NCBI RefSeq assembly: GCF_002868735.1
Contig: NZ_CP025613.1
Coordinates: forward strand, 744,001 to 808,000
Source of the DNA: Niveispirillum cyanobacteriorum
Lineage (GTDB): Bacteria > Pseudomonadota > Alphaproteobacteria > Azospirillales > Azospirillaceae
DNA length: 64,000 bases
Direction: 5' to 3'
Part shown: positions 1 through 64,000 of the stretch, piece after piece
Layout: the number at the start of each line of letters is the position of its first letter
Position numbering within the stretch: the first letter of the stretch is position 1
The notes under the pieces: generated by a model
Database searches by the model: none
What the model was told of the DNA's origin: nothing
Seen by the model: the letters and a program-made list of their open reading frames with translations, nothing else
Position numbers and translations under genes: made by a program

Positions 1-1011
1 ACCCTCCCAGGCCTCTACATCGGGTGGTTTCGGCCAGCGTGATTTATCGGCGATGAAGGGGGCCATGAAGGAGAGGGCATCGGCGATGGAACCGCCGCCC
101 GCCCCCCTATACCGCCATAAGCCATGGTCGGGACCCGACAGGATATGGGCGCAGGCCGCCAGCGCATCCAGATTGAACAGGCAGTATGCAAAGGGCTTGG
201 TCCGCGCCAGTTCCAGCGGCTGTGACCCGTCGGGCGCGATCTGCCCGGCGATCAGGGCCTTGATGCGGTCCAATGCCTGCGCCCGTGCGGCGGCCTGCCC
301 CGTCAGGCGGGCAAATTCCGCCACCTGCAAGGCCCAGCATGTGCCGTGATTGTTCTTCTGATCCCGCTCCTCAATCCCGTTGGGCGAGGTGATCATCCAG
401 GTTAGATAGGCATCAAACCAGGCGATGATGGGATCATAGGCACCGCCATCGGGCCAGAGACGGCGCAGAACCGCCACCGCCCGCGCCACCTCCACCAGAT
501 GCAGCGTATCGATGACGCCGATGCCACGGCCCGTATTAATGCCGATCACCGCCTGAGCATGGTTCAGATGCGGGGCCATACGCGTCGTGGGGTCCACGAA
601 CCAGGCACGCAGGTGCCGGTCGGCGGCGTCCGCATAGCGACGGTCGCCCGTCAGATCGAAGGCCGCCACCAGGGCCGGCACGATCCGGCTGAGCCGGATC
701 AGCGCATCACGATGGGCGGTGAACTTGTCCGGGTTGGAGAAACCGTCACGGCGGATGTAGGGGCCGCCCGGATTGGCCGGGTCTGGCCACCAGTAATCCC
801 CCTCCGAGTAGTAATCACGCGGGCCACCAGGGCTGCGCGGCGCGGGAAAGGCAGTGACGGTGAGCGGGGTTTCATCCCTGAACCTATCCGCCGCGCGCAG
901 GACACGGGCACGCTCAAGCATCGCCAAGTCGGGGCCTGTACCGGGTGCCGCCGCCCAGGTGGGCAGCGACCAGAGCAGGCCCATACCCGTACAGAAATCC
1001 CGCCGCCGCAT
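1..1011 (-). CDS. Alginate-lyase-family (PF05426-like) polysaccharide lyase, partial (C-terminus outside window)
   Basis: The frame is open from an ATG at 1011 to base 1, giving 337 codons, so the C-terminus is missing. The protein starts MRRRDFCTG, a twin-arginine-like signal, followed by a short hydrophobic stretch ending in AAA, so export is likely. Characteristic stretches are YYSEGDYWWPDP (around residue 70), HLNHAQAVIGINTGRG (around 150) and KNNHGTCWALQVAEF (around 230). The NNHG element and the alpha/alpha-barrel-like spacing fit the alginate lyase superfamily, which cleaves uronic-acid polymers by beta-elimination. It begins 9 bp after the stop of the upstream beta-helix gene and is probably the distal gene of the receptor operon. 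Family is fairly secure; the substrate (alginate, pectin or another uronan) is not. Confidence 0.8.
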   Translation of the reverse strand, partial: MRRRDFCTGMGLLWSLPTWAAAPGTGPDLAMLERARVLRAADRFRDETPLTVTAFPAPRSPGGPRDYYSEGDYWWPDPANPGGPYIRRDGFSNPDKFTAHRDALIRLSRIVPALVAAFDLTGDRRYADAADRHLRAWFVDPTTRMAPHLNHAQAVIGINTGRGIGVIDTLHLVEVARAVAVLRRLWPDGGAYDPIIAWFDAYLTWMITSPNGIEERDQKNNHGTCWALQVAEFARLTGQAAARAQALDRIKALIAGQIAPDGSQPLELARTKPFAYCLFNLDALAACAHILSGPDHGLWRYRGAGGGSIADALSFMAPFIADKSRWPKPPDVEAWEG

Positions 1012-1020
1012 CACCCCACC

Positions 1021-2670
1021 CTATCGCCGCTTGGCCAACTGGTAATCATAGAGCGAGGGGGCCGCCGCCACGGGGTCCCCCGTGCCCTCAATATAGGGGG
1101 TGGGATTATAGCGGACCTGGATGGGGCGGTTGGCATGCAGGCCCACCACCCGTTCCCCCGGCCCTTCCAGACCACTGGTAATGGTGACGGTGGCATCGGC
1201 GGGGACGCTGTCGGGCATCACCAGTTTGGCGTTCCAGACGGTATTGTACAGACCATGGCCCGGCTTCCAGTAGGACGCACCACCGCCGACCCAGAGCCGG
1301 TACTGCCACTCGCCCTTCTTCTGCACGGGGTCGATCCACATGCTGATCTGGTCGAACAGGTTCTGATGGTTCGATCCGCTATGCTGATCAATCACGGCGT
1401 CTCGCTTCACCTGCGCACGCAGGAAGACGGCGCGGGTGGAGCGGGTATTGACCGACAGCGGATGGATCACGGGGTTGTCCACCACCAGATCCTTGACCAG
1501 CACATTATGCGCGGCCCCGACATGGACGGAGTAGTGGGCGCGGCGCTCACCACTGGTGACGATGTCTTCAATCGTCAGGTTGGCGGCATTGTCGGTCAGG
1601 ATGCCGCTGTCAGACTTGTCGATGGTCAGATTGCGTATCCAGCCATCAAAGACGCCCGTCATATAGATGCCGTTATAGCCCTGCTCCAGATGATGGCCGA
1701 AGGACGGGCTTTCGGGGAATTGCAGGCGAAGATTCTGAATGCCGACATTGGTCAGGTGTTGCCATTCGCTCAGGATCGCCGGTTGATCGGCGCGCACATC
1801 GTGCAGGAGCGGATCGCCCAGTGTCACCCGCTTGCCCTTGATCGCCACGATCTTCGTCGATTGCGCCACCACGGCCCGGTCGGGCGAGGTCCAGTGATGG
1901 GACCCGATGGGCAGGTCGGTATCGCCATAAAGCGATTTCAGAATGGCGCTGTCCTTGCCCGCCGTCGCGAACCATTGCACGCGCAGCACATCCCCAACCT
2001 TCAGGCGCGATGTGTCATCCACGGTCAGGGTGCGGTCGAACTGCTTGCCCGCCACGCCCTTGGCCAGGGTCGGGTCGCGCTTATCAAAGGCCGGGTTATA
2101 GGAGGCGGGGCGGGTGCGATCCGGCCCCACAAAGATCATGCCGCCGCCCCAGCTATATTCGGAGAACAGATAGTTGATATTGTGCTCCGGCTGCACCTCG
2201 TACTTCTTTTCCTTGACCAGATACTGACGCAGCTCATCAAAATCGTGGCTGTTGTCGATCAGTTTCAGGGGGCGGGGGAAGTATATCTCGCTACCATCCG
2301 GCCCGTCGCCGGCCCCGTCCAGGACGATGTCGGAGCGGGTGATGCGCAGCACCTCGGTGATCTGGGTGCGGCCCTTGGGAAAGCGCAGGGTCACCTTGCC
2401 CGTAACGGCGTTCGCGGCGTCCAGCGCCTTCAAGGTGGCCTTGGTGTCGTCCAGCCCATCATCGGGGATGACGCCGTAATCGGTGACATTAACGATGGTG
2501 CCGGTATCGGTGGGGATGGCGCCCAGCCCGAAACCGTAACCGGCATAGGAGAAGTCAGGCAGAGGATTGGCCGCCCGCACCGCCTTGTCCGACAGGATTT
2601 TCGGCAGGTCGGCGGCGGAAGCCGTCAGGGCGGTGGTGGACAGCGCGAGGGCCAGCCAGAGACGCGTCAT
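1021..2670 (-). CDS. Secreted right-handed beta-helix protein, pectate-lyase superfamily
   Basis: A 549-residue protein with a clear signal peptide ending near ALTASAA. The first mature domain has the Pectate_lyase_3-type opening (VTDYGVIPDDGLDDT, residues ~63-77) with repeated short beta-rungs such as SDIVLDGAGDGPDGSEI. Further rungs follow around residues 300-420 (NLTIDKSDSGILTDNAANL, NVLVKDLVVDNP). The C-terminal ~130 residues form a separate domain with the motif DQHSGSNHQNLFD and several Trp-rich strands. It sits between the TonB receptor and the lyase on the same strand, so it probably acts on the same uronate polymer in the periplasm or outside the cell. Lyase, hydrolase or binding activity cannot be decided from sequence alone. 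Confidence 0.8.
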   Translation of the reverse strand: MTRLWLALALSTTALTASAADLPKILSDKAVRAANPLPDFSYAGYGFGLGAIPTDTGTIVNVTDYGVIPDDGLDDTKATLKALDAANAVTGKVTLRFPKGRTQITEVLRITRSDIVLDGAGDGPDGSEIYFPRPLKLIDNSHDFDELRQYLVKEKKYEVQPEHNINYLFSEYSWGGGMIFVGPDRTRPASYNPAFDKRDPTLAKGVAGKQFDRTLTVDDTSRLKVGDVLRVQWFATAGKDSAILKSLYGDTDLPIGSHHWTSPDRAVVAQSTKIVAIKGKRVTLGDPLLHDVRADQPAILSEWQHLTNVGIQNLRLQFPESPSFGHHLEQGYNGIYMTGVFDGWIRNLTIDKSDSGILTDNAANLTIEDIVTSGERRAHYSVHVGAAHNVLVKDLVVDNPVIHPLSVNTRSTRAVFLRAQVKRDAVIDQHSGSNHQNLFDQISMWIDPVQKKGEWQYRLWVGGGASYWKPGHGLYNTVWNAKLVMPDSVPADATVTITSGLEGPGERVVGLHANRPIQVRYNPTPYIEGTGDPVAAAPSLYDYQLAKRR

Positions 2671-2716
2671 GTCGGGGGTTCCCTATGCGGATCACAAATG
2701 TCGAAGTCATTCCCAA

Positions 2717-2759
2717 CCGTAGGTCAGGTCGAGGGCGAAGCCCGAGCCCTGACCTACGG
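2717..2759. repeat. 12-bp perfect inverted repeat between receptor and beta-helix genes
   Basis: Arms CCGTAGGTCAGG (2717-2728) and CCTGACCTACGG (2748-2759) are perfect complements. Inside the loop is a second small stem GGGC-GAA-GCCC (2733-2743). It begins 12 bp past the stop of the receptor gene, read on the minus strand. There is no T-run on either side, so a leaky terminator or an mRNA-stabilising 3' structure that favours the receptor message is more likely than a full stop. Confidence 0.7.
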
Positions 2760-2771
2760 CATTCTCCGACT

Positions 2772-5390
2772 TCAGAACTTCGCCCGCACACCCGCCGAGA
2801 AGCGGCGTTCGGAGATGGCGTAACTGTTCAGCGCAGTTTCATCGAAATTGCTGTATTCCGACGTGGCCGACTTCTTGGGCAGCAGGTTCTGGGCATTAAA
2901 CGACACCGACACCTGTTCGGTGATGTCATACCCGACCTGGGCATCGAGCTGTGAACGGGCGCCGATGAAGCTGGGCCGCCCTTCGGAGAATTCGAACACC
3001 GCCTCATCCCGGTAATTATAGGCAAGGCGGGCCGAGAAGGGCCCCTTCTCATAAAGGCCGATCAGGTTGTAGCTGTTCTTCGACACCGCGACGAGCGGGA
3101 AGCCAGCATTATCCTCGCTGTCGGAATAGGTATAGTTGGCGATCAGGCCAAGCCCGTCGAACGGTTCGGGCAGGAAGTCGAAGAACTGCTGTATACCGAC
3201 CTCAAAGCCCTTGATCTTGGCGCTGGCCAGATTTTCGGGACGGGAGAAGGTCAGTTCACGGCCCTGCGGGTCCAGATTGGTGTCGGTGCCCGTCGTCACG
3301 AAACTGGCGATGAAATCATCGACATCCTTGTAGAAGATGGCGCCGGAGATCAGCGAGCTTTTGCCATGGTAATATTCAAAGCTGATATCGCCCTGGGTGG
3401 AGACGGGCGGCTTCAGATCAGCATTGCCGCCGGTGACCGACAGGTTGGTGGCGTTGAAGAAGGTAGAAGGCGCCAGATCGGCAATGGAGGCGCGCTGCAT
3501 CGTCTGTGACGCACCCAGCCGGATCAGGAAATCGTCGGTGACGTTGAAGGCGATATTCGCCGAGGGCAGGATGTTCGTATACTCGTTCTTGTCGGTGACC
3601 AGGGTGCTGGTCGTGCCGATATTGAGGAACGTATCAACCGACAGGCGGGTACGCGCCACGCGCACGCCGGCATTGGCCCGGAACGGAATATCCCCGATCT
3701 CCCCCTGTCCCGCTACCATCAGGTAACCGGCCAGCGTCTTCTCGCTGAACGTATAGTCACGCTGATTGTTGGGCAGCAGGGTGGAGCGGTCGCTGCTGTT
3801 GGGGTTGGGCTGTGCGGCCTGTGCCCGGGTGAAGACATAGTCGAAGGTGGGGGCCGTCGACAGGAAGCTGCGCGGGAAATTGCCGGGAATGTCCGGCAGG
3901 AAATTCTTGGCGTCGATCAGCTTCAGGTACGGCTCCAGCTCCGCCCGCGTCGGCGTCACCTGGCTGCGATAGGCGTTGGAGCGGGCACCCAGATCAGTGT
4001 AGCGGGCACCGCCGGAGAACGTTATGCCGCCGTCGGTCTCATAGCTGACATCCAACTTGCCCGTCCATTCATCCAGCACACCCAGCAGCCGGTTCGACCG
4101 CACGCCGTTGGTGGCGGGGTTGTAGGAGGCGTAGTTGGTGGGGTTGAAGGTGCCGCCTAGCGCCAGGGACGGGACCGTCACATCGCGGAAATCAAAGGTG
4201 CCGGGAACGGCGGCGGTGGCCTGCAAGGTGATGATCTGGATGGTCTGATCAATGGTGCCCTTGCTGTAATAGCCGTCGGCCTCCACCTTCAGGCCATCAT
4301 CCTCATACTTGCCGTTCAGGCCATAGAGGAAGCTTTCCGTCGGTTCATTGCGGATCTGGCCCGCCGTCGTAACGGTGCCGTTGGCGGTGCCGGCAACCAC
4401 CATGTTGTTCTCCGTCACGCGGTTGGTGACGGGGTTGTTGGTGGTGGGCAGGCGGAAGCTGAAGAAATCCTGGTGGCGGCCCGTCACCAGCTTGGAATAG
4501 AGCATGTCGGCGGTCAGGGTCAGTTCGGGCGTCGCCTCAAACTGGATGGCGCCGTTCACACCGGTGCGCGAGCGGTCGACGACAAAGTTTTCATACTGCA
4601 TCAGCACGGGCGTCTGATTGACCCCGGCATTGGTGCCCGTGTAGGTGCGGTTCAGGAAATTGTTGCGCTCGAACGCCTGGGTGGTCGAGGTGCGCTTCTG
4701 ATATTCTGCCGCCAGCATTACCCCGATGCGGTCATCGGCGAATTTGGTGGTGCCAAAGCCGGTGAAGGCCGGCTCCACCTTGTCTGTGACCTGGGAATAG
4801 ACGCCCTGGGCCTGGAAGGAGAAAGTGGGCTTCTTAAAGCTCAAGGGCTTGGGCGTCGTCAGGTTGACGGTGCCGCCCAACCCACCTTCCGCCTGCGCGG
4901 CCAACGGAGACTTGTAGACGGCCAGCTTGCCGAACAGACTGGACGGTACGGCGTCCAGGCCCGACGAGCGGCCCAGCTGATCATTTTCCGGCGGGGACAG
5001 GCGGGCGGACCAGCCAAGAAGCGTACGGCCATCGACCTCCACTCGCACCTGCTGCAAACCGCGCACGGAGACGGACTGGCCTTCGCCGAAAACGCGGGTG
5101 ATCTGCACACCGGTTACGCGCTGCAACGCCTCGGCCACGTTGACGTCGGGCAGCTTGCCCACATCGCTGGCCGTGATCACGTCCATCACCTGCGGCGCGT
5201 CCCGCTTGATATCGGCGGCCTGTTCCAGGGAGGCGCGAAGGCCGGTGACGATGATCTCTTCCAGCACCGCCGGGTCCGCGGCGGTATTGTTGGCGGCGGC
5301 GTTTTGCGCCAGCGCCGGTGACAGCGACAGGGCGGCAAAGGAAACGCCGCCAGCCAACGCGCATGCACCACGAACAGCCCAACTGGCCAT
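2772..5390 (-). CDS. TonB-dependent outer-membrane receptor for oligosaccharides
   Basis: An 872-residue receptor: signal peptide (about residues 1-29, ending ALAQN), TonB box EIIVTGLRA at ~46, a plug domain with SDVGKLPDVNVAEALQRVTG (~75-94), then a beta-barrel ending in the C-terminal RAKF. The IIVTGLR-SLEQA start and lack of an N-terminal STN domain are typical of the carbohydrate receptors expanded in Sphingomonadales and Caulobacterales. The start at 5390 is preceded by GGGAGGGAC at good spacing. It heads a minus-strand series with two lyase-like genes, so it is the likely importer of their products. An operator-like site lies about 175 bp upstream. Substrate is inferred from context only. 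Confidence 0.92.
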   Translation of the reverse strand: MASWAVRGACALAGGVSFAALSLSPALAQNAAANNTAADPAVLEEIIVTGLRASLEQAADIKRDAPQVMDVITASDVGKLPDVNVAEALQRVTGVQITRVFGEGQSVSVRGLQQVRVEVDGRTLLGWSARLSPPENDQLGRSSGLDAVPSSLFGKLAVYKSPLAAQAEGGLGGTVNLTTPKPLSFKKPTFSFQAQGVYSQVTDKVEPAFTGFGTTKFADDRIGVMLAAEYQKRTSTTQAFERNNFLNRTYTGTNAGVNQTPVLMQYENFVVDRSRTGVNGAIQFEATPELTLTADMLYSKLVTGRHQDFFSFRLPTTNNPVTNRVTENNMVVAGTANGTVTTAGQIRNEPTESFLYGLNGKYEDDGLKVEADGYYSKGTIDQTIQIITLQATAAVPGTFDFRDVTVPSLALGGTFNPTNYASYNPATNGVRSNRLLGVLDEWTGKLDVSYETDGGITFSGGARYTDLGARSNAYRSQVTPTRAELEPYLKLIDAKNFLPDIPGNFPRSFLSTAPTFDYVFTRAQAAQPNPNSSDRSTLLPNNQRDYTFSEKTLAGYLMVAGQGEIGDIPFRANAGVRVARTRLSVDTFLNIGTTSTLVTDKNEYTNILPSANIAFNVTDDFLIRLGASQTMQRASIADLAPSTFFNATNLSVTGGNADLKPPVSTQGDISFEYYHGKSSLISGAIFYKDVDDFIASFVTTGTDTNLDPQGRELTFSRPENLASAKIKGFEVGIQQFFDFLPEPFDGLGLIANYTYSDSEDNAGFPLVAVSKNSYNLIGLYEKGPFSARLAYNYRDEAVFEFSEGRPSFIGARSQLDAQVGYDITEQVSVSFNAQNLLPKKSATSEYSNFDETALNSYAISERRFSAGVRAKF

Positions 5391-5563
5391 GATCTTGTCC
5401 CTCCCATGTTACGCGGCACCGTTCCGCTTCGGCGTGAAGCGGTGCCGTCTTTTCTTTGCTGATGGATCCCCAGGGGGCCTTCCGGCCATTTCCCCAATTG
5501 CTTTACCTCGGTCCTGGGGAACCGATGAGGGCATGATGCGGCGGGTGATCCGACCTGTCAACA

Positions 5564-5580
5564 AATTCGTATGACAACTT
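5564..5580 (-). promoter_or_regulatory. Operator-like site upstream of the TonB receptor
   Basis: On the minus strand this reads AAGTTGTCATACGAATT. It matches 14 of 17 bases with AAGTTATCATACAACTT, the minus-strand reading of the site at 7509-7525 in front of the transporter gene. A TTGACA (5555-5560, minus strand) lies directly downstream and could be a -35 element for the receptor. The likely binder is the GntR/FCD regulator encoded at 6688-7464; this is inference. Confidence 0.5.
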
Positions 5581-5630
5581 TGGCATGACCAGAGACGTGT
5601 TACCGATAGGCAACGCATGGGTTTGGTCAG

Positions 5631-5655
5631 ATGGCTTAGGCGAACCGAAAGCCAT
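5631..5655. repeat. Hairpin between DUF4861 and receptor genes
   Basis: Arms ATGGCTT (5631-5637) and AAGCCAT (5649-5655) enclose a loop with an inner GG-CGAA-CC. It lies 20 bp beyond the DUF4861 stop (minus strand) and upstream of the receptor promoter region. No T-run follows on the minus strand, so a classic intrinsic terminator is not supported, though it may still mark the 3' end of the DUF4861 message. Confidence 0.4.
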
Positions 5656-5675
5656 TGGTCATATAAATATTGACA

Positions 5676-6602
5676 TTACGGCGCTACTGATCGATCCGCC
5701 GCTGTGAAATCCACCTTTTCTGCCGCCGCATGCCGGTCCCAGGCAGCACGGTTGGTGAAGCCGCCCTGCCCCTTGCTCCAGGCCGATCCGGAATAATAGA
5801 CGAAGGGTTTACCGGGGGTGACACGTAGCAGGACCAGGTGGTTATCGGCGTCCTGGCGTACCTCCACGATCATGGCGGGATCGACGCGCAATGCCACGGC
5901 CATGCGCCCATGCTCGGGATTGTCAGGCCCCCACCAGGAGATCAGGCCAGTTGCCTTGTCCACCGTCAGGTCACCGCCGGTCCCGGTCACCTTCTTGCCG
6001 ATCCCGATCCCCACGATCAGCGGGTCCGGCCGGTCGGAGTACAGGGTGGAGACCATGCGCGTGAAATGCGTGCCCAGCGGCAGTGTGAAACGCCGCGTCT
6101 CCCAGACCTTACGGTCGACATCCACGGGCCAGGGGGCGTAATCCACCTCGAAATCCGCGACATCCGAGCCGTTCTTCAGGATGCGGTACGCCCTGTAATT
6201 GCGCGATGTCCACAGCTTGTTGTCGTGCCAGATACCAAGGCCGCCGGCCCCACGCCCCTGCCCGACATTGTAGAAATCCATGCCCTCGCCCAGGTCATTA
6301 TGATAGTCGCGGGTGCGCAACTGCCGGTCCATATAGGGCCAGACCACTTTCTTGCCCCAACTGTCGATACCGGACCCCGACGGCGGTTCCGCCGCCTCCA
6401 GCGCATAGCCATAGATGCGATGGGCAGTCTTGTCATTTTCCCACATCAGATCATCATAGCGATAATCGGCGAGGGTCACCGCCGCGCGCGGGGAACGGTC
6501 GGTCGGCGGCGGCAGGGTGGCTTTATCCTGCGCCAGGGAGGTGCCGGTGGTCAGGGTGGAAAGCAGCAGGGCCGCGAGCGCGGCGCGACGGGTCCAATAC
6601 AT
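5676..6602 (-). CDS. DUF4861 family secreted protein
   Basis: A 308-residue protein with an N-terminal signal (MYWTRRAALAALLLS, cleavage near SLAQ). The body has the hallmarks I associate with DUF4861: YRYDDLMWENDKTAHRIYG, then WPYMDRQLRTRDYHNDLGEG, then a long beta-rich half with the aromatic stretch KLWTSRNYRAYR. Family members recur in polysaccharide-utilisation loci for uronic acids, but I know of no established reaction. I chose the ATG at 6602 over an upstream in-frame codon because GGGAGG sits about 8 bases before it. It is divergent from the GntR regulator. Family call is good; function unknown. Confidence 0.75.
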   Translation of the reverse strand: MYWTRRAALAALLLSTLTTGTSLAQDKATLPPPTDRSPRAAVTLADYRYDDLMWENDKTAHRIYGYALEAAEPPSGSGIDSWGKKVVWPYMDRQLRTRDYHNDLGEGMDFYNVGQGRGAGGLGIWHDNKLWTSRNYRAYRILKNGSDVADFEVDYAPWPVDVDRKVWETRRFTLPLGTHFTRMVSTLYSDRPDPLIVGIGIGKKVTGTGGDLTVDKATGLISWWGPDNPEHGRMAVALRVDPAMIVEVRQDADNHLVLLRVTPGKPFVYYSGSAWSKGQGGFTNRAAWDRHAAAEKVDFTAADRSVAP

Positions 6603-6656
6603 ATGACAACCTCCCATTATCCGGCATCTGACCGGTCGACCATTGTTTCGGTCGGT

Positions 6657-6673
6657 GTTACATTAGAAGTAAC
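6657..6673. promoter_or_regulatory. GTTAC-N7-GTAAC dyad in the DUF4861/GntR divergent promoter
   Basis: GTTAC (6657-6661) and GTAAC (6669-6673) form a perfect dyad of 17 bp in total, the same overall length as the operator-like sites at 5564 and 7509, although the bases differ. It lies 15 bp before the GntR start codon and overlaps where the regulator message should begin. Autoregulation is possible; this is inference from position and symmetry. Confidence 0.35.
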
Positions 6674-6687
6674 CGGCGGAGAGTGAT

Positions 6688-7464
6688 ATGACAAGTAGGG
6701 TTGGCGCCATGCGACAAGCGGATATGGGCGGCAGCGCGGACGAATCGGCGCGTGCAACTTCCCTGACCGATGATCTGTTCGTGAAGCTAGAGGCGCAGAT
6801 CCGGTCAGGACAATTGCCACCCGGCAGCCGCCTGCCCACCCAGAAGGAAATCGCCGAGGCCGAGAATGTCAGCCGCACTGTCGTGCGTGAGGCGGTGGCG
6901 CGGCTGACGGCGCAAGGGCTGGCCGTATCACGCCAGGGGTCGGGCATGTATGTGGCCGATACCGCCGAATACCGCGCCTTTCAGATCACCAAGGACGAAC
7001 TGCACGAACTGGCCGATATCGTGAAGCTGCTGGAGATGCGCCTGGGCGTGGAGACGGAGATGGCGGGGCTGGCCGCCGCCCGCCGTACCACCGCCGATAT
7101 CGGCGCCATCCAGGATGCGCTCCAGGCCATGCGCGAGCTGCGCGGTGACCCCGTGGCTGCCGCCAAGGCCGACACGGCCTTTCACATGGCCATCGCGCGG
7201 GCCACGCAGAACGATTATTACGCGCGTTTCGTGGAGTTCCTGGGCCTGCGCCTGGTCCCGCCGCGCAATCTTTATCTTCGCGACCAGCCGGAAGAGGCGC
7301 ACCAGGCCTATGCGGAGAAGGTGCATGGCGAGCATGAGGCCATTCTGGACGCCATCGTCCGCATGGACCCGGCCCGCGCCCGTGACGCCGCCCGCCATCA
7401 TATGCAGGAAAGCCTGACCCGGCATTCAATGTTGAGCGCGGCGGCGCGCGGCAAGGGCCGGTAA
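6688..7464 (+). CDS. GntR-family transcriptional regulator, FadR subfamily (FCD domain)
   Basis: 258 residues. The N-terminal winged helix (residues ~26-92) carries the GntR signature LPPGSRLPTQKEIAEAENVS followed by RTVVREAVARLTAQGLAV and the wing QGSGMYV. The C-terminal helical FCD domain (~105-245) has the expected Asp/His metal or ligand residues (DTAFHMAIARA, HEAILDAI, HHMQES). GGAGAG at 6678-6683 supports the ATG at 6688. It is divergent from DUF4861 and lies directly upstream of the hexuronate transporter. Regulators of this class usually repress uronate genes and release DNA on binding the sugar acid, so it probably recognises the sites at 5564 and 7509. The effector is not visible from sequence. 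Confidence 0.88.
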   Translation: MTSRVGAMRQADMGGSADESARATSLTDDLFVKLEAQIRSGQLPPGSRLPTQKEIAEAENVSRTVVREAVARLTAQGLAVSRQGSGMYVADTAEYRAFQITKDELHELADIVKLLEMRLGVETEMAGLAAARRTTADIGAIQDALQAMRELRGDPVAAAKADTAFHMAIARATQNDYYARFVEFLGLRLVPPRNLYLRDQPEEAHQAYAEKVHGEHEAILDAIVRMDPARARDAARHHMQESLTRHSMLSAAARGKGR

Positions 7465-7492
7465 CCGCCCCTCCTGGCCTGACCAGTCGCGC

Positions 7493-7525
7493 TTGACCGT
7501 AGACCGCAAAGTTGTATGATAACTT
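7493..7525 (+). promoter_or_regulatory. Promoter with overlapping operator upstream of the transporter
   Basis: TTGACC (7493-7498) and TATGAT (7515-7520) are spaced by 16 bp and resemble a housekeeping -35/-10 pair. The dyad AAGTTGTATGATAACTT (7509-7525) covers the -10 box, a usual place for a repressor site. The same 17-bp element (14 of 17 matches) lies upstream of the TonB receptor gene. The adjacent GntR/FCD protein is the likely binder. Confidence 0.55.
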
Positions 7526-7558
7526 TCAAGCGGCAGAAGTCCGCCTCGGGGAGGTATC

Positions 7559-7642
7559 ATGCAACAGACCGTTCCGCCGGGGGCTTGTACCCCCGCGCTG
7601 TCCGCCCACCCCACGCCCGGCTCCCGGAATTCCCGGTCATGA
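7559..7642 (+). CDS. Possible 27-residue leader peptide overlapping the transporter start
   Basis: A small reading frame (MQQTVPPGACTPALSAHPTP..., 27 residues) starts at an ATG with a strong ribosome site GGGGAGG (7548-7554). Its TGA at 7640-7642 overlaps the transporter ATG (7639) as ATGA. The transporter start has no good ribosome site of its own, so translational coupling is plausible. A small hairpin, C-GGGGG/CCCCC-G (7578-7595), lies inside it. An alternative is a frame error fusing it to the transporter, but the transporter N-terminus is already of normal length. Confidence 0.45.
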   Translation: MQQTVPPGACTPALSAHPTPGSRNSRS

Positions 7643-8940
7643 GCAGCGGACGCGATGAGATTGTCGCCAGTGCCGCCGGCACGGCCAGCCGCTATCGCTG
7701 GGTGATCTGCGGTCTGCTGTTCGCGGCCACAGCCATCAATTATGTCGACCGGCAGATGATCGGTGTGCTCAAGCCGGTTTTGCAGGTGGATCTGGCCTGG
7801 ACGGAGGCGGAATATGCCGACATCGTCTTCTGGTTCCAGGCCGCCTATGCCATCGGCTTTCTGGGCATGGGGCGTTTCATTGATGTGATCGGTGCCCGCT
7901 TCGGCTACGCCATCGCCTTCTTCTTCTGGACGCTCGCCCATTGCGCCCATGGCATGGCGCACAGCGTCACACAGTTCGCCATGGTGCGTTTCGCATTAGG
8001 CATCGGGGAGTCCGGCAATTTCCCGGCGGGCCTGAAGGCGGTCAGTGAATGGTTCCCGCAGCGCGAACGCGCCTTTGCCACCGGAATCTTCAATGCCGGG
8101 GCCAATGTCGGTGCCATCATCACGCCACTGCTGATCCCGGCTTTGACCCTGGCCTATGGCTGGCGCGCGGCCTTTGTGATTACCGGCCTGTTCAGTCTGG
8201 TCTGGCTGGTGGCGTGGCTGACGCTCTACCGTTCGCCGGACAAGCATCCGCGCGTTAATGCGCAGGAACTGGCCCTGATCCGCAGCGATCCGGTGCCGGC
8301 GGTGGAACGCATGCCCTGGCGCCGGCTGTTCCTGGTGCGGGAAACCTGGGCCTATGCGGTGCCGAAATTCCTGACCGATCCCATCTGGTGGATGTTCCTG
8401 TTCTGGCTGCCGGATTTCCTGGGTCGCCGCTATGGGCTGGACCTGAAAAGTTTCGGCCCGCCCCTGGTGGCGATCTATCTGCTGTCGGATCTGGGCAGCG
8501 TGGCCGGCGGCTGGGCATCAAGCCGCATGATCAGGGCGGGCTTCACGCCCAACCGGGCCCGCAAGCTGACCATGCTGTTTTGTGCGGCGATCATCCTGCC
8601 CATCGTCTTTGTGCAGTATGTCGATAATCTGTGGCTGGCCGTGCTGCTGATCGGACTGGCGACGGCGGGGCATCAGGCTTTTTCAGCCAATCTGCTGACC
8701 CTGCCGTCGGACCTGTTCCCACGCGCGGCGGTCGGGTCGGTGGTGGGGATCGGCGGGACGGCGGGTGCCATCGGCGGTATGCTGATCGCCAAGTTCGTGG
8801 GCTATATTCTGGGGGCCACCGGTTCCTATGCCCTGATCTTCACCGTGGCGGGGACCGCCTACCTGTTCGCCCTGGCCGCCCTGCATCTGTTGAGCCCGCG
8901 CCTGACCGCTGTCATTCCCCCGTCCAAGGAAACCCCATGA
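7639..8940 (+). CDS. MFS transporter, ExuT-like hexuronate permease
   Basis: 433 residues, 12 hydrophobic segments. The N-terminal loop-2 region and the motifs NYVDRQMIGVLKPVLQ (after helix 1) and RFALGIGESGNFPAGLKAVS (helix 4) are characteristic of the anion:cation symporter group containing ExuT and related hexuronate carriers. WFPQRERAFATGIFNAGANV (helix 5) also fits. It would carry monomeric or unsaturated hexuronates across the inner membrane. The start at 7639 leaves about 20 residues before helix 1, as in relatives. It overlaps the possible leader frame upstream and, at its 3' end, the GH105 start (ATGA), so transporter, hydrolase and kduI form one operon. Confidence 0.88.
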   Translation: MSSGRDEIVASAAGTASRYRWVICGLLFAATAINYVDRQMIGVLKPVLQVDLAWTEAEYADIVFWFQAAYAIGFLGMGRFIDVIGARFGYAIAFFFWTLAHCAHGMAHSVTQFAMVRFALGIGESGNFPAGLKAVSEWFPQRERAFATGIFNAGANVGAIITPLLIPALTLAYGWRAAFVITGLFSLVWLVAWLTLYRSPDKHPRVNAQELALIRSDPVPAVERMPWRRLFLVRETWAYAVPKFLTDPIWWMFLFWLPDFLGRRYGLDLKSFGPPLVAIYLLSDLGSVAGGWASSRMIRAGFTPNRARKLTMLFCAAIILPIVFVQYVDNLWLAVLLIGLATAGHQAFSANLLTLPSDLFPRAAVGSVVGIGGTAGAIGGMLIAKFVGYILGATGSYALIFTVAGTAYLFALAALHLLSPRLTAVIPPSKETP

Positions 8941-10103
8941 AGACGCCCCGCACCATCGCCCTTCTGGCCCTGGCCCCGCTTCTGGCCGCCCTGCCCGTGA
9001 CCGCACCGGCGCAGGATACGCCCAAGGCAACGTCCCCGGCACCGGCGGCAAAGGCGGCCATCGACAGTGCCGTGAAACTGGCGCGGTGGCAGCTGGCACG
9101 GATGACCGATACCAGCCATATTCCCCGCGCGACCGGCGGCACGCGCAACCCGCGTGGCTGGGAGCAGGCCGTATTCTGGGTGGGCATGACGGAACTGGCC
9201 GATGCCGGTGCACCGCCCGACATCGCCAAGGCCATCCTCGATATGGGCGCCAAGAATGGCTGGACGCTGGCCGACCGCCCCTATCACGCCGATGACCACA
9301 CGATCGGGCAGGCCTATCTATGGGCCGCCAGGCATGGCGCCAACCCGGCGGTCATCATTCCGGCGCGCAGGGTGTTTGATTTCGTGCTGGCCAACCCGGC
9401 ACGGGTGAACCTGGCCTTCTATGTGCCGCCCACGGGGTACAATGACGCAGAGTGCCTGAAGCGCTGGTGCTGGTGCGATGCGTTGTTCATGTCGCCGCCG
9501 GCCTTTATCGAGATGTCGCGGCAGACGGGTGACAATCGGTATCGCGATTTCGCGCTGGCGGAATTCTGGGCCACCACCGACTTTCTCTATGATCCCGCCG
9601 AAAGCCTGTACTACCGCGACAGCCGGTTCTTTGAACGCCGCGATGACAAGCAGCGCAAGATGTTCTGGAGCCGGGGCAATGGCTGGGTTCTGTCAGGCAT
9701 CGCTCGGACCCTCCCGTTGCTGGAACCGGGCAGTCCGGACCGGCTGCGGATGGAAGCCCTGTTCAAGGAAATGGCCGCCAAGATCAAGGCCACACAAAAG
9801 CCGGATGGATATTGGCCGCCCTCGCTGCTGGCCCCGGAAAACTCCCCGGCGGAAAGCAGCGGTACGGCTTTCTACACCCATGCCATCGCCTGGGGCATCA
9901 GCGCCGGCCTGCTGGACCGTGCCGCCTATGAACCCGTAGCGCGGCGCGGCTGGGACGCGCTGACCCGTTCCATCCAGCCGGACGGACGCCTGGGCTGGGT
10001 ACAGCAGGTCAGTGACCGGCCGGAGCAGGTGGAACCCCAGGATACGCAATATTACGGCGTCGGTGCCTTCTTGCTGGCGGCATCCGCCATCGCGAAGCTC
10101 TGA
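8937..10103 (+). CDS. GH105 unsaturated uronyl / rhamnogalacturonyl hydrolase
   Basis: 388 residues with a signal peptide (cleavage near APAQD), so it is periplasmic or a lipid-free exported enzyme. GH105 markers are the catalytic-region WCDALFMSPPAF (~178-190), the RDSRFF-ERRD segment, WSRGNGWVLSGIART (~244-258) and SSGTAFYTHAIAWG (~308-321). The Asp in WCDALF matches the general-acid position of YteR-type enzymes. The family removes the 4,5-unsaturated uronic acid left at the non-reducing end by polysaccharide lyases, giving a product that becomes 5-keto-4-deoxyuronate, the substrate of the next gene, KduI. The ATG overlaps the transporter stop by 4 bases. Confidence 0.88.
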   Translation: MKTPRTIALLALAPLLAALPVTAPAQDTPKATSPAPAAKAAIDSAVKLARWQLARMTDTSHIPRATGGTRNPRGWEQAVFWVGMTELADAGAPPDIAKAILDMGAKNGWTLADRPYHADDHTIGQAYLWAARHGANPAVIIPARRVFDFVLANPARVNLAFYVPPTGYNDAECLKRWCWCDALFMSPPAFIEMSRQTGDNRYRDFALAEFWATTDFLYDPAESLYYRDSRFFERRDDKQRKMFWSRGNGWVLSGIARTLPLLEPGSPDRLRMEALFKEMAAKIKATQKPDGYWPPSLLAPENSPAESSGTAFYTHAIAWGISAGLLDRAAYEPVARRGWDALTRSIQPDGRLGWVQQVSDRPEQVEPQDTQYYGVGAFLLAASAIAKL

Positions 10104-10136
10104 GGCCGCCCCACACGCTGTAAAGCGGAGGCGATT

Positions 10137-10973
10137 TTGTTCGAAAAGACCTTCCACGCGACGCACCCCGCCATGATGGCGGGGGCGTCGAACGGGGACT
10201 TGCGCGACCGCTATCTGGTCACCGGCCTGTTTCGGGCGGGGGAGCTGGTGCTCAACTACTCCCACGGGGAGCGGTTCATCATCGGCGGTGCCGTACCCGC
10301 CGGGCAGAGCCTCACTCTGCCCCCGCACAGCGAACCCGACAGTGCGGCGGGCCAGCCACTGCTGTCACGGCGCGAAATGGGTGTGGTGAATATTGGAGGT
10401 GGGGCCGGCAGCATCACCGTCGATGGCGAGCGGTTTGAGATGGCCCCGCGCGACGCGCTGTATATTCCCATGGGCAGCCGCGATGTGCGGTTCGAGGGGG
10501 ATAGCGCGCGTTACTACCTGTTGAGCGTGCCAGCGCATCGGGCGTGTGCCTTGCGCAAGCTGAGCCTTTCCGACATCACGCCGATGCGGCGCGGGTCCTT
10601 AGAGACCGGCAATGATCGCAGCATCTTCCAGCTGATCCTGCCCCATACCTGCGCCAGCGCCTCCCTTTGCATGGGCATGACAATCCTGGAGCCGGGCAGT
10701 GTCTGGAACACCATGCCGCCGCATGTGCATGAGCGGCGGTCGGAGATCTATCTCTATTTCGATCTGGGGGAAGATGACCGCGTCTTCCACTATATGGGCC
10801 ATCCGGACCAGTTGCGGCACATGGTGATGGGCAACGAGGAGGTCGTGATCTCCCCGCCCTGGTCGGTGCATATGGGCTGCGGCACCCGCGCCTACAGCTT
10901 CATCTGGGCCATGGCGGGGGAGAACCTGGATTACAACGACATGGATGTGAAGGATATCTGCCAGCTGTGCTGA
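10137..10973 (+). CDS. kduI: 5-keto-4-deoxyuronate isomerase (4-deoxy-L-threo-5-hexosulose-uronate ketol-isomerase)
   Basis: 278 residues, the usual KduI length. It isomerises 5-keto-4-deoxyuronate, formed from unsaturated uronate, to 3-deoxy-D-glycero-2,5-hexodiulosonate in the cytoplasm. The metal ligands H196, H198, E203 ([10 protein letters not shown]) and H245 ([11 protein letters not shown]) fall at the same numbers known for the E. coli enzyme, which also supports the start. The start codon is TTG (10137), with GGAGG at 10127-10131 five bases upstream. It ends only 8 bp from the convergent uxuA stop. No kduD is in the window, so the next reductase must lie elsewhere. Confidence 0.95.
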
Positions 10974-10981
10974 AGGGTGGC

Positions 10982-12154
10982 TTAACGCCCCCGCGCGTGG
11001 CGTATCCCCCGCTCCAGCCCGCGCAGTTCGGCCAGACCGCGCATGCGGCCCAGCAGGGAATAGCCGGGGTTGGTGACCTTGTTCAGATCGTCCAGCATCT
11101 GGTGACCATGGTCGGGGCGCATCGGGATGCTGCGGTTCTGTGCGTCCGACACCTCGCAGAGGGCCGTCACAATGTCGGCCATCCCGGCATTGCCTTCCAG
11201 ATGGGCGGCCTCATGGAACGACTTTCCATCCGCTTCTCGCTGAACCGAACGCAGATGGACGAAGCCGATGCGGTCGCCCAGGCGACGTATGATTCCGGGC
11301 AGGTCATTGTCGGCGCGGGCCCCAAAGGAACCGGCGCAGAAGCACAGGCCGTTGGCGGCACTGGGAACCTGCCGGAACAGGTTGGTCACATCCGCCTCCG
11401 TGCTGACCACGCGCGGCAGGCCGAAGATCGGGAAAGGCGGGTCATCAGGATGAACCACAAGCTGCACCCCCGCCGCCTCCGCCGCGGGGCACACTTCCTC
11501 CAGAAACCGTACATGGTTGCGGCGAAGCGTCTCTGCCCCGATATCGCGGTAGGTGCCGATGGCGTCCAGGAACTGGGCGGAGGTGAAGCTTTCCTCACTG
11601 CCTGGAAGGCCGGCAATGATGGTGCGTTCCAGGGCGCGGCGGTCCTCCACATTCATCGCCTCGTACAGCGTGCGGGCACGGGCACGGACATCGGGGGCGT
11701 AGTCAACCTCCGCCCCCGGTCGTTCCAGAATGTACTGATCATAGGCCGCGACGGCGTCCCAGTCGAAGCGCAGGGCCAGCGCCCCGTCGGGCATGGCAAA
11801 GGACAGATCCGTACGGGTCCAGTCCAGAAGCGGCATGAAATTATAGGTCACGACCCGCACGCCACAGGCGCCCAGATTGCGCAGGCTTTGCCGATAGGCA
11901 TCGATCAGGCGGTCCCAATCGGCGCCAGCGGTCTTGATCCCCTCATGCACGGGAACGCTTTCCACTACGTCCCAGGTCAGGCCCGCGGCCTCGATCATCT
12001 GCTTGCGGGCCTGGATGGCATCCACAGTCCAGACCGCGCCGTTCGGCAACTCATGCAGGGCCGTGACGATACCGGTGGCGCCGGCCTGGCGGATATCCAC
12101 CAGCCGCACCGGATCGTTCGGGCCGAACCAGCGCATGGTCTGTGTCATCAACAT
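10982..12154 (-). CDS. uxuA: D-mannonate dehydratase
   Basis: 390 residues. It dehydrates D-mannonate to 2-keto-3-deoxygluconate in the glucuronate branch of hexuronate catabolism. The N-terminus [12 protein letters not shown], the [18 protein letters not shown] segment, [39 protein letters not shown] and MRPDHGHQM are diagnostic of UxuA and include the His/Cys/Asp metal ligands. I place the start at 12154 (MLMTQTMRW) because CAGGGA precedes it and homologues begin close to this point; 12148 is also possible. It is convergent with kduI and has its own promoter with a UxuR-like palindrome about 100 bp upstream. Confidence 0.95.
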
Positions 12155-12251
12155 GGTGCAATTCCCTGCTGCCCGCCCTGGCCACCCGGAAAGGGGGTGG
12201 GCCGGTCTTGTGTCCGGATTGATTGAACACCATTGGCGCATGGGAATTCAA

Positions 12252-12274
12252 CAAAATTGGTAATTCCAATTTTG
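12252..12274. promoter_or_regulatory. UxuR/ExuR-like palindromic operator upstream of uxuA
   Basis: CAAAATTGG (12252-12260) and CCAATTTTG (12266-12274) form a perfect 9-bp dyad around TAATT. The arms match the AAATTGG/CCAATTT arms of the UxuR/ExuR box known from enterobacteria, though the spacer here is 5 rather than 4 bases. It lies about 98-120 bp upstream of the uxuA start. It differs from the GntR-type element at 7509, so uxuA may answer to a second regulator. Confidence 0.6.
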
Positions 12275-12418
12275 CTGGGCACACATGGTCATTCAGCGGA
12301 CTTTCTGGTACAGCCAGATGCTATTGGCCTTACCATTTGTCTGCGATGAAAATGATAGCGGTAACTTGCCTGAAAGGGAAGTCATCTCCGCCATGCGGGG
12401 ACAAGAAGCCCCCGCCCG

Positions 12419-15400
12419 TCAGGCCACCTCCATCGACAACAGGGCATCACCCGCCGTCACGGACCGCCCAGCCCGGCAATGAACGGCCCCGACACGACCG
12501 GCGCATCGCGCCTGGATGGTGAACTCCATCTTCATGGCTTCCAGCACGACCAGGGTCTGGCCCGGCTCCACCTGCTGCCCCACCTCGACCAGCACCTTCC
12601 AGACATTGCCGGAAATATCGGCCTGGATGGCGTTCTCATCTGCCACGGCGGGGGCGGCATCGGCCTCCGCCGCTATGACAGCGTCATCGGTCTGCCAGCG
12701 TGCCACTTCCGCCGTGAAAGCCGCCTGCTGGCGGGCGCGGAATGCCGCGATGTCGTCGGCTTCTGCCGCCCAGGCCGCCTCATGTGCCTCCAGATCGAAG
12801 ACCGAGTCCTCCACGGCCACCTGCGCCCGGCCGGCACGGAAATCGGCCCGGAACCTGTCCAGTTCCGGCTCCGTCACCGGATAGAAGCGCACGCGGTCAA
12901 AGAAGCGCAGAAGCCAGGGTTCTGCTCCAAACTGCCGGTTGGCCAGGAACTTGTTCCAGATGGGCACGGTGCGCCCCACCAACTGGTATCCACCGGGGCT
13001 GTCCATGCCATAGATGCACATATAGACACCGCCGATCCCCACCGTGCCCTCCGCCGTATAGGTGCGGGCAGGGTTGTATTTGCTGGTGAGCAGGCGGTGG
13101 CGCGGGTCCAGCGGCACGGCACAGGGCGCCCCCAGATAGACGTCGCCCAGGCCCAGGACCATGTAGCTGGCATCAAAGATGGTGTCGTGCACCTGCTCCC
13201 GGCGTTCCAGGCCGTTGATCCGCTGAATGAAGTCGACATTATTGGGCAGCCACGGGGCGTCCGCCTTCACCGTTTCCTGATAGCGGGTGACGGCACCCAG
13301 TGTGGCGCTATCTTCAAACGCCATGGGCAGATGCACGATGCGGCTCGGCACCTTCAGCCCCGCCACCGCCCCCAACCCTTCTTCCAGCGTCAGCAGCGTG
13401 GCGACCAACGCATCCTGATGGATCACCCGGCTGTCATAATGGATTTGCACCGATCGCACGCCGGGCGACAGTTCGGCCACACCAGGCACCCTGGCCGCCG
13501 TCAGCGCCTCCATCAACAGATGGATGCGCAGCCGAAGCCGCAGGTCCAGCACATTCTCCCCATATTCCAGCAGGATATATTTATCGCCGGCCTGACGATA
13601 AGTGACCATGGGCCGGTCACCGCTGGCAGGCAGGCGGGTCAGGATGCAGCTGTCGGGCTCAATTACCGCCGGCACCGGCAGGCCCGTATCGTCCAGCCCG
13701 GCAATCGCCGCATCCTGTGCACGTTCCAGGGCCAGGGCGTCGGCAAAGCTGACGGGGCGGAAGCGGATTGTGTCGCCCGGTTTCACCTGCCCTACCTTCC
13801 ACAGGTCGGCCTTGATGATGGTGGCAGGGCAGACAAAGCCGCCCAGGCTAGGCCCGTCACAGGTCAGGATGACGGGCGTGTCGCCGGTGAAATTGATGCT
13901 GCCGATGGCATAGACGCAGTCATGGATGTTGGACGGGTGCAACCCCGCCTCCCCGCCATCGCTGCGCGTCCATTCCGGCTTTGGCCCCACCAGCCGCACG
14001 CCCAGCCGGTTGGAATTGTGATGCACGCGGTAATCGCTGCTGAAAAAGGCTTCCATGGCCGCGGACTTGAAAAAGTCGGGCGCGCCATGGGGACCATACA
14101 ACACCGCGATATCCCAATGCTTGCTATAGGCAGGGATAAGACTGGCCGGGGCTGGTGAAGGATCAAGGGTGGGAGCCGGTGTGGTGCAGGCGGGCGCCCC
14201 CGGACGGCTGACCGGCAGCACGTCGCCCACGCGCAGGGTGCGGCCCGCATGGCCGCCAAACTGGCCCAGGACGAAGGTGGATTTGCTGCCCAGATAGTCG
14301 GGCACATCCAACCCGTTGCGGATGGCGATGTAGGTGCGGCACCCGCTTTCCGCCCGGCCCAGCCGCAGCACCTGCCCCGCCTTGACACTGATCGGTGTCC
14401 AGAACGACAGCGCCTCACCACCATCCAGGCTGGCCGGCATCGCGCCGCCGGTCAGGGCGATGATGGCATCGCCATGGAACCGCAGGGTCGGCCCTTGCAG
14501 GGTGCATTCCAAACCAGCCGCCGCCGCGTCATTGCCGACAATGCGGTTTGCGAGGCGGAAGGCGTAATCATCCATCGGCCCGGAAGGCGGCACGCCGATG
14601 TCCCAATATCCGTGCCGGCCCGGATAATCCTGCACGGTGGTGTAGGTACCGGGTTCCAGCACCTCCACCACAGGCGAAACATGGTGGTAGCTGTCCAGGA
14701 AGCGGGTGGACATACGGGCGTTGATGAAGGTGTCGCCCGACAGGATGCCGCGCAGATAATCCAGATTGGTGGCAATGCCATGCAGACGCGTGGCGTCAAG
14801 GGCGGCCAGCATCTTCAACCGCGCCGCCTCCCGGTCCGGTCCATGCACGATCAGCTTGGCGATCATCGGGTCGTAATTGGCGGAAACCTCGGTCCCCGTG
14901 CGCACCCAACCATCGACGCGCACGCCCTCGGGGAAGAACACCTCCGTCAGGGTGCCGGGCGACGGCGCGAAATTGCGCACCGGGTTTTCAGCATAAAGCC
15001 GCACCTCAATAGAGGCCCCCTGCGGTTCGGGCAGATGACTGAAATCGGGCGGATCACCGGCGGCGATGCGGATCATCCATTCGACAAGGTCCAGGCCGGT
15101 CACCGCCTCCGTCACCGGATGTTCGACCTGAAGCCGCGTATTCACCTCCAGAAAGTAGAAGGCGTTACGGGCGCCGTCATAGATGAACTCAACCGTGCCG
15201 GCCGAGACATAACCCACCGCCTGCCCCAGACGCACGGCGGCGTCTAGAAGGCGGCGGCGGGTCTCAGGCGGCAATCCTGGGGCGGGCGTTTCCTCGATCA
15301 CTTTTTGATTGCGGCGCTGGACCGAACAGTCCCGTTCGCCCAGCGCCACCACATTGCCCCGGCCATCGCCGAAGATTTGAACCTCCACATGGCGGGCATC

Positions 15401-16009
15401 GGACACGAACCGTTCGATAAACACCCCGCCATCCTTGAAGAAGGATTGGCCCAGGCGTTTCACACTATCAAACGCCGCGACCAGTTCCCCCTCATCGGCA
15501 CAGCGCTGCAGGCCGATGCCGCCGCCGCCTGCCGTGCTTTTCAACATGACGGGATAGCCAATCTCCGCAGCAGCCGCCTTGGCCGCCGCCACATCCTTCA
15601 ACAGGTCGGTGCCGGGCGTCAGGGGCACGCCCGCTGCCTTGGCAATCTCGCGTGAGGTGTGTTTCAGGCCGAAGCGGCGGATCTGGTCCGGGGTGGGACC
15701 GACAAAAGCGATGCCAGCGGCGGCACATTGTTCAGCGAACTCGGTATTCTCCGACAGAAAGCCATAGCCGGGGATGATGGCCTCCGCCCCCGTCTCCCTG
15801 GCAATCTCAATGATCCGGTCGCCACGCAGATAGCTTTCCGCCGGCGTCTGCCCGCCCAGCGGGATGGCGATATCGGCCACAGCCACATGCAGACTGTCGG
15901 CATCGGCGTCGGAATAGATGGCGACGGAGCGGATGCCCATCCGCTTCAACGTGCGGGCAATACGAACGGCAATCTCACCACGATTGGCGATCAGAACAGT
16001 GCTGAACAT
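12419..16009 (-). CDS. uca: Urea carboxylase (biotin-dependent)
   Basis: 1196 residues. It carboxylates urea to allophanate with ATP, bicarbonate and biotin in the cytoplasm. Domain order is biotin carboxylase (~1-450: MFSTVLIANRGEIAVRI, ATP-grasp KSTAGGGGIG, EVNTRLQVEHPVTEAVTG), a KipA/AHS2-type carboxyltransferase (~470-760), a KipI/AHS1-type domain (~800-1010: GEN-LDLRLRLRIHLL, SVQIHYDSR) and a C-terminal biotinyl domain with EAMKMEF, biotin lysine K1160. This order separates it from acetyl-CoA and pyruvate carboxylases. It lies 19 bp downstream of the allophanate hydrolase gene on the same strand, so the two-step urea amidolyase route is encoded as two proteins rather than a fusion. Confidence 0.96.
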   Translation of the reverse strand: MFSTVLIANRGEIAVRIARTLKRMGIRSVAIYSDADADSLHVAVADIAIPLGGQTPAESYLRGDRIIEIARETGAEAIIPGYGFLSENTEFAEQCAAAGIAFVGPTPDQIRRFGLKHTSREIAKAAGVPLTPGTDLLKDVAAAKAAAAEIGYPVMLKSTAGGGGIGLQRCADEGELVAAFDSVKRLGQSFFKDGGVFIERFVSDARHVEVQIFGDGRGNVVALGERDCSVQRRNQKVIEETPAPGLPPETRRRLLDAAVRLGQAVGYVSAGTVEFIYDGARNAFYFLEVNTRLQVEHPVTEAVTGLDLVEWMIRIAAGDPPDFSHLPEPQGASIEVRLYAENPVRNFAPSPGTLTEVFFPEGVRVDGWVRTGTEVSANYDPMIAKLIVHGPDREAARLKMLAALDATRLHGIATNLDYLRGILSGDTFINARMSTRFLDSYHHVSPVVEVLEPGTYTTVQDYPGRHGYWDIGVPPSGPMDDYAFRLANRIVGNDAAAAGLECTLQGPTLRFHGDAIIALTGGAMPASLDGGEALSFWTPISVKAGQVLRLGRAESGCRTYIAIRNGLDVPDYLGSKSTFVLGQFGGHAGRTLRVGDVLPVSRPGAPACTTPAPTLDPSPAPASLIPAYSKHWDIAVLYGPHGAPDFFKSAAMEAFFSSDYRVHHNSNRLGVRLVGPKPEWTRSDGGEAGLHPSNIHDCVYAIGSINFTGDTPVILTCDGPSLGGFVCPATIIKADLWKVGQVKPGDTIRFRPVSFADALALERAQDAAIAGLDDTGLPVPAVIEPDSCILTRLPASGDRPMVTYRQAGDKYILLEYGENVLDLRLRLRIHLLMEALTAARVPGVAELSPGVRSVQIHYDSRVIHQDALVATLLTLEEGLGAVAGLKVPSRIVHLPMAFEDSATLGAVTRYQETVKADAPWLPNNVDFIQRINGLERREQVHDTIFDASYMVLGLGDVYLGAPCAVPLDPRHRLLTSKYNPARTYTAEGTVGIGGVYMCIYGMDSPGGYQLVGRTVPIWNKFLANRQFGAEPWLLRFFDRVRFYPVTEPELDRFRADFRAGRAQVAVEDSVFDLEAHEAAWAAEADDIAAFRARQQAAFTAEVARWQTDDAVIAAEADAAPAVADENAIQADISGNVWKVLVEVGQQVEPGQTLVVLEAMKMEFTIQARCAGRVGAVHCRAGRSVTAGDALLSMEVA

Positions 16010-16028
16010 TCCCTAATCCCCTTCGTGA

Positions 16029-17816
16029 TCAAGCAGCATTCTGCGCACGCAGGCGCATATAGGCGCGCCAGCCGCCAAGGCTGGTGATGTCGGCGGCGTC
16101 GTGGGTGGCCCAGGCCTCGCACAGGAAACCCTGCACATGTCGGCCATCGACCAGTTCCAGCGTACCGATGCCCAACGGCGGCGGAATCAGCGCCACGAAT
16201 GACCCGTAATGGGCCACCGGCATGTCCCACAGCTCCACCGCGATGGGCATCCCCTCACCCGTGCGCACCAGCCCCGGCTTGGGCGGGGTCGTGCCCGGCA
16301 GGGCGTAAAGGCGATAGGCGGCGGAAGTCAGCGTACTTTCCAGAAGCACGGCTCCGCGTTCCGTCAACTGCCCGTTCAGCGGCATGCCCGATAGATGCGC
16401 GCCGACGACTGCCAGCGTGATATGCCCATGCCGTCCTTCCACCATCTTTTCTGGCTGCGGCAGCGACAGGCTGCTGGCCCCGCGCTTCCACGGACTGGCC
16501 GCCTGCCACAATCGCCCGAACTCGATCAGCCGCGCCTCGTTCCAGGCAGGTGTAATCAGGGTGATGCCGGCGGGCAGGCCGTCGCTGCGCATGCCCCCCG
16601 GCAGGGCGATGGCCGACCAGTCCAGCAGATTGACGAAATTGGTGTAAAGCCCCATACGGCTGTTCACCCCTACCGGATCGGCCATCACCTCAGCAATGGT
16701 GGGCAGGGTCGGGGCCGTGGGCACCAGCAGCCCATCCAGGCCCGCCATCAAGCCCTCGACCCGGCGCGCCAGTTCCATGCGCCGATATTCGGCCTTGAAC
16801 CCGTCGGCGGCGGTGAAGTTGCGGGCCTTGTCGATGATGGAGCGGACGACGGGATGCACCGTGTCGGGCCGGTCGCGCATCACGCCTTCAATGGCGGCAT
16901 AGCGTTCGGCCACCCATGGCCCGTCATAGAGCAATGCGGCCACATCCCACAGCGGCTGAAAATCAATGGCGCGCAGTTCCACGCCCAAGGAGGTCAGGCG
17001 TGACAGCGACGCCTGATAGGCCGCCTCTGCCGCGCCATCCCCGAACCAGTTGGGTGCCTTGGGAATGCCCAGCACGGGCCGCGCCGGCCAGGCGGTGGGC
17101 GGTGCCCCGGCCTTGCGGGAGTAGGCATCGGCAGCATCATAGCCCTGCATCTGCTCCATCACACTGGCCGCATCATCGACCGACAGGGCCATGATGGTGA
17201 TGCAGTCCAGCGTGCGGCAGGCCGGCACCAGCCCGCGCGTGGAGACCAGCCCCCGCGTGGGCTTAAACCCCACAAGATTATTGTGCCCCGCCGGCACCCT
17301 GCCCGACCCCGCCGTATCGGTGCCCAGCGCAAACGGCACCAGACCGCGCGCCACCACCGATGCCGACCCGGAACTGGACCCGCCGGAAACATGATCCGGG
17401 CTGAAGGCATTGGGCACGGTGCCATAGGGGGATCGGGTGCCGACCAGCCCCGTGGCGAACTGATCCAGGTTGGTCTTGCCGATGACAATGGCCCCCGCCG
17501 CCTCCAGACGCGCCACGGCGGTGGCGCTGACATCCGGCTGATAGGCAAAATCCGGGCAGGCGCAGGTAGTGGGCAGGCCTGCGGCGTCGATATTGTCCTT
17601 CACAGCAAAGGGAATGCCATAAAGCGGGGCCGACGGGTCCAGGGCCGCGATCCGCGCCTGCAACGCATCCGTCCCGATCAGGCTGATCCAGGCGGGATCA
17701 TCGCCGGACAGCGCCTCCAGCAGCTTGGGCAGCAAATCCTGCGGGCGTTGCCCAGCCCGATAGGCCTTGGCCCAGTCCTGCACGGTCCAGAATTGGGTGA
17801 CAATCATCGCGCTCAT
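16029..17816 (-). CDS. atzF: Allophanate hydrolase (AtzF/DUR1 amidase type)
   Basis: 595 residues. It hydrolyses allophanate to two ammonia and two CO2, completing urease-free urea breakdown. The amidase-signature domain covers ~1-440: catalytic K73 in PFAVKDNIDAAG, the SGGSSSGSA loop (~144-152) and the nucleophile S171 in GTDTAGSGRVPAG. The C-terminal ~150 residues form the second allophanate-specific domain (LNGQLTERGAVLL, PAVELWDMP-like VELWDMPVAHYG, GWRAYMRL). It is first of the atzF-uca pair. The 96-bp gap upstream holds an 18-bp dyad also found in front of the porin-urt operon, so expression is probably set by the adjacent two-component system. Confidence 0.95.
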   Translation of the reverse strand: MSAMIVTQFWTVQDWAKAYRAGQRPQDLLPKLLEALSGDDPAWISLIGTDALQARIAALDPSAPLYGIPFAVKDNIDAAGLPTTCACPDFAYQPDVSATAVARLEAAGAIVIGKTNLDQFATGLVGTRSPYGTVPNAFSPDHVSGGSSSGSASVVARGLVPFALGTDTAGSGRVPAGHNNLVGFKPTRGLVSTRGLVPACRTLDCITIMALSVDDAASVMEQMQGYDAADAYSRKAGAPPTAWPARPVLGIPKAPNWFGDGAAEAAYQASLSRLTSLGVELRAIDFQPLWDVAALLYDGPWVAERYAAIEGVMRDRPDTVHPVVRSIIDKARNFTAADGFKAEYRRMELARRVEGLMAGLDGLLVPTAPTLPTIAEVMADPVGVNSRMGLYTNFVNLLDWSAIALPGGMRSDGLPAGITLITPAWNEARLIEFGRLWQAASPWKRGASSLSLPQPEKMVEGRHGHITLAVVGAHLSGMPLNGQLTERGAVLLESTLTSAAYRLYALPGTTPPKPGLVRTGEGMPIAVELWDMPVAHYGSFVALIPPPLGIGTLELVDGRHVQGFLCEAWATHDAADITSLGGWRAYMRLRAQNAA

Positions 17817-17884
17817 GGTCCGATCTGGTTCCTGTACCGATTACCCCGGCCAGACCAGTATGCGGATCCATGCTGCACCGCCAT

Positions 17885-17902
17885 ATACGCAGGATGACGT
17901 AT
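17885..17902. promoter_or_regulatory. Shared urea-regulon operator, copy B (upstream of atzF)
   Basis: The 18-mer ATACGCAGGATGACGTAT lies 69 bp upstream of the atzF start and 11 bp past the response-regulator stop. It matches copy A at 22265-22282 at 14 of 18 positions, with both ends (ATACG and GACGTAT) conserved. The only other gene on this side is the LuxR-type response regulator, so this protein is the natural candidate binder. Confidence 0.6.
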
Positions 17903-17912
17903 TGGTGGGACG

Positions 17913-18824
17913 CTACCCCTTGCCCGCCATGATCCGCATGGCCAGTGAGGTTGCCGACGCGCGGTTTTCCACGCCCATCTTGGCGAAGATGCGCTCAAGG
18001 TGTTTGTTCACGGTGCGCGGGCTGATGCCCAGGATTTCGCTGATTTCCCGATTGGTTTTGCCATGTATCAGCCAGCGCAGAACTTCGACCTCACGCAGGG
18101 TCAGGTCGATCTGCGCCCGCAATATATCCTCGCCCGACGGGCCGGCGGCCGTCAGTTGGAACAGATATTCACCCGGCCCAGTGGGCAACAGGTAACGCGC
18201 CGGCCCCACCCCGGCGGCGGGTGCCAGGGGTTCTGCCGTCTCCGTGTCCGACCCACCGGCCACGGCACGTTGCAGCAGGGCCTGCACCGGTTCCGGCGGC
18301 ACGGCCCCCTCGCCAAATGCCGCCGACAGAAGACTGGCCGCCTGCGGTGTTGACCACAGAATATGCCCCTGCGGATTGACAGCGAACAGGTGGCGGCCCG
18401 ATGCATCAAGCGCCAGCCGCGCCCCATGCGCCGCCCGCGCCGTGGCGATATGCACCCGGATGCGGGCCAGCAGTTCGACCAGATTGACGGGCTTGGTCAC
18501 ATAATCGGTGCCCCCCACCTCCAGCCCGCGCAGCACATGGGCGGTTTCGGTCAGGCCGGTCATGAAGATGACGGGCAAATGCGCCGTGCGTGCGTCCCGC
18601 TTGATCTGCTGGCATGTGGTGAAACCGTCCATGCCCGGCATAACGGCATCCATCACCACCAGCGACGGCATCACGCGTTCCAGCAGGGTCAAGGCCGCCT
18701 CCCCCCGCGTGGCGGCCAGGGCCGTGAACCCGCCGCGTTCCAACGCGTCGACCAGCATGTTCAACTCGTCTCGATTATCATCGACGACCAGGACCATATC
18801 GCTGGCGGTTGCCCCGTCACGCAT
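17913..18824 (-). CDS. Two-component response regulator, REC - PAS-like - LuxR HTH
   Basis: 303 residues. The receiver (residues ~9-125) has the full phosphorylation set: VVDDN, phospho-acceptor D59 in LVVMDAVMPGMDG, the Thr in IFMTGLTE and K in YVTKPVN. The C-terminal LuxR/NarL helix-turn-helix (~238-300) reads LTLREVEVLRWLIHGKTNRE then ISEILGISPRTVNKHLERIF. Between them (~130-230) is a stretch, HLFAVNPQGHILWSTPQAAS, resembling a PAS sensor fold, unusual in such regulators. It overlaps the transporter-kinase gene by 8 bp (18817-18824) and precedes atzF-uca. I infer it drives both urea operons through the shared dyads. Confidence 0.88.
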   Translation of the reverse strand: MRDGATASDMVLVVDDNRDELNMLVDALERGGFTALAATRGEAALTLLERVMPSLVVMDAVMPGMDGFTTCQQIKRDARTAHLPVIFMTGLTETAHVLRGLEVGGTDYVTKPVNLVELLARIRVHIATARAAHGARLALDASGRHLFAVNPQGHILWSTPQAASLLSAAFGEGAVPPEPVQALLQRAVAGGSDTETAEPLAPAAGVGPARYLLPTGPGEYLFQLTAAGPSGEDILRAQIDLTLREVEVLRWLIHGKTNREISEILGISPRTVNKHLERIFAKMGVENRASATSLAMRIMAGKG

Positions 18825-21800
18825 GTTCCGTCCCCATCATCCCGGCGGTGCCCAGCACCTCTGCCAGCCGTTCATACTCAAACCCCTGGGCCAGCAGCGA
18901 CAGCCGGTCGAACCAGCCCTCATGCCCCGGATGGGTGGCGCGCAGCTCCCGCAGCAGCAGCTCGATCCCCCGCGCATGACCGATCTTGGCCAGGTTCAGC
19001 AGGCCCGCGATTTCCGCCGCCGTCAGGGCGGGGGCCACGGGAACGCCTTCGGCCATCGGTTCCTCCCGTTGCCATTCCAGGTCCAGCAGCACCTCCAGCC
19101 GCTCCAGAAGCTGGGCGATATCCACTGGCTTCACCAGGAAATCATCATGCGGCTGATCGGTCCCCCGCCCGCGTTCTGCCAGATCATGCGCCTCCGCCGA
19201 CAGAAGCAGGATCAGCAGATCCGCCATCCCGCCATCGCGTAACGCCTGCGCCACCTGCCAGCCATTGAGGCCGGGCATGGAGATATCCAGGATCAGCAGG
19301 TCCGGATTATGCCGGGGGGCGAGGTCCAGGCATTCCACGCCATTGCTGGCAAAGATCAGGTCAAACCCAAGCGGTTCCAGCAATTGCCGCATCATGGACA
19401 GGTGCTGCGCATCATCATCGCACAGCAGGATGGTGCGCCGGTCACCATGATAGCCCAGAACCCGGTGGCTGGGCCGCGCCTGCACCGGCGCCCGCACTTC
19501 TGACAGCAGCATATGCACCTTGAAACTGCTGCCCTTTCCCGGCTGGCTGTCCATGGTCAGTTCGCCCCCCAGCACATGGGTCAAAAGCCGCGTGATGGTC
19601 AGGCCCAGGCCCGTGCCGGGGATGGCGTCCATCCGGCTGGGCAGATTGCCCCGGTCGAACGGCAGGAAGATGCGCTCCCGGTCCTCCGGCGCCACGCCAA
19701 TGCCGGTGTCTGCCACCTCGAATTCCGCGGTTTCCCCACGCCGGCGCACGCTGAACCGTACCTGCCCGCGCTCCGTGTATTTCACGGCATTGGACAGAAG
19801 GTTCATCAATATCTGGCCCAGCCGCTTCTCGTCCGTCAGGACAAAACGCGGCAGGGTCGGGTCGGGTCGGTACTCAAACGCCACATCCTTGGCCGCTGCC
19901 TGTGGCCCGAACATGTCGGCCAGTTGCGCCAGGAAGGCCGGCAGGTCCACGACATCGCGGCTGATCTGTACCGTGCCGGTCTCGATCTTCGAAATATCCA
20001 TCAACCCATCAACCAGGCGGGTAATGTGCTCCGCACTACGCCGGATCACCCGCACCGCATCTTCGGGCTGTCGCAAGCCGCCACGTTCCAGCAGTTGCGC
20101 ATAGCCATTGATGGAATTTAGCGGCGTGCGCACCTCGTGGGACAGGCCGGCGATGAAGCGGGTCTTGGCGATGTTGGCGGACTCCGCCGCCTCCTTGGCC
20201 TTTTGCAGGGCGGCGTCGGTCTGTTCATGCGCCTCGATCTCGTCCAGCAGCAACGTCATCCGTCGCTCGCTCTCTTCCTCCGCCAAGCGCCGGCTTTCAT
20301 GGGCCAGAACGATGGCCCAGGCCGCCAGCCCCATAATGATCAGGGCCGACGCAAAGACGATCTGCAGGGTGGTCCGCACCGTTTCCTTCGGTACGCCCGG
20401 TATCGCCCCGTACTGCGTACCGATCAGGGCCAGCAGCATGGCCATGCCCGCCGTCAGCAGCGCCATAACGGCCGCGAACCGCCCGATACGGCTGCCCAGC
20501 CAGCGGCGCAGTGCCACCGGAAGATGGTTGCCCACCAGATCGGACAATTGCTCCCCCAGCGTCGCCCGCACCTTGCACCGGTCATGGCAGCGCGTTTCCA
20601 GCGAACAGCAGAGCGAGCAGATAGGAGCGCCATAGGCCGGGCAGTAGGACATGTCCGGCGGCTCGAACATATTCTCGCATACCGAACAGCGAATCAGGCC
20701 GCCCTCCGTCGCCATCACGTCTGGCTGCCGCGCAATGTAATAGCGCCCCTTGGTAGCCCAGGCGATGATGGGGGCCGAGACAAAGGCCGACACCAGCCCC
20801 AATAACGGCGCAAAGGCCCGCGCTAACTCCCCCAGCAGCCCGAAAAAGGCCGACAGCGACAGCAGCAGCGATATGCCCATGGCACCAACACCGACGGGGT
20901 TGATGTCGTACAGGTGCGCGCGGCGGAATTCGATGCTGGGCGGGCTCCAGCCCATGCGCTTATTGACCAGAAGGTCAGCGGTCAGTGCACCCACCCACGC
21001 GACGGCCAGATTGGCATAGATGCCCAGGATGCTCTCGATCACCCCGAAAATCCCCATCTCCATCAACATCAGCGCCAGCATGACGTTGAAGACCAGCCAG
21101 ACGACGCGACCCGGATGGGAATGGGTCAGGCGGGAAAAGAAGTTGGACCAGGCAATGGAGCCGGCATAGGCATTGGTGACATTGATCTTGGCCTGACAGA
21201 CCACGATGAAAATCACCGTCAGGGCTAGGGCGAGGCCCGGCGACGACACGATCCGTTCAAAGACCATGCGGTACATGGATGTCGGTGTTGCAGCCTCCAG
21301 CGCACTCATGCCCGCCTGAATGGCCGCATAGCCCAGCAGCGATCCGGCCACCAGCTTGGCCCCGCCGATAAAGATCCAGCCCGGCCCCGCAATCAGCATG
21401 GCGCTCCACCAACCAACCTTACCCGCCCGTTTGCGGTCCGGCAGGAAGCGCAGATAATCCACCTGCTCCCCGATTTGCGGCAGCAGCGACAGCAGTACAG
21501 ACGTGGCGAGGCCAAAGGCCAGCAGCGAAAACCCGCCCTCCGGCGCGTGCAGCCCCGCCAGACGGGTCCAGCCCGACAATTCCCCCGGTGCTGCCAGCAT
21601 GACAAAGGCCAGGGGGGAAAGCTGCAGCACCAGCCAGACCGGTTGCGTCCAGACCTGCATCCAACTGATCTTGCGGATGCCATGGATGGCGATGGGCAGC
21701 ACGATCAGGGCGCTGACCATGTGTGATAGCCAGAGCGGGATGCCCAGGCAGAGGGTTAGCGCCTCCGACATGATGGCCGCTTCCAGGGCCAGCAGGATGA

Positions 21801-22224
21801 AGGTGAAACCGGCATAGATCAGAGAGGTGAAGGTGGAACCGATATAGCCGAACCCGCCACCGCGGGTCAGCAAATCCATATCCACGCCGAACTTCGCCGC
21901 GTAATAGGCGATAGGCAGGCCGGTCGCCAGCACCAGCATGGAGACCAGTACGATGGCCGCCATGGCATTGGTGAATCCATAGGCCAGCGTGATCGACGCC
22001 CCGATCGCTTCGCACGCCAGGAAGGAGATGGCGCCCATGGCCGTATTGCCCACCCGGAACGGCGACCAACGCCGCGCGCGGTCAGCCGTGAACCGCAGGG
22101 CATAATCCTCCACCGTTTGGTCGGAGACCCAGCGGTTATACTGTCGCCGCACACGCACGATGGGCAGCGATTTCAGCATGCGCAGATGTCCATCAAAGCC
22201 CCCGCCCCCCAGAACCTGTTCCAC
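18817..22224 (-). CDS. Transporter-fused hybrid histidine kinase (NCS1-like permease + Cys cluster + HisKA-HATPase + REC)
   Basis: 1135 residues. Residues ~35-500 form a polytopic domain of about 12 membrane segments, resembling NCS1 nucleobase/allantoin permeases (SDQTVEDYALRFT, GVDMDLLTRGGGFG). Then comes an eight-cysteine cluster (C513, C516, C528, C536, C539, C540, C546, C550; spacing CxxC-x11-C-x7-CxxCC-x5-C-x3-C) likely to bind Zn or Fe-S. Two more membrane helices (~585-605, 620-640), a short coiled coil, HisKA with H696 (GLSHEVRTPLNS), HATPase (NLLSNAVKYTE, ADTGIGVAPED, GTGLGLTI) and a C-terminal receiver with D980 follow. An Hpt-like tail is possible. The layout parallels CbrA, which uses an SLC5 domain. 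Context makes urea or a related nitrogen compound the likely signal; whether it transports is unknown. Start could also be Met16. Confidence 0.9.
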   Translation of the reverse strand: MEQVLGGGGFDGHLRMLKSLPIVRVRRQYNRWVSDQTVEDYALRFTADRARRWSPFRVGNTAMGAISFLACEAIGASITLAYGFTNAMAAIVLVSMLVLATGLPIAYYAAKFGVDMDLLTRGGGFGYIGSTFTSLIYAGFTFILLALEAAIMSEALTLCLGIPLWLSHMVSALIVLPIAIHGIRKISWMQVWTQPVWLVLQLSPLAFVMLAAPGELSGWTRLAGLHAPEGGFSLLAFGLATSVLLSLLPQIGEQVDYLRFLPDRKRAGKVGWWSAMLIAGPGWIFIGGAKLVAGSLLGYAAIQAGMSALEAATPTSMYRMVFERIVSSPGLALALTVIFIVVCQAKINVTNAYAGSIAWSNFFSRLTHSHPGRVVWLVFNVMLALMLMEMGIFGVIESILGIYANLAVAWVGALTADLLVNKRMGWSPPSIEFRRAHLYDINPVGVGAMGISLLLSLSAFFGLLGELARAFAPLLGLVSAFVSAPIIAWATKGRYYIARQPDVMATEGGLIRCSVCENMFEPPDMSYCPAYGAPICSLCCSLETRCHDRCKVRATLGEQLSDLVGNHLPVALRRWLGSRIGRFAAVMALLTAGMAMLLALIGTQYGAIPGVPKETVRTTLQIVFASALIIMGLAAWAIVLAHESRRLAEEESERRMTLLLDEIEAHEQTDAALQKAKEAAESANIAKTRFIAGLSHEVRTPLNSINGYAQLLERGGLRQPEDAVRVIRRSAEHITRLVDGLMDISKIETGTVQISRDVVDLPAFLAQLADMFGPQAAAKDVAFEYRPDPTLPRFVLTDEKRLGQILMNLLSNAVKYTERGQVRFSVRRRGETAEFEVADTGIGVAPEDRERIFLPFDRGNLPSRMDAIPGTGLGLTITRLLTHVLGGELTMDSQPGKGSSFKVHMLLSEVRAPVQARPSHRVLGYHGDRRTILLCDDDAQHLSMMRQLLEPLGFDLIFASNGVECLDLAPRHNPDLLILDISMPGLNGWQVAQALRDGGMADLLILLLSAEAHDLAERGRGTDQPHDDFLVKPVDIAQLLERLEVLLDLEWQREEPMAEGVPVAPALTAAEIAGLLNLAKIGHARGIELLLRELRATHPGHEGWFDRLSLLAQGFEYERLAEVLGTAGMMGTEHA

Positions 22225-22264
22225 CCCATGCTCAGGACCCTAAACCGGTCCAGCATGCGCAGAC

Positions 22265-22282
22265 ATACGTCGTCTGACGTAT
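22265..22282. promoter_or_regulatory. Shared urea-regulon operator, copy A (kinase/porin divergent promoter)
   Basis: ATACGTC-GTCT-GACGTAT is a perfect 7-bp dyad with a 4-bp spacer. It lies 41 bp upstream of the kinase start and 101 bp upstream of the porin start, in the only shared control region for the divergent genes. The related copy B precedes atzF. Symmetry and size fit a dimeric LuxR-type response regulator. Confidence 0.65.
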
Positions 22283-22382
22283 TCGTTTTCGCATCTGCGA
22301 GACATTAACCTTCCTTTCACAAACAGGGCCATGGGCAGCAACAGCCCAGCTAAGGATTTTTCCGCAAAACAGGGGGTGCTTC

Positions 22383-23552
22383 ATGATGGGACGCAAGTTT
22401 GCGTCGCGGCCGGCGGCTGCGCGCATGGCGGTATCGGCCTTGGCGCTTGTGCTGGCCGGCCTGTCCGCTTCCCCGGCTTCGGCCGGTTTCACGCAGACAT
22501 TCGGGGATGGCAAATCGCTGTCCATCGGCCTGGGCATGCGCGGTTCTTATACCAGCGCCGAAGATGGCGCGCCCAGCGGCAGCGACCGGTCGAACGAGTT
22601 CAATCTGGACAGCGTGCGCGTCTTCGTCTCCGGCTCCCTGTCGGACACGATCAAGGCGACCTTCAACACCGAACGCGATGGCGACGGGAACCTGAAACTG
22701 CTGGACGGTTACGCCCGCTTTGAATTCTCCGATGAATTCAACATCTGGGTCGGCCGCATGCTGCCACCCAGCGACCGCGCCAACCTGGATGGCCCTTACT
22801 ACATCAACGCCTGGTCCTACCCTGGTGTCGTCTCGCAGTACCCGGCCAAATTCGCAGGCCGCGATGATGGCGCCACCGTCTGGGGCAAGCTGCTGGACAA
22901 GCGCCTGACCTATGCCGCCGGCGCCTTCAAGGGCCATAACCGCATCCGGGGCGCCAGCAACCAGGGCGACAATATGCTGTTCACGGGGCGACTGGCCTAC
23001 AACTTCCTCGACGTGGAGGATAACCCCGCCTATTACACCAGCAGCACATATTATGGTTCCGCCGACGTGCTGACGCTGGCCATTGCCGGTGCGTATCAGG
23101 AGGATGGCGTGGGCACCGCCGCCCGGCCCGGCGATTACGGCGCCGTCAGCATCGATGCGCTGTTTGAGAAGAAGCTGGGCGATGCCGGGGCCGTCACCCT
23201 GGAAGGTGCCTGGTATTCCTATGACACGGACGGCGTAGCCGACGTGGCACCCGGTTTCGGCGGCGCGTCGGGCACCGCCAATGTCGGCGGCGTCGTGGCG
23301 GGTGAGGCCTGGCTGATCGGCGGCGCCTATTTGCTGCCGGCAAAGGTTGGTATCGGCCAGTTCCAACCCTTTGTCCGGTATCAGACCTTTGACCCAGACG
23401 CCTCTCGGTTTGACACCAAGCAATATGATTTCGGCGTCAACTATGTGATCAGCGGTCATTCCGCCCGCATCAGCGCCGAATATTCCACGGTTGATACCGG
23501 CCCGGGTGCTGACAGCGACCGGTTCACACTGGGACTGCAATTGCAGTTCTGA
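22383..23552 (+). CDS. Outer-membrane porin of the urea operon
   Basis: 389 residues with a signal peptide (cleavage near SPASAGF). The mature part is beta-rich with alternating polar/hydrophobic strands, short turns and a C-terminal aromatic residue (LGLQLQF), as in barrel porins; the strand pattern (NEFNLDSVRVFVSGSLSDTI, ARFEFSDEFNIWVGRMLPP) resembles phosphate-selective/OprP-type porins. It is the first gene before urtABCDE, 59 bp from urtA, and divergent from the transporter-kinase. It probably lets urea or short amides through the outer membrane. Substrate selectivity cannot be read from the sequence. An adjacent in-frame ATG at 22386 is an equally good start. Confidence 0.75.
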   Translation: MMGRKFASRPAAARMAVSALALVLAGLSASPASAGFTQTFGDGKSLSIGLGMRGSYTSAEDGAPSGSDRSNEFNLDSVRVFVSGSLSDTIKATFNTERDGDGNLKLLDGYARFEFSDEFNIWVGRMLPPSDRANLDGPYYINAWSYPGVVSQYPAKFAGRDDGATVWGKLLDKRLTYAAGAFKGHNRIRGASNQGDNMLFTGRLAYNFLDVEDNPAYYTSSTYYGSADVLTLAIAGAYQEDGVGTAARPGDYGAVSIDALFEKKLGDAGAVTLEGAWYSYDTDGVADVAPGFGGASGTANVGGVVAGEAWLIGGAYLLPAKVGIGQFQPFVRYQTFDPDASRFDTKQYDFGVNYVISGHSARISAEYSTVDTGPGADSDRFTLGLQLQF

Positions 23553-23611
23553 CGGTGGCGGCCGCGCACGCCCTTTCCCCAAAACCATTTCTGCTGACGG
23601 GAGATAACCCC

Positions 23612-24910
23612 ATGTCGCGTCGTCAATTCCTGCGTTCCGCCGTCCTGTCCATCACCGGTGCTGCCCTGATGCTGGGCACGGCCGGGGTGGCGCTGGCCGC
23701 TGACAAGCCGCCGATCAAGGTCGGCATCCTGCATTCGCTGTCGGGCACCATGGCCATCAGCGAGACGACCTTGAAGGACGTCATGCTGATGCTGATCGAG
23801 GAGCAAAACAAGAAGGGCGGCGTGTTGGGCCGCAAGCTGGAGCCCGTGGTGGTAGACCCCGCCAGTAACTGGCCGCTGTTCGCTGAAAAGGCACGGGAAC
23901 TGCTGGCGGTGCAGAAGGTGTCGGCCACGTTCGGCTGCTGGACCTCGGTGTCGCGCAAATCGGTTCTGCCGGTGTTTGAGGAACTGAACGGCATCCTGTT
24001 CTACCCCGTGCAATATGAGGGGGAGGAAAGCAGCCGTAATGTCTTTTACACCGGTGCCGCCCCCAACCAGCAGGCGGTGCCGGCGGTGGATTATCTGATC
24101 GGCGAAGGGGTGCAGCGCTGGGTCCTGGCCGGCACCGACTATGTCTATCCGCGCACGACCAACAAGATCCTGGAAGCCTATCTGAAGGCCAAGGGCGTGA
24201 AGGCCGAAGATATCATGATCAATTATACGCCGTTCGGCCATGCCGACTGGCAGTCGATTGTGAAGGATATCAAGACCTTCGGCGGTGCGGGCAAGAAGAC
24301 GGCCGTCGTGTCCACGATCAATGGCGATGCCAATGTGCCCTTCTATAAGGAACTGGCCAACCAGGGCATCAAGGCAACCGACATCCCCGTCATCGCCTTT
24401 TCGGTGGGTGAGGAGGAACTGGCCGGCATCGACACCAAGCCGTTGCAGGGTCATCTGGCCGCCTGGAACTATTTCCAGAGCGTGAAGACCCCGATCAATG
24501 CTGAATTCATCAAGAAGTGGCAGACCTTCACCAAAAACCCCAAGCGCGTCACTAACGACCCGATGGAAGCGCATTTCATCGGCTTCAACATGTGGGTGCA
24601 GGCGGTGGAAAAGGCCGGCACCACCGATCCCGATAAGGTGATCGACGCCATGGTCGGCGTGGCCGTGCCCAACCTGTCGGGCGGCTATTCCGCCATGCTG
24701 CCCAACCATCACATCACCAAGCCCGTCCTGATCGGCGAGGTGCAGGCCGATGGGCAGTTTGAAACCGTTTGGAAGACGCCGGGCCTGGTCGCCGGTGACG
24801 AATGGTCCGACTACCTTCCCGACAGCAAGGACCTGATCGCCGATTGGCGCAAGCCGCTGTCCTGCGGCAACTTCAACACCGCCACGGGCAAGTGCGGCGG
24901 CGCGAAGTAA
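23612..24910 (+). CDS. urtA: Urea ABC transporter, substrate-binding protein
   Basis: 432 residues. Periplasmic binding protein of the branched-chain-amino-acid class, urea subgroup. The start at 23612 gives MSRRQFLRSAV, a twin-arginine-type signal, and is preceded by GGGAGATAA. Mature hallmarks are IKVGILHSLSGTMAISE, EKARELLAVQKVSATFGCWT, FYPVQYEGEESSRNVFYTGA and ANVPFYKELANQG, typical of UrtA rather than LivK. It is followed by a stable stem-loop and then urtB, a usual way to give the binding protein excess over the permease. Confidence 0.96.
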   Translation: MSRRQFLRSAVLSITGAALMLGTAGVALAADKPPIKVGILHSLSGTMAISETTLKDVMLMLIEEQNKKGGVLGRKLEPVVVDPASNWPLFAEKARELLAVQKVSATFGCWTSVSRKSVLPVFEELNGILFYPVQYEGEESSRNVFYTGAAPNQQAVPAVDYLIGEGVQRWVLAGTDYVYPRTTNKILEAYLKAKGVKAEDIMINYTPFGHADWQSIVKDIKTFGGAGKKTAVVSTINGDANVPFYKELANQGIKATDIPVIAFSVGEEELAGIDTKPLQGHLAAWNYFQSVKTPINAEFIKKWQTFTKNPKRVTNDPMEAHFIGFNMWVQAVEKAGTTDPDKVIDAMVGVAVPNLSGGYSAMLPNHHITKPVLIGEVQADGQFETVWKTPGLVAGDEWSDYLPDSKDLIADWRKPLSCGNFNTATGKCGGAK

Positions 24911-24923
24911 GACGGTAATGACG

Positions 24924-24953
24924 CCCCCTCTCCCACCTGGGTGAGAGAGGGGG
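24924..24953 (+). repeat. Stem-loop between urtA and urtB
   Basis: CCCCCTCTC (24924-24932) pairs with GAGAGGGGG (24945-24953), and inside it CACC (24934-24937) pairs with GGTG (24940-24943). It lies 13 bp after the urtA stop and has no T-tail, so it probably acts as a 3' stabiliser or partial terminator that lowers urtBCDE relative to urtA. Confidence 0.6.
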
Positions 24954-24979
24954 TTCGCTGCTTCCCGAAAGGCCACCCC

Positions 24980-26575
24980 ATGCGAATGCTGCTTCTGCTG
25001 CTGTCCCTGCTGGTCACGCCGCCGGTGTTGGCACAGGCGACGGGTCCCCTGATCGATGCGCTGGCCACCGATGATTACGCCGCCAAGGAACAGGCGCTGA
25101 CGGCCCTGACGGAAACGGGTGATCCCGCGATCGTCCCGGCCCTGAAGGCACTGGAAAGCGGTCAGCTTTACCGAAGGCTGGCCGATGACAAGGTGCTGAT
25201 CGGGCAGGAGCAGGAGGAAAGCATCAGCCTGACCGACCCACTGACGGGGGCAGCCGTGGGAACGGAGCCGGCGGGCAATGTAGAGCTGATCCGCGTCAAT
25301 AACCGCCTGCGCCGGGCCATTGGTGCCTCGCTGGGTGCTCTGACATTGCGCAGCCCCGATGCCGCCGTCCGCCGCACCGCGGCTGAAGCCGTTTTTGTCA
25401 GCCGGGACGCCGCAGCGTTGCCGTTGGTGGAGGCGGCACTGGCTGCGGAGCAGGACATAAAGGTCAAGCGCAGCCTGGAACAGGCCCGCGCCGCCATCCT
25501 GCTGGCCGATGACACTCTTGGCACTGATGACAAGCTGTCTGCCATCGCCACCATCGCCGACAAGGGCGGACAGGCGGTGCTGGCCCTGCTGAACCCGTTG
25601 TTGGGCAGCGAGGATGCCGCGGTGGCCAAGGCCGCAACAGAGGCGGTGCGCCTTATTGAGAACAAGCTGGCCTGGGCGGCGGCGGCACAGAACATCATCT
25701 ATGGCCTGTCGTTGGGCTCCGTCCTGCTGCTGGCCGCCATTGGTCTCGCCGTCACCTTCGGTGTGATGGGCGTGATCAACATGGCACATGGGGAAATGGT
25801 GATGCTGGGTGCCTACACGACCTATGTCGTGCAGGATGTGATCCGTACCCATGTGCCCGGCCTGTTCGACTGGTCCTTGCTGATCGCTCTGCCCCTGGCC
25901 TTTGTCGTGGCAGGCGGGGTTGGCATCCTGATTGAGCGCGGCATCATCCGCTTCCTCTATGGCCGCCCGCTGGAAACGCTGCTCGCCACTTGGGGCCTGT
26001 CGCTGGTGTTGCAGCAGGCGGTGCGCTCGATTTTCGGCCCCACCAATATGGAGGTGGGAAATCCAGACTGGATGGCTGGCGCATTTCAGCTGGGGGATAT
26101 CACCATCACCTTTGGCCGCATGTGGATTTTCCTGTTCGGCCTGATGGTCTTCGCGGCCCTGATGCTGCTGTTGCGCCGCACGCCGTTGGGATTGCAGATG
26201 CGCGCCGTGACCCAGAACCGGGCGATGGCGCGGGCCATGGGCATCCGTACCGCGCGCGTCGATGCGCTTACCTTCGGCTTAGGCTCGGGCATCGCCGGGT
26301 TGGCGGGCGTGGCACTGTCACAGATCGACAATGTCAGCCCCAATCTGGGCCAGGGATACATCATCGACAGTTTCATGATCGTGATCTTTGGCGGCGTCGG
26401 CAACCTGTGGGGCACGCTGGTCGGCGCCCTATCGCTGGGCGTTGTCAACAAGCTTTTGGAACCGCTGGCAGGCGCGGTGCTGGGCAAGATCCTGGTGCTG
26501 GTCGGCATCATCCTGTTCATCCAGGCGCGTCCGCGGGGCCTTTTCGCCCTGAAGGGCCGCGCCATCGAACATTGA
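24980..26575 (+). CDS. urtB: Urea ABC transporter, permease UrtB
   Basis: 531 residues, start at 24980 (MRMLLLLLSLLVTPP). As in other UrtB proteins, a signal sequence and a ~220-residue periplasmic extension with HEAT-like helical repeats (DYAAKEQALTALTETGDPA, residues ~25-220) precede the LivH-like permease domain. The permease part starts near NIIYGLSLGSVLLLAAIGLA and includes GVINMAHGEMVMLGAYTTY and the EAA-like loop region RTARVDALTFGLGSGIAGLA. It forms the inner-membrane channel with UrtC. It is 69 bp after urtA and 10 bp before urtC. Confidence 0.95.
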   Translation: MRMLLLLLSLLVTPPVLAQATGPLIDALATDDYAAKEQALTALTETGDPAIVPALKALESGQLYRRLADDKVLIGQEQEESISLTDPLTGAAVGTEPAGNVELIRVNNRLRRAIGASLGALTLRSPDAAVRRTAAEAVFVSRDAAALPLVEAALAAEQDIKVKRSLEQARAAILLADDTLGTDDKLSAIATIADKGGQAVLALLNPLLGSEDAAVAKAATEAVRLIENKLAWAAAAQNIIYGLSLGSVLLLAAIGLAVTFGVMGVINMAHGEMVMLGAYTTYVVQDVIRTHVPGLFDWSLLIALPLAFVVAGGVGILIERGIIRFLYGRPLETLLATWGLSLVLQQAVRSIFGPTNMEVGNPDWMAGAFQLGDITITFGRMWIFLFGLMVFAALMLLLRRTPLGLQMRAVTQNRAMARAMGIRTARVDALTFGLGSGIAGLAGVALSQIDNVSPNLGQGYIIDSFMIVIFGGVGNLWGTLVGALSLGVVNKLLEPLAGAVLGKILVLVGIILFIQARPRGLFALKGRAIEH

Positions 26576-26585
26576 GGGGACGCCC

Positions 26586-27728
26586 ATGCAAGGCGGAATT
26601 CTGTTGCCAAGGTTGGACCGGGCGGGGTTGCTGTTCGGTGCCGTGGCCCTGGGACTGGCCATCCTGATCCCGGTGCTGAATCTGCTGGTGCCAGCCGACA
26701 GCGCGTTCCATGTGCCCCCGCATATGGTCGCGTTGATGGGCAAGTATCTTTGTTATGCCCTGCTGGCCTTGTCGGTTGATCTGGTCTGGGGCTATTGCGG
26801 TATCCTATCCCTGGGCCATGGTGCCTTCTTCGCGCTGGGCGGCTACGCCATGGGCATGTATCTGATGCGGCAAATCGGGCCGCGCGGCATGTATGGCCAC
26901 CCCACCCTTCCCGATTTCATGGTCTTCCTGAACTGGCAGGAACTGCCCTGGTACTGGCTGGGATTTGACCAGTTCTGGTTTGCGGCCATCATGGTGCTGC
27001 TGGTGCCGGGTCTGCTGGCGGGGCTGTTGGGTTGGCTGGCCTTCCGCAGCCGGGTGACAGGCGTGTACCTGTCGATCATCACCCAGGCGATGACCTTCGC
27101 CCTGCTGCTGGCGTTTTTCCGCAATGACATGGGTTTTGGCGGCAATAACGGCCTGACCGACTTCAAAGATATCCTGGGCGCCTCCATACAGGCCGATGGC
27201 ACGCGCAGCGCCCTGTTCGCGGCGTCCGCCATTGCGCTGGCGCTGGGGTTCATCCTCTGCCGCTGGATCGTGCGGTCAAAGCTGGGCCGCGTGCTGGTCG
27301 CCATCCGTGATGCCGAAAGTCGTACCCGGTTCCTGGGCTATCGCGTGGAACATTATAAGCTACTGGTCTTCGTCACCTCGGCCTGCATGGCCGGGGTGGC
27401 GGGGGCGCTGTATGTGCCGCAGGTCGGCATCATCAATCCCGGTGAATTCAGCCCCGCCAATTCGATCGAAGCGGTGATCTGGGTCGCCGTTGGTGGTCGC
27501 GGCACCCTGATCGGGTCGGTGATCGGCGCGGTCCTGGTCAATTTCGGCAAGACCCTGCTGACCAACGCCCTGCCGGAAATCTGGCTGTTCGCGCTGGGCG
27601 GCCTGTTCATCGCGGTCACCCTGTTCCTGCCGCGTGGCATTGTCGGCCTGTGGACCGACCATCGGCGGCGGCGGCGGGAAAAGCAGGCCGCCGCCATCGC
27701 CACCCAGACCGTGACGGAGGGGCAATAA
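26586..27728 (+). CDS. urtC: Urea ABC transporter, permease UrtC
   Basis: 380 residues, LivM-like inner-membrane permease. Supporting motifs are LVWGYCGILSLGHGAFFALG (~62-81), a urea-type insertion LPDFMVFLNWQELPWYW, FRNDMGFGGNNGLTDFKDIL (~178-197) and SRTRFLGYRVEHYKL in the cytoplasmic coupling loop. The C-terminal tail is basic and alanine-rich. It pairs with UrtB. Its TAA overlaps the urtD ATG by one base (TAATG), so translation is coupled. Confidence 0.95.
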   Translation: MQGGILLPRLDRAGLLFGAVALGLAILIPVLNLLVPADSAFHVPPHMVALMGKYLCYALLALSVDLVWGYCGILSLGHGAFFALGGYAMGMYLMRQIGPRGMYGHPTLPDFMVFLNWQELPWYWLGFDQFWFAAIMVLLVPGLLAGLLGWLAFRSRVTGVYLSIITQAMTFALLLAFFRNDMGFGGNNGLTDFKDILGASIQADGTRSALFAASAIALALGFILCRWIVRSKLGRVLVAIRDAESRTRFLGYRVEHYKLLVFVTSACMAGVAGALYVPQVGIINPGEFSPANSIEAVIWVAVGGRGTLIGSVIGAVLVNFGKTLLTNALPEIWLFALGGLFIAVTLFLPRGIVGLWTDHRRRRREKQAAAIATQTVTEGQ

Positions 27729-28480
27729 TGTCAAAACCCGATCCGCAGCACACCCAGCTCTACCTTGATGGCGTCTCTGTCAGCTTTGACGGGTTCCGGG
27801 CGCTGAATAACCTGTCACTGATCATCATGCCGGGTGAAATGCGCGCCATCATCGGCCCCAACGGGGCGGGCAAGACCACGATGATGGATGTGATCACCGG
27901 CAAGACCCGGCCCGACAAGGGCACCATCCTGTTCGATGGCGACACCGACCTGACGGAAATGGACGAGGCCGATATCGCCACGCTGGGCATTGGCCGCAAA
28001 TTCCAGAAGCCGACCGTGTTTGAAAGCCATACGGTCTGGGACAATCTCGACCTGGCCCTGGCCGGAAAGCGCGGACCGTTCGCCAGCCTGTTCCACCGCG
28101 AAGGGGCGAATGATGACCGGATCCTTTCCATCCTGGATACGATCCGCCTGCCCGCCCGCCGCCATGTCCTGGCCGGATCGCTGAGCCATGGTCAGAAGCA
28201 ATGGCTGGAAATCGGCATGCTGTTGGCCCAAGAACCGAAATTGCTGCTGGTCGATGAACCGGTGGCCGGCATGACCGATGCGGAGACGGCGGAGACGGCG
28301 CGCCTGCTGCGGGAGATTGCGCAGACGCGGTCGGTTGTCGTCGTCGAACATGACATGACGTTCGTGCGCGATCTGGATGTGAAGGTGACGGTCCTGCATG
28401 AAGGCTCCGTCCTGTCCGACGGCTCGTTGGACCATGTCAGCGCCGATCCGCGCGTGATCGAAGTCTATCTGGGGCGGTGA
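27728..28480 (+). CDS. urtD: Urea ABC transporter, ATP-binding protein UrtD
   Basis: 250 residues, start at 27728 overlapping the urtC stop. LivG-like ATPase: Walker A GPNGAGKTTMMDVI (~46-59), Q-loop and IGRKFQKPTVFESHTVWDN, signature region GSLSHGQKQWLEIG (~153-166), Walker B LLLVDEPVAGM (~176-186) and the switch His in VVVEHDMTFV. The LSHGQKQW variant of the ABC signature is usual for UrtD. It powers urea uptake together with UrtE, whose start lies 3 bp after this stop. Confidence 0.95.
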   Translation: MSKPDPQHTQLYLDGVSVSFDGFRALNNLSLIIMPGEMRAIIGPNGAGKTTMMDVITGKTRPDKGTILFDGDTDLTEMDEADIATLGIGRKFQKPTVFESHTVWDNLDLALAGKRGPFASLFHREGANDDRILSILDTIRLPARRHVLAGSLSHGQKQWLEIGMLLAQEPKLLLVDEPVAGMTDAETAETARLLREIAQTRSVVVVEHDMTFVRDLDVKVTVLHEGSVLSDGSLDHVSADPRVIEVYLGR

Positions 28481-28483
28481 GAC

Positions 28484-29179
28484 ATGCTGAACCTGAATGA
28501 GATCGACCTGCATTATGGTGCTGCCCAGGCCCTGCGCCGGGTCAGCGTTACAGCACAGCCGGGCAAGGTCACCTGCCTGATGGGCCGCAATGGCGTGGGC
28601 AAATCCTCCACGCTGCGCGCCATCATCGGTCACCGCCCGATTAGCGGCGGCTCCATCACCTGGGAAGGGGTGGATATCTCCAAGCTTTCCACCGAGGACC
28701 GGGCCCGGCGCGGCATCGCCTATGTGCCGCAGGGGCGGGAGATTTTCCCCCTGCTGACCGTGAAGGAGAATCTTGAGACCGGCTTCGCCCCCCTGCCCCG
28801 GCGTCAGCGTTTCATCCCGGATGAGATTTTCGAGCTGTTCCCCGTCCTGAAATCCATGCTGTCGCGGCGCGGTGGTGACTTGTCCGGTGGGCAGCAGCAA
28901 CAGCTTGCCATCGGCCGCGCTCTGGTCACCCGTCCGCGCCTGCTGCTGCTGGATGAACCGACCGAGGGCATCCAGCCCAGCATCATCAAGGATATCGGCC
29001 GCGCCATCTCCTGGCTGCGCGACCGGGGCGACATGGCCATCGTCCTGGTGGAGCAGTATTTCGAGTTCGCCCGCGATCTGGCCGACCTTTACGCCGTTCT
29101 GGACCGGGGGGAGGTGGTGATGGCCGGCGACAAAGCGGGACTGGTGGAAACCGAAGTGCGCAAATTCTTGACCGTGTGA
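28484..29179 (+). CDS. urtE: Urea ABC transporter, ATP-binding protein UrtE
   Basis: 231 residues. LivF-like ATPase with Walker A GRNGVGKSSTLRAI (~33-46), AYVPQGREIFPLLTVKENL, signature LSGGQQQQLAIGRAL (~131-145), Walker B LLLLDEPTEGIQPSI (~151-165) and switch region VLVEQYFEFA. It is last in the porin-urtABCDE operon. A short GCGGT-AGA-ACCGC hairpin follows directly (about 29193-29205), which may form part of the end of the transcript with the convergent serine hydrolase gene. Confidence 0.95.
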   Translation: MLNLNEIDLHYGAAQALRRVSVTAQPGKVTCLMGRNGVGKSSTLRAIIGHRPISGGSITWEGVDISKLSTEDRARRGIAYVPQGREIFPLLTVKENLETGFAPLPRRQRFIPDEIFELFPVLKSMLSRRGGDLSGGQQQQLAIGRALVTRPRLLLLDEPTEGIQPSIIKDIGRAISWLRDRGDMAIVLVEQYFEFARDLADLYAVLDRGEVVMAGDKAGLVETEVRKFLTV

Positions 29180-29204
29180 GGATTGCCGTGGCGGTAGAAC
29201 CGCT

Positions 29205-30683
29205 TCAGCGGACGGGCACACCGATATCCCCCTTCACGCCGCGCGCTTGCAACAGGGCGGGCAGGATCACGTTGGCCATGATCTTGTTCGGCGGTGCTCC
29301 GCCCGTATTGTAGCGCGAGCCCGTGAAGACGGCGATCAGGTCAAGCTCGGGTACGATGTAAATCTTCTGGCCGCCATTGCCTTGCGCAGCGCTCATATAG
29401 ACGTGCCGGGTTCCGTCCGGCATTGAAACGCGTAGTGACATACGCCACCAGAGGAAACCGTAGTCTGTATTCTCCACACGGCTGAGTGAAGAGAGCGACT
29501 CCCGGACCCAGACAGCGGGCAACACTTGCCTTTTTCCCCATCGTCCCTCATTCGCGTAGAGCATAGCGAATTTCAGCATGTCGCGCGGGCGCATGGACAT
29601 CATGCCGAACGATTTGTCACGATCGGTCAGGTAGTGCTCCCATGTCCAATCGGACCGGTGGATACCCAACGGCCCGAACAGATGTTCTTGTGCGTAGTCG
29701 GGCAACGTGCGGCCCGTCGCCTTTTCCACTGTGCGACCGGCCAGAAAGGTAGCACCTGTACAATAGCGACCAACCGTGCCAGGTGCCTCGACCATTTTCA
29801 GGTCAATCATCACACGGATCCAGTCGGGCTTGTCGTACAGTTTATTCTCGCCGCCAGGAGAGTTCGCTGAATAGTCGTTGCAGTCCAGTCCAGATTGCAG
29901 GGTGAGGAGATGGCGTAAGGTTATCGCGGACTTACGCGGATCGGCGTTGGCAATGTCCGCGTAGCCAAGCCAGGGCAGAACGGGCTCGTCCAACGTGATA
30001 GCGCCGTTTGCGACCGCAGCACCTACGACAGCGCCCACCACCGATTTGGTTGCAGAGCGCAACTGATGCGGCGTGTTGCGGTCATAGCCGTAAAAATATT
30101 CCTCCAGCACGAGCTGGCCGCCCTGAAAGATCAGGATGCCATCCACATCCGGCCAGGTCTTGTTGAGGACACCAGCGACGACACTGCTGGCGGCGTCGGT
30201 GCCGAGGTCAGATCTGGCGACATGGCCCACCGGGATGCCGTCTTTCAGGGCGCGTGGTATCCGGTAGCGATAGGCAGGCGACCCGACCGGGCGGGGCTGG
30301 AAACCCGCTTCAGTCAAGGGAGTTATGGTCGCCGATAAGCGCTGATAAAGGCCTGTATTGTCCTCAACAGCGTTAACCTGACCATCGGGACCGCGATGAA
30401 AGATAACGTCTGCGCCGCCGCCATTGATGAAGACATCAGCCGACTTTCGGCGCAACGGATACTTGCCGCCGCTGATCACTGCATACAGGTCGTCAGGGGC
30501 AGCGATCTCCATCGTTCCGCCCTGATAGACATAGGTGCCTACGAAGTCGGTCAGAGGCGGAAACTTGGGTAACTGGGACGGCCCGGCTAAATCAGTCGAT
30601 GGTTGCTGGGCGATTGACGGCTTGCCGACAGCCGCCAAGGCAAGTGCGAGGGCGATCGTCAGGAACAAGCCCAGGTGACGCAT
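29205..30683 (-). CDS. Serine hydrolase, class C beta-lactamase-like fold
   Basis: 492 residues with a signal peptide (MRHLGLFLTIALALALAAVG, cleavage near SIAQ), preceded by GAAGGAAGG. A ~170-residue N-terminal region of unknown fold precedes the hydrolase domain. Catalytic elements are SxxK in RSATKSVVGAVVG, the YCTGATFLAGRTVEKATG segment, and GNGGQKIYIVPELDLIAVFT near the C-terminus. Members include esterases, D-amino peptidases and penicillin-binding-like proteins, so the substrate is open. Its third-codon positions use clearly more A and T than its neighbours, and no neighbour shares its function. It looks like a single acquired gene. Confidence 0.8.
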   Translation of the reverse strand: MRHLGLFLTIALALALAAVGKPSIAQQPSTDLAGPSQLPKFPPLTDFVGTYVYQGGTMEIAAPDDLYAVISGGKYPLRRKSADVFINGGGADVIFHRGPDGQVNAVEDNTGLYQRLSATITPLTEAGFQPRPVGSPAYRYRIPRALKDGIPVGHVARSDLGTDAASSVVAGVLNKTWPDVDGILIFQGGQLVLEEYFYGYDRNTPHQLRSATKSVVGAVVGAAVANGAITLDEPVLPWLGYADIANADPRKSAITLRHLLTLQSGLDCNDYSANSPGGENKLYDKPDWIRVMIDLKMVEAPGTVGRYCTGATFLAGRTVEKATGRTLPDYAQEHLFGPLGIHRSDWTWEHYLTDRDKSFGMMSMRPRDMLKFAMLYANEGRWGKRQVLPAVWVRESLSSLSRVENTDYGFLWWRMSLRVSMPDGTRHVYMSAAQGNGGQKIYIVPELDLIAVFTGSRYNTGGAPPNKIMANVILPALLQARGVKGDIGVPVR

Positions 30684-30830
30684 CGTTTGCCTTCCTTCTG
30701 GAACGAGGTCTGCGAACCAGAGAAGAAACAGACATACCTCACCCGGCCAGTTAATCGCCGCTGCGACCGGTTCGAACAGAACACCGGCAACAGCACGCGA
30801 AACGCCTTCTCGTGCCGCTCGCACGCCACC

Positions 30831-31262
30831 TCAATCGTCGCGGTGCGTGCGCTCCATCCGCTCATGGCGTTCCTGGGCTTCCAGGCTCATGGTGGCGATG
30901 GGACGGGCTTCGAGGCGACGAACACCGATCGGCTCCCCCGTCTCCTCGCAATAGCCGTATTCACCGTCATGGATGCGCTGCAGGGCGCTGTCGATCTTGG
31001 AGATCAGCTTGCGCTCGCGGTCGCGGGTGCGCAGTTCGAGCGCGCGATCCGTCTCCAGCGTTGCACGGTCGGCAATGTCGGGTTCCTGCAACCCGCCATC
31101 CTCGTGCAGGCTGTTCAGCGTCTCGCTGCTTTCACGCAGCAGCTCCGCGCGCCATTGCAGCAGTTTGTGCCGGAAGAAGGCCCGCATCAGCGGGTTCATA
31201 TATTCCTCGTCCTCCGACGGGCGGTAATCGGCGGGGAGCAGAGGCAACGTATTAGACGACAT
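30831..31262 (-). CDS. dksA: RNA polymerase-binding transcription factor DksA, single-cysteine type
   Basis: 143 residues, start at 31262 (MSSNTLPLLPADYRPSEDE). DksA binds the RNA polymerase secondary channel and, with ppGpp, adjusts rRNA and amino-acid promoters. The coiled-coil (NPLMRAFFRHKLLQWRAELL to RTRDRERKLISKIDSALQRI) with an acidic tip is followed by the finger region DGEYGYCEETGEPIGVRRLE. Only one of the four zinc-binding cysteines remains, as is common in alphaproteobacterial DksA. The C-terminal ARPIATMSLEAQERHERM is highly typical. It is adjacent to fliX on the same strand but 163 bp downstream of it, so it probably has its own promoter. Confidence 0.93.
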   Translation of the reverse strand: MSSNTLPLLPADYRPSEDEEYMNPLMRAFFRHKLLQWRAELLRESSETLNSLHEDGGLQEPDIADRATLETDRALELRTRDRERKLISKIDSALQRIHDGEYGYCEETGEPIGVRRLEARPIATMSLEAQERHERMERTHRDD

Positions 31263-31425
31263 CTGACTGGTCCGATCCTGGGCCTGGAAACGGCGCGGAG
31301 TATAGGGAGACAAGGCCCGGCCCGCAACAGGCGAACAGCGTCGGCGCAAAACTTCTAATGCGCTGAAACCAAACAATTTACTGGAGAAGCAGCCCGATTG
31401 ATCATTCGGGTGTATGCCGGCTGGG

Positions 31426-31845
31426 TCAGCCCTGCGGGGTCAGCTTCGCGATCTCCACCTGCGCCCGCAGGTCGATCTCGTCCAGAACCTGCTGCAGCTC
31501 TGGATCGTCCAGGTCGCCAATGCGATTCTGTAGAACCCGCGACAGCTCATGCAGCTTTTCCAGCGGGATGGTGCCCATCAGCAGACCGAGACGGATTTCA
31601 TCCAGCCGGTCCAGGATATCCTCACCCCGTGCCTGCGCCTTGCGCTTCTTGCCGGACAGGGCGTCATCGACCTCCTGCAGGGCAAACAGCGGATTGATGC
31701 CGGACAGGCCCTGCGAACCCGAGGAACGGGAGACGCCCTCATCCTCGTCCCCGCCCTGGATATGGCGCGCGAACTCGCCACCACCGCTGCGCGTGGCTTT
31801 TTTCACCTGACCGGGACGGGCGGAGGAAGGACCCTCGATCTTCAT
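31426..31845 (-). CDS. fliX: Flagellar assembly regulator FliX
   Basis: 139 residues, start MKIEG at 31845. FliX is an alphaproteobacterial protein that links early flagellar assembly to activation of sigma54-dependent class III genes through the FlbD activator. The low-complexity N-terminal part (~1-50) precedes the conserved helical region: FALQEVDDALSGKKRKAQARG and ILDRLDEIRLGLLMGTIPLE, then LDDPELQQVLDEIDLRAQVE. It is divergent from flgI, as in Caulobacter-type clusters, with a 292-bp shared control region. Ribosome site is weak, so the start is chosen from family length. Confidence 0.9.
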   Translation of the reverse strand: MKIEGPSSARPGQVKKATRSGGGEFARHIQGGDEDEGVSRSSGSQGLSGINPLFALQEVDDALSGKKRKAQARGEDILDRLDEIRLGLLMGTIPLEKLHELSRVLQNRIGDLDDPELQQVLDEIDLRAQVEIAKLTPQG

Positions 31846-32049
31846 GGTGCGGCTGGCTGCTTTCGCTTTTGAGCGGACCGGACGGCATTCCGACACCAGA
31901 TATATAGGCCGGATGCACGTCTTTCACTATAGGTATCACCCGCAGCGCCCCGCGTCCTAGGGCATTTTTTGCCCGCAGGCAGGACCTGACCCTTTGTACG
32001 GGGCGGCAAGCCTTGACCAGTGGCCCGGAAAGGCGCGCAATCCCTGAAC

Positions 32050-32065
32050 TGGCACGGTTCTGGCA
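32050..32065 (+). promoter_or_regulatory. Sigma54-type promoter upstream of flgI
   Basis: TGGCACG-GTTC-TGGCA matches the sigma54 -24/-12 consensus TGGCACG-N4-TTGCA with one mismatch, and the invariant GG (32051-32052) and GC (32063-32064) are 12 bases apart, as required. The start point would be near 32077, giving a ~60-base leader before flgI at 32138. This fits FliX/FlbD-controlled flagellar genes. Confidence 0.65.
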
Positions 32066-32137
32066 TCGCGTCATCTGACGATAAGGGGCGGGAAAGCCCC
32101 GAACCGAAGGCACAGCGACAGAATCGGAAGCACCGCC

Positions 32138-33280
32138 ATGGCGACGCGCACCACCTCCACCAAGACCCGGATCGGCCAGTGGCTGGCCGCCATCCTGACG
32201 GCCCTGACACTGATGGCGCCCGACATGGCGCACGCGGACAGCCGAATCAAGGATATCGCCGATGTCGAGGGTGTGCGCGACAATATGCTGATCGGTTACG
32301 GTCTGGTGGTGGGCCTGAACGGCACCGGCGATACGATCAACAACTCGCCCTTTACCGAACAGAGCCTGATCGGCATGCTGGAACGCCTCGGCGTCAACGT
32401 CCGGGGTGACACGATACGTACCAAGAACGTGGCCGCTGTCATGGTCACCGCCACCCTGCCGCCCTTCACGTCGCAAGGGTCGCGCATTGATATCTCTGTC
32501 GCGGCCATGGCCGATGCCAAGAACCTGCAAGGCGGCACCCTGCTGGTCACGCCGCTGCTGGGCGCCGATGGCGAGGTTTATGCCGTAGCCCAGGGCGCCG
32601 TCGCCATTTCCGGCTTCAGCGCACAGGGGGCCGGTGCCTCCATCACGCGGGGCGTGCCGACCAGCGGGCGTATTGCCGGTGGTGCCATTGTGGAGCGGGA
32701 GATCGATTTCTCCCTGTCCGACCTGCCCTATCTGCGCCTGTCGCTGCGCAACCCGGATTTCACGACGGCGGTACGTGTGGCCAACGCCATCAACCAGTTC
32801 GCCGGCCCGCAGACGGCCAAAGCCCTGGACCCGACCAGCGTCGTCATCAATGTGCCGATGCAGCGCAAGACCGACCTTGTCGCCTTTCTGGGCGAGGTGG
32901 AACAACTGACCGTGCGGCCCGATCAGGTGGCGCGCGTCGTCATCGACGAGGCGTCCGGCGTGATCGTGATGGGCGAGAATGTCCGCATCTCCACCGTCGC
33001 CATCGCCCAGGGCAACCTGACCATCAAGATCACCGAGACACCGCAGGTATCTCAGCCCGCGCCGTTCAGCCAGGGTGGACAGACGACGGTGGTGCCGCGC
33101 ACCGACATCCAGGTCGATGATGGCGCCAACAAGAAACTGGCGGTCATGCCGGCTGGCGTCTCGCTCCAGGAACTGGTCGCAAACCTGAACGCGCTTGGCG
33201 TGGGGCCGCGTGATATGATCTCGATCCTCCAGTCCATCAAGGCGGCTGGTGCCCTTCAGGCCGAGATTGAGGTGATGTGA
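32138..33280 (+). CDS. flgI: Flagellar P-ring protein FlgI
   Basis: 380 residues, secreted to the periplasm through a signal peptide ending AHA (~35), then the conserved mature start DSRIKDIADVEGVRDNMLIG. FlgI forms the ring around the rod in the peptidoglycan layer. Further family stretches are LVVGLNGTGDTINNSPFTEQ, NVAAVMVTATLPPFTSQGSR, GGTLLVTPLLGADGEVYAVA and the C-terminal LNALGVGPRDMISILQSIKA AGAL region. It is the first gene of flgI-flgJ-flgN and lies downstream of a sigma54-like promoter. Confidence 0.97.
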   Translation: MATRTTSTKTRIGQWLAAILTALTLMAPDMAHADSRIKDIADVEGVRDNMLIGYGLVVGLNGTGDTINNSPFTEQSLIGMLERLGVNVRGDTIRTKNVAAVMVTATLPPFTSQGSRIDISVAAMADAKNLQGGTLLVTPLLGADGEVYAVAQGAVAISGFSAQGAGASITRGVPTSGRIAGGAIVEREIDFSLSDLPYLRLSLRNPDFTTAVRVANAINQFAGPQTAKALDPTSVVINVPMQRKTDLVAFLGEVEQLTVRPDQVARVVIDEASGVIVMGENVRISTVAIAQGNLTIKITETPQVSQPAPFSQGGQTTVVPRTDIQVDDGANKKLAVMPAGVSLQELVANLNALGVGPRDMISILQSIKAAGALQAEIEVM

Positions 33281-33624
33281 TGTCCGACAGCATGAAGCTT
33301 TCCACCCCTGGCTTTGACCCCCAGGCCCTTTCGCAGGCGCAGGCCGGCAACCTGAAGAATAAAGGCCCCAACATCAAGGATGTGGGCAAGGCGGCGCAGG
33401 AATTTGAGGCCGTCTTCCTGTCCCAGATGTTGGGTCAGATGTGGCAGGGCGTAGAGGCCGATGACACATTCGGCGGCGGCGAGGCAGAGAATACCTGGCG
33501 CGGCATGATGGTCGAAGAATATGGCAAGCAGATCGCCAAGGCCGGCGGCGTCGGCATCGCCGATGACGTGAAGGCCGCCATGATCCGCATGCAGGAACAA
33601 GAACAAGGGAAAGGATCGAAATGA
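33280..33624 (+). CDS. flgJ: Flagellar rod-binding protein, FlgJ N-terminal domain type
   Basis: 114 residues, with the ATG at 33280 sharing a base with the flgI stop (TGATG); a GTG three bases upstream is possible. It carries the rod-binding domain (AAQEFEAVFLSQMLGQMWQG, ENTWRGMMVEEYGKQIAKAG) but lacks the C-terminal muramidase domain of enterobacterial FlgJ, as is normal in alphaproteobacteria. It would act as a scaffold or cap for rod assembly in the periplasm. Its TGA overlaps the next ATG by 4 bases (ATGA). Confidence 0.88.
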   Translation: MSDSMKLSTPGFDPQALSQAQAGNLKNKGPNIKDVGKAAQEFEAVFLSQMLGQMWQGVEADDTFGGGEAENTWRGMMVEEYGKQIAKAGGVGIADDVKAAMIRMQEQEQGKGSK

Positions 33625-34064
33625 CAGCCAATACCCGCGCGGACGCGCTGATCGATGCGATGCGGCGGTTGACGGACCTTTTCCAACTGGAGAATGACGC
33701 CATTGCCAACCGCAACCTGCCGGCCCTGAACGCCATCGCAGACAAGAAGCCCCTGCTGGTCCGCACCTATGAGGATTGCGTGCGGTCGGTGAAGGCGGAT
33801 ACTGAGACGTTGCAGTTGATGGATGGCGAGGCCAAGGCCCGGTTGAAACAGGCATCGGACGAATTCATCGAAGCGACCCTGGAACATGCACGGCTGGTCC
33901 GTGCCGCTACCCAGGTGACGCAATCCACCATCAACACCCTGGTCACCGCCATCAACAAGGCGCGGGCCGACGAGGGAACCTATACCCGCCGGGGCGGGAT
34001 GGTCATGCCGGCGGCCTATGCTCGCAAGGCCGCACCCTCGATGGCGTATAACAAATCCTTCTGA
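33621..34064 (+). CDS. FlgN-like flagellar export chaperone
   Basis: 147 residues, almost entirely helical with heptad character (LFQLENDAIANRNLPALNAI, MDGEAKARLKQASDEFIEAT). Length, helix content and position directly after flgJ fit FlgN-family chaperones, which hold the hook-filament junction proteins FlgK and FlgL in the cytoplasm before export. Sequence conservation in this family is low, so the assignment rests mainly on context. The C-terminal ~25 residues (RRGGMVMPAAYARKAAPSMA) are basic and probably unstructured. Confidence 0.6.
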   Translation: MTANTRADALIDAMRRLTDLFQLENDAIANRNLPALNAIADKKPLLVRTYEDCVRSVKADTETLQLMDGEAKARLKQASDEFIEATLEHARLVRAATQVTQSTINTLVTAINKARADEGTYTRRGGMVMPAAYARKAAPSMAYNKSF

Positions 34065-34244
34065 TCCCATTTTAGGTTTTCTGTCTTAACGCAACGGCGC
34101 GCAGTCCGCACGCCGTAACGCCACCCCCTTGTCCACCCGGCTTCGGGCCTCTCTGCCCGGCAAGCCTTGCCCAGGAATCGGCAGCTTCTGCCCCCCGGCA
34201 GGGCCTGACCGGCCCGAAACCCAGCAATTCCGGCACGCCCCTAT

Positions 34245-34260
34245 TGGCACGATAGGTGCA
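34245..34260 (+). promoter_or_regulatory. Sigma54-type promoter upstream of fliK
   Basis: TGGCACG-ATAG-GTGCA matches TGGCACG-N4-TTGCA with one mismatch and correct 12-base GG-to-GC spacing (34246, 34258). The start point would be near 34272, about 22 bases before the fliK ATG at 34294. Both this site and the one at 32050 vary at the first T of the -12 element. Confidence 0.65.
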
Positions 34261-34293
34261 TGGTCCCAACCGAATAGCGCAGGAATACACGCC

Positions 34294-36804
34294 ATGGACA
34301 TCTCAGCCCTTCTTGGAGCCAGCACGGCCACCGCCCCATCCGCCCTGTCCTTTGGCGTGATGGGAGGAGGAATCGGCAATGGACCGCCGTCCGGCGAAGG
34401 GCTGGAAGGTCTGGACGGGCTGGAAAGTTTCAACCAGCTCCTGGGCAACTTCCTCTCCCTCACCGGCGCTGATTCCGGAACGGGCGACGGAACGGCGATA
34501 CCGGTGCTGACGACGGATGAGGTGCCAGGCGCCTTCACCTTGGGCACGAGCGGACCAACGGTGCCTTCGGCCACGCCATCGGGCCTGGGCGCCCTGCTGG
34601 GTGGCGGTTTCAACCTGACCAACATGGCCGGTACCGCCAATGCCGGTAACGGTGCCAAGGGCATCGAAGCCCGCTGGGCACAATCCGGCATCAGCCTGCT
34701 GGCCAATGGCAGCCTTTCGGGACAGGAGATGAACCCCGAAGTGGTGGCCTTCCTCAATGACCTGTCCCAGGCCTTCACCGCCGCCAGCCCCCTGTCTGAT
34801 GGGGAGCCGGGGATCAACGGCACCCCGCCGGCGGATGCCGAAGCCGTTGAAGGTGAAATCGATATTCTGACGGTTTTACAGGGCGGCACTGGAACCGATG
34901 CCACCCTGGTGGTGCAGGTCACGCAAGTGACCACCGCCAGCGCCAACAGCAATGCACCGGTAATCCCCGTTCTGACCACAGATACCGCGCCCAGCGCGCT
35001 GGGGGTCAATCTGACCGTGGCCGGCACCGGGCTTAAGGCCTTACCGGTGCAGGCAGATACCAGCCTTGCCACGACAGTGAAGCCCGCAGCGGCCCCCGTC
35101 ATCCCGAAGCTTGATGCCGCCATGATGACCACGGCCACGCCGTCCGCCGCCAACATTGCCGATCCTGTGGATGCGGCACCGGCCAGCAGCCCGGCGGTGG
35201 AACAGACGGCTGCGCCCATCGCAGCGCCGCAGCGTGAGGCGGTCAGCATCAAGGTCGCGTCGCCATCGACACCAGCGCCCAGTACGGCGCCGACAGCCCC
35301 CGTGGTGACAGGCACCGTCGCAGCAGCCACCGGCCCAGAGATCACGCCAGCCATAGAGACTGCTGACGAAAAGCCGGCCGCCATCGCATTGCCCGCCGAT
35401 CTGGTCTCCACAGCTTCCGGCGATGAGAAGGCATCCGTAAAGGAGATGGCAGCGGCCAAGGCTGTCAGCACCACAACCGTCAGTACGGCCGGCCAGGCAT
35501 CCGTGACCACAACGGAACCGAAGGCAGCAGTACCGGAGGTGACCGCACCGGTCACACCTGCCCCGGCATCGACCACATCAGTGCAGGAGAGCGCCGATAA
35601 GCCGGTGATCGCGGTGGTCAGCGGCAACATGACCGCCCCAACCGCACCTGCTGCTGCGGCATCCCCCACGCCGCCCACCACCCCAATGCCGGCAGCGACA
35701 TCTTCCGCACAGGCGCAGACGGTACGCCGGTCCGAGCCGGCACCCGCCGAAACCACGATCCTGACGGCCTCGGCACTGCCGGCGGAACCGGCGGCGGCGG
35801 AGCCGGAAGCTGATCCCGCCGTCGCAACAACGGCCAACAGCCCCACCCCGCATAACGTGACGCTGCGGACCAGCAGCACGGCCGCACCAACCGCCGCAGC
35901 CCGCCCCACCACCGCCAGCGCGCGACCTGCCGCTGACGCCAATGCCGCCCCGGTGGAGGGAGAGGATGTGAAGGCGACGGAAGCAGCGAGCGATGAAGAC
36001 GAGGCAGTGACGAACAACCGGATGCTGGCGCCCAAGCATGTGGGGAACGAGGCGCGGGTCGAGATGCAGGCGGACATCGCTGGATCGGCACAATCTGCCG
36101 GGCAGAACCAGCCGGCCACCCGCGTCGACACCACGACGCTGCGGGCGGAGACGGAAGATAATCTACTGTCCAGTGCCATTTCCGCCAGCGCCAAGGGCCA
36201 TGAAAGTGGGAACAGCACCGACGGCGGTGGCGAGGGTGGCTCCGGCTTTGCCGAGGCGCCTGCCGCCGATGGCATCGACCCGGCCACAGCCGGTCTGCAT
36301 GCCGGCGACAATGGCAAGGTCCAGGGCAATGATTTCGCACAGTCCCTGCGCCAGACCAGCGGGCCGCACCGCCCCAACGCCTATACCCCGCCCGGACAGC
36401 AGATGGCTTTCCATGTGCAGCGGGCCGTCCAGGACGGTAATGACCGCGTCTCCATCCAGCTCAATCCATATGAAATGGGCCGCATCGATGTGCAGCTGGA
36501 GATCGGATCCGAAGGAAAGCTACGCGCCAAGGTGATGGTGGAGAATCCGGCGACGCTGGAAATGCTCCAGAAGGATGCCAAGAACCTTGAGAAGGCCTTG
36601 CAGGACGCTGGTCTGCAGACCGATGGCGACAGCCTGTCCTTCTCCTTGCAGGACAGTGGCGATCAGGCCCAGCAGCGCCAGGATCAACAGGACCAGTCCG
36701 GATATGGCACAGGGTTTGCTTCTGATGATGTCGAGGATGAAGACCCGGCAATTATCGCCCAGGCCCAGATCATGGAGTTCGGGCGCGTGGATGTTCGGGT
36801 TTGA
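34294..36804 (+). CDS. fliK: Flagellar hook-length control protein FliK
   Basis: 836 residues, start MDISALLGAS at 34294 preceded by AGGAA. FliK measures the hook and triggers the export switch. Residues ~270-620 are extremely Ala/Thr/Pro/Val-rich and without clear fold, as expected for a ruler. The conserved C-terminal domain (~690-790) reads VQDGNDRVSIQLNPYEMGRI then DVQLEIGSEGKLRAKVMVEN, with the LNP-EMG core of Flg_hook. The acidic tail ends GRVDVRV. It is larger than the ~400-600 residues usual in proteobacteria, mostly through the repetitive middle. It is followed 33 bp later by flgD. Confidence 0.92.
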   Translation: MDISALLGASTATAPSALSFGVMGGGIGNGPPSGEGLEGLDGLESFNQLLGNFLSLTGADSGTGDGTAIPVLTTDEVPGAFTLGTSGPTVPSATPSGLGALLGGGFNLTNMAGTANAGNGAKGIEARWAQSGISLLANGSLSGQEMNPEVVAFLNDLSQAFTAASPLSDGEPGINGTPPADAEAVEGEIDILTVLQGGTGTDATLVVQVTQVTTASANSNAPVIPVLTTDTAPSALGVNLTVAGTGLKALPVQADTSLATTVKPAAAPVIPKLDAAMMTTATPSAANIADPVDAAPASSPAVEQTAAPIAAPQREAVSIKVASPSTPAPSTAPTAPVVTGTVAAATGPEITPAIETADEKPAAIALPADLVSTASGDEKASVKEMAAAKAVSTTTVSTAGQASVTTTEPKAAVPEVTAPVTPAPASTTSVQESADKPVIAVVSGNMTAPTAPAAAASPTPPTTPMPAATSSAQAQTVRRSEPAPAETTILTASALPAEPAAAEPEADPAVATTANSPTPHNVTLRTSSTAAPTAAARPTTASARPAADANAAPVEGEDVKATEAASDEDEAVTNNRMLAPKHVGNEARVEMQADIAGSAQSAGQNQPATRVDTTTLRAETEDNLLSSAISASAKGHESGNSTDGGGEGGSGFAEAPAADGIDPATAGLHAGDNGKVQGNDFAQSLRQTSGPHRPNAYTPPGQQMAFHVQRAVQDGNDRVSIQLNPYEMGRIDVQLEIGSEGKLRAKVMVENPATLEMLQKDAKNLEKALQDAGLQTDGDSLSFSLQDSGDQAQQRQDQQDQSGYGTGFASDDVEDEDPAIIAQAQIMEFGRVDVRV

Positions 36805-36837
36805 CGCAGTGTATCCCTGACGGGAAGGATCAAGACC

Positions 36838-37518
36838 ATGTCGATCTCCGGTATTGCCAATAGCGCGGCCAATGCGGCCAACGGTAGCTCCTCCGGCACC
36901 AAGGAGAAATCCGCGCTGGGGGATTTGTCGGACAATTACGAAACCTTCCTGACGCTGCTGACCTCGCAGCTTCAGAACCAGGATCCGTTGCAGCCGACCG
37001 ATACGGCGGAATTCACCAAGCAGCTGGTGCAGTACTCGCAGGTCGAACAATCGATCAAGACCAACGACAAGCTGGATGGTGTCATCAGTGCCATCAATAA
37101 CGGCCAGCCCAATCAGGCGCTTGGCTATATGGGCAGGACGGTGGAGATCCAGTCAAACGGCATTTCTTTGCAGGACGGCAAGGCCCATCTGACAGTGTCC
37201 ACCGACAGCCCCGCGTCCAGTGCGGTGTTCGAGATCACCGATGCCAAGACCGGCAAGGTACTGCGCACCATCGAGCTGTCCAAGTTCGCTGGCACCCAGG
37301 ATGTGAACTGGGATGGCAAAGACAGCAGCGGCAAGCAGCTGGAAGATGGTACCTACAAGGGTGTGGCTAAAGTAAAAGGAATCGATGGTAAGGATATGAG
37401 TCCGCAAGTCATGAGCTTTGGCCGGGTTACCGGCGTTGATCTGACGGCAGGCGAGCCTTACCTGATGCTAGGCACCCTGCCGATCACCATGAACAATGTC
37501 CTGTCGATCAAACAATGA
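36838..37518 (+). CDS. flgD: Flagellar hook assembly scaffold FlgD
   Basis: 226 residues. The N-terminal motif ETFLTLLTSQLQNQDPLQPT and TAEFTKQLVQYSQVEQSIK (~40-75) is diagnostic. The C-terminal half forms the FlgD Tudor/Ig-like domains (SPASSAVFEITDAKTGKVLR, DVNWDGKDSSGKQLEDGTYK). FlgD caps the growing hook outside the cell and is removed afterwards; the partner FliK precedes it. GGGAAGGATC supports the start. The last residues (PITMNNVLSIKQ) match the family end. Confidence 0.96.
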   Translation: MSISGIANSAANAANGSSSGTKEKSALGDLSDNYETFLTLLTSQLQNQDPLQPTDTAEFTKQLVQYSQVEQSIKTNDKLDGVISAINNGQPNQALGYMGRTVEIQSNGISLQDGKAHLTVSTDSPASSAVFEITDAKTGKVLRTIELSKFAGTQDVNWDGKDSSGKQLEDGTYKGVAKVKGIDGKDMSPQVMSFGRVTGVDLTAGEPYLMLGTLPITMNNVLSIKQ

Positions 37519-37628
37519 ATGACCTTTTGCACTCTCATACTTTCGGATGATCCGCCGCTTCTTTCACGCTTTGTTAAGAGCGTGCCGCTAACGATGGCGA
37601 GGAAGATCGTATTGGAGCGTTCCTTGCC

Positions 37629-37943
37629 ATGAAGCCCTTGAATAATGCCGCTACCAGCCGCCTGCGGGCGGAGACGGATCTGGATGCCGCCAGCATCCAG
37701 CATGGCAGCGGCCCCCTGACGCTGGACGATCTGCCGCCCCCCGACACCCGCCGCTGGGTGATGCGTCGCAAGGCAGAGGTTGTCGCGGGGGTACGCGCCG
37801 GGTTGTTGACGGTCGAGGATGCCTGTAAGCGCTATGACCTGTCGTCGGAGGAATTCGCCTCCTGGCAGGAAATGATCGACCGCCATGGCGTGCAGGCGCT
37901 GCGCGTGACCCGCCTGCAGGATTACCGCCGGCGCGAGGGCTGA
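37629..37943 (+). CDS. sciP: CtrA inhibitor SciP (DUF1153)
   Basis: 104 residues. SciP is an alphaproteobacterial helix-turn-helix protein that binds CtrA and limits expression of flagellar and cell-cycle genes. The conserved core is LPPPDTRRWVMRRKAEVVAG, VRAGLLTVEDACKRYDLSSE, EFASWQEMIDRHGVQALRVT, matching the DUF1153 trihelical domain over most of the protein; the first ~30 residues are variable. It lies downstream of flgD with a 110-bp gap that should contain a separate promoter, and converges on an unassigned gene 6 bp away. Confidence 0.9.
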   Translation: MKPLNNAATSRLRAETDLDAASIQHGSGPLTLDDLPPPDTRRWVMRRKAEVVAGVRAGLLTVEDACKRYDLSSEEFASWQEMIDRHGVQALRVTRLQDYRRREG

Positions 37944-37949
37944 TTGAAA

Positions 37950-39197
37950 TCAGCGGCGGATAACCACGGTCAGGGGATTGACATAGTCCTGCCCCTGCGT
38001 CGCCTCGTGGAAACTCTGGCCCGGCTTGTTGCCATACATCTGGAAGAACCAGCGCGGATCGGGCTGTGCCTGACGGTTGTCACCACGGGCGTAGTTTTCC
38101 AGGGTCACACGGTCATTGCCGCTGACCGCGATGACGCCGGCAAAGTGATAGGGCCAGCGCATTTCCCGGTCCTGGCCACTGCCATAGTCACGCCAGCGGG
38201 TGCGGTTGCCGATCTGATTGAACCGGTCCATATCGTTTTCCGCCAACGCCTGTGATGCAAGGTCTTCGGCATTCGTTATGGAAGCAATCATATAGGCTTC
38301 ACCGATTCTTGGGGCCGCGAACTTGTTGGCGCCCCGGCGCCGAATGCCATCGCTTTGCGTCAACCCGACATAGGCCTGCAGGTCATCCTCTGTGATGTCC
38401 TGATTCTGCCGCTTGCCCCTTATCTCCTTCAGGACGGTGGCCGATTGATCCTGCGGTGACAATCCAAGAAAGACGGTTGAAACCGTGCTGGCCATGTCGT
38501 TGCAGTTCTGTGGCAGGTTGTCCGGGTCGGTATTCTGCCCACCGCGATTATTGGTAAAACTCGGTGTGACCTCGTGAAGGCGCCAGCGACCGCCCCACCA
38601 GCCGACAATGGTGATCGCACCACCCGACTTGACCAGCTGGATCGGTGACCGGACATTTTGCAGCGCCCGGTTGGACGCGTTGATCACCTTATCGGTGGCG
38701 AAGAAGCTTTTTGGCTGGCGTCCGCGCAGGTCGGTATCCTCGATCGCCATATTGTAATCGTCGGAGACGCGCAGGCTGCTGCGCAAGGCCGGTCGCTGCA
38801 CAATATTGGCCCGGGCCGTATTACCGTCCGCCAGATATCCGTCTTCGGTATTCACGCCGTCGCGGTGATCCTGCGCACTCAAATTGCTATCGCCGACCAC
38901 GGCATAGGGGTAGCTGGCAAACCAGGGTTTGAACCAGGGTGCCGTTCGCCACAGCTTTTCCGGCGGCAGCACCTTATAGGCCTGGGCCACATGTTTACCC
39001 CCTGGTGGGGGCGGAGGCGGCGCTGTCAGACGGGCCGGCGCCGGCGCGGCTGGCTTCTTAGGCGCAGGTGGTGGCGGTGCGGTCAGACGCGTAACGGGGG
39101 GCGCCGCCTTGGCCTGAACGGTGCCATGCATCACCGGTTTGCCGGGGCTGGCGGAGACACCGGGATAACGGGTGGGCGGGGGCGAATGGCGCTTCAT
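37950..39197 (-). CDS. Unassigned protein: proline-rich N-terminus and possible Cys-His-Asn hydrolase domain
   Basis: 415 residues, start at 39197 (MKRHSPPP) with GGAAGG upstream. Residues ~1-70 are Pro/Ala-rich and repeat the unit RLTAPPPP twice (near 37 and 56). No signal peptide. The C-terminal part has C232 (PQNCNDMASTVSTVF) at a helix start, H351 (WPYHFAGVIAVSG) at a strand and N368 (VTLENYARGD), the order and setting seen in papain/NlpC-like or transglutaminase-like folds. The end (WFFQMYGNKPGQSFHEATQG) resembles, from memory only, proteins linked to DUF4157/extracellular contractile systems. No such system is nearby. I do not assign a function. Confidence 0.6.
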   Translation of the reverse strand: MKRHSPPPTRYPGVSASPGKPVMHGTVQAKAAPPVTRLTAPPPPAPKKPAAPAPARLTAPPPPPPGGKHVAQAYKVLPPEKLWRTAPWFKPWFASYPYAVVGDSNLSAQDHRDGVNTEDGYLADGNTARANIVQRPALRSSLRVSDDYNMAIEDTDLRGRQPKSFFATDKVINASNRALQNVRSPIQLVKSGGAITIVGWWGGRWRLHEVTPSFTNNRGGQNTDPDNLPQNCNDMASTVSTVFLGLSPQDQSATVLKEIRGKRQNQDITEDDLQAYVGLTQSDGIRRRGANKFAAPRIGEAYMIASITNAEDLASQALAENDMDRFNQIGNRTRWRDYGSGQDREMRWPYHFAGVIAVSGNDRVTLENYARGDNRQAQPDPRWFFQMYGNKPGQSFHEATQGQDYVNPLTVVIRR

Positions 39198-39205
39198 GCG
39201 GCGGC

Positions 39206-39270
39206 AACCTTCCACGGCAGATGCAGAAGGGTAAGGCCTTCACAAAGCAAGACACAACCAACGGAAGGTT
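39206..39270 (-). repeat. Inverted repeat that can cover the ribosome site of the proline-rich gene
   Basis: AACCTTCC (39206-39213) and GGAAGGTT (39263-39270) are perfect 8-bp complements. On the minus strand the first arm reads GGAAGGTT and contains the ribosome binding site of the gene starting at 39197. An upstream AACCTTCC in the same leader could pair with it. Confidence 0.45.
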
Positions 39271-39305
39271 GAATCTTGCCGTTTATCGCGCGAGCAGGAC
39301 AGCAC

Positions 39306-40511
39306 TCAACGCAGATTATCCGCCACGCTGTGCAGCCCCTGGGCCCGCAACATCTCCTGCCGCTGGCGCAGGCGACGGCGTTCCACGGACTGATGCGTCC
39401 GCTCCCCCCCCAGGATGGTACCATCATCGCCGGTCAGCGAGAGGACGAGCGCGTCCAGCAAAGCCCCCTCCTGATCCGGCGCGCGCTGATCCAACGGACG
39501 ATCCGTATTGATCTCGCGCAGCAGGCGGTCGGCCAGGGCGGCCTGTGTTTGCGGCAGATGGCCCTGGGGGATCAGGTTGGCAATGATCTTCATGGTCGGA
39601 TTGGTCACCGCATCGGCGATCCCCTTCCGGCACAGGACAACCGAACCCATCACCTTCAGGGCCGTGCCCAAATTGGGCTGCGGTGCGAACAGTTCCTGCA
39701 CCACCTCGGCAAAGATCATGGTGTCGGCAAGGATGGCATCGATATGCCGCACCATACCATTCTCGACATTATCCTGTGCCAGCCGGGCCAGGATATCGAC
39801 CTTGGCCAGCAGCGACCGGAATTCGAACAGCCAGACGCTGAGCAGCGAATTCAGCACATAATCATGCTGCTCCAGTCCCACCTTCTGCTGAATGAAGGTG
39901 GACAGACCGGCAAGATCCTGGCCCTTGAACTCCGGATAACTGCCACGTTCAGCCGCGAAATTGCGGGCCTTCTGCTGGCACTGCGTCAACAGCCCGTCCA
40001 GCAATGTCATCCGTTCCTTCACGGACACATTCATGGCCGCCGCCTGTGCCGCCCCCACCCGGTGCATGGCAGCATTCACCAGGCCCTGCGCATCCTGCAA
40101 TTTGCGGATATGGCTGAAACTGTGCAGCAGCTCTGTCGTGCAGATATTGGAGCGCTGCATGTAGTCGCGCATCACCTGTCCGATGGTGCGCCGCGCATCC
40201 GCCGTATAGAGATCATCCACCACCTTGCAGACGGCAAGTTCACCGACCGGGGTGGACACGACAATGGGCTTTTCCTTGGGCGGATTGGCCGTCGCCTCAT
40301 ACACCACCATCTCCGAAGCGGCGGAGCTGGAAAGTGCCCGGTGCCGGACGACCTTAACATGGGTCGTCTTGTTCAGGCGCAGCAGCAGCTGTGCCTCATT
40401 GATGGCTTCCGGTTCTTCCTCGCACAGGACGTGAAGTTGCCAGCGGTCGTCCTTCTTCAGGAAAACCTCAAAGGTCTTCTTCTTGTTCCAGAAGTTGACC
40501 CCGAAAATCAT
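39306..40511 (-). CDS. Unassigned conserved-looking protein, mixed beta N-terminus and helical body
   Basis: 401 residues, start MIFGVNFWNKKK at 40511. No signal peptide or membrane segment. Residues ~1-105 look beta-rich (FEVFLKKDDRWQLHVLCEEE, KPIVVSTPVGELAVCKVVDD) and may form a small ligand or protein-binding domain. The rest is mostly helical with many hydrophobic positions (YVLNSLLSVWLFEFRSLLAK, DTMIFAEVVQELF) and an Arg-rich tail (SVERRRLRQRQEMLRAQ). It lies between der and the proline-rich gene on the same strand, 108 bp before the latter, so they may be co-transcribed. I do not recognise the family. Confidence 0.7.
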   Translation of the reverse strand: MIFGVNFWNKKKTFEVFLKKDDRWQLHVLCEEEPEAINEAQLLLRLNKTTHVKVVRHRALSSSAASEMVVYEATANPPKEKPIVVSTPVGELAVCKVVDDLYTADARRTIGQVMRDYMQRSNICTTELLHSFSHIRKLQDAQGLVNAAMHRVGAAQAAAMNVSVKERMTLLDGLLTQCQQKARNFAAERGSYPEFKGQDLAGLSTFIQQKVGLEQHDYVLNSLLSVWLFEFRSLLAKVDILARLAQDNVENGMVRHIDAILADTMIFAEVVQELFAPQPNLGTALKVMGSVVLCRKGIADAVTNPTMKIIANLIPQGHLPQTQAALADRLLREINTDRPLDQRAPDQEGALLDALVLSLTGDDGTILGGERTHQSVERRRLRQRQEMLRAQGLHSVADNLR

Positions 40512-40518
40512 GCTGAAA

Positions 40519-40558
40519 GCCCCCTATCCATTTAGTCTTAGTCTAATGGACAGGGGGC
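40519..40558 (-). promoter_or_regulatory. Strong hairpin covering the ribosome site of the 40511 gene
   Basis: GCCCCCT (40519-40525) pairs with AGGGGGC (40552-40558) and, after a 1x1 mismatch, TCCATT (40527-40532) pairs with AATGGA (40545-40550), leaving a 12-base loop. On the minus strand its 3' arm, AGGGGGC, is the apparent ribosome site 7-8 bases before the ATG at 40511. The hairpin could also serve as the der terminator, since der ends at 40588 on the same strand, though only TTTC follows. Confidence 0.6.
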
Positions 40559-40587
40559 GTTTGGCAACAGCGCAGTTAGGTCAGCGA

Positions 40588-41994
40588 TCAATCAAAAGGA
40601 TTGGTGCTGCCTTTACGCAGCAGCAGACGGATCGGAACACCCGGCAGGTCCAGATGCTCACGCATGCCATTGACCAGATAGCGCGAGTAATGTTCGGGCA
40701 GGTCCACCGGCTTGCTCACGAACAGCGCGAAGGTCGGCGGACGGCTTTTCACCTGGGTCATGTAGCGGATCTTCAGGCGGCGACCGTCGACCAGCGGCGG
40801 CGGATGGCTATCTGTCATGTCGGCCAGCCAGCGGTTCAGCTGCGATGTCGGGATACGCCGGTTCCAGACACCATAGGTGGTGACAACTGCATCCAGAAGA
40901 TCGGTCAGCTTTTGGCCCTTCAACGCCGAGATGGCCACCGTCGGGATGCCCTTCACCTGTGGCAGAGAAGTCTGCAACCGGTCGGACATGCGGCGCAGCG
41001 CGGCGTTCTTGTCCTGCACCGCATCCCACTTGTTCAGGGCGATGACCAGGGCGCGGCCTTCCTCGATCACCAGTCGGGCGATGGTCAGATCCTGCTTGTC
41101 CAGGATGCCGTCGGCATCCAGCAGCAGCACCACGACATGGGCCATGCGGATAACGCGAAGCGTATCCTGGTTGGCCATCTTCTCCAGTTTCTCATCCACC
41201 CGCGCCCGCTTACGCAGGCCGGCGGTATCGACCAGACGGATGGGGCGGCCATTCCATTCCCACTCCACGGCGATGGCGTCGCGCGTCATGCCGGCCTCTG
41301 GCCCGGTCAGCACGCGTTCTTCCTGCACCAGAGCGTTTAGCAGGGTGGATTTGCCCACGTTCGGGCGGCCCACGATGGCGAGCTGCAGGGCCTTGGGCTC
41401 ATCCTCCGCGGCGGTCTCCCCCTCCTCACGGACCTCGGCTTCGGCGGCGTCCACGTCGAACGCCTCTTCCTCTTCTGGCTCGTCCTTCGGCATGAAGGGT
41501 TCCAGGGCCGTGACCAGGTCGGCCATGCCCTCGCCATGTTCTGCCGACAGCGGCACCGGCTCACCCAGGCCCAGTTCGAACGCCTCGATCAGTCCGGGAC
41601 GGCTGGCGGCCCCCTCGCACTTGTTGGCGATCAGGATAGTGGGCTTGCCGGCCTTGCGCAGCCAGGCGCCGAAATGCTTGTCCATGGCCGTGACGCCGGC
41701 GCGCGCATCGATCAAGAACAGGGCCACGTCGGCCCGTTCCACCGCCCGCTCCGTCTGGCGGCGCATACGCGCCTCCAGACTGTCATCAAAGACATCTTCC
41801 AGACCGGCCGTGTCGACCACGGTAAATTCCAAGCCCCCCACGCGCCCATCGGCGGCGCGCCAGTCGCGCGTCACGCCGGGCTGATCGTCAACCAGGGCGA
41901 TCTTCTTACCGACCAGCCGGTTGAACAGGGTGGACTTGCCGACATTCGGCCGCCCGATGATGGCGACCGTCAGCCGGTGCGTGGCCTTTATCAC
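40588..41994 (-). CDS. der: Ribosome-assembly GTPase Der (EngA)
   Basis: 468 residues with the tandem GTPase domains unique to Der. G1 motifs GRPNVGKST occur near residues 14 and 211; G3 motifs DTAGLE and DTAGLRKRA follow; G4 motifs are NKCEG in the first domain and NKWD in the second. The linker between them (~165-200) is acidic ([20 protein letters not shown]). The C-terminal KH-like domain carries [20 protein letters not shown] and [20 protein letters not shown]. It acts in 50S subunit maturation. It is last in yfgM-bamB-der, 12 bp after bamB. Confidence 0.97.
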
Positions 41995-42006
41995 TCTAAA
42001 CTCCGT

Positions 42007-43407
42007 TTACCGATAGGCGACCAGATCGCCATCTTCCGTCAAAAGATACAGGGTTTCGCCGGCCACAACAGGGGCCTGCAGGGTGGAGGCGGGCAGGCTG
42101 GTCTTCTTGATCACCTTGCCGTCGGCAACCGCGATCTCGACCAGTTCGCCCTGATTGTTGGTCAGCAGCAGGCGGCCACCGGCAGCGATGGGGCCGGTCC
42201 AGAGGACGGGATCTTCCTTGTCCTCCTCATCCTCCCACTGCTGCAACTGGGTGATCCAGCGCACGCGGCCATCCTTACGGGTCAGGGCAACGACCTGACC
42301 ATCATTGGTGGTCACGAAAATCCAGTCACCGATAATAGCCGGGGTGGTGATCCCGCCGATATCCTGTTCCCAGACACGCTGGCCGGAACGAATATCCACG
42401 GCGGCCATGCGCCCGGAATGGCTGATTGCATAGGCGATGCCGTCAGCGATGACGGGCAGACCACGGATATCGGCCAGCCCCGTCAGATTTTCGCCCCGGC
42501 GCACCGACGCCAGGCTGTCCTGCCATGACTGCCGGCCATTCTCGACGCGCAACGCGAACAGCTCGCCCGAAGAATAGGGAACGATGGCCGTATCCCCTTC
42601 CACCGCCGGCGCCGAACCACCAAGCAGGGCGGCAGGCTCCAGGAAGCCGGTGTGGTACCATTGCAGGGAACCGTTTTCCGCCGACAGGGTGATCATCTGA
42701 TTATCGACGGTGGACACGAAGACGCGGCCATCCAGAACTGTGGGTGCGGAGCGAATCGGGCCGGCGATACGGCGGCGCCAGACAATATCGCCGCTGTCAT
42801 AATCGACAGCCACGGCCTCGCCATAGCCGTTGGTGGCATAGACGCGGTTGTCATGCACCGCGACGCCGCCGCCGAAGGCTTCGCCCTCCTGCTTCTCGCG
42901 CAGGATGTTGCGCTTCCAGATGCGCTTGCCCGACTTGGCGTCAAAGGCATGCAGGTCATAGTCGGTGTCCAACACGAACAGGCGGCCGCCGGCGATCACC
43001 GGACCGGCCAGCAGGCGCACGCTGCTGTCGGAACCGGAAACCGATGCGCTCCACACCTTGGACAGGTTGCGGCCCAGCGCGACATGGCCGGGATTATGGG
43101 CCGGATTGCTGCCGGCCTGTGCCCAGTCGGCATTGACCACCGCCTCGGGCAGGGTCACTTCCGCAGCCGAAACCTGCGGATCGACCTCCAGCTGCTGCTG
43201 AAGCTGGAGCACCGAGATGCGGTTGCCACCCAGCTTGGGCCCATCATCATCGCCGGAGAACCAGTCAGTGATGCCGCAACCCGACAGCAGCAGGCAGGCC
43301 AGCAGCGGCGCCGCCAAACGGGCAGCCAGGGGGTAACGGGTCCGGGTCGGGGCAGCGCCGGAACGGCGGGCGGCGACGGCGGTAGCGGAACGGGTGATGT
43401 CAGCCAT
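42007..43407 (-). CDS. bamB: Outer-membrane assembly lipoprotein BamB
   Basis: 466 residues, start at 43407 (MADITRSATA). The N-terminus is longer than usual: ~30 residues before a lipoprotein signal whose lipobox LLSGC places the lipid Cys near residue 36. The remainder is an eight-bladed PQQ-type propeller (LAGPVIAGGRLFVLDTDYDL, AFDAKSGKRIWKRNI, VDYDSGDIVWRRRIAGPIRS, DGKVIKKTSLPASTLQAPVV). BamB supports insertion of barrel proteins by BamA. The gene is 19 bp downstream of yfgM and 12 bp upstream of der, the order also known from enterobacteria. Confidence 0.94.
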   Translation of the reverse strand: MADITRSATAVAARRSGAAPTRTRYPLAARLAAPLLACLLLSGCGITDWFSGDDDGPKLGGNRISVLQLQQQLEVDPQVSAAEVTLPEAVVNADWAQAGSNPAHNPGHVALGRNLSKVWSASVSGSDSSVRLLAGPVIAGGRLFVLDTDYDLHAFDAKSGKRIWKRNILREKQEGEAFGGGVAVHDNRVYATNGYGEAVAVDYDSGDIVWRRRIAGPIRSAPTVLDGRVFVSTVDNQMITLSAENGSLQWYHTGFLEPAALLGGSAPAVEGDTAIVPYSSGELFALRVENGRQSWQDSLASVRRGENLTGLADIRGLPVIADGIAYAISHSGRMAAVDIRSGQRVWEQDIGGITTPAIIGDWIFVTTNDGQVVALTRKDGRVRWITQLQQWEDEEDKEDPVLWTGPIAAGGRLLLTNNQGELVEIAVADGKVIKKTSLPASTLQAPVVAGETLYLLTEDGDLVAYR

Positions 43408-43426
43408 CTTTTCCTTGATCCCGGAC

Positions 43427-44095
43427 TTATTTCGTCGCCGCGTACAGCGCGGCCAGTTCGGTGGCACGGGCGCGCAGCGCCTGCGGAGCGGTGCTGTCTT
43501 CCGACAGTTCCTTGAACAGGGAGGCGGCCCCGGCATTGTCACCGGCACGGGCAGCCAAAAGACCCGATGCCTCCGTCGCCGACGCCTTCCAGGCATTGCC
43601 GGCCTTCAACAGCGGTGCCAGACGGGTGCGCAGGGCGGCGGCATCACCGGTATCCAACTGCAACTGCACCGACAGGAGCGCTGCCAGATCGCGCAACATC
43701 GGATCGGTGCCAGCGGTGCTGGCAACCTGATCGTAAAGGGCGATGGCCTGATCACGCTCGCCCTGACGGGCGCGCAGGCCAGCCTCATACAGGCGGGCCA
43801 TATCGGCATGGCCGTCACCCAACTTGGCGCCAACGGCGGACAACGCGTCGGCAGCAGCCTTCAGGTCGGGCTGGCTGTTCTCGTCAGCGGGACGCAGCTT
43901 GGCCAGCGCCTCGGACAGGACTGCCGTGCGCTCCTCCATCCGGGTGGTGCGCCAGTGCTTCCAGCCGACATTGCCAGCCGTGGCCGCCACCACCAGAACG
44001 GCAGCCGCGATGACGAAACCGCCATACCGCTTCCAGAACGTCATGATCTGGTCGCGGCGCAGATCCTCGTCAACTTCGCGAAAGATATCGGACAT
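43427..44095 (-). CDS. yfgM: YfgM-like membrane-anchored TPR protein (DUF2133/TPR_21 type)
   Basis: 222 residues. Cytoplasmic start MSDIFREVDEDLRRDQIMTF, one membrane segment (~24-43, GGFVIAAAVLVVAATAGNVG), then a periplasmic helical region with TPR-like pairs (FEGG-free, rich in ALA..LYEAGLRARQGERDQAIAL). YfgM associates with the SecYEG translocon and periplasmic chaperones. Position directly before bamB-der is the strongest evidence. The 166 bp between its start and the terminator at 44297 should contain the operon promoter. Confidence 0.8.
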   Translation of the reverse strand: MSDIFREVDEDLRRDQIMTFWKRYGGFVIAAAVLVVAATAGNVGWKHWRTTRMEERTAVLSEALAKLRPADENSQPDLKAAADALSAVGAKLGDGHADMARLYEAGLRARQGERDQAIALYDQVASTAGTDPMLRDLAALLSVQLQLDTGDAAALRTRLAPLLKAGNAWKASATEASGLLAARAGDNAGAASLFKELSEDSTAPQALRARATELAALYAATK

Positions 44096-44261
44096 GCATC
44101 ACCCTCGGCCGCTTGCCGAACGAATAAATAAAGGGCGGCGATAGCAGACCCCCCGTTCCCGGTCAAGGCAGCTGCCCCCGCATCGTCCCCCTTGCACGCC
44201 CGGATAGGGCAGAACAAGCGGTGCGAACGCCGATACAATACGCTGCTTTCTGGCAATTGCG

Positions 44262-44297
44262 GGGCAAAAAGCAAAGGGGCGGCTCTTGGCCGCCCCT
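44262..44297 (-). terminator. Intrinsic terminator of the 44322-44996 regulator gene
   Basis: On the minus strand AGGGGCGGC (44289-44297) pairs with GCCGCCCCT (44275-44283) around a 5-base loop, followed by TTTGCTTTTTG. It begins 24 bp after the regulator stop. The perfect 9-bp GC-rich stem and T-rich tail make a strong terminator. Confidence 0.8.
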
Positions 44298-44321
44298 ATC
44301 CCTGTCCACCGCCGACCCGGA

Positions 44322-44996
44322 TCAGGCGCTGGTGACAACCGCTTCAACCACCGGCAGGTCCAGCCAATCGGCGGCAACCATGGCCTGGGTGCGGTTACGC
44401 ACGCCCAGCGCCTTGAAGATAGCCGTGATGTGAATCTTCACGGTCCCGACGGTAAGATCCAGCGCCTCGGAAATTTCCTGATTGTTGCGACCGGCCCGGA
44501 TCATCGACAGAATCTCACGCTGACGCGGGGTCAGCTGCTTGCCCGCATCTTCACGGAAGAAGCCGGCAGGCACAGGACCGGCCACCGTCATCAACGGCTC
44601 CCCACCCGGGCGCATGGCAACAACCGGCGGCACGAATACACCACCGTCGCGCACCACCTCCAGAGCGCTCAACAACTCATCACCGACATCGCTGCGGCGA
44701 ATGTAGGCACGCGCCCCTTCGCCCAGCGCGGCACGCATGCGGTCCGGGTCATTCCCGCCCACCGCGATCAGCGGTACGTTCGGGCAGCGCTGCACAAATT
44801 CCTTGATGGCGCCACGCACCGCCATGGTTGTGGAAACCATACCGACGATCAACGCTTTTGGGTTTGCCTTGGCCACCTGCGCCAGATCAGCCAGATCGGC
44901 GACCTCATCAACAGGGTCGATGACCCCAGCACGGCGCGCCAACTGGCGGACACGGGTAACGAACGCGGCTTCGTGATCGATCAGTATCAAACGCAT
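44322..44996 (-). CDS. NarL/LuxR-type regulator with degenerate (pseudo-)receiver
   Basis: 224 residues. The C-terminal helix-turn-helix is intact: LTPRQREILSMIRAGRNNQE, ISEALDLTVGTVKIHITAIF, ALGVRNRTQAMVAA (~150-212). The N-terminal ~120 residues have the receiver fold outline (LILIDHEAAFVTRVRQL) but lack the phospho-acceptor: the strand ends LIVGM where an Asp is expected. The acidic pair is DH rather than DD, and the conserved Lys is replaced in AYIRRSDVG. It is therefore probably phosphorylation-independent or ligand-gated. It has long flanking gaps and no kinase neighbour. Target genes are unknown. Confidence 0.85.
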   Translation of the reverse strand: MRLILIDHEAAFVTRVRQLARRAGVIDPVDEVADLADLAQVAKANPKALIVGMVSTTMAVRGAIKEFVQRCPNVPLIAVGGNDPDRMRAALGEGARAYIRRSDVGDELLSALEVVRDGGVFVPPVVAMRPGGEPLMTVAGPVPAGFFREDAGKQLTPRQREILSMIRAGRNNQEISEALDLTVGTVKIHITAIFKALGVRNRTQAMVAADWLDLPVVEAVVTSA

Positions 44997-45570
44997 TTCA
45001 ACGGCCTCTCAGGCTCCAACCGCAACCTGCCATGGATGCTGGGCACCGGCATTTCCCTACTATACACAAGCTTTCGGCTTCCTACAATTTTATGCAGCGT
45101 TCGCCGCGAAAATCGTCCAAGCCCTGGAAATCCTTGATATCCGCTGCTGACTCCTCCAGCCTTTCGCCTCCCCCTCCATACCACCAATAAGATGTAGAGG
45201 ACCTAGACCGTCGCCGAACACGCCAACGCTTTCTTATCAAGCACTTAAGTCGAGCTTCCCGCTCGGCCTGTATGCGCTAACAACTTCCTGCTGGCACTTA
45301 GGAAATTATTAACGGATCACCATTTCACCATCTGCTTATATCTAATAATAAATCAAAAATCTCAAAATGTAATACCCTTGTAACGCGCTATCCCTCAGGA
45401 TAGCGCAGGGACTGCCCCTCCTTAGGCGCATGAAGCTGCTGGCGCCTACGCGGCCCCCATGAAACATACTAAAATATGCCACCCGACTGAATTGCAGGGG
45501 CCATATGAGAAGGGGTGCGGCGCCCCGACAGCGCGGAACGACCGCCCCCAGGGTAAATGGCGTAATCCGG
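44997..45570. other. Gene-free gap between two LuxR-type regulators
   Basis: 574 bp with no convincing coding frame. The stretch about 45290-45380 is clearly AT-rich (runs such as TAATAATAAATCAAAAATC), against the GC-rich background. A perfect hairpin lies at 45385-45406. The rest should hold the promoter of the 44996 regulator and the 3' end of the 46266 regulator message. I see no tRNA or known riboswitch. Confidence 0.6.
45385..45406. repeat. Perfect 9-bp hairpin in the AT-rich gap
   Basis: GCGCTATCC (45385-45393), loop CTCA, GGATAGCGC (45398-45406). No immediate T-run on either strand, though the minus strand becomes T-rich about 15 bases further on. It lies 165 bp beyond the stop of the 46266 regulator and may mark that transcript's end. 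Confidence 0.55.
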
Positions 45571-46266
45571 TCAGGCCGAGGCCACGCCGGCCACAGCAGG
45601 GCCATCACTGTTCGCGGCCTGCGTACCTTCTGATGCGCCGAGTCCATTATTCATGGCCCAGATTGCGGCCTGGGTGCGGTTGACGGCATTGATTTTTCGT
45701 AACAGGCTTTTCAGATGGACCTTAACGGTCGCTTCCGTGATGCCCAGGTTGGCGGCAATGATCTTGTTGCTGTCGCCGTCGATCAGGCATCGCAGAATCT
45801 GCGTCTCACGCTGCGACAGGCCTTTGCGCAGGGCCGTGATCTCCGTGGCCGGCTGCGGCTGCACCTGACCCGTGACCAGAAGGTCGGCGAGATGGGTCGG
45901 GAACACCTTCTCCCCCATCATCACCAGACGCAGCGACTGGGCCAGCGCATCGGCTGACATGTCCTTCATGAGATATCCTGCGACCCCAACCTCCAGCGCC
46001 TGGGTCAGGCGTCGAGCGTCAAGCCCGCCCGTCAGGATCACCATCGGCACTGGCATCGCCTGGCGAAGCTGCGACAGCCGCGCCATGGCCGATACATCCT
46101 CACCCGGATCGACCAGGATCAAGTCAGCCGCCGTCGGTGGTTCCGCCACAAGAGCTTCTTCTATGCTGGCAAATTCCGCCGCCACATTGAACGGCACATC
46201 CAGCAGCAGGCGGCTCAGCCCCTCCCGGAACAGCTTGTTCGCGTCGATCAGAATAACGGTCTGCAT
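45571..46266 (-). CDS. NarL/LuxR-type response regulator
   Basis: 231 residues, start MQTVILIDANKLF at 46266 with GTGAGGG upstream. The receiver (~1-120) keeps the presumed acceptor Asp in LILVDPGED, a Thr in MVILTGG and Lys in GYLMKDMS, but the first acidic pair is DA instead of DD, so Mg2+ binding may be weak. The helix-turn-helix (~150-210) is LSQRETQILRCLIDGDSNKI, IAANLGITEATVKVHLKSLL, KINAVNRTQAAIWAMNN. It is similar in size and HTH sequence to the 44996 regulator, suggesting an old duplication. No sensor kinase is nearby. Confidence 0.85.
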   Translation of the reverse strand: MQTVILIDANKLFREGLSRLLLDVPFNVAAEFASIEEALVAEPPTAADLILVDPGEDVSAMARLSQLRQAMPVPMVILTGGLDARRLTQALEVGVAGYLMKDMSADALAQSLRLVMMGEKVFPTHLADLLVTGQVQPQPATEITALRKGLSQRETQILRCLIDGDSNKIIAANLGITEATVKVHLKSLLRKINAVNRTQAAIWAMNNGLGASEGTQAANSDGPAVAGVASA

Positions 46267-46754
46267 ATCTTGGCCCTCACTGAACGGCACCGGCCCCCAT
46301 TCGGTGGGGGAATGGTCAGGCGACCTTCCGGCGACAATTTCCAACTTAATAGACTTTAGCCTTCCACGAAGGATTCCAATAGCTCTCTAAGGCCGTATTT
46401 CATGAATACTTTCGGCCTATGCCAGTAAATCTGCCCAGAAATTGTCAGAATTGGGCCGTCAGTTTGCCCTATCCGCATAACGTCATAGCCAAAATTGACA
46501 GGCAGCACCAAGACGCCCTATCGCGATTATCATCGTATTTCTGATGCAGATTTAAATCATATTAGATCGAAATTGGTTTTAATTCTGGCTAACCCTATTA
46601 CCGGAACAGGGTAGGCAGCAGCATAGCCACCCATGCGCCATGCGCAATGCGAGACACACGGGATCGCATAGATGATGCTGCACCGCAGCAGAGCAGCGGC
46701 CTGACGATCCCTGTGGATGAATAGCAATTCATATTCATTTGGAAGGGTTTATCA
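46267..46754. other. Gene-free control region upstream of the 46266 regulator
   Basis: About 490 bp without a credible coding frame. It has lower GC than its surroundings, especially 46380-46590. A TTGACA at 46495-46500 followed 17-18 bp later by CTATCG is a weak plus-strand promoter candidate. It includes a short CCCTAT...ACAGGG imperfect repeat near 46595. Together with the following hairpin chain the gap reaches 893 bp, the longest in the window. Confidence 0.5.
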
Positions 46755-46980
46755 GGGGACAACGCAGTCCCCACGGAACATCTGGGTTCCAAGCGGCACA
46801 CCGATGATTGTCCACCGGTGGCACCAGAAATGGCAACAGCCCCGAAATGGGGCTGTCTTTATGCTTGCCATCGGCCCGCATTGGAGCCATATTTTGCATC
46901 GCAGCACGTTGTGCTGCTTGCCCTTATCGGGCGTTTCCTCCCTAAACTCAGGCCGCTCATGTAGCGGCCTTTCTTTTTGC
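46755..46980 (+). ncRNA. Candidate structured small RNA: chain of hairpins ending in an intrinsic terminator
   Basis: At least five stems occur within 226 bases: GGGGAC/GTCCCC (46755-46772), GGAAC/GTTCC (46775-46790), CACCG/CGGTG (46799-46820), ACAGCCCC/GGGGCTGT (46836-46856) and GCAGCAC/GTGCTGC (46901-46917). AGGCCGCT/AGCGGCCT (46950-46970) follows, with TTCTTTTTG after it. T-rich tails follow the 46836 and 46950 stems only on the plus strand, and no plus-strand protein gene lies upstream that would need a terminator. It matches no RNA family I can recognise (not SRP, RNase P, tmRNA or an obvious 6S). Expression is unproven. Confidence 0.45.
46950..46979 (+). terminator. Intrinsic terminator at the end of the hairpin chain
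   Basis: Perfect 8-bp stem AGGCCGCT (46950-46957) / AGCGGCCT (46963-46970) with loop CATGT, followed by TTCTTTTT. Strong by structure and tail, and plus-strand oriented. Confidence 0.8.
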
Positions 46981-47159
46981 CCGCTTCATGCGCCCGGAAC
47001 GTACCGCTTGAAACAAGTGAAACGCGCCGGCCTGGGTGACGACTATTTCTTTCAAATCGCGCCCTGGGTCAAGCCATTTTCTTCCCAAGGCTTAAAAAAG
47101 TCTTAAGTACAGGCCATCGGACCGATATCGCCAGCCGATAGATCGCCATGCTATCGATA

Positions 47160-47546
47160 TCACCCCGCCAATCCCTCCAGAATCGGGCAATGGGGGCGGT
47201 CATCGCCCTGGCAACGGTCGGCAAGGTCGGTCAGGCTAGCGCGCATGACCTGAAGCTCGGCGATCTTGCGGTCCAAGGTCGCGATATGGTCCAGCGCCAG
47301 CTTCTTCACCTCGCAGGACGAGCGCTCGCGGTCGCCCCATAGGCGCAGCAACGCGTCGATATCCTCCAGCGCGAAGCCCAGATCACGAGCGTGACGGATG
47401 AAGCGCAGGGAATGGATATCGGCCTCGGCATAGACCCGATAGCCGGCAACGGTGCGCAGGGCCGGCTTGATCAGGCCGATGCATTCATAATGCCGGATCA
47501 TCTTGGCCGACACGCCTGTGGCCGCTGCCACCTCTCCGATATTCAT
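47160..47546 (-). CDS. cueR: Copper-responsive MerR-family regulator CueR
   Basis: 128 residues, start MNIGEVAAATGVS at 47546 with GGGGAGGG upstream. The MerR winged helix (~1-70: MIRHYECIGLIKPALRTVAG, YRVYAEADIHSLRFIRHARD, LGFALEDIDALL) is followed by the dimerisation helix and a C-terminal metal loop CQGDDRPHC, with two Cys spaced as in CueR for linear Cu(I) binding. It would activate copper export genes, which are not in this window. It ends near the hairpin-rich gap. Confidence 0.88.
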   Translation of the reverse strand: MNIGEVAAATGVSAKMIRHYECIGLIKPALRTVAGYRVYAEADIHSLRFIRHARDLGFALEDIDALLRLWGDRERSSCEVKKLALDHIATLDRKIAELQVMRASLTDLADRCQGDDRPHCPILEGLAG

Positions 47547-47583
47547 CATTCCCTCCCCTGCCTGTAGCAGCCCCAGCATGGCG

Positions 47584-47620
47584 TAAAAAAAACCCCGTCG
47601 CCATCGGGCGCCGGGGTTTT
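47584..47620 (-). terminator. Intrinsic terminator upstream of cueR, minus-strand oriented
   Basis: CCCCG (47593-47597) and CGGGG (47612-47616) with an inner CGCC/GGCG, flanked by AAAA/TTTT. On the minus strand an eight-T run follows (complement of 47585-47592). It lies 38 bp upstream of the cueR start, so it would end a minus-strand RNA beginning before cueR, or act as a leader attenuator. A weaker plus-strand tail TTTTG also exists. Confidence 0.65.
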
Positions 47621-47833
47621 GAAGGTGGGAACTTCTGGGAGGGAAACAACAGAAGATGTTGCTGAAGGTAGTTATATGGGTAGAGGGGTTATGGAATGGT
47701 TAATCCCGGTAACCGCGAACGCAGCTCTGCACTGCGGCAATGCATAGGTGGCACCACGACCCCTGATCGCTTCCCCACTGCCCCCACGATGCGCTATCAC
47801 CCACCCCTTGTTTCTTCTTCCAAGGCCTGCTGC

Positions 47834-50197
47834 ATGCTGTCCATCGCCCATAAGATCGCCGCCGAACTGTCCGTACGCACCGCCCAGGTGGAGGCGGCGG
47901 TGGGCCTGCTGGATGAGGGATCGACCGTTCCCTTCATCGCCCGCTACCGCAAGGAAGTAACGGGCGGGCTGGACGACACACAGCTGCGCAATCTGGAAGA
48001 ACGCCTGCGTTACCTGCGGGAGATGGAGGAGCGGCGCGCCACCATTCTGGCCAGCATCAACGAACAGGGCAAGATGACGCCCGAGCTGGCCAAGCAGATC
48101 GACGAGGCCGATACCAAGACCCGGCTGGAGGACCTGTACCTTCCCTATCGCCCCAAGCGCCGCACCAAGGCGATGATCGCGCGGGAGGCCGGGCTGGAAC
48201 CGCTGGCCGACCGTCTGCTGTCCACCCCCACGTGCTCGCCGGAGAATGAGGCCGCCGGCTTTGTCAGTGCGGACAAGAATGTCGCCGATGTGAAGGCGGC
48301 CCTGGAGGGGGCGCGCGCCATCCTGGTGGAACGGATGGGCGAAGATGCGACCCTGGTTGGCCGCCTGCGCGACTTTTCTCAGTCCCAGGGCCGCGTTGTG
48401 TCGGGTCTGGTGGAGGGCAAGGCCGAGGAAGGGGCCAAGTTCAGCGATTATTTCGACTTCTCCGAACCGCTGACCAAGATGCCGTCGCACCGCGCGCTGG
48501 CCCTATTCCGGGGCCGTGCCGCCGGTGTTCTGGATTTGAAGCTGGCGGTGGGCGATGAGCCGCCGGCGGGCAGCCCGCATCCGGCGGAAGGCCTGATCGC
48601 CGCCGCCTTTGGCATTCAGGACCGGGGCCGGCCCGCCGACCGCTGGCTGGCCGAATGCTGCCGCTGGGCGTGGAAGACCAAGATTTCCCTGCATATCGAA
48701 CTGGACCTGATGAATGTCCTGCGCGAGAAGGCGGAGGATGAGGCCATCCATGTCTTTGGCCGCAACCTGAAGGACCTGCTGCTGGCCCCCCCCGCCGGAC
48801 AGCGTTCCACCCTGGGCCTTGACCCCGGCATCCGCACCGGCGTGAAGGTGGCCGTGGTCGATGCCACGGGCAAGCTGCTGGAGACCACCACCGTTTATCC
48901 ACACGAGCCGCGCAAGGATTGGCAGGGATCACTGGCCACGCTGGCCGCATTGGTCAAGCGCCATGACGTGGACCTGATCGCCATCGGCAATGGTACCGCC
49001 AGCCGGGAGACGGACAAGCTGGCCGCCGACCTGATCGCCCTGCTGCCCGATCACCGCATCACCAAGGTGATGGTGTCGGAGGCGGGCGCGTCGGTTTACT
49101 CCGCGTCGGAAGTGGCAGCTTTGGAGTTCCCCAAGCTGGACGTCAGCCTGCGCGGTGCCGTCTCTATCGCCCGGCGTTTGCAGGACCCGCTGGCCGAACT
49201 GGTGAAGATCGATCCGAAATCCATCGGCGTCGGCCAGTACCAGCATGATGTCAGCCCCGCCAAGCTGTCGCGCGCTCTGGATGCCGTGGTCGAGGATTGC
49301 GTGAACGGGGTCGGCGTTGACCTGAACACCGCGTCGGTGCCGCTGTTGGCCCGCGTGTCGGGCCTGTCGGAAACGGTCGCAAAGAATGTCATCGCGTTCC
49401 GCGATGAAAAGGGTGCCTTCCGTTCCCGCCGGCAATTGCTGGACGTGCCGCGCCTGGGGCCGAAGGCGTTTGAGCAGGCGGCAGGCTTCCTTCGCATCCG
49501 CGACGGGGAGAACCCGCTGGACGGCTCCTCGGTCCATCCGGAGGCCTATCCAGTGGTCGAACGCATCCTGAAGAAGACCGGCCGGCCGCTCGCCAAGCTG
49601 ATCGGCGATGTCGGCTTCCTGCAATCGCTCGACCCCGCCGATTTCACGGATGAGAAGTTTGGCATCCCCACCGTCAGCGACATCCTGAAAGAACTGGAGA
49701 AACCGGGCCGCGACCCGCGCCCGGAATTCAAGACCGCTCAGTTCAAGGATGGTGTGGAAGAGCTGAAGGATTTGCAGTTGGGCATGGTGCTGGAAGGGGT
49801 GGTGACCAACGTCACCGCCTTCGGTGCCTTCGTCGATGTCGGCGTGCATCAGGATGGGCTGGTCCATATCAGCCAGCTTTCCCATACCTTCGTGAAGGAC
49901 CCGCACAGCGTCGTGAAAGCCGGCGACATTGTGAAGGTCAAGGTCATGGAAGTGGACCTGAAGCGCAAGCGCGTGGCCCTGACCATGAAGCTGGACGAAC
50001 GCCCCGCCCCCGCACGGCCCGCCGCCCCGACAGGTGACCGCCGCGATGACCGGCGCGGCCCACCGCCCTCGCGGGCACCGCAGGGCCAACAGCGTCCGCC
50101 GCAGCAGAACAACCCGCCGCCGAGGAAGCCGGCCCCGGTGGAGGACAATGCATTCGCCGCAGCGTTTGCGGCGGCCAAGGCGAAGGGCAAGCGATAA
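47834..50197 (+). CDS. tex: Transcription accessory protein Tex (S1 RNA-binding)
   Basis: 787 residues, start [14 protein letters not shown] at 47834. Tex is a nucleic-acid-binding protein tied to transcription and RNA turnover. Domains: N-terminal helical Tex_N (~1-190, [20 protein letters not shown]), YqgF/RNase H-like ([20 protein letters not shown], ~325-345), helix-hairpin-helix ([20 protein letters not shown], ~490-510) and S1 ([20 protein letters not shown], ~650-720). The last ~65 residues are Pro/Arg/Gln-rich and probably disordered. The start is chosen from the family N-terminus; the ribosome site is weak. Confidence 0.95.
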
Positions 50198-50260
50198 CGC
50201 CGCCGACCGCCCGTAAAAAGCCGCAATCCCCCCGTCTGCTTCATCCTCGGCAGTCGGGGG

Positions 50261-50590
50261 ATGTCCGTGCGTTACCTGTCACTTATCGGTCTGGCACTGG
50301 CCCTGACTGCTTGCGCGCAGACACCTGCGCCCGAGCCAACGGCAACCCCACCGCCACAGCCAACAAGCGTCGATAACGGCCTGGGCAGCCAGTTCGGCAA
50401 TTATGAGAATTATGAGACGGGCAGCACCCACCAAAGCCCGTCCGGCCCCTGCCCGATCTATGCCTGGGACCGGCCAATCAGCGGCGGGCGGATCATCCGC
50501 TATCTTTCCGCCGCCTGCCCCGCCCCTCAACCGGGCCGCCCGGATGCGGTGCGGATCGTGGATCTGGGCCGACAGGTCATCACACTGTAA
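50261..50590 (+). CDS. Small putative lipoprotein
   Basis: 109 residues. The N-terminus MSVRYLSLIGLALALTACAQ is a lipoprotein signal with lipobox LTAC. The mature part starts with a Pro/Thr-rich linker (PAPEPTATPPPQPTSVDNG) and has two Cys (SGPCPIYAW, LSAACPAP) that could form a disulfide. No family recognised. It is preceded by a G-rich ribosome site, 63 bp after tex, and followed by a bidirectional terminator. Confidence 0.6.
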   Translation: MSVRYLSLIGLALALTACAQTPAPEPTATPPPQPTSVDNGLGSQFGNYENYETGSTHQSPSGPCPIYAWDRPISGGRIIRYLSAACPAPQPGRPDAVRIVDLGRQVITL

Positions 50591-50594
50591 ACGA

Positions 50595-50625
50595 AAAGGG
50601 CCGGCCCAAACCGGACCGGCCCTTT
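50595..50625. terminator. Bidirectional intrinsic terminator
   Basis: AAAGGGCCGG (50595-50604) and CCGGCCCTTT (50616-50625) form a perfect 10-bp stem with an 11-base loop. It lies between the small lipoprotein gene (ends 50590) and the convergent dehydrogenase gene (ends 50645) and can end both transcripts. Confidence 0.8.
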
Positions 50626-50644
50626 CCCCTGTCGTACATGACGA

Positions 50645-51394
50645 TCAATAAGTCGTGCGGCCACCGGAAATGTCGAAGGTCGACGCGGTAGTGAAGCTGC
50701 ACTCGGCGCTGGCCATCCAACTGATCATGGCCGCAACTTCATGCACCTCGCCCAGACGCCCCGCGGGGATCTTGGACAGCATGTAATCGACCTGGCTCTG
50801 CGGCAACTGTTCCAGGATCGGGCTTTTGAAGGTGGCGGGCGTCAGGGCGTTGACGCGGATGCCGGTCTTGGCCAGTTCCTTGCCCAGCGACTTGGTAAAA
50901 CCGATCACACCCGCCTTGGATGCCGAGTAGGCAGAGGCATTGGGGTTGCCTTCCTTGCCGGCCACCGAGGAGACATTGACGATGCGGCCATAATCATTCT
51001 TCAGCATGTGCGGGATGACCGCACGGCAGCAATAAAACAGGCCGTTCAGATTGATGTCGATGACCCGACGCCAGCTATCCAGCGGGAATTCCTGCACCGG
51101 AACGGTCGCCCCCGTGATTCCGGCGCTGGCGATTAGCACATCGACACGGCCTAGCTTTGCGGCCACCGCGTCCGCTGCCGCCTGCACAGCCTCGGCATCG
51201 GTCACATCAAGCTGTACTGCATCGACGGCACCCGTCGCGGCCTTGGCATCGGCCAGGGCATCGGCATTCATGTCCCAGAGGACGACCTTGGCCCCCTCCT
51301 GCGTCAGGCGGGCTGCGACTTCCCGGCCCACGCCCGACGCGCCGCCGGTAACAATGGCGACCTGGCCCTTGAAACGGTCGGCATAGATGCTCAT
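50645..51394 (-). CDS. SDR dehydrogenase, probable 2-keto-3-deoxy-L-rhamnonate 4-dehydrogenase
   Basis: 249 residues. NAD(P)-binding TGGASGVG (~16-23), the NAG-equivalent ASAGITGA and catalytic Ser-Tyr-Lys (VSSVAGKEGN, AYSASK) are in place. Neighbours decide the likely role: with L-rhamnonate dehydratase and a FAH-family hydrolase it fits the LRA5 step of the Sphingomonas-type L-rhamnose route, oxidation of 2-keto-3-deoxy-L-rhamnonate at C4. A fuconate-pathway relative is the alternative. It overlaps the hydrolase gene by 4 bases and is last in the operon. Confidence 0.78.
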   Translation of the reverse strand: MSIYADRFKGQVAIVTGGASGVGREVAARLTQEGAKVVLWDMNADALADAKAATGAVDAVQLDVTDAEAVQAAADAVAAKLGRVDVLIASAGITGATVPVQEFPLDSWRRVIDINLNGLFYCCRAVIPHMLKNDYGRIVNVSSVAGKEGNPNASAYSASKAGVIGFTKSLGKELAKTGIRVNALTPATFKSPILEQLPQSQVDYMLSKIPAGRLGEVHEVAAMISWMASAECSFTTASTFDISGGRTTY

Positions 51395-52254
51395 GCCACA
51401 CCTTCCTGGGTCCAGGCGACAACGTCCTGGCGCTGCTCGCCCAGTTTTTCGATGCCCAGGCGTATGACGTCGCCGGCCTTCAGATATTTCGGCTCCGGCT
51501 TCTGGCCCAGGCCCACGCCCGGCGGGGTGCCGGTGGTGATCAGATCACCCGGTTCCAGCGTGATGAACTGGCTGATATAGGCGACCAGCTGCCGGCAGGT
51601 GAAGATCATGGTCTTGCTGCTGCCATTCTGATAGCGGTGACCGTTCACCTCCAGCCACATGGACAGGTTTTGGGGATCGCCCACCTCGTCCGACGTCACG
51701 ACCCAGGGGCCGACGGGACCGAACGTGTCGCAGCCCTTGCCCTTGTCCCAGGTGCCGCCGCGTTCGATCTGGAACGCGCGTTCCGACACGTCATTGATCA
51801 GGACATATCCCGCGACATGGTCCAGCGCGTTCTCCTCGCTGACATAGCGCGCGCGGCTGCCGATGACGATGCCCAGTTCCACTTCCCAGTCGGTCTTTTC
51901 CGATCCCTTGGGGATCATCACCGGGTCATTGGGGCCGGTCAGGCAGGAGATGGCCTTGGTGAACAGCACCGGCTCCGTCGGGATGGGCAGGTTGCTTTCG
52001 GCGGCATGGTCGGCGAAGTTCAGGCCGACTGCGATGAACTTGCGCACGCCATTGATGGGCACACCATAGCGTGGGGACCCTTCGACGGCCGGCAGGCTGG
52101 CCGGGTCGATGGCGGCGATCTTGGCCAGACCGGCGGGCGACAGCACGTCCGGGGTGATGTCAGACACGATGCCGGACAGGTCGCGGATGGTGCCGGTGGC
52201 ATCCATCAGGCCCGGCTTTTCCTGGCCCTTGGGGCCGTAACGCAGCAGTTTCAT
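51391..52254 (-). CDS. FAH-family hydrolase, probable 2,4-diketo-3-deoxy-L-rhamnonate hydrolase
   Basis: 287 residues. The start MKLLRYGPKGQEKPGLMD and the metal-binding core (DWEVELGIVIGSRARYV, GYVLINDVSERAFQ, FGPVGPWVVTSDEV, LEPGDLITTGTPPGVGLGQK) are typical of the fumarylacetoacetate hydrolase family members that cleave 2,4-diketo-3-deoxy sugar acids. In the rhamnose route (LRA6) the products are pyruvate and L-lactate. It lies 33 bp after the L-rhamnonate dehydratase gene and overlaps the dehydrogenase gene, so the three genes are one operon. Confidence 0.82.
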   Translation of the reverse strand: MKLLRYGPKGQEKPGLMDATGTIRDLSGIVSDITPDVLSPAGLAKIAAIDPASLPAVEGSPRYGVPINGVRKFIAVGLNFADHAAESNLPIPTEPVLFTKAISCLTGPNDPVMIPKGSEKTDWEVELGIVIGSRARYVSEENALDHVAGYVLINDVSERAFQIERGGTWDKGKGCDTFGPVGPWVVTSDEVGDPQNLSMWLEVNGHRYQNGSSKTMIFTCRQLVAYISQFITLEPGDLITTGTPPGVGLGQKPEPKYLKAGDVIRLGIEKLGEQRQDVVAWTQEGVA

Positions 52255-52287
52255 GATAAGTGGCTTTCGTGATCGGAAATGATTGGA

Positions 52288-53502
52288 TTATTTGCCCTGG
52301 CCGACATAGGGGCGGTGCAGCTTGACCTCGCGGTTCAGCTCCACGCCAAAGCCGGGCTTGTCGGACAGTTTCAGCTTGCCATTGACGGGCACTGGCTCAC
52401 CCAGCAGCTGCGGATGGAACATCGGCACGACCTTGTCGGCCTTGGGCGCCATCATCAGGAATTCGGCAAACGGGCTGTTATGGCGCGTGATGACAAAGTG
52501 ATAGGAATAGACCGACGACCCGTGCGGAATGACCATAATGCCCCGGCTGTCGGCCATATTGGCAATCTTGGTCAGCTCGGTGACACCGCCGCACCAGCCC
52601 ACATCCGGCTGGATGATGTCGCAGCAATCCATCTCCATCAGCATGCGGAAGCCCCAGCGGGTAGCCTCATGCTCGCCCGTCGTCACCAGCATGCCCGGCG
52701 GGGCCTTCTTCTTCAGTTCGGCGTAGCCCCAGTAATCGTCGGGCGACAGCGCCTCTTCGATCCATTTCAGGCCATATTCATGCGCCTTGTGGGCCAGCTT
52801 GGTGGCGTAGTTCAGGTCGAGTGCCATCCAGCAATCGAACATCAGCCAGAAATCCTCGCCCACCCGCTCGCGCATGGTGGCCAGTTCTTCGATATTCTTG
52901 CGCAGGCCTTCCTCGCCTTCCGCCGGGCCATGATGCAGGGGCATCTTGCCGCCGATAAAGCCCATTTGCTTGGCCAGATCGGGGCGCGCGCCGGTGGCAT
53001 AGAAGGTCAGTTCATCGCGGACCGCACCACCCAGCAGGTGATAGACCGGTTCCTGCCGCAGCTTGCCCAGCAGGTCCCACAGGGCCAGATCGACGCCGGA
53101 AATGGCGTTCACCACCAGACCCTTGCGGCCATAATATTGCGAGCCGAAATACATCTGGTCCCAGATCTTCTCCACTTCCACCGGCGAACGGCCGATCAGA
53201 AAGCGGGAGAAATGCTTTTCCACCAGATAGCAGGCCGGCTCCCCGCCCGTGGTCACCGCGAATCCGATGGTGCCATCCGACGCCTCGATCTCCACAACCA
53301 GCGTGCCAAGCACATTGATGCCAAAGCTCTGCCTGGACTGGCGATATTCGGGATAGCGGCTCATCGGGGTGGCGATATGATCGTCGATCCAGTGGCCATC
53401 GCCCTGGTCATGATAATCGGCACCACCACCGCGCACCACATAGGCGCGGACATCGCGGATAAGAGGGAAGGCCATGGTGTTTTCACACTCCCTGAAGGGC
53501 AT
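52288..53502 (-). CDS. rhmD: L-rhamnonate dehydratase (enolase superfamily)
   Basis: 404 residues. It removes water from L-rhamnonate to give 2-keto-3-deoxy-L-rhamnonate. The sequence closely follows E. coli RhmD as I know it: [59 protein letters not shown] and [23 protein letters not shown]. Mg2+ ligands are the Asp in MFDCWMALD, the Glu in KWIEEAL and the Glu in TTGEHEA; the His in IPHGSSVYS is the general base. It is first of a three-gene minus-strand operon and divergent from L-rhamnose dehydrogenase. Confidence 0.92.
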
Positions 53503-53539
53503 GCGCAGCGGGCAAGGAAAGCGCGCACGTTCTCAATTG

Positions 53540-53567
53540 TGGGATACAGTTTTATAAAATGGGACAA
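53540..53567. promoter_or_regulatory. Repeat elements in the rhmD / rhamnose dehydrogenase divergent promoter
   Basis: TGGGATA (53540-53546) and TGGGACA (53560-53566) are direct repeats 20 bp apart, about two helical turns. Between them lies the perfect palindrome TTTTATAAAA (53550-53559). This AT-rich core sits 38-65 bp from the rhmD start and about 120 bp from the dehydrogenase start. It looks like a regulator site shared by the two arms of the rhamnose cluster. Confidence 0.4.
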
Positions 53568-53682
53568 CTTCTGTCAATGCGGTCCTGATACCGGTCACCC
53601 TTTCCCACTGGGGGATCAGGCTTGCGTCAGATTTTGATTTATGAGACATCATTCCGCAATATGAGATTCAAGGAGGAAAGCC

Positions 53683-54447
53683 ATGCGTTTGTTGGAAGGC
53701 AAAACCGTGCTGATCACCGGTGCATCGCGCGGGATCGGAGCGGCTGTGGCGGTCGAATGCGCCCGGCATGGGGCCAATGTCGCCATCAACTATGCAGCCT
53801 CCCCCGCCGCTGCCGAAGATGTGGTGGCGCAGATTGAGGCGCTGGGTCAGAAGGCCATCGCCGTGAAGGGTGATGTGTCCGATCCGGCGGCGGCCCCGGA
53901 ATTCGTGAAGGCAGCCGTGGCGGCCTTCGGCGGCGTCGATGTCTTCGTCTCTAACGCCGGCATCTGCCCGTTCCATGGGTTCCTGGACATGCCGGTCGAT
54001 GTGGTTGACCGGACCATCAAGGTGAACCTGAACGGCGCCTATTACATGACCCAGGCCGCCGCCAACCAGATGAAGAATCAGGGCCGTGGCGGGGCGATCA
54101 TCGCCATCTCCTCCATCTCCGCCCTGGTCGGCGGCGGCATGCAGACCCATTACACGCCCACCAAGGCCGGTGTGCATTCGCTGATGCAGAGCTGCGCCAT
54201 CGCGCTCGGTCCCTATGGCATCCGCTGCAATTCGCTGCTGCCGGGCACCATCCTGACCGACATCAACAAGGATGATTTGGCCGATACAGCCAAGCGCACC
54301 TACATGGAAGGCCGCATCCCCCTGGGCCGCCTGGGCCAGCCGGAAGATATGGGCGGGCCGGTCGTGTTCCTGGCGTCCGATCTGGCCCGCTATGTAACGG
54401 GTGCCGCGCTGCTGGTCGATGGCGGCGCGTTTGTGAATTTGCAGTAA
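53683..54447 (+). CDS. L-rhamnose 1-dehydrogenase (SDR family)
   Basis: 254 residues. It oxidises L-rhamnose to L-rhamnono-lactone with NAD(P)+. Besides SDR motifs (TGASRGIG, SNAGICPFHGF, ISSISAL, YTPTK) it contains stretches I recall from the Sphingomonas/Azotobacter enzyme (LRA1): NAGICPFHGFLDMP, QTHYTPTKAGVHSLMQSCAI, ALGPYGIRCNSLLPGTILTD, INKDDL and the end TGAALLVDGGAFVNLQ. Placement opposite rhmD supports this. AAGGAGGAAAGCC gives a strong ribosome site. Lactonase (LRA2) is not in the window. lutA follows 15 bp downstream. Confidence 0.88.
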   Translation: MRLLEGKTVLITGASRGIGAAVAVECARHGANVAINYAASPAAAEDVVAQIEALGQKAIAVKGDVSDPAAAPEFVKAAVAAFGGVDVFVSNAGICPFHGFLDMPVDVVDRTIKVNLNGAYYMTQAAANQMKNQGRGGAIIAISSISALVGGGMQTHYTPTKAGVHSLMQSCAIALGPYGIRCNSLLPGTILTDINKDDLADTAKRTYMEGRIPLGRLGQPEDMGGPVVFLASDLARYVTGAALLVDGGAFVNLQ

Positions 54448-54462
54448 CCGGTCCCCCACAAA

Positions 54463-55209
54463 ATGCGCGTCTCGCTTTTCATCACCTGCATCAATGACAG
54501 CCTGTTTCCCGATACCGGCCGGGCCGTGGTGCGGGTGCTGGAGCGGCTGGGGCATCAGGTGGAGTTTCCGCTGGCCCAGACCTGCTGCGGCCAGATGCAT
54601 CATAATTCCGGTTATCATGATGACGCGGTGGGCCTGGTCCGCCGCTTCGTCGATACGTTCCAAGATGCGGAAGCCATCGTGATCCCGTCCACCTCCTGCA
54701 CCGCCATGGTGCGGGGGCAATATCCCTATCTGGCCCAGCATGTGGCCAAGGATGAGGGGCTGCTGCGAGCGGTGGAGGCGATGGCGCCGCGCGTCTTTGA
54801 ATTCTCCGAATTCCTGACGCAGAAGCTTGGGTTGAGCGATGTCGGTGCTTATTATCCGCACCGGGTCACCTATCACAGCTCGTGCAATTCGCTCCGCTCC
54901 CTGAACCTGGGTGACGGGCCGCTGACCCTGCTGCGGCATGTGTCGGGCATCGATCTGGTGGAACTGCCCAATAACCGCGAATGCTGCGGCTTTGGTGGCA
55001 CCTTTGCCGTGAAGAATGCCGAGACCAGCACCGCCATGCTGACCGACAAGATGCGCCACATCCTGTCCACCGGGGCGGAGATCTGCACCGCCGGCGACAA
55101 TAGCTGTCTGATGCATATTGGCGGCGGCCTGTCGCGGCAGCGCACGGGCGTGCGTACGGTGCATCTGGCGCAGATCCTGGCCTCCACGGCGGAGGAACCC
55201 TGGGCATGA
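54463..55209 (+). CDS. lutA: L-lactate utilisation protein LutA (LldE), Fe-S oxidoreductase
   Basis: 248 residues. Two CCG-type cysteine-rich domains: QTCCGQMHHNSGYH and PSTSCTAMVRG, then YHSSCNSLRSL and NRECCGFGGTFAVK, for Fe-S or heterodisulfide-reductase-type redox chemistry. With LutB and LutC it oxidises L-lactate to pyruvate. It follows the L-rhamnose dehydrogenase by 15 bp and overlaps lutB by 4 bases (ATGA). L-Lactate is an end product of the rhamnose route encoded opposite, which explains the linkage. Confidence 0.92.
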   Translation: MRVSLFITCINDSLFPDTGRAVVRVLERLGHQVEFPLAQTCCGQMHHNSGYHDDAVGLVRRFVDTFQDAEAIVIPSTSCTAMVRGQYPYLAQHVAKDEGLLRAVEAMAPRVFEFSEFLTQKLGLSDVGAYYPHRVTYHSSCNSLRSLNLGDGPLTLLRHVSGIDLVELPNNRECCGFGGTFAVKNAETSTAMLTDKMRHILSTGAEICTAGDNSCLMHIGGGLSRQRTGVRTVHLAQILASTAEEPWA

Positions 55210-56606
55210 GCACCAATTTCCCCACCCGCGCCGCCGATGGACTGCGCAACACGCAGCAGCGGCGCAACCTGGCCAAGGCCACCAATACCATCCGGGGCAA
55301 GACCGCCAAGGTCACCGCCGAACTGCCGGACTGGGAAGCGCTGCGCGAGGCCGGCAAGGCCATCAAGCGGGAGGCGCATGCCAAGCTGGACCAATACCTG
55401 CTGCAACTAGAGGAAATGGTCACCAAGGCAGGCGGTCATGTTCATTGGGCCGCCGATGCGGCCGAGGCGCGAGAGATCATTGTCCGCCTGACGAGGCAAG
55501 CGGGCACCGATCAGGTCATCAAGATCAAGTCCATGACCACGGACGAGATTGAGCTGAACCCCGCCCTGGAAGAAGCCGGCATCCGCCCCTATGAAACCGA
55601 TCTGGCCGATATGATCGTGCAGATGGCGAAGGAGAGGCCGTCGCATCTGCTGGTGCCCGCCATCCACAAGAACCGCGTGGAAATTCGCGATCTTTTCCGG
55701 GCGGAAATGGGGGAGCATGGCACTGGCCTGTCCGACCGTCCGCCCGACCTGACGCGCGCCGCCCGCGCCTATCTGCGCCAGAAATTCATGGAGACGAAGG
55801 TCGCCATCAGTGGCGCCAACTTCGCCGTGGCCGAGACAGGCACCGTGGGCGTTGTGGAGTCGGAGGGCAATGGCCGCATGTGCCTGACCCTGCCTCAAGT
55901 CCTGATCTCCATCATGGGCATCGAAAAGGTGCTGCCACGCTTCGATGACCTGTCGGTGTTCCTCCAGCTACTGCCCCGCGCGGCCACGGGGGAGCGGATG
56001 AACCCCTATAATTCGCTCTGGACCGGGGTGCATGCAGGCGACGGGCCATGCGAATTCCATCTGGTGCTGCTGGATAATGGCCGCAGCAAAATCCTGGCGG
56101 ATGAGGTGGCGCGCGAAACGCTGCACTGCATCCGCTGTTCGCGCTGCCTGAACGTCTGTCCCGTCTATGAACGGGCAGGCGGCCATGCCTATGACAGCAT
56201 GTATCAGGGACCCATCGGCGCCATCGTCACGCCGCAGCTGCGTGGCCTGGAGGAGGCAGGGAGCCTCCCCTATGCCAGCAGCCTGTGCGGCGCGTGTCAT
56301 GAAGTATGCCCGGTCAAGATTAACATTCCGCAAATCCTGGTCCATCTGCGTGGCCGCGTGGTTCGCGAGGGCCATGCCGGCAAGGGAGAGGCGCTGGCCA
56401 TGGGGGTCGCCGCCCGCATGTTCGGCAACCAAGGGGCCTTGGACTGGTCATTGTGGGCGGGTCGGCTGGGCCAGAAGCTGCTGATGCGGGATGGCACCCT
56501 GCCCTGGCTGCCCCCGCCCTTGTCCGGCTGGACCCTGTCGCGCGATTTCCCAGCGCTGCCGGAACAGAGCTTCCGCGACTGGTGGCAGAAGCGGGAGGAC
56601 AAGTGA
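55206..56606 (+). CDS. lutB: L-lactate utilisation protein LutB (LldF), ferredoxin-like
   Basis: 466 residues. The N-terminal LUD domain (~60-300: MTTDEIELNPALEEAGIRPY, ETDLADMIVQ, KVAISGANFAVAETGTVGVV) is followed by two [4Fe-4S] motifs, CIRCSRCLNVCPVY (~305-318) and CGACHEVCPVKINIP (~357-371), and a C-terminal helical tail with the family LPWLPPPLSGW region. It is the electron-transfer subunit of the lactate-oxidising complex. Its TGA shares a base with the lutC ATG (TGATG). Confidence 0.93.
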   Translation: MSTNFPTRAADGLRNTQQRRNLAKATNTIRGKTAKVTAELPDWEALREAGKAIKREAHAKLDQYLLQLEEMVTKAGGHVHWAADAAEAREIIVRLTRQAGTDQVIKIKSMTTDEIELNPALEEAGIRPYETDLADMIVQMAKERPSHLLVPAIHKNRVEIRDLFRAEMGEHGTGLSDRPPDLTRAARAYLRQKFMETKVAISGANFAVAETGTVGVVESEGNGRMCLTLPQVLISIMGIEKVLPRFDDLSVFLQLLPRAATGERMNPYNSLWTGVHAGDGPCEFHLVLLDNGRSKILADEVARETLHCIRCSRCLNVCPVYERAGGHAYDSMYQGPIGAIVTPQLRGLEEAGSLPYASSLCGACHEVCPVKINIPQILVHLRGRVVREGHAGKGEALAMGVAARMFGNQGALDWSLWAGRLGQKLLMRDGTLPWLPPPLSGWTLSRDFPALPEQSFRDWWQKREDK

Positions 56607-57217
56607 TGAACGGTCGTGACCTGATCCTGTCGCGCGTGCGCGCCGCCATCGCCGGCAGCCCGCCACCCGTCACACCCACCCCGGCCATCAACCGCGTGTG
56701 GGAAGGCGACCGCGAAGCCATGGTGGAACGGTTCCTGGACCGGCTGCGCGATTACAATGTGGGTGTGACCCGGACCAGCGGCACTGTAGCCCCTGCCTTG
56801 GCCGGCATTCTGGCAGGCCGTGGCATTGACCGGCTGGCTGTACCGACCGACCTGCCGGCGGAATGGCGGCCAGATGGGGTGGCACTGGTACCCGATGATA
56901 ATCTGCCCCATGGCGCGCTGAACGCCATTCCCGGTGCCCTGACCGGGGCGGCCTTGGCCATTGCCGAGACGGGCAGTATCGTTCTGGATGGCGGGGCGGC
57001 ACAGGGACGGCGCGCCCTGACCCTGCTGCCCGATTATCACCTCTGCGTGGTACGGGCCGAACAGCTGGTCGGGCTGGTGCCTGAAGCCATCGCCGCCCTG
57101 GTGCCCAACCGCCCCATCACCTTCTGTTCTGGTCCCTCGGCCACCGCCGATATTGAGCTGGACCGGGTGGTGGGCGTGCATGGACCGCGACGGCTGGATG
57201 TCCTGTTCGTGGGTTGA
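56606..57217 (+). CDS. lutC: L-lactate utilisation protein LutC (LldG)
   Basis: 203 residues, start MNGRDLILSRVRAAI at 56606 overlapping the lutB stop. Consists of a LUD domain: the segment GAALAIAETGSIVLDGGAAQ followed by GRRALTLLPDYHLCVVRAEQ, then TFCSGPSATADIELDRVVGV, HGPRRLDVLFVG, all typical of LutC. It completes the lactate oxidation complex. It ends in a hairpin region shared with the convergent dehydratase gene. Confidence 0.93.
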   Translation: MNGRDLILSRVRAAIAGSPPPVTPTPAINRVWEGDREAMVERFLDRLRDYNVGVTRTSGTVAPALAGILAGRGIDRLAVPTDLPAEWRPDGVALVPDDNLPHGALNAIPGALTGAALAIAETGSIVLDGGAAQGRRALTLLPDYHLCVVRAEQLVGLVPEAIAALVPNRPITFCSGPSATADIELDRVVGVHGPRRLDVLFVG

Positions 57218-57232
57218 CACACCAATGAAGAA

Positions 57233-57257
57233 GGGGGCGCCTGGTTGAAGCGCCCCC
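57233..57257. terminator. Hairpin between lutC and the convergent dehydratase gene
   Basis: GGGGGCGC (57233-57240) and GCGCCCCC (57250-57257) form a perfect 8-bp stem with a 9-base loop. On the minus strand TTCTTCATTG follows, so it works best as the terminator of the dehydratase gene (ends 57266); the plus strand has no T-run. Confidence 0.6.
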
Positions 57258-57265
57258 CCACTTAC

Positions 57266-59080
57266 TCAGTGATTATCCCGCGGCACCCCATAGGTCTCGG
57301 CAATGCGCTGGAACTGTGCCGCCGGTTCCAGGATGGCGCCGTCGCCCAACTGCCCCACCATGCGGCGCTGAATTTCCTGCCACGGCGTTTGCGAGGCCGG
57401 ATAGCGATAGCCACCCGCCGCCGCCAGTGCCCGCTGACGCTCCGCGATCTCCGCATCCGGGATCAGGATATCGGCCCGGCCCTTGCGCAGGTCGATCCGC
57501 ACCCGGTCGCCGCTGCGCAGGATGGCCAGATTGCCGCCTGCTGCCGCCTCTGGTGAGGCATTCAGGATGGAGGGCGAGCCTGAAGTGCCCGACTGCCGCC
57601 CGTCGCCGATGCAAGGCAGGACGCTGACGCCCTGTTTGATCAGATAGGCAGGGGGCCGCATGTTCACCACTTCTGCCGCCCCTGGATAACCGATAGGGCC
57701 GGCCCCGCGCATCACCAGGATGTCGTTGGGGCCAATATCCAGGGCGGGATCATCGATGCGGTGATGATAATCCTCCGGCCCGTCGAACACGAAGGCACGG
57801 CCTTCGAACGCCTCGGGATCGGCGGGGTTTGACAGATAGCGCTCCCGGAATTCCGCGCTGATCACCGAGGTCTTGACGATGGCATTGTCGAACAGGCTGC
57901 CGCGCAACAAGATGAAACCGGCCTCGGGCTTCAGCGGATTGTCGAAGGTGCGGATAACCTCCGGCATTTCGATCTCGCGGCCCCGGCAATTATCCCCGAT
58001 GGTGCGGCCATTGACGGTCATGGCATCTTCGCGAATCAGGCCCTGGCCCATCAGCTGATTGACCACGGCGGGCACGCCGCCGGCATGGTGATAATCCTCG
58101 CCCAGATACTCCCCCGCCGGCTGAAGGTTCACCAGCAGCGGGATTTTATGGCCATAGGTCTGCCAGTCATCAAGCGACAGTTCCACGCCCATATGCCGCG
58201 CGATAGCGGCCAGATGGATGGGGGCGTTTGTGGACCCGCCGATGGCCGAATTCACGACGATGGCGTTCAGGAAGGCATCGCGCGTCATGATGTCGGACGG
58301 CTTCAGGTCCTCCTCCACCATGCCCACGATGCGCTTGCCCGTCTCGTACGCCACCTGCTGGCGTTCGCGATAGGGGGCGGGAATGGCGGCGGAGCCGGGC
58401 AATTGCATGCCCAGCGCTTCGGCCAGCGAATTCATGGTGGTCGCCGTGCCCATCGTGTTGCAATAGCCCGTGGACGGGGCAGAGGAGGCAACCAGATCGA
58501 TGAAACCCTTATAATCGATCTCACCCGCCGCCATCATCTGGCGCGCCTTCCAGACGATGGTACCCGATCCCGTGCGCTCCCCCTTGTGCCAGCCATTCAG
58601 CATGGGGCCGACCGACAGGGCGATGGCTGGAATATTCACGGTCGCGGCGGCCATCAGCATGGCCGGCGTGGTCTTGTCGCAACCGATGGTCAGCACCACC
58701 CCGTCCAGCGGGTAGCCGTATAGCAGCTCCACCAGCCCCAGATAGGCGAGGTTGCGGTCAAGGCCCGCCGTCGGGCGCTTGCCCGTCTCCTGAATCGGAT
58801 GAACGGGGAATTCGATGGCGATACCGCCCGCAGTGCGGATGCCTTCCCGGATACGTTCCGCCAGCACCACATGGTGGCGGTTGCACGGGGACAGATCCGA
58901 TCCTGTCTGGGCGATACCGATAATGGGCTTGCCCGACTGCAATTCCTCCCGGCTCAACCCGAAATTCAGATAGCGCTCCAGATAGAGCGCCGTCATGTCG
59001 GCATTGGCGGGGTTGTTGAACCATTCCTGCGACCGCAGGCGGCGGGGTGACATGCCCTGCGCGACCTGATCCTTGGCCAT
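57266..59080 (-). CDS. IlvD/Edd-family sugar-acid dehydratase (xylonate/arabinonate type)
   Basis: 604 residues, start supported by AGGGAGAAT. Fe-S ligands are in [19 protein letters not shown] and STGYCNTMG; further family stretches are [31 protein letters not shown] and [30 protein letters not shown]. The sequence pattern closely follows Caulobacter xylonate dehydratase XylD as I recall it, so the substrate is probably a pentonate or related sugar acid (D-xylonate, L-arabinonate, possibly galactonate), not dihydroxy acids of branched-chain synthesis. It is convergent with lutC and preceded by a GntR gene on the same strand. Confidence 0.87.
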
Positions 59081-59290
59081 AACCTATTCTCCCTGGAACC
59101 ACCGGCACACGTCCTGACGAACGTCCCGACTGTTTTCGGATAGCACGTCTTTTACTAGATTTCCATTATTATATTATAAATACGGAGACATGATTACATG
59201 ATGACCGTGACAGGCCGGCGCAAATCCGATTGGCAATGATGTTGTGAAAAGCGCGCTGGCGGAACAAGGCACGCTGCTGCCGCGACTCCG

Positions 59291-59932
59291 TCAAACCCCG
59301 AACTGGACGTGCAGATCGTCCAGCGTGCTGCGGATATGGTCGGCCACCAGACGATCCACCCGTTCCGCATCCATGGATATCCAGGCCTCCAGAATGGCCC
59401 GGTGTTCAAGCCGTGCCCGATCCTCCCGCCCCTTCGGCTCCAGATGCAGGCGGACATAGCGTTCCGACAGGATGTGAAGCCGTTTCAGCAACTGATAGGT
59501 CACGGGGCCCCCCGGCTTGATCAGTGACAGATGGAACAGGCGGTTCTGGGTGACGTGATCGGCACCGTCGCGGTCCTGATCCAGTTCCAGTGCCGCCAGG
59601 GCCGCACAGGCCGCCGCATGATGGTCCGGTGTCGCACGACGCGCGCCATCCACCACGGCGCCGGGTTCCAGTTTCAGGCGCAACGCGAAAACTTCCGCTG
59701 CCTCCGCCTTGGTCAAAGGGCGCACCACGTAGCCACGATTGGGATAGGAGATCAGCAGCCCATCCTGTTCCAGACGGCCCAGAGCCTCCCGCAAGGGGAT
59801 CTTGCTGACGCCCAGCTCCGTTGCGATCACGTCCTGGCGTAGCGGCGTGCCAGCAGGGATGGCGCCGCACAATATCTTGCGGCGCACCGCCTCATAGGTC
59901 TGGTCCGACAGGGTTCTGACAATGATGCTCAT
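59291..59932 (-). CDS. GntR-family regulator, FCD domain
   Basis: 213 residues. The winged helix (~8-75: YEAVRRKILCGAIPAGTPLR, ATELGVSKIPLREALGRLEQ, DGLLISYPNRGYVV) precedes an FCD ligand-binding domain (~80-205, EVFALRLKLEPGAVVDGARR, ENRL-type FHLSLIKPGG, LEHRAILEAW). It lies upstream of the sugar-acid dehydratase gene on the same strand with a 210-bp gap containing an AT-rich stretch (59166-59181) that may hold its operator. A role in control of the dehydratase or the rhamnose/lactate genes is inferred from position. Only ~30% of the residues by eye resemble the 6688 GntR protein. Confidence 0.82.
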   Translation of the reverse strand: MSIIVRTLSDQTYEAVRRKILCGAIPAGTPLRQDVIATELGVSKIPLREALGRLEQDGLLISYPNRGYVVRPLTKAEAAEVFALRLKLEPGAVVDGARRATPDHHAAACAALAALELDQDRDGADHVTQNRLFHLSLIKPGGPVTYQLLKRLHILSERYVRLHLEPKGREDRARLEHRAILEAWISMDAERVDRLVADHIRSTLDDLHVQFGV

Positions 59933-60045
59933 CGCGGCGCCGGGACAGGAGACAGGGAAATCATCATACTTATACCAGTGACGGGAAGGTCCGTGCGCGA
60001 GAAGAATGCACGTACCAGGAAAAGATGAGCGAGCCTGTACACGCT

Positions 60046-63000
60046 TTACTGATGGGCGGACAATGGCGTCGGCTGCTGGCCCCGCCCGCTGTCGCGGTCA
60101 CCAAAGACCACACGGTTGCGGCCCGCCTGTTTGGCGCGGTAAAGCGCGGCATCGACCCGGCCCGTCAGACGGGCCAGATCATTGTCCTGGGGGCCATATT
60201 GGGCACCGCCGACACTGGCTGTCAGGCCGATGACACTGCCCTCATGCTCCACGGGCTTGGCCGCCACCATCTCCCGGATACGTTCGGCCACGACGCGGGC
60301 TTCGGCCTCATCCGTTTCGGGCAGCAGCACGGCCAGTTCCTCCCCGCCATAGCGGGCAACGATATCAGTGGTCCGTACCGATGCCAGCACGCGCTGCGCC
60401 GCCGCGCGCAGGGCGGCGTCCCCGGCATTGTGGCCGAACGTGTCATTCACCAGCTTGAAATGATCCAGATCCACGAGCAGCAGGCTGAACGGACGTCCAT
60501 AACGCTGCGCACGGTCGATCTCCGCCAGACCGGCCTCGTCAAACCGGCGACGGTTCAGAAGGCCGGTCAGGGCGTCGGTGGACGCCAGGCGCTCCAGTTC
60601 GGCATTGGCATCGACCAGATCCTGCGTGCGTTGCGCCACCAGCCGTTCCAACCAGCGCCGCTGCCGCCGCAAGGCCGCCGTCCGGGCCTGGATCACCAGC
60701 CCCAGCAGGGCCAGCACGGCCACCACGGCCCCTATCCGCGCCAATCCCGTCTGGTACCAGGACGGCAGCACGGTGATGGCAACGGTGCGCGTGGCACTGC
60801 CCCAGACCCCTTCCTTGTTGGTGGCGCGCAGACGCAGCGTATAGCTGCCGGGCGGCAGGTTGGTGTAGGTGGCAAGCCGGCCCAGCGCATCCACCTCCAC
60901 CCAGCCCTTGTCGAACCCATCCAGCGTATAGCTGTAGCGCAGACTGCCGGGACCGGCATAATCCAGGGCCGCAAAGCCGACGGTCAGCGTCTGGGCCCCT
61001 GCCGGGAGGTTGATGGCCGCCTGCGACGGCTTGGCCACCTTGGCGGCACCGATGGCCGTCTCCATCGGCGCCAGGGCCGTGAGGTTCAGGGCGGCAGCAG
61101 GGATCGGTTCGTTGTCGATACGAACCTCCGTCACCACAAGAGGCGGCTGATAGTCCCATCCGCGCAGGGCGGCGGGCCGCACGACCGTCAACCCCTCCCT
61201 TCCGCCGAACAGCAGCGCGCCTCCTTGCAGCCGCGCGGCAGAGCCGACCCATGTCCCCCGCACACCCAGACCGTCATCCCAGCCGACGGCGGTGATGGCG
61301 CGGGTGTCAGGATCGATGCGGGCCAGACCATCCTCCGTGCTGACCCAGATCTGTCCGGCATCGTCCATGACCATGGCCTGCACGCTATCGCCGGGCAGGC
61401 CATGGCGCTGTGACAGGGTGGTGAAGCGGTATCGTTCATCCGACAGGTCGCTGCCCAGTACACTGACCCCGCCGCCCAGCGTGCCCACCCAAAGGCGCCC
61501 CTGCCGGTCGTAAATCAGGCCGGTAATGTAGTTATGGGCCAACGAGGACCAGTCCCAGGACCGGTTCTGTACCCGGCGGATATGGCCGGTACGCGGATCG
61601 ATCAGGTGCAGGCCGCGATGGGTCCCGGCCCAGATGCGACCGTCTGGTGCGGTTGCCAACACGCGCACCCGGTCATCGGCCAGAGTGGTGGCGTCATCCG
61701 GATCATGGCGGAAATGGGTGACCGCACCGCTGCGCGGATCAAACCGGACCAGCCCATCGGTCGCCAGCCACAATTCACCGTCACGCACCAGGATGGCGTG
61801 GATGGGCGACCCGGCAAGGGTCCCAGGCAGGTCGACCTGCCGCACCTGACCCGTCGCCCGCGAATAACGCGCCAGCCCCAACTGCGTGCCGATCCAGACG
61901 GTATCCGTCCCCTCCTCAGCCATGGACAGGACATTGGCGCGCGGTAATCCCTGTCCCGGCGCACCACCGGGCGGCAGGCGAACACGGTCGCCCTTGGCCG
62001 GATCGAGAATATCGATGCCTTTGGACTCGAACCCCAGCCAAACCTTGCCATCACTGGCCGCCAGGATGGAGCGGACCTGCGGCTCACTGGGGCTGTCGGG
62101 GTGCGAGGGGGAGGAGAAGATAGACAGAATGCCCTGATTGGCAGGGTTGTGCACATTCACGCCCCCACCCCAGGTCGCCACCCAGATCAGGCCGGACCGG
62201 TCCCGCAGCATGGCGCGCACGGCATCGCTGCTGATGCTGGCCAGCACGGCGGGATCATGATGGATGGACCGCAGCACCCCGGTATCCAGGTCCAGCTCCA
62301 GAAGCCCGCCGGGATCGGTGGCGATCCAGATACGGTCACGGACATCGCCATCGATACGCAGATCCTGGATGGCCCGGACCTGCGGACGGTCGGCGATACG
62401 CCCATCGGCACGGGCCATGTCATAGGATTGTGAGATGCCTGTTTCCAGATCGTGACAGACGACGATGCCGCCGCGCGTGCCGATCCAGACACGACCGCGC
62501 GCATCCTCGAACAAGGTAGTGATGGAGGCATCAGGCGGGATGCTGGGCAGTGACAGCACATCATGCGCATCCTCGAACGCGCTGTGTCCCTGACGACGCA
62601 GGGCCAGCCCCCGGTCGGTCGCCACCCAGAGGGTGCCCTGCCGGTCGAACAACAGATCCAGCACGACATTACCCGGCAGGCCACCGGACCCGCCGCCATC
62701 CTGTATCTTGTAATTCTCCGCCGCCCCGGTATCAGCATCCAGCCGGGCCAGGCCGGAGCGCAACGCCACCCAGATATTACCTTCCCGGTCTTCCGCGAAG
62801 CGGTAGGCCGTGGGGTGGGCCAACCCGCCCGGACCCGCCGGATAGCGGGCAAAGCTCTCCGTTTCCGGAATGAACCGGGCGACACCGCCATTATTGGTGC
62901 CCACCCACAAGCGCCCCCGCTGATCCACATGCAGCGCGTTGACATAGCCGTCGGGTAGAGAGGATGGATCACGGCTGTCCGGCTGAAACACCCGGAAGCG

Positions 63001-63249
63001 GTAGCCGTCGAAACGGGTCAGACCGACCGGTGTGCCAACCCAGATGAAGCCGGCGCGATCCTGTGCAATGGCTGTGACAATGTCGCTGGGCAGGCCGGCA
63101 CCACGACCGATGCGCTCAAAAAGCACCTCGGCCCTGTCATTCCAGTAGCTGTCGCCATGTAAGCCGGGGACAGGGTCAGCCGCCTTTACGCTGCCAACCC
63201 CAAACAGGATGCAGAGGAACAGCACGGCAAGCCTGTGGAACCGACGCAT
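60046..63249 (-). CDS. Extracytoplasmic sensor diguanylate cyclase (two-component propeller, Y_Y_Y, GGDEF)
   Basis: 1067 residues, start [12 protein letters not shown] at 63249 with a signal peptide ending near KAADP. Residues ~35-720 hold repeated propeller blades ([56 protein letters not shown] and others), then a Y_Y_Y domain (~730-805, [40 protein letters not shown]), one membrane helix (~815-835), a short coiled coil and GGDEF (~880-1045). The active-site GGEEL at ~968 and an I-site RTTD five residues before it are intact, so it should make cyclic di-GMP with product feedback. Sugar-polymer sensing is typical of this architecture but unproven here. Confidence 0.92.
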
Positions 63250-63346
63250 GGCCGGCATCCAGCCGTGTGTTGGCCCAACCGCATTGCCCAAACCGCTCCT
63301 CCGCCTCAAATTGAACAGAGATTACCATTTCCAGACGGAATTCACC

Positions 63347-64000
63347 ATGCGGCTTCAGGTTGCGGACGGGACAACGGGAAATCCGTCGCGTCTATGGGCC
63401 ATCAGCGATCTGCATCTGTCCATGTCCGCCAACCGGGCCGGGATCGAGGCTTTGCCCGACCATGGTGAGGATTGGCTGATCCTGGCCGGCGACGTGGCGG
63501 AGAAGCCGGACGATCTGGCCTGGGCCTTCGAACTCCTGTCCCGCTGCTTCGCCCGCCTGATCTGGGTTCCCGGCAATCACGAACTCTGGACGATCAAGGG
63601 ACCGGACGGCGCGGTTCTGGCGGGAGAGGCCAAGTATCGGGCCATGGTGGATGTGGCCCGCACGCACGGTGTCGTCACACCGGAGGACCCCTATCCCGTC
63701 TGGGAAGGGGTCGGCGGGCCGGTGCTGCTGGCCCCGATTTTCTTAGGTTTCGACTACTCGTTCCGACCGCCGGAGATAAAGCTGGAAACCGTGCTGGAAT
63801 GGGCATGGGAAAAGCGGCTGCGCAGTGCCGATGAGACGCGCCTGTTGCCCACCCCCTATCCGACGCGCCAGGACTGGTGCGCCGCGCGCGTCGCCTGGAC
63901 ACAGGCCCGGCTGGAACGGGAGGTGCCGGCGGGCATGCGAACCGTGCTGATCAACCATTATCCGCTGCGCCAGGATCTGGTGACCCTGCGCCGCATCCCG
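63347..64000 (+). CDS. Metallophosphoesterase, partial (C-terminus outside window)
   Basis: 218 codons from the ATG at 63347 (MRLQVADGTTGNP) to the window end, no stop. Calcineurin-like phosphoesterase motifs occur in order: SDLHLS (D-x-H), LAGDVAE (GD), VPGNHELW (GNHE) and INHYPL (GH-equivalent, residue ~205). These bind the two metal ions of phosphodiesterases and phosphatases. The gene is divergent from the diguanylate cyclase gene with a 97-bp gap. Substrate is not evident; the subgroup with an N-terminal LWAISDLHLS is usually annotated simply as metallophosphoesterase. Confidence 0.85.
   Translation, partial: MRLQVADGTTGNPSRLWAISDLHLSMSANRAGIEALPDHGEDWLILAGDVAEKPDDLAWAFELLSRCFARLIWVPGNHELWTIKGPDGAVLAGEAKYRAMVDVARTHGVVTPEDPYPVWEGVGGPVLLAPIFLGFDYSFRPPEIKLETVLEWAWEKRLRSADETRLLPTPYPTRQDWCAARVAWTQARLEREVPAGMRTVLINHYPLRQDLVTLRRIP

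Follow-up and report, generated by a model that had tools for sequence, protein, structure and literature searches.

A predicted NCS1-like permease fused to a hybrid histidine kinase through an eight-cysteine module: a candidate urea sensor in Niveispirillum cyanobacteriorum

Transporter-fused kinases and the architecture of the locus

Transporter-fused kinases are described, in the excerpts of the literature consulted, only with an SLC5 domain and a STAC linker. According to these excerpts, the CrbS/CrbR and RpuS/RpuR systems for acetate and pyruvate pair a transporter-fold hybrid kinase bearing a C-terminal receiver with a LuxR-type regulator, and activate genes for uptake and use of the same substrate via a promoter repeat (PMC9100948, PMC5715377). 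Their sensors are given there an SLC5 fold with 13 transmembrane (TM) helices, a STAC four-helix bundle and a PAS domain. CbrA of Pseudomonas, an SLC5-STAC-PAS protein linked to histidine, likewise places transporter and kinase in one chain with a tie to a nitrogen/carbon compound (excerpt of PMC13022988), and is described without a receiver (excerpt of PMC7918813), unlike the protein reported here. The SLC5/STAC kinases CbrA, CrbS and RpuS are the closest analogues of this protein, which differs from them in fold and linker. CbrB, the regulator of CbrA, is not known to be of the LuxR type. The Methylophilus fmdCDEF amide/urea system reportedly comprises genes for a porin, an Urt-like ABC transporter and a formamidase, a gene set that also occurs in several relatives of the present locus. 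We know of no NCS1 kinase from that work, and the open-access literature searched yielded no description of an NCS1-kinase fusion.

The window analyzed here is a stretch of 64,000 nucleotides of N. cyanobacteriorum (contig NZ_CP025613.1, positions 744,001 to 808,000). A preliminary description had proposed within it, without naming a strand, one protein joining a permease, a cysteine cluster, two extra membrane helices, a kinase and a receiver. This architecture was confirmed, and the open reading frame (ORF; 18817-22224) lies on the minus strand (Table 1). It begins at GTG and encodes 1135 residues; because Met16 (codon 22177-22179) aligns in several relatives with the Met of a 'GMSARQR..' stretch, translation more likely starts at 22179. 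Pfam returned no match in residues 1-660 at E<=0.01; its matches elsewhere are HATPase_c, Response_reg, HisKA and a sub-cut-off HATPase_c_2, with no Hpt, PAS or SSF (SLC5) match. The kinase core is intact, as had been described, and so is the receiver: all 22 aligned members share H696 of the SHE box, N808/N812, D839/G841/G843, G870/G872/G874 and, in the receiver, D936/D937/D980/K1032. The partner regulator is encoded on the same strand as the kinase at 19/19, 14/14 and 78/80 loci of three samples.

CbrA had been named as the known precedent. It is one for the fusion of transporter and kinase, but not the sole one, since the layouts of CrbS and RpuS come closer (excerpt of PMC9100948), these proteins sharing with the window system, as far as excerpted, the transporter-hybrid kinase-receiver chain and the LuxR-type regulator. 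The window protein differs from both in its predicted NCS1-type fold, its eight-cysteine treble-clef-like module, its two extra TM helices and its lack of a PAS match; at the position following the transporter, where STAC stands in those proteins, our models show a cysteine module of hairpin and short helix followed by a TM hairpin. A second transporter fold with another linker would show that the conversion of nutrient transporters to kinase sensors took place repeatedly, and would provide a comparison case for the way in which the conformational cycle of a transporter controls kinase activity. The preliminary description's view that the neighboring genes handle urea was borne out by NCBIfam: allophanate hydrolase, urea carboxylase and UrtA-E all exceed their cut-offs, and the first two, both above curated cut-offs, identify a urea amidolyase pathway.

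Table 1. Features of the locus, in window positions
Feature	Position	Strand	Basis or remark
Urea carboxylase	12419..16009	-	TIGR02712 1944 bits, cut-off 1304
Allophanate hydrolase	16029..17816	-	TIGR02713 816.9 bits, cut-off 511
Candidate operator ATACGCAGGATGACGTAT	17885..17902	.	between regulator and allophanate hydrolase
Partner response regulator, receiver + LuxR-type HTH	17913..18824	-	Pfam Response_reg, GerE; overlaps kinase gene by 8 bases
Hybrid sensor kinase (NCS1-like permease / 8-Cys / 2TM / HisKA-HATPase / receiver), 1135 aa	18817..22224	-	probable start 22179
Receiver with D980, residues 932-1043	19096..19431	-	Pfam E 9.4e-19
HATPase_c, residues 797-906	19507..19836	-	Pfam E 1.5e-25
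HisKA, phospho-acceptor H696 in SHE, residues 686-750	19975..20169	-	Pfam E 1.3e-17; invariant
TM13-TM14 hairpin into kinase, residues 579-645	20290..20490	-	hydropathy, AlphaFold2 helices
8-Cys cluster, putative treble-clef-like two-site metal module, residues 513-550	20575..20688	-	22/22 invariant; cluster model
Predicted NCS1-like permease domain, residues 35-500	20725..22122	-	AlphaFold2 + Foldseek (CodB, Mhp1 best), stand-alone relatives
Candidate operator ATACGTCGTCTGACGTAT	22265..22282	.	kinase/porin divergent promoter region
Porin, Porin_O_P family	22383..23552	+	Pfam E 1.6e-7; NCBIfam ExtI below cut-off
UrtA, urea-type ABC binding protein	23555..24910	+	TIGR03407 561 bits, cut-off 493
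UrtB permease subunit, long N-terminal extension	24941..26575	+	TIGR03409 matches residues 250-540
UrtC permease subunit	26586..27728	+	TIGR03408
UrtD ATPase	27650..28480 (ORF as listed; start probably near 27725)	+	TIGR03411 from residue 36
UrtE ATPase	28484..29179	+	TIGR03410

The permease domain and the cysteine module

For the permease stretch of the window protein Pfam gave no match even at E<=10, while that of 17 relatives gave weak matches to other families, none of them NCS1; searched by itself, the N-terminal domain found no NCS1 match among Pfam, NCBIfam and PDB sequences (PF02133 and TIGR00800 included). In the absence of a PF02133 or TIGR00800 match we term the domain NCS1-like rather than an NCS1 member, and since direct sequence searches were negative, its fold assignment draws on structure prediction and intermediate sequences. 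The AlphaFold2 model of residues 21-655 (pLDDT 79.6, pTM 0.81) has CodB or Mhp1 as its five best Foldseek matches in the PDB (E 1.3e-9 to 6.5e-8; TM by target 0.66-0.71), with SLC5 structures ranking below them. Among 289 genomes searched, one yielded a stand-alone protein (L031) with 22% identity over residues 31-498 (E 1.1e-7), which itself matches PF02133 (E 2.8e-9), and a profile that includes true NCS1 relatives matches CodB at E 1.3e-12. The preliminary assignment of residues ~35-500 to an NCS1-like permease therefore agrees with the predicted fold and the intermediate sequences: the stretch is too divergent for Pfam and is predicted to fold like NCS1 transporters.

CodB and Mhp1 are the closest PDB folds of the permease model; unlike them, the window protein is fused to a kinase, has no Pfam or NCBIfam NCS1 match, and carries L144 where CodB has W108. 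Outside the window protein's subclade, 52 of 55 rows have F at this position. Position 343 pairs with CodB N275 in a TM8 part of low alignment confidence; a replacement of the sodium site by K346 is not claimed, given the low confidence of the CodB alignment there. Among the 77 kinase-fused rows, position 71 holds L in 53, C in 22, M in one and a gap in one, and position 72 holds E in 76 and a gap in one, whereas all nine stand-alone relatives have D71 and F or Q at 72. Judging from these two residues, the domain may have lost net transport in the kinase fusions.

The cysteine motif C-x2-C-x11-C-x7-C-x2-CC-x5-C-x3-C is exactly as first described, and its eight cysteines (C513, 516, 528, 536, 539, 540, 546 and 550) are invariant in 22/22 aligned members. 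Across 170 family proteins, comprising 161 fusions and nine stand-alone permeases, in which overlapping stretches may count a gene twice, all eight cysteines occur with a fixed 38-residue span in 160 of the 161 fusions; the sole exception (L078) is a frame that breaks before the cluster. An alternative, separate kinase fusion (L165/L167) also carries all eight. The stand-alone proteins, which have no kinase, hold 0, 4 or 5 of the pattern cysteines, the cluster being reduced or absent in eight of nine; the one from Methylovirgula has the full set. An apparent absence of the cluster in the Acinetobacter, Klebsiella and Moraxella proteins was an artefact of a pattern requiring the third cysteine, and their C-termini, when read, keep CxxC..CxxC.

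The model of the cluster (pLDDT 73.2, pTM 0.53) has predicted strands at 27-30 and 35-38, a helix at 39-43, and CxxC pairs at 15-18 and 38-41 in its own numbering. This is the layout of a treble clef, with a CxxC knuckle, a β-hairpin and a CxxC at the helix start, and the spacing is invariant. RING-, FYVE-, PHD-, LIM- and C1-type structures are among its best Foldseek matches, all at E 0.3 or more, and zinc-finger family matches are weak (RING E 3.4; FYVE E 0.85 in one of 17 relatives). Spacing and model support the metal type suggested earlier, and the cluster resembles a treble-clef zinc module with two putative sites, the first comprising C513, C516, C536 and C539. The two extra membrane helices correspond to hydrophobic stretches at 579-608 and 615-645, seen in hydropathy and as AlphaFold2 helices.

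The near-constancy of the eight cysteines in fusions, L165/L167 included, and their reduction or absence in most stand-alone permeases would fit a cluster that is itself the main sensor, of redox, zinc or nickel, with the permease as membrane anchor or second input; urease, moreover, needs nickel. However, the urea carboxylase route and formamidase do not depend on urease's nickel, many permease residues are invariant as well in the 22-member alignment and some track the hydrolase context, the Methylovirgula stand-alone permease has the eight cysteines too, and on a treble clef, invariant CxxC pairs commonly reflect structural zinc. We consider this explanation improbable. Still unlikely, though deserving somewhat more credence, is that a urea/amide permease of NCS1 type was turned into a receptor whose pocket was kept and re-tuned between urea and amides, whose transport was given up with the D71-to-E72 switch, and whose second metal site (C528, C540, C546, C550) became the kinase coupler, possibly a zinc, nickel or thiol-redox gate. 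Were the gate real, the cell would invest in breaking down urea or amides only when substrate and metal or redox state both allow it.

Family distribution, gene context and ligand class

The kinase fusion belongs to a widespread proteobacterial family: of 398 genomes of the phylum, 52 have a long frame that matches it strongly; in a plasmid collection, 342 Klebsiella records match the N-terminal domain, and a stand-alone permease occurs in at least two Klebsiella records. Names in the records consulted are generic ('ATP-binding protein', 'response regulator', 'ArcB', 'hybrid sensor histidine kinase/response regulator'), and as the family is common, a test in a single strain would annotate many loci.

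Genes resembling urtABCDE usually lie near the kinase on the opposite strand. The expected co-occurrence of homologues with urt-type genes was found at 15/19 loci of a class sample, 12/14 loci of relatives and 72/80 best-scoring genome-contig loci, the last rich in Bradyrhizobium, and a formamidase was in view at 10/19, 4/14 and 52/80, genes being named by phmmer scores with thresholds set by us. Stretches with no urea/amide gene number 4/19, 2/14 and 7/80; as the loci differ in length, absences are lower bounds. Around the copy in Azospirillum lipoferum 4B, no urea/amide gene is annotated within 12 kb on either side. A family-wide link to urea carboxylase, which the preliminary description had proposed to survey, did not hold, the carboxylase being seen in the window's genus alone, and an exclusive urea function for the family is likewise rejected in view of the formamidase contexts. 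In one locus (L126) allophanate hydrolase lies 0.7 kb from the contig end.

Most sampled relatives occur together with formamidase, while the window protein's subclade (20 rows, support 98/91) occurs with urease or urea carboxylase and has FmdA in view in none; urease, urea carboxylase or allophanate hydrolase mark this subclade. The tree was built without distant NCS1 outgroups and rooted on eight stand-alone permeases; a quick tree with such outgroups was set aside on account of long branches. Urea/amide labels, possible for 38 of 86 rows, need two changes on the tree, compared with a mean of 9.0 and a minimum of 4 under permutation (0/2000 as low as 2). The 25 positions best separating the subclade include 71, 144, 245, 249 and 343. 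In five of its 20 rows neither a hydrolase nor a urt gene came into view, and three of these five lie on stretches <14 kb; a further row (L089) was counted with urt genes on the presence of UrtD and UrtE, a label based on UrtA/UrtB having said 'none'. One urease-linked locus (L143) falls outside the subclade, as do L016, L022 and L029, unlabelled on the tree, for which longer stretches of the same genes (L129, L135, L142) show formamidase.

Stand-alone 'allantoin/cytosine permease' genes, of the same family by sequence, offer an independent hint that its substrates are urea or amides. The three measured are 40, 43 and 49% identical to the kinase's domain, and the others 61-76% identical to one of these three. 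The Acinetobacter gene precedes ureE..C, that of Klebsiella comes after ureEFG, those of Moraxella and Tsukamurella adjoin and lie near fmdA, respectively, that of Arthrobacter U41 adjoins an aliphatic amidase, and that of Methylovirgula stands between regulator and amidase in a formamidase-kinase cluster; two of the nine have no telling annotated neighbor and one lies in an unannotated stretch. No urt genes are annotated within 5 kb of the Acinetobacter, Klebsiella, Moraxella and Tsukamurella genes. Such contexts point to a substrate tie of the fold itself, and so argue against a domain that binds no substrate and serves as docking or conformational partner, tracking the flux or state of UrtABCDE or another membrane protein. 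The strong linkage of sensor and ABC transporter genes (the 72/80 loci) would suit that arrangement, and in P. putida the SLC5 or SLC5-STAC parts of CbrA alone did not restore growth on histidine (excerpt of PMC13022988), but some subclade-specific residues align with the CodB substrate site, and at some kinase loci urt genes are missing from the neighborhood. We give the docking partner little weight.

The suggestion of a urea or ureide transceptor finds contextual support for urea, together with short-chain amides, and is rejected for ureides: no ureide neighbor was seen, and 'allantoin permease' is a record label, several genes so named lying beside urease, formamidase or amidase. Because formamidase occurs in many loci, we infer a family-wide ligand class of short-chain amides and urea, on neighborhood evidence that does not separate urea from another amide, nor a direct signal from an indirect one (nitrogen, ammonium). 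The protein probably signals the availability of urea or similar small amides and switches on the genes for their uptake and breakdown.

The palindrome and the proposed signal chain

The palindrome ATACG-N8-CGTAT has exactly two exact sites in the 6.05-Mb genome, both at this locus, compared with none for the reversed control. One stands before the kinase and porin-urt promoters and the other before allophanate hydrolase-urea carboxylase. Of 32 kinase-bearing genomes, 26 carry an exact copy at the locus (positions checked on 33 loci) and six (G021, G115, G181, G221, G308, G314) do not; it is also missing in seven of eight further loci tested. With one mismatch allowed, the short pattern reaches at least two matches in 12 of 100 window shuffles; given this and a chance expectation of about one site per genome of the family, the weight of the palindrome lies in the positions of its sites, not in their number. 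The palindrome is distinct from the ACTU sequences given in the excerpts on CrbS/RpuS-type systems. A sigma-70 promoter scan of 17700-22450 found none. Between them, sequence and prediction establish the domain order of the fusion, its predicted NCS1-type fold, its conserved gene partnership, the conservation of cysteines and context, and the restriction of the palindrome to the locus.

Kinase-regulator pairs without urea/amide neighbors could reflect a general sensing of nitrogen limitation, with the urea/amide genes as only some of the targets; provided that the regulator does act at the palindrome, the confinement of both exact genomic sites to the locus speaks instead for a regulon that is small and dedicated, and we regard general nitrogen sensing as very improbable.

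The reading we prefer is a urea-sensing transceptor kinase, and to its full chain, from NCS1-like domain through cysteine module and TM13-TM14, kinase and LuxR-type regulator to the palindrome, we assign a probability of roughly two in three. What we infer here is the ligand, the direction of the signal, the binding of metal, the route of phosphotransfer and the regulator's binding to the palindrome. The NCS1-like domain would bind urea, which within the class of short-chain amides is the one relevant in the window protein's subclade, and a ligand-dependent movement of the domain would pass through the cytosolic treble-clef cysteine module, which probably holds zinc, and TM13-TM14 to the HisKA/HATPase core. 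Phosphate would then reach the LuxR-type regulator encoded alongside, with the fused receiver as relay or brake. The regulator would bind the palindrome at two places, the promoter region between the divergent kinase-regulator and porin-urtABCDE units and the promoter region of allophanate hydrolase-urea carboxylase, so that urea would induce the sensor as well as its own uptake and breakdown. Ligand, coupling and regulon lend themselves to direct tests through the urea and amide subclades, the palindromes and the stand-alone permease relatives. In three related genomes (G027, G030, G034), a second palindrome site lies in the same locus at the start of an aliphatic amidase frame.

Architecture and family of the fused kinase

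The kinase gene and that of its partner regulator overlap by 8 bases (Table). Pfam matched HisKA, HATPase_c and receiver domains in the kinase, bearing out the kinase part of the architecture proposed in the preliminary description, and returned no match for its first 660 residues. The regulator is followed by allophanate hydrolase and urea carboxylase genes, both scoring far above the NCBIfam cut-offs, and the strand opposite the kinase carries a porin and the UrtA-E genes, so that the neighbours are indeed urea-handling, as had been described. The stretch also holds a pectin/uronate use locus adjoining the urea locus, and a PF00144 protein for which no tie to the urea genes was seen in the window.

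Coordinates of the features discussed (window, unless another sequence is named)
Feature	Sequence	Position	Strand	Remark
Fused sensor kinase gene	window	18817-22224	minus	1135-aa product
Partner regulator	window	17913-18824	minus	receiver and LuxR-type DNA-binding domain (Pfam)
Exact palindrome	window	22265-22282
Exact palindrome	window	17885-17902
Porin	window	22383-23552		match to NCBIfam ExtI (selenite/tellurite operon porin), below cut-off
UrtB	window	24941-26575		about 250 residues precede the family-model match
Serine hydrolase-like protein	window	29205-30824		PF00144 (beta-lactamase family), convergent with urtE
Pectin/uronate use locus	window	7516-12241		MFS transporter, glycoside hydrolase family 88, KduI-like protein, mannonate dehydratase (UxuA)
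Kinase, regulator frame, urtABCDE-type genes and formamidase	L115 (Klebsiella pneumoniae plasmid pKPN3-307_typeB)	5885-16237
Split kinase frame	L078 (Rhizobium metagenome-assembled genome)	1603-5000
Gene named allantoin or cytosine permease	L118	4980-6587		beside urease genes
Gene named allantoin or cytosine permease	L119	4971-6578		beside urease genes
Second palindrome, at aliphatic amidase frame start	L156	1946
Second palindrome, at aliphatic amidase frame start	L157	15578
Second palindrome, at aliphatic amidase frame start	L158	1924
Off-locus palindrome	G028, contig C2	298925-298942		perfect ATACGTCATTTGACGTAT

The AlphaFold2 model of residues 21-655, generated from an input alignment of 17 sequences, reached a pLDDT of 79.6 and a pTM of 0.81, and its five best PDB matches were CodB and Mhp1, with SLC5 and other LeuT-fold proteins ranking lower. 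A stand-alone protein from another alphaproteobacterium, itself a PF02133 match, matches kinase residues 31-498 (E 1.1e-7); together these results uphold the proposed NCS1-like permease. The profile check gave a divided outcome: none of the sequence libraries searched names the domain, while a profile built from sequences of the kinase, of stand-alone permeases and of distant NCS1 proteins aligns with CodB over the full length (E 1.3e-12), a match that backs the alignment and not family membership, since true NCS1 rows are part of the profile.

Near-full-length copies occur in 16 of 59 genomes searched, its own included (18 copies in total), and the N-terminal part as query matched 21 of 289 class genomes, the frame measuring at least 1130 aa in 20. 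A stand-alone relative used as query hit 60 of 398 phylum genomes: 52 contain 57 strong matches, every one in a frame of at least 894 aa, a length beyond that of a stand-alone permease, and the remaining 8 gave weak matches only. The genome_contigs scan yielded at least 588 relatives, of which the 80 best, spread over alpha-, beta- and gammaproteobacteria, were retained. In a tree rooted on eight stand-alone permeases, the 77 kinase-fused rows form one clade (support 100/99), inside which the 75 hybrid kinases form another (99/98). These widely spread permease-kinase proteins are a real, old family. Loci L165 and L167 combine the same permease, eight cysteines and hydrophobic helices with another kind of kinase that has no receiver (Pfam on one), and a formamidase lies in the same stretch; L190 and L191 share this module and kinase type, all four have a formamidase and a response regulator nearby, and the regulator in L190 is OmpR-type by Pfam. 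The kinase frame of L078 is split in two, by a real break or an assembly error.

The cysteine module and known transporter-fused kinases

Among 170 family proteins (161 kinase fusions and 9 stand-alone permeases), the eight-cysteine pattern with its fixed 38-residue span was present in 160 of the 161 fusions, the sole exception being a frame that breaks ahead of the cluster. Only one stand-alone permease, that of Methylovirgula, has the full pattern; in those of Acinetobacter, Klebsiella and Moraxella the two CxxC pairs are all that is present, two from Streptomyces keep five cysteines, and the CxxC pairs are missing from those of Arthrobacter U41 and Tsukamurella. The joint loss of C528, C540, C546 and C550 where C513, C516, C536 and C539 are kept points to two four-cysteine sites, as in a treble clef, a reading with which the Streptomyces proteins agree only partly, as they retain C528 but not the last three cysteines. 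Modelled by itself (pLDDT 73.2, about 90 across residues 11-40; pTM 0.53), the module shows a hairpin and a short helix at the positions expected of a treble clef. Zinc domains (RING, ADD, PHD, FYVE, LIM and C1) make up many of the model's best structural neighbours, but no match lies at E <0.3 and the top one is not a zinc domain of those classes. NCS1 transporters have 12 helices; the module should therefore be cytosolic and followed by TM13 and TM14, as placed by hydropathy.

The order of transporter fold, hybrid kinase and LuxR-type partner resembles that of CrbS/CrbR and RpuS/RpuR, which differ in having an SLC5 fold and a STAC linker; in the window kinase the cysteine module stands where STAC does, between transporter fold and kinase. 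The LuxR-type partner of those systems activates genes for the same substrate via a promoter repeat (PMC9100948, PMC5715377), and the STAC domain of CbrA packs beneath the transporter as a proposed relay of its motions (PMC13022988). At positions 68, 71, 72, 135, 291, 354 and 392, no residue is common to the 77 kinase-fused rows and the 9 stand-alone permeases. The latter have D71 with F/Q72 and the former L/C71 with E72, a pair that may tell transporter from receptor, although with so small a stand-alone set it is a hint only. The window protein adds a variant to the known transporter-fused sensor kinases; among the open-licence papers listed, none has in its title or the start of its abstract an NCS1-kinase fusion or a urea or amide kinase of this layout, though either may be described elsewhere.

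Urea and amide genes around the family

Across three locus samples (19 from the class, 14 relatives, and 80 best-scoring genome_contigs loci, rich in Bradyrhizobium), a LuxR-type regulator lies on the kinase strand in 19/19, 14/14 and 78/80. The expected link of homologues to urea genes stands for Urt-type genes (15/19, 12/14, 72/80), with UrtA opposite the kinase strand in 13/19, 12/14 and 70/80, but is qualified by formamidase in 10/19, 4/14 and 52/80; urease alpha subunit genes were found in 1/19, 0/14 and 9/80, and 4/19, 2/14 and 7/80 loci had neither a urea nor an amide gene in view. Among annotated records, urtABCDE stands at the kinase locus on S. meliloti pSymB, together with formamidase on a Klebsiella IncFIB plasmid and likewise in Paraburkholderia; on Methylosinus pOB3b1, a hypothetical gene in the place of the porin, urtABCDE and urease lie opposite the kinase-regulator pair. 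A similar inference has been made in a paper on P. veronii, where urt genes stand beside formamidase: the transporter could import formamide (PMC13209695).

A porin frame adjoins urtA in several relatives too, as is the case for fmdC. The kinase-urt-formamidase cluster on Klebsiella plasmids is flanked on both sides by IS elements in one record, and its kinase is annotated 'ATP-binding protein' in L115 and 'ArcB' in some other records. In Azospirillum (L112, L032-L035), kinase and regulator are paired with no urea or amide genes in view, none is annotated beside the A. lipoferum 4B copy, and such pairs may act in trans.

A label could be given to 38 of 86 tree rows (urea 10, amide 28), in four cases by hand from annotated records (amide L115, L123, L125; urea L113). 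The labels require 2 changes on the tree, whereas 2000 shuffles averaged 9.0, with a minimum of 4. The window protein belongs to a 20-row subclade (98/91); urease, urea carboxylase or allophanate hydrolase mark ten rows, nine of which fall in this subclade and one, L143, outside it; formamidase is in view in 0/20 of its rows, and 5/20 have neither such a gene nor a urt gene in the stretch compared. Against 55 other hybrid kinases, the subclade differs at position 249 (P, mostly A in the others), 71 (C, L), 144 (L, F), 245 (L, mostly F) and 343 (C, mostly S), picked from the 25 best separating positions; for others among the 25, such as 168, 324, 205 and 453, there is no comparable structural interpretation. 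The CodB alignment sets residue 144 opposite W108 and 343 opposite N275 (with low alignment confidence near 343), two CodB residues that contact cytosine.

The surroundings of stand-alone permeases offer a substrate hint independent of the kinase loci. Three are 40, 43 and 49% identical to the kinase permease domain, and others are 61-76% identical to the Arthrobacter one. The gene precedes urease genes on an Acinetobacter plasmid, follows ureEFG in Klebsiella, adjoins fmdA in Moraxella, lies <1 kb from fmdA in Tsukamurella, adjoins an aliphatic amidase in Arthrobacter U41 and sits inside a formamidase-kinase-regulator-permease-amidase cluster in Methylovirgula. No urease, formamidase or amidase neighbour is annotated for the copy of Arthrobacter NicSoilB11 or that of Streptomyces angustmyceticus, and the stretch around that of S. 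chartreusis carries no annotation. The family members named allantoin or cytosine permease in L118 and L119 are likely urea (amide) permeases.

A candidate operator

When 49 non-redundant upstream regions were searched for dyads, ATACG-N8-CGTAT turned up in 16 of them; in one shuffled set, no dyad exceeded 2. Of 110 upstream regions, 28 match the fuller consensus ATACGTCA-N2-TGACGTAT at 3 mismatches or fewer and a further 44 at 4. These matches are not independent, as Bradyrhizobium supplies most of the 44, and five of the 28 come from the window's genus; of 1100 shuffled regions, 0 reached 3 mismatches and 6 reached 4. For the window, chance expectation is 0.07 for the fuller pattern at 3 mismatches and 0.58 for the short one at 1 mismatch, with 12 of 100 shuffles giving at least 2. 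Its two exact sites are the only ones in the 6.05-Mb genome (reversed control, 0), and both recur in the five same-genus genomes carrying the kinase, the second on a different contig in genomes G003 and G006.

An exact palindrome is present at the locus in 26 of 32 kinase-bearing genomes. A position check found it in 25 of 33 fetched loci; in five (L126, L150, L151, L153, L154) it lies at the start of the nearby porin frame and not directly before the kinase. Among eight further loci, that of Methylosinus has its site between the kinase and the gene replacing the porin; the remaining seven lack one. Azospirillum loci L032-L034 have no good palindrome. Across the 19 genomes of the genus or family that lack the kinase, 21 sites are scattered (reversed control, 11), which sets the background at about one per genome. 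In the three related genomes (loci L156-L158), the place of the second palindrome would fit an amidase that is part of the same regulon, and the off-locus palindrome of genome G028 may mark a further member there.
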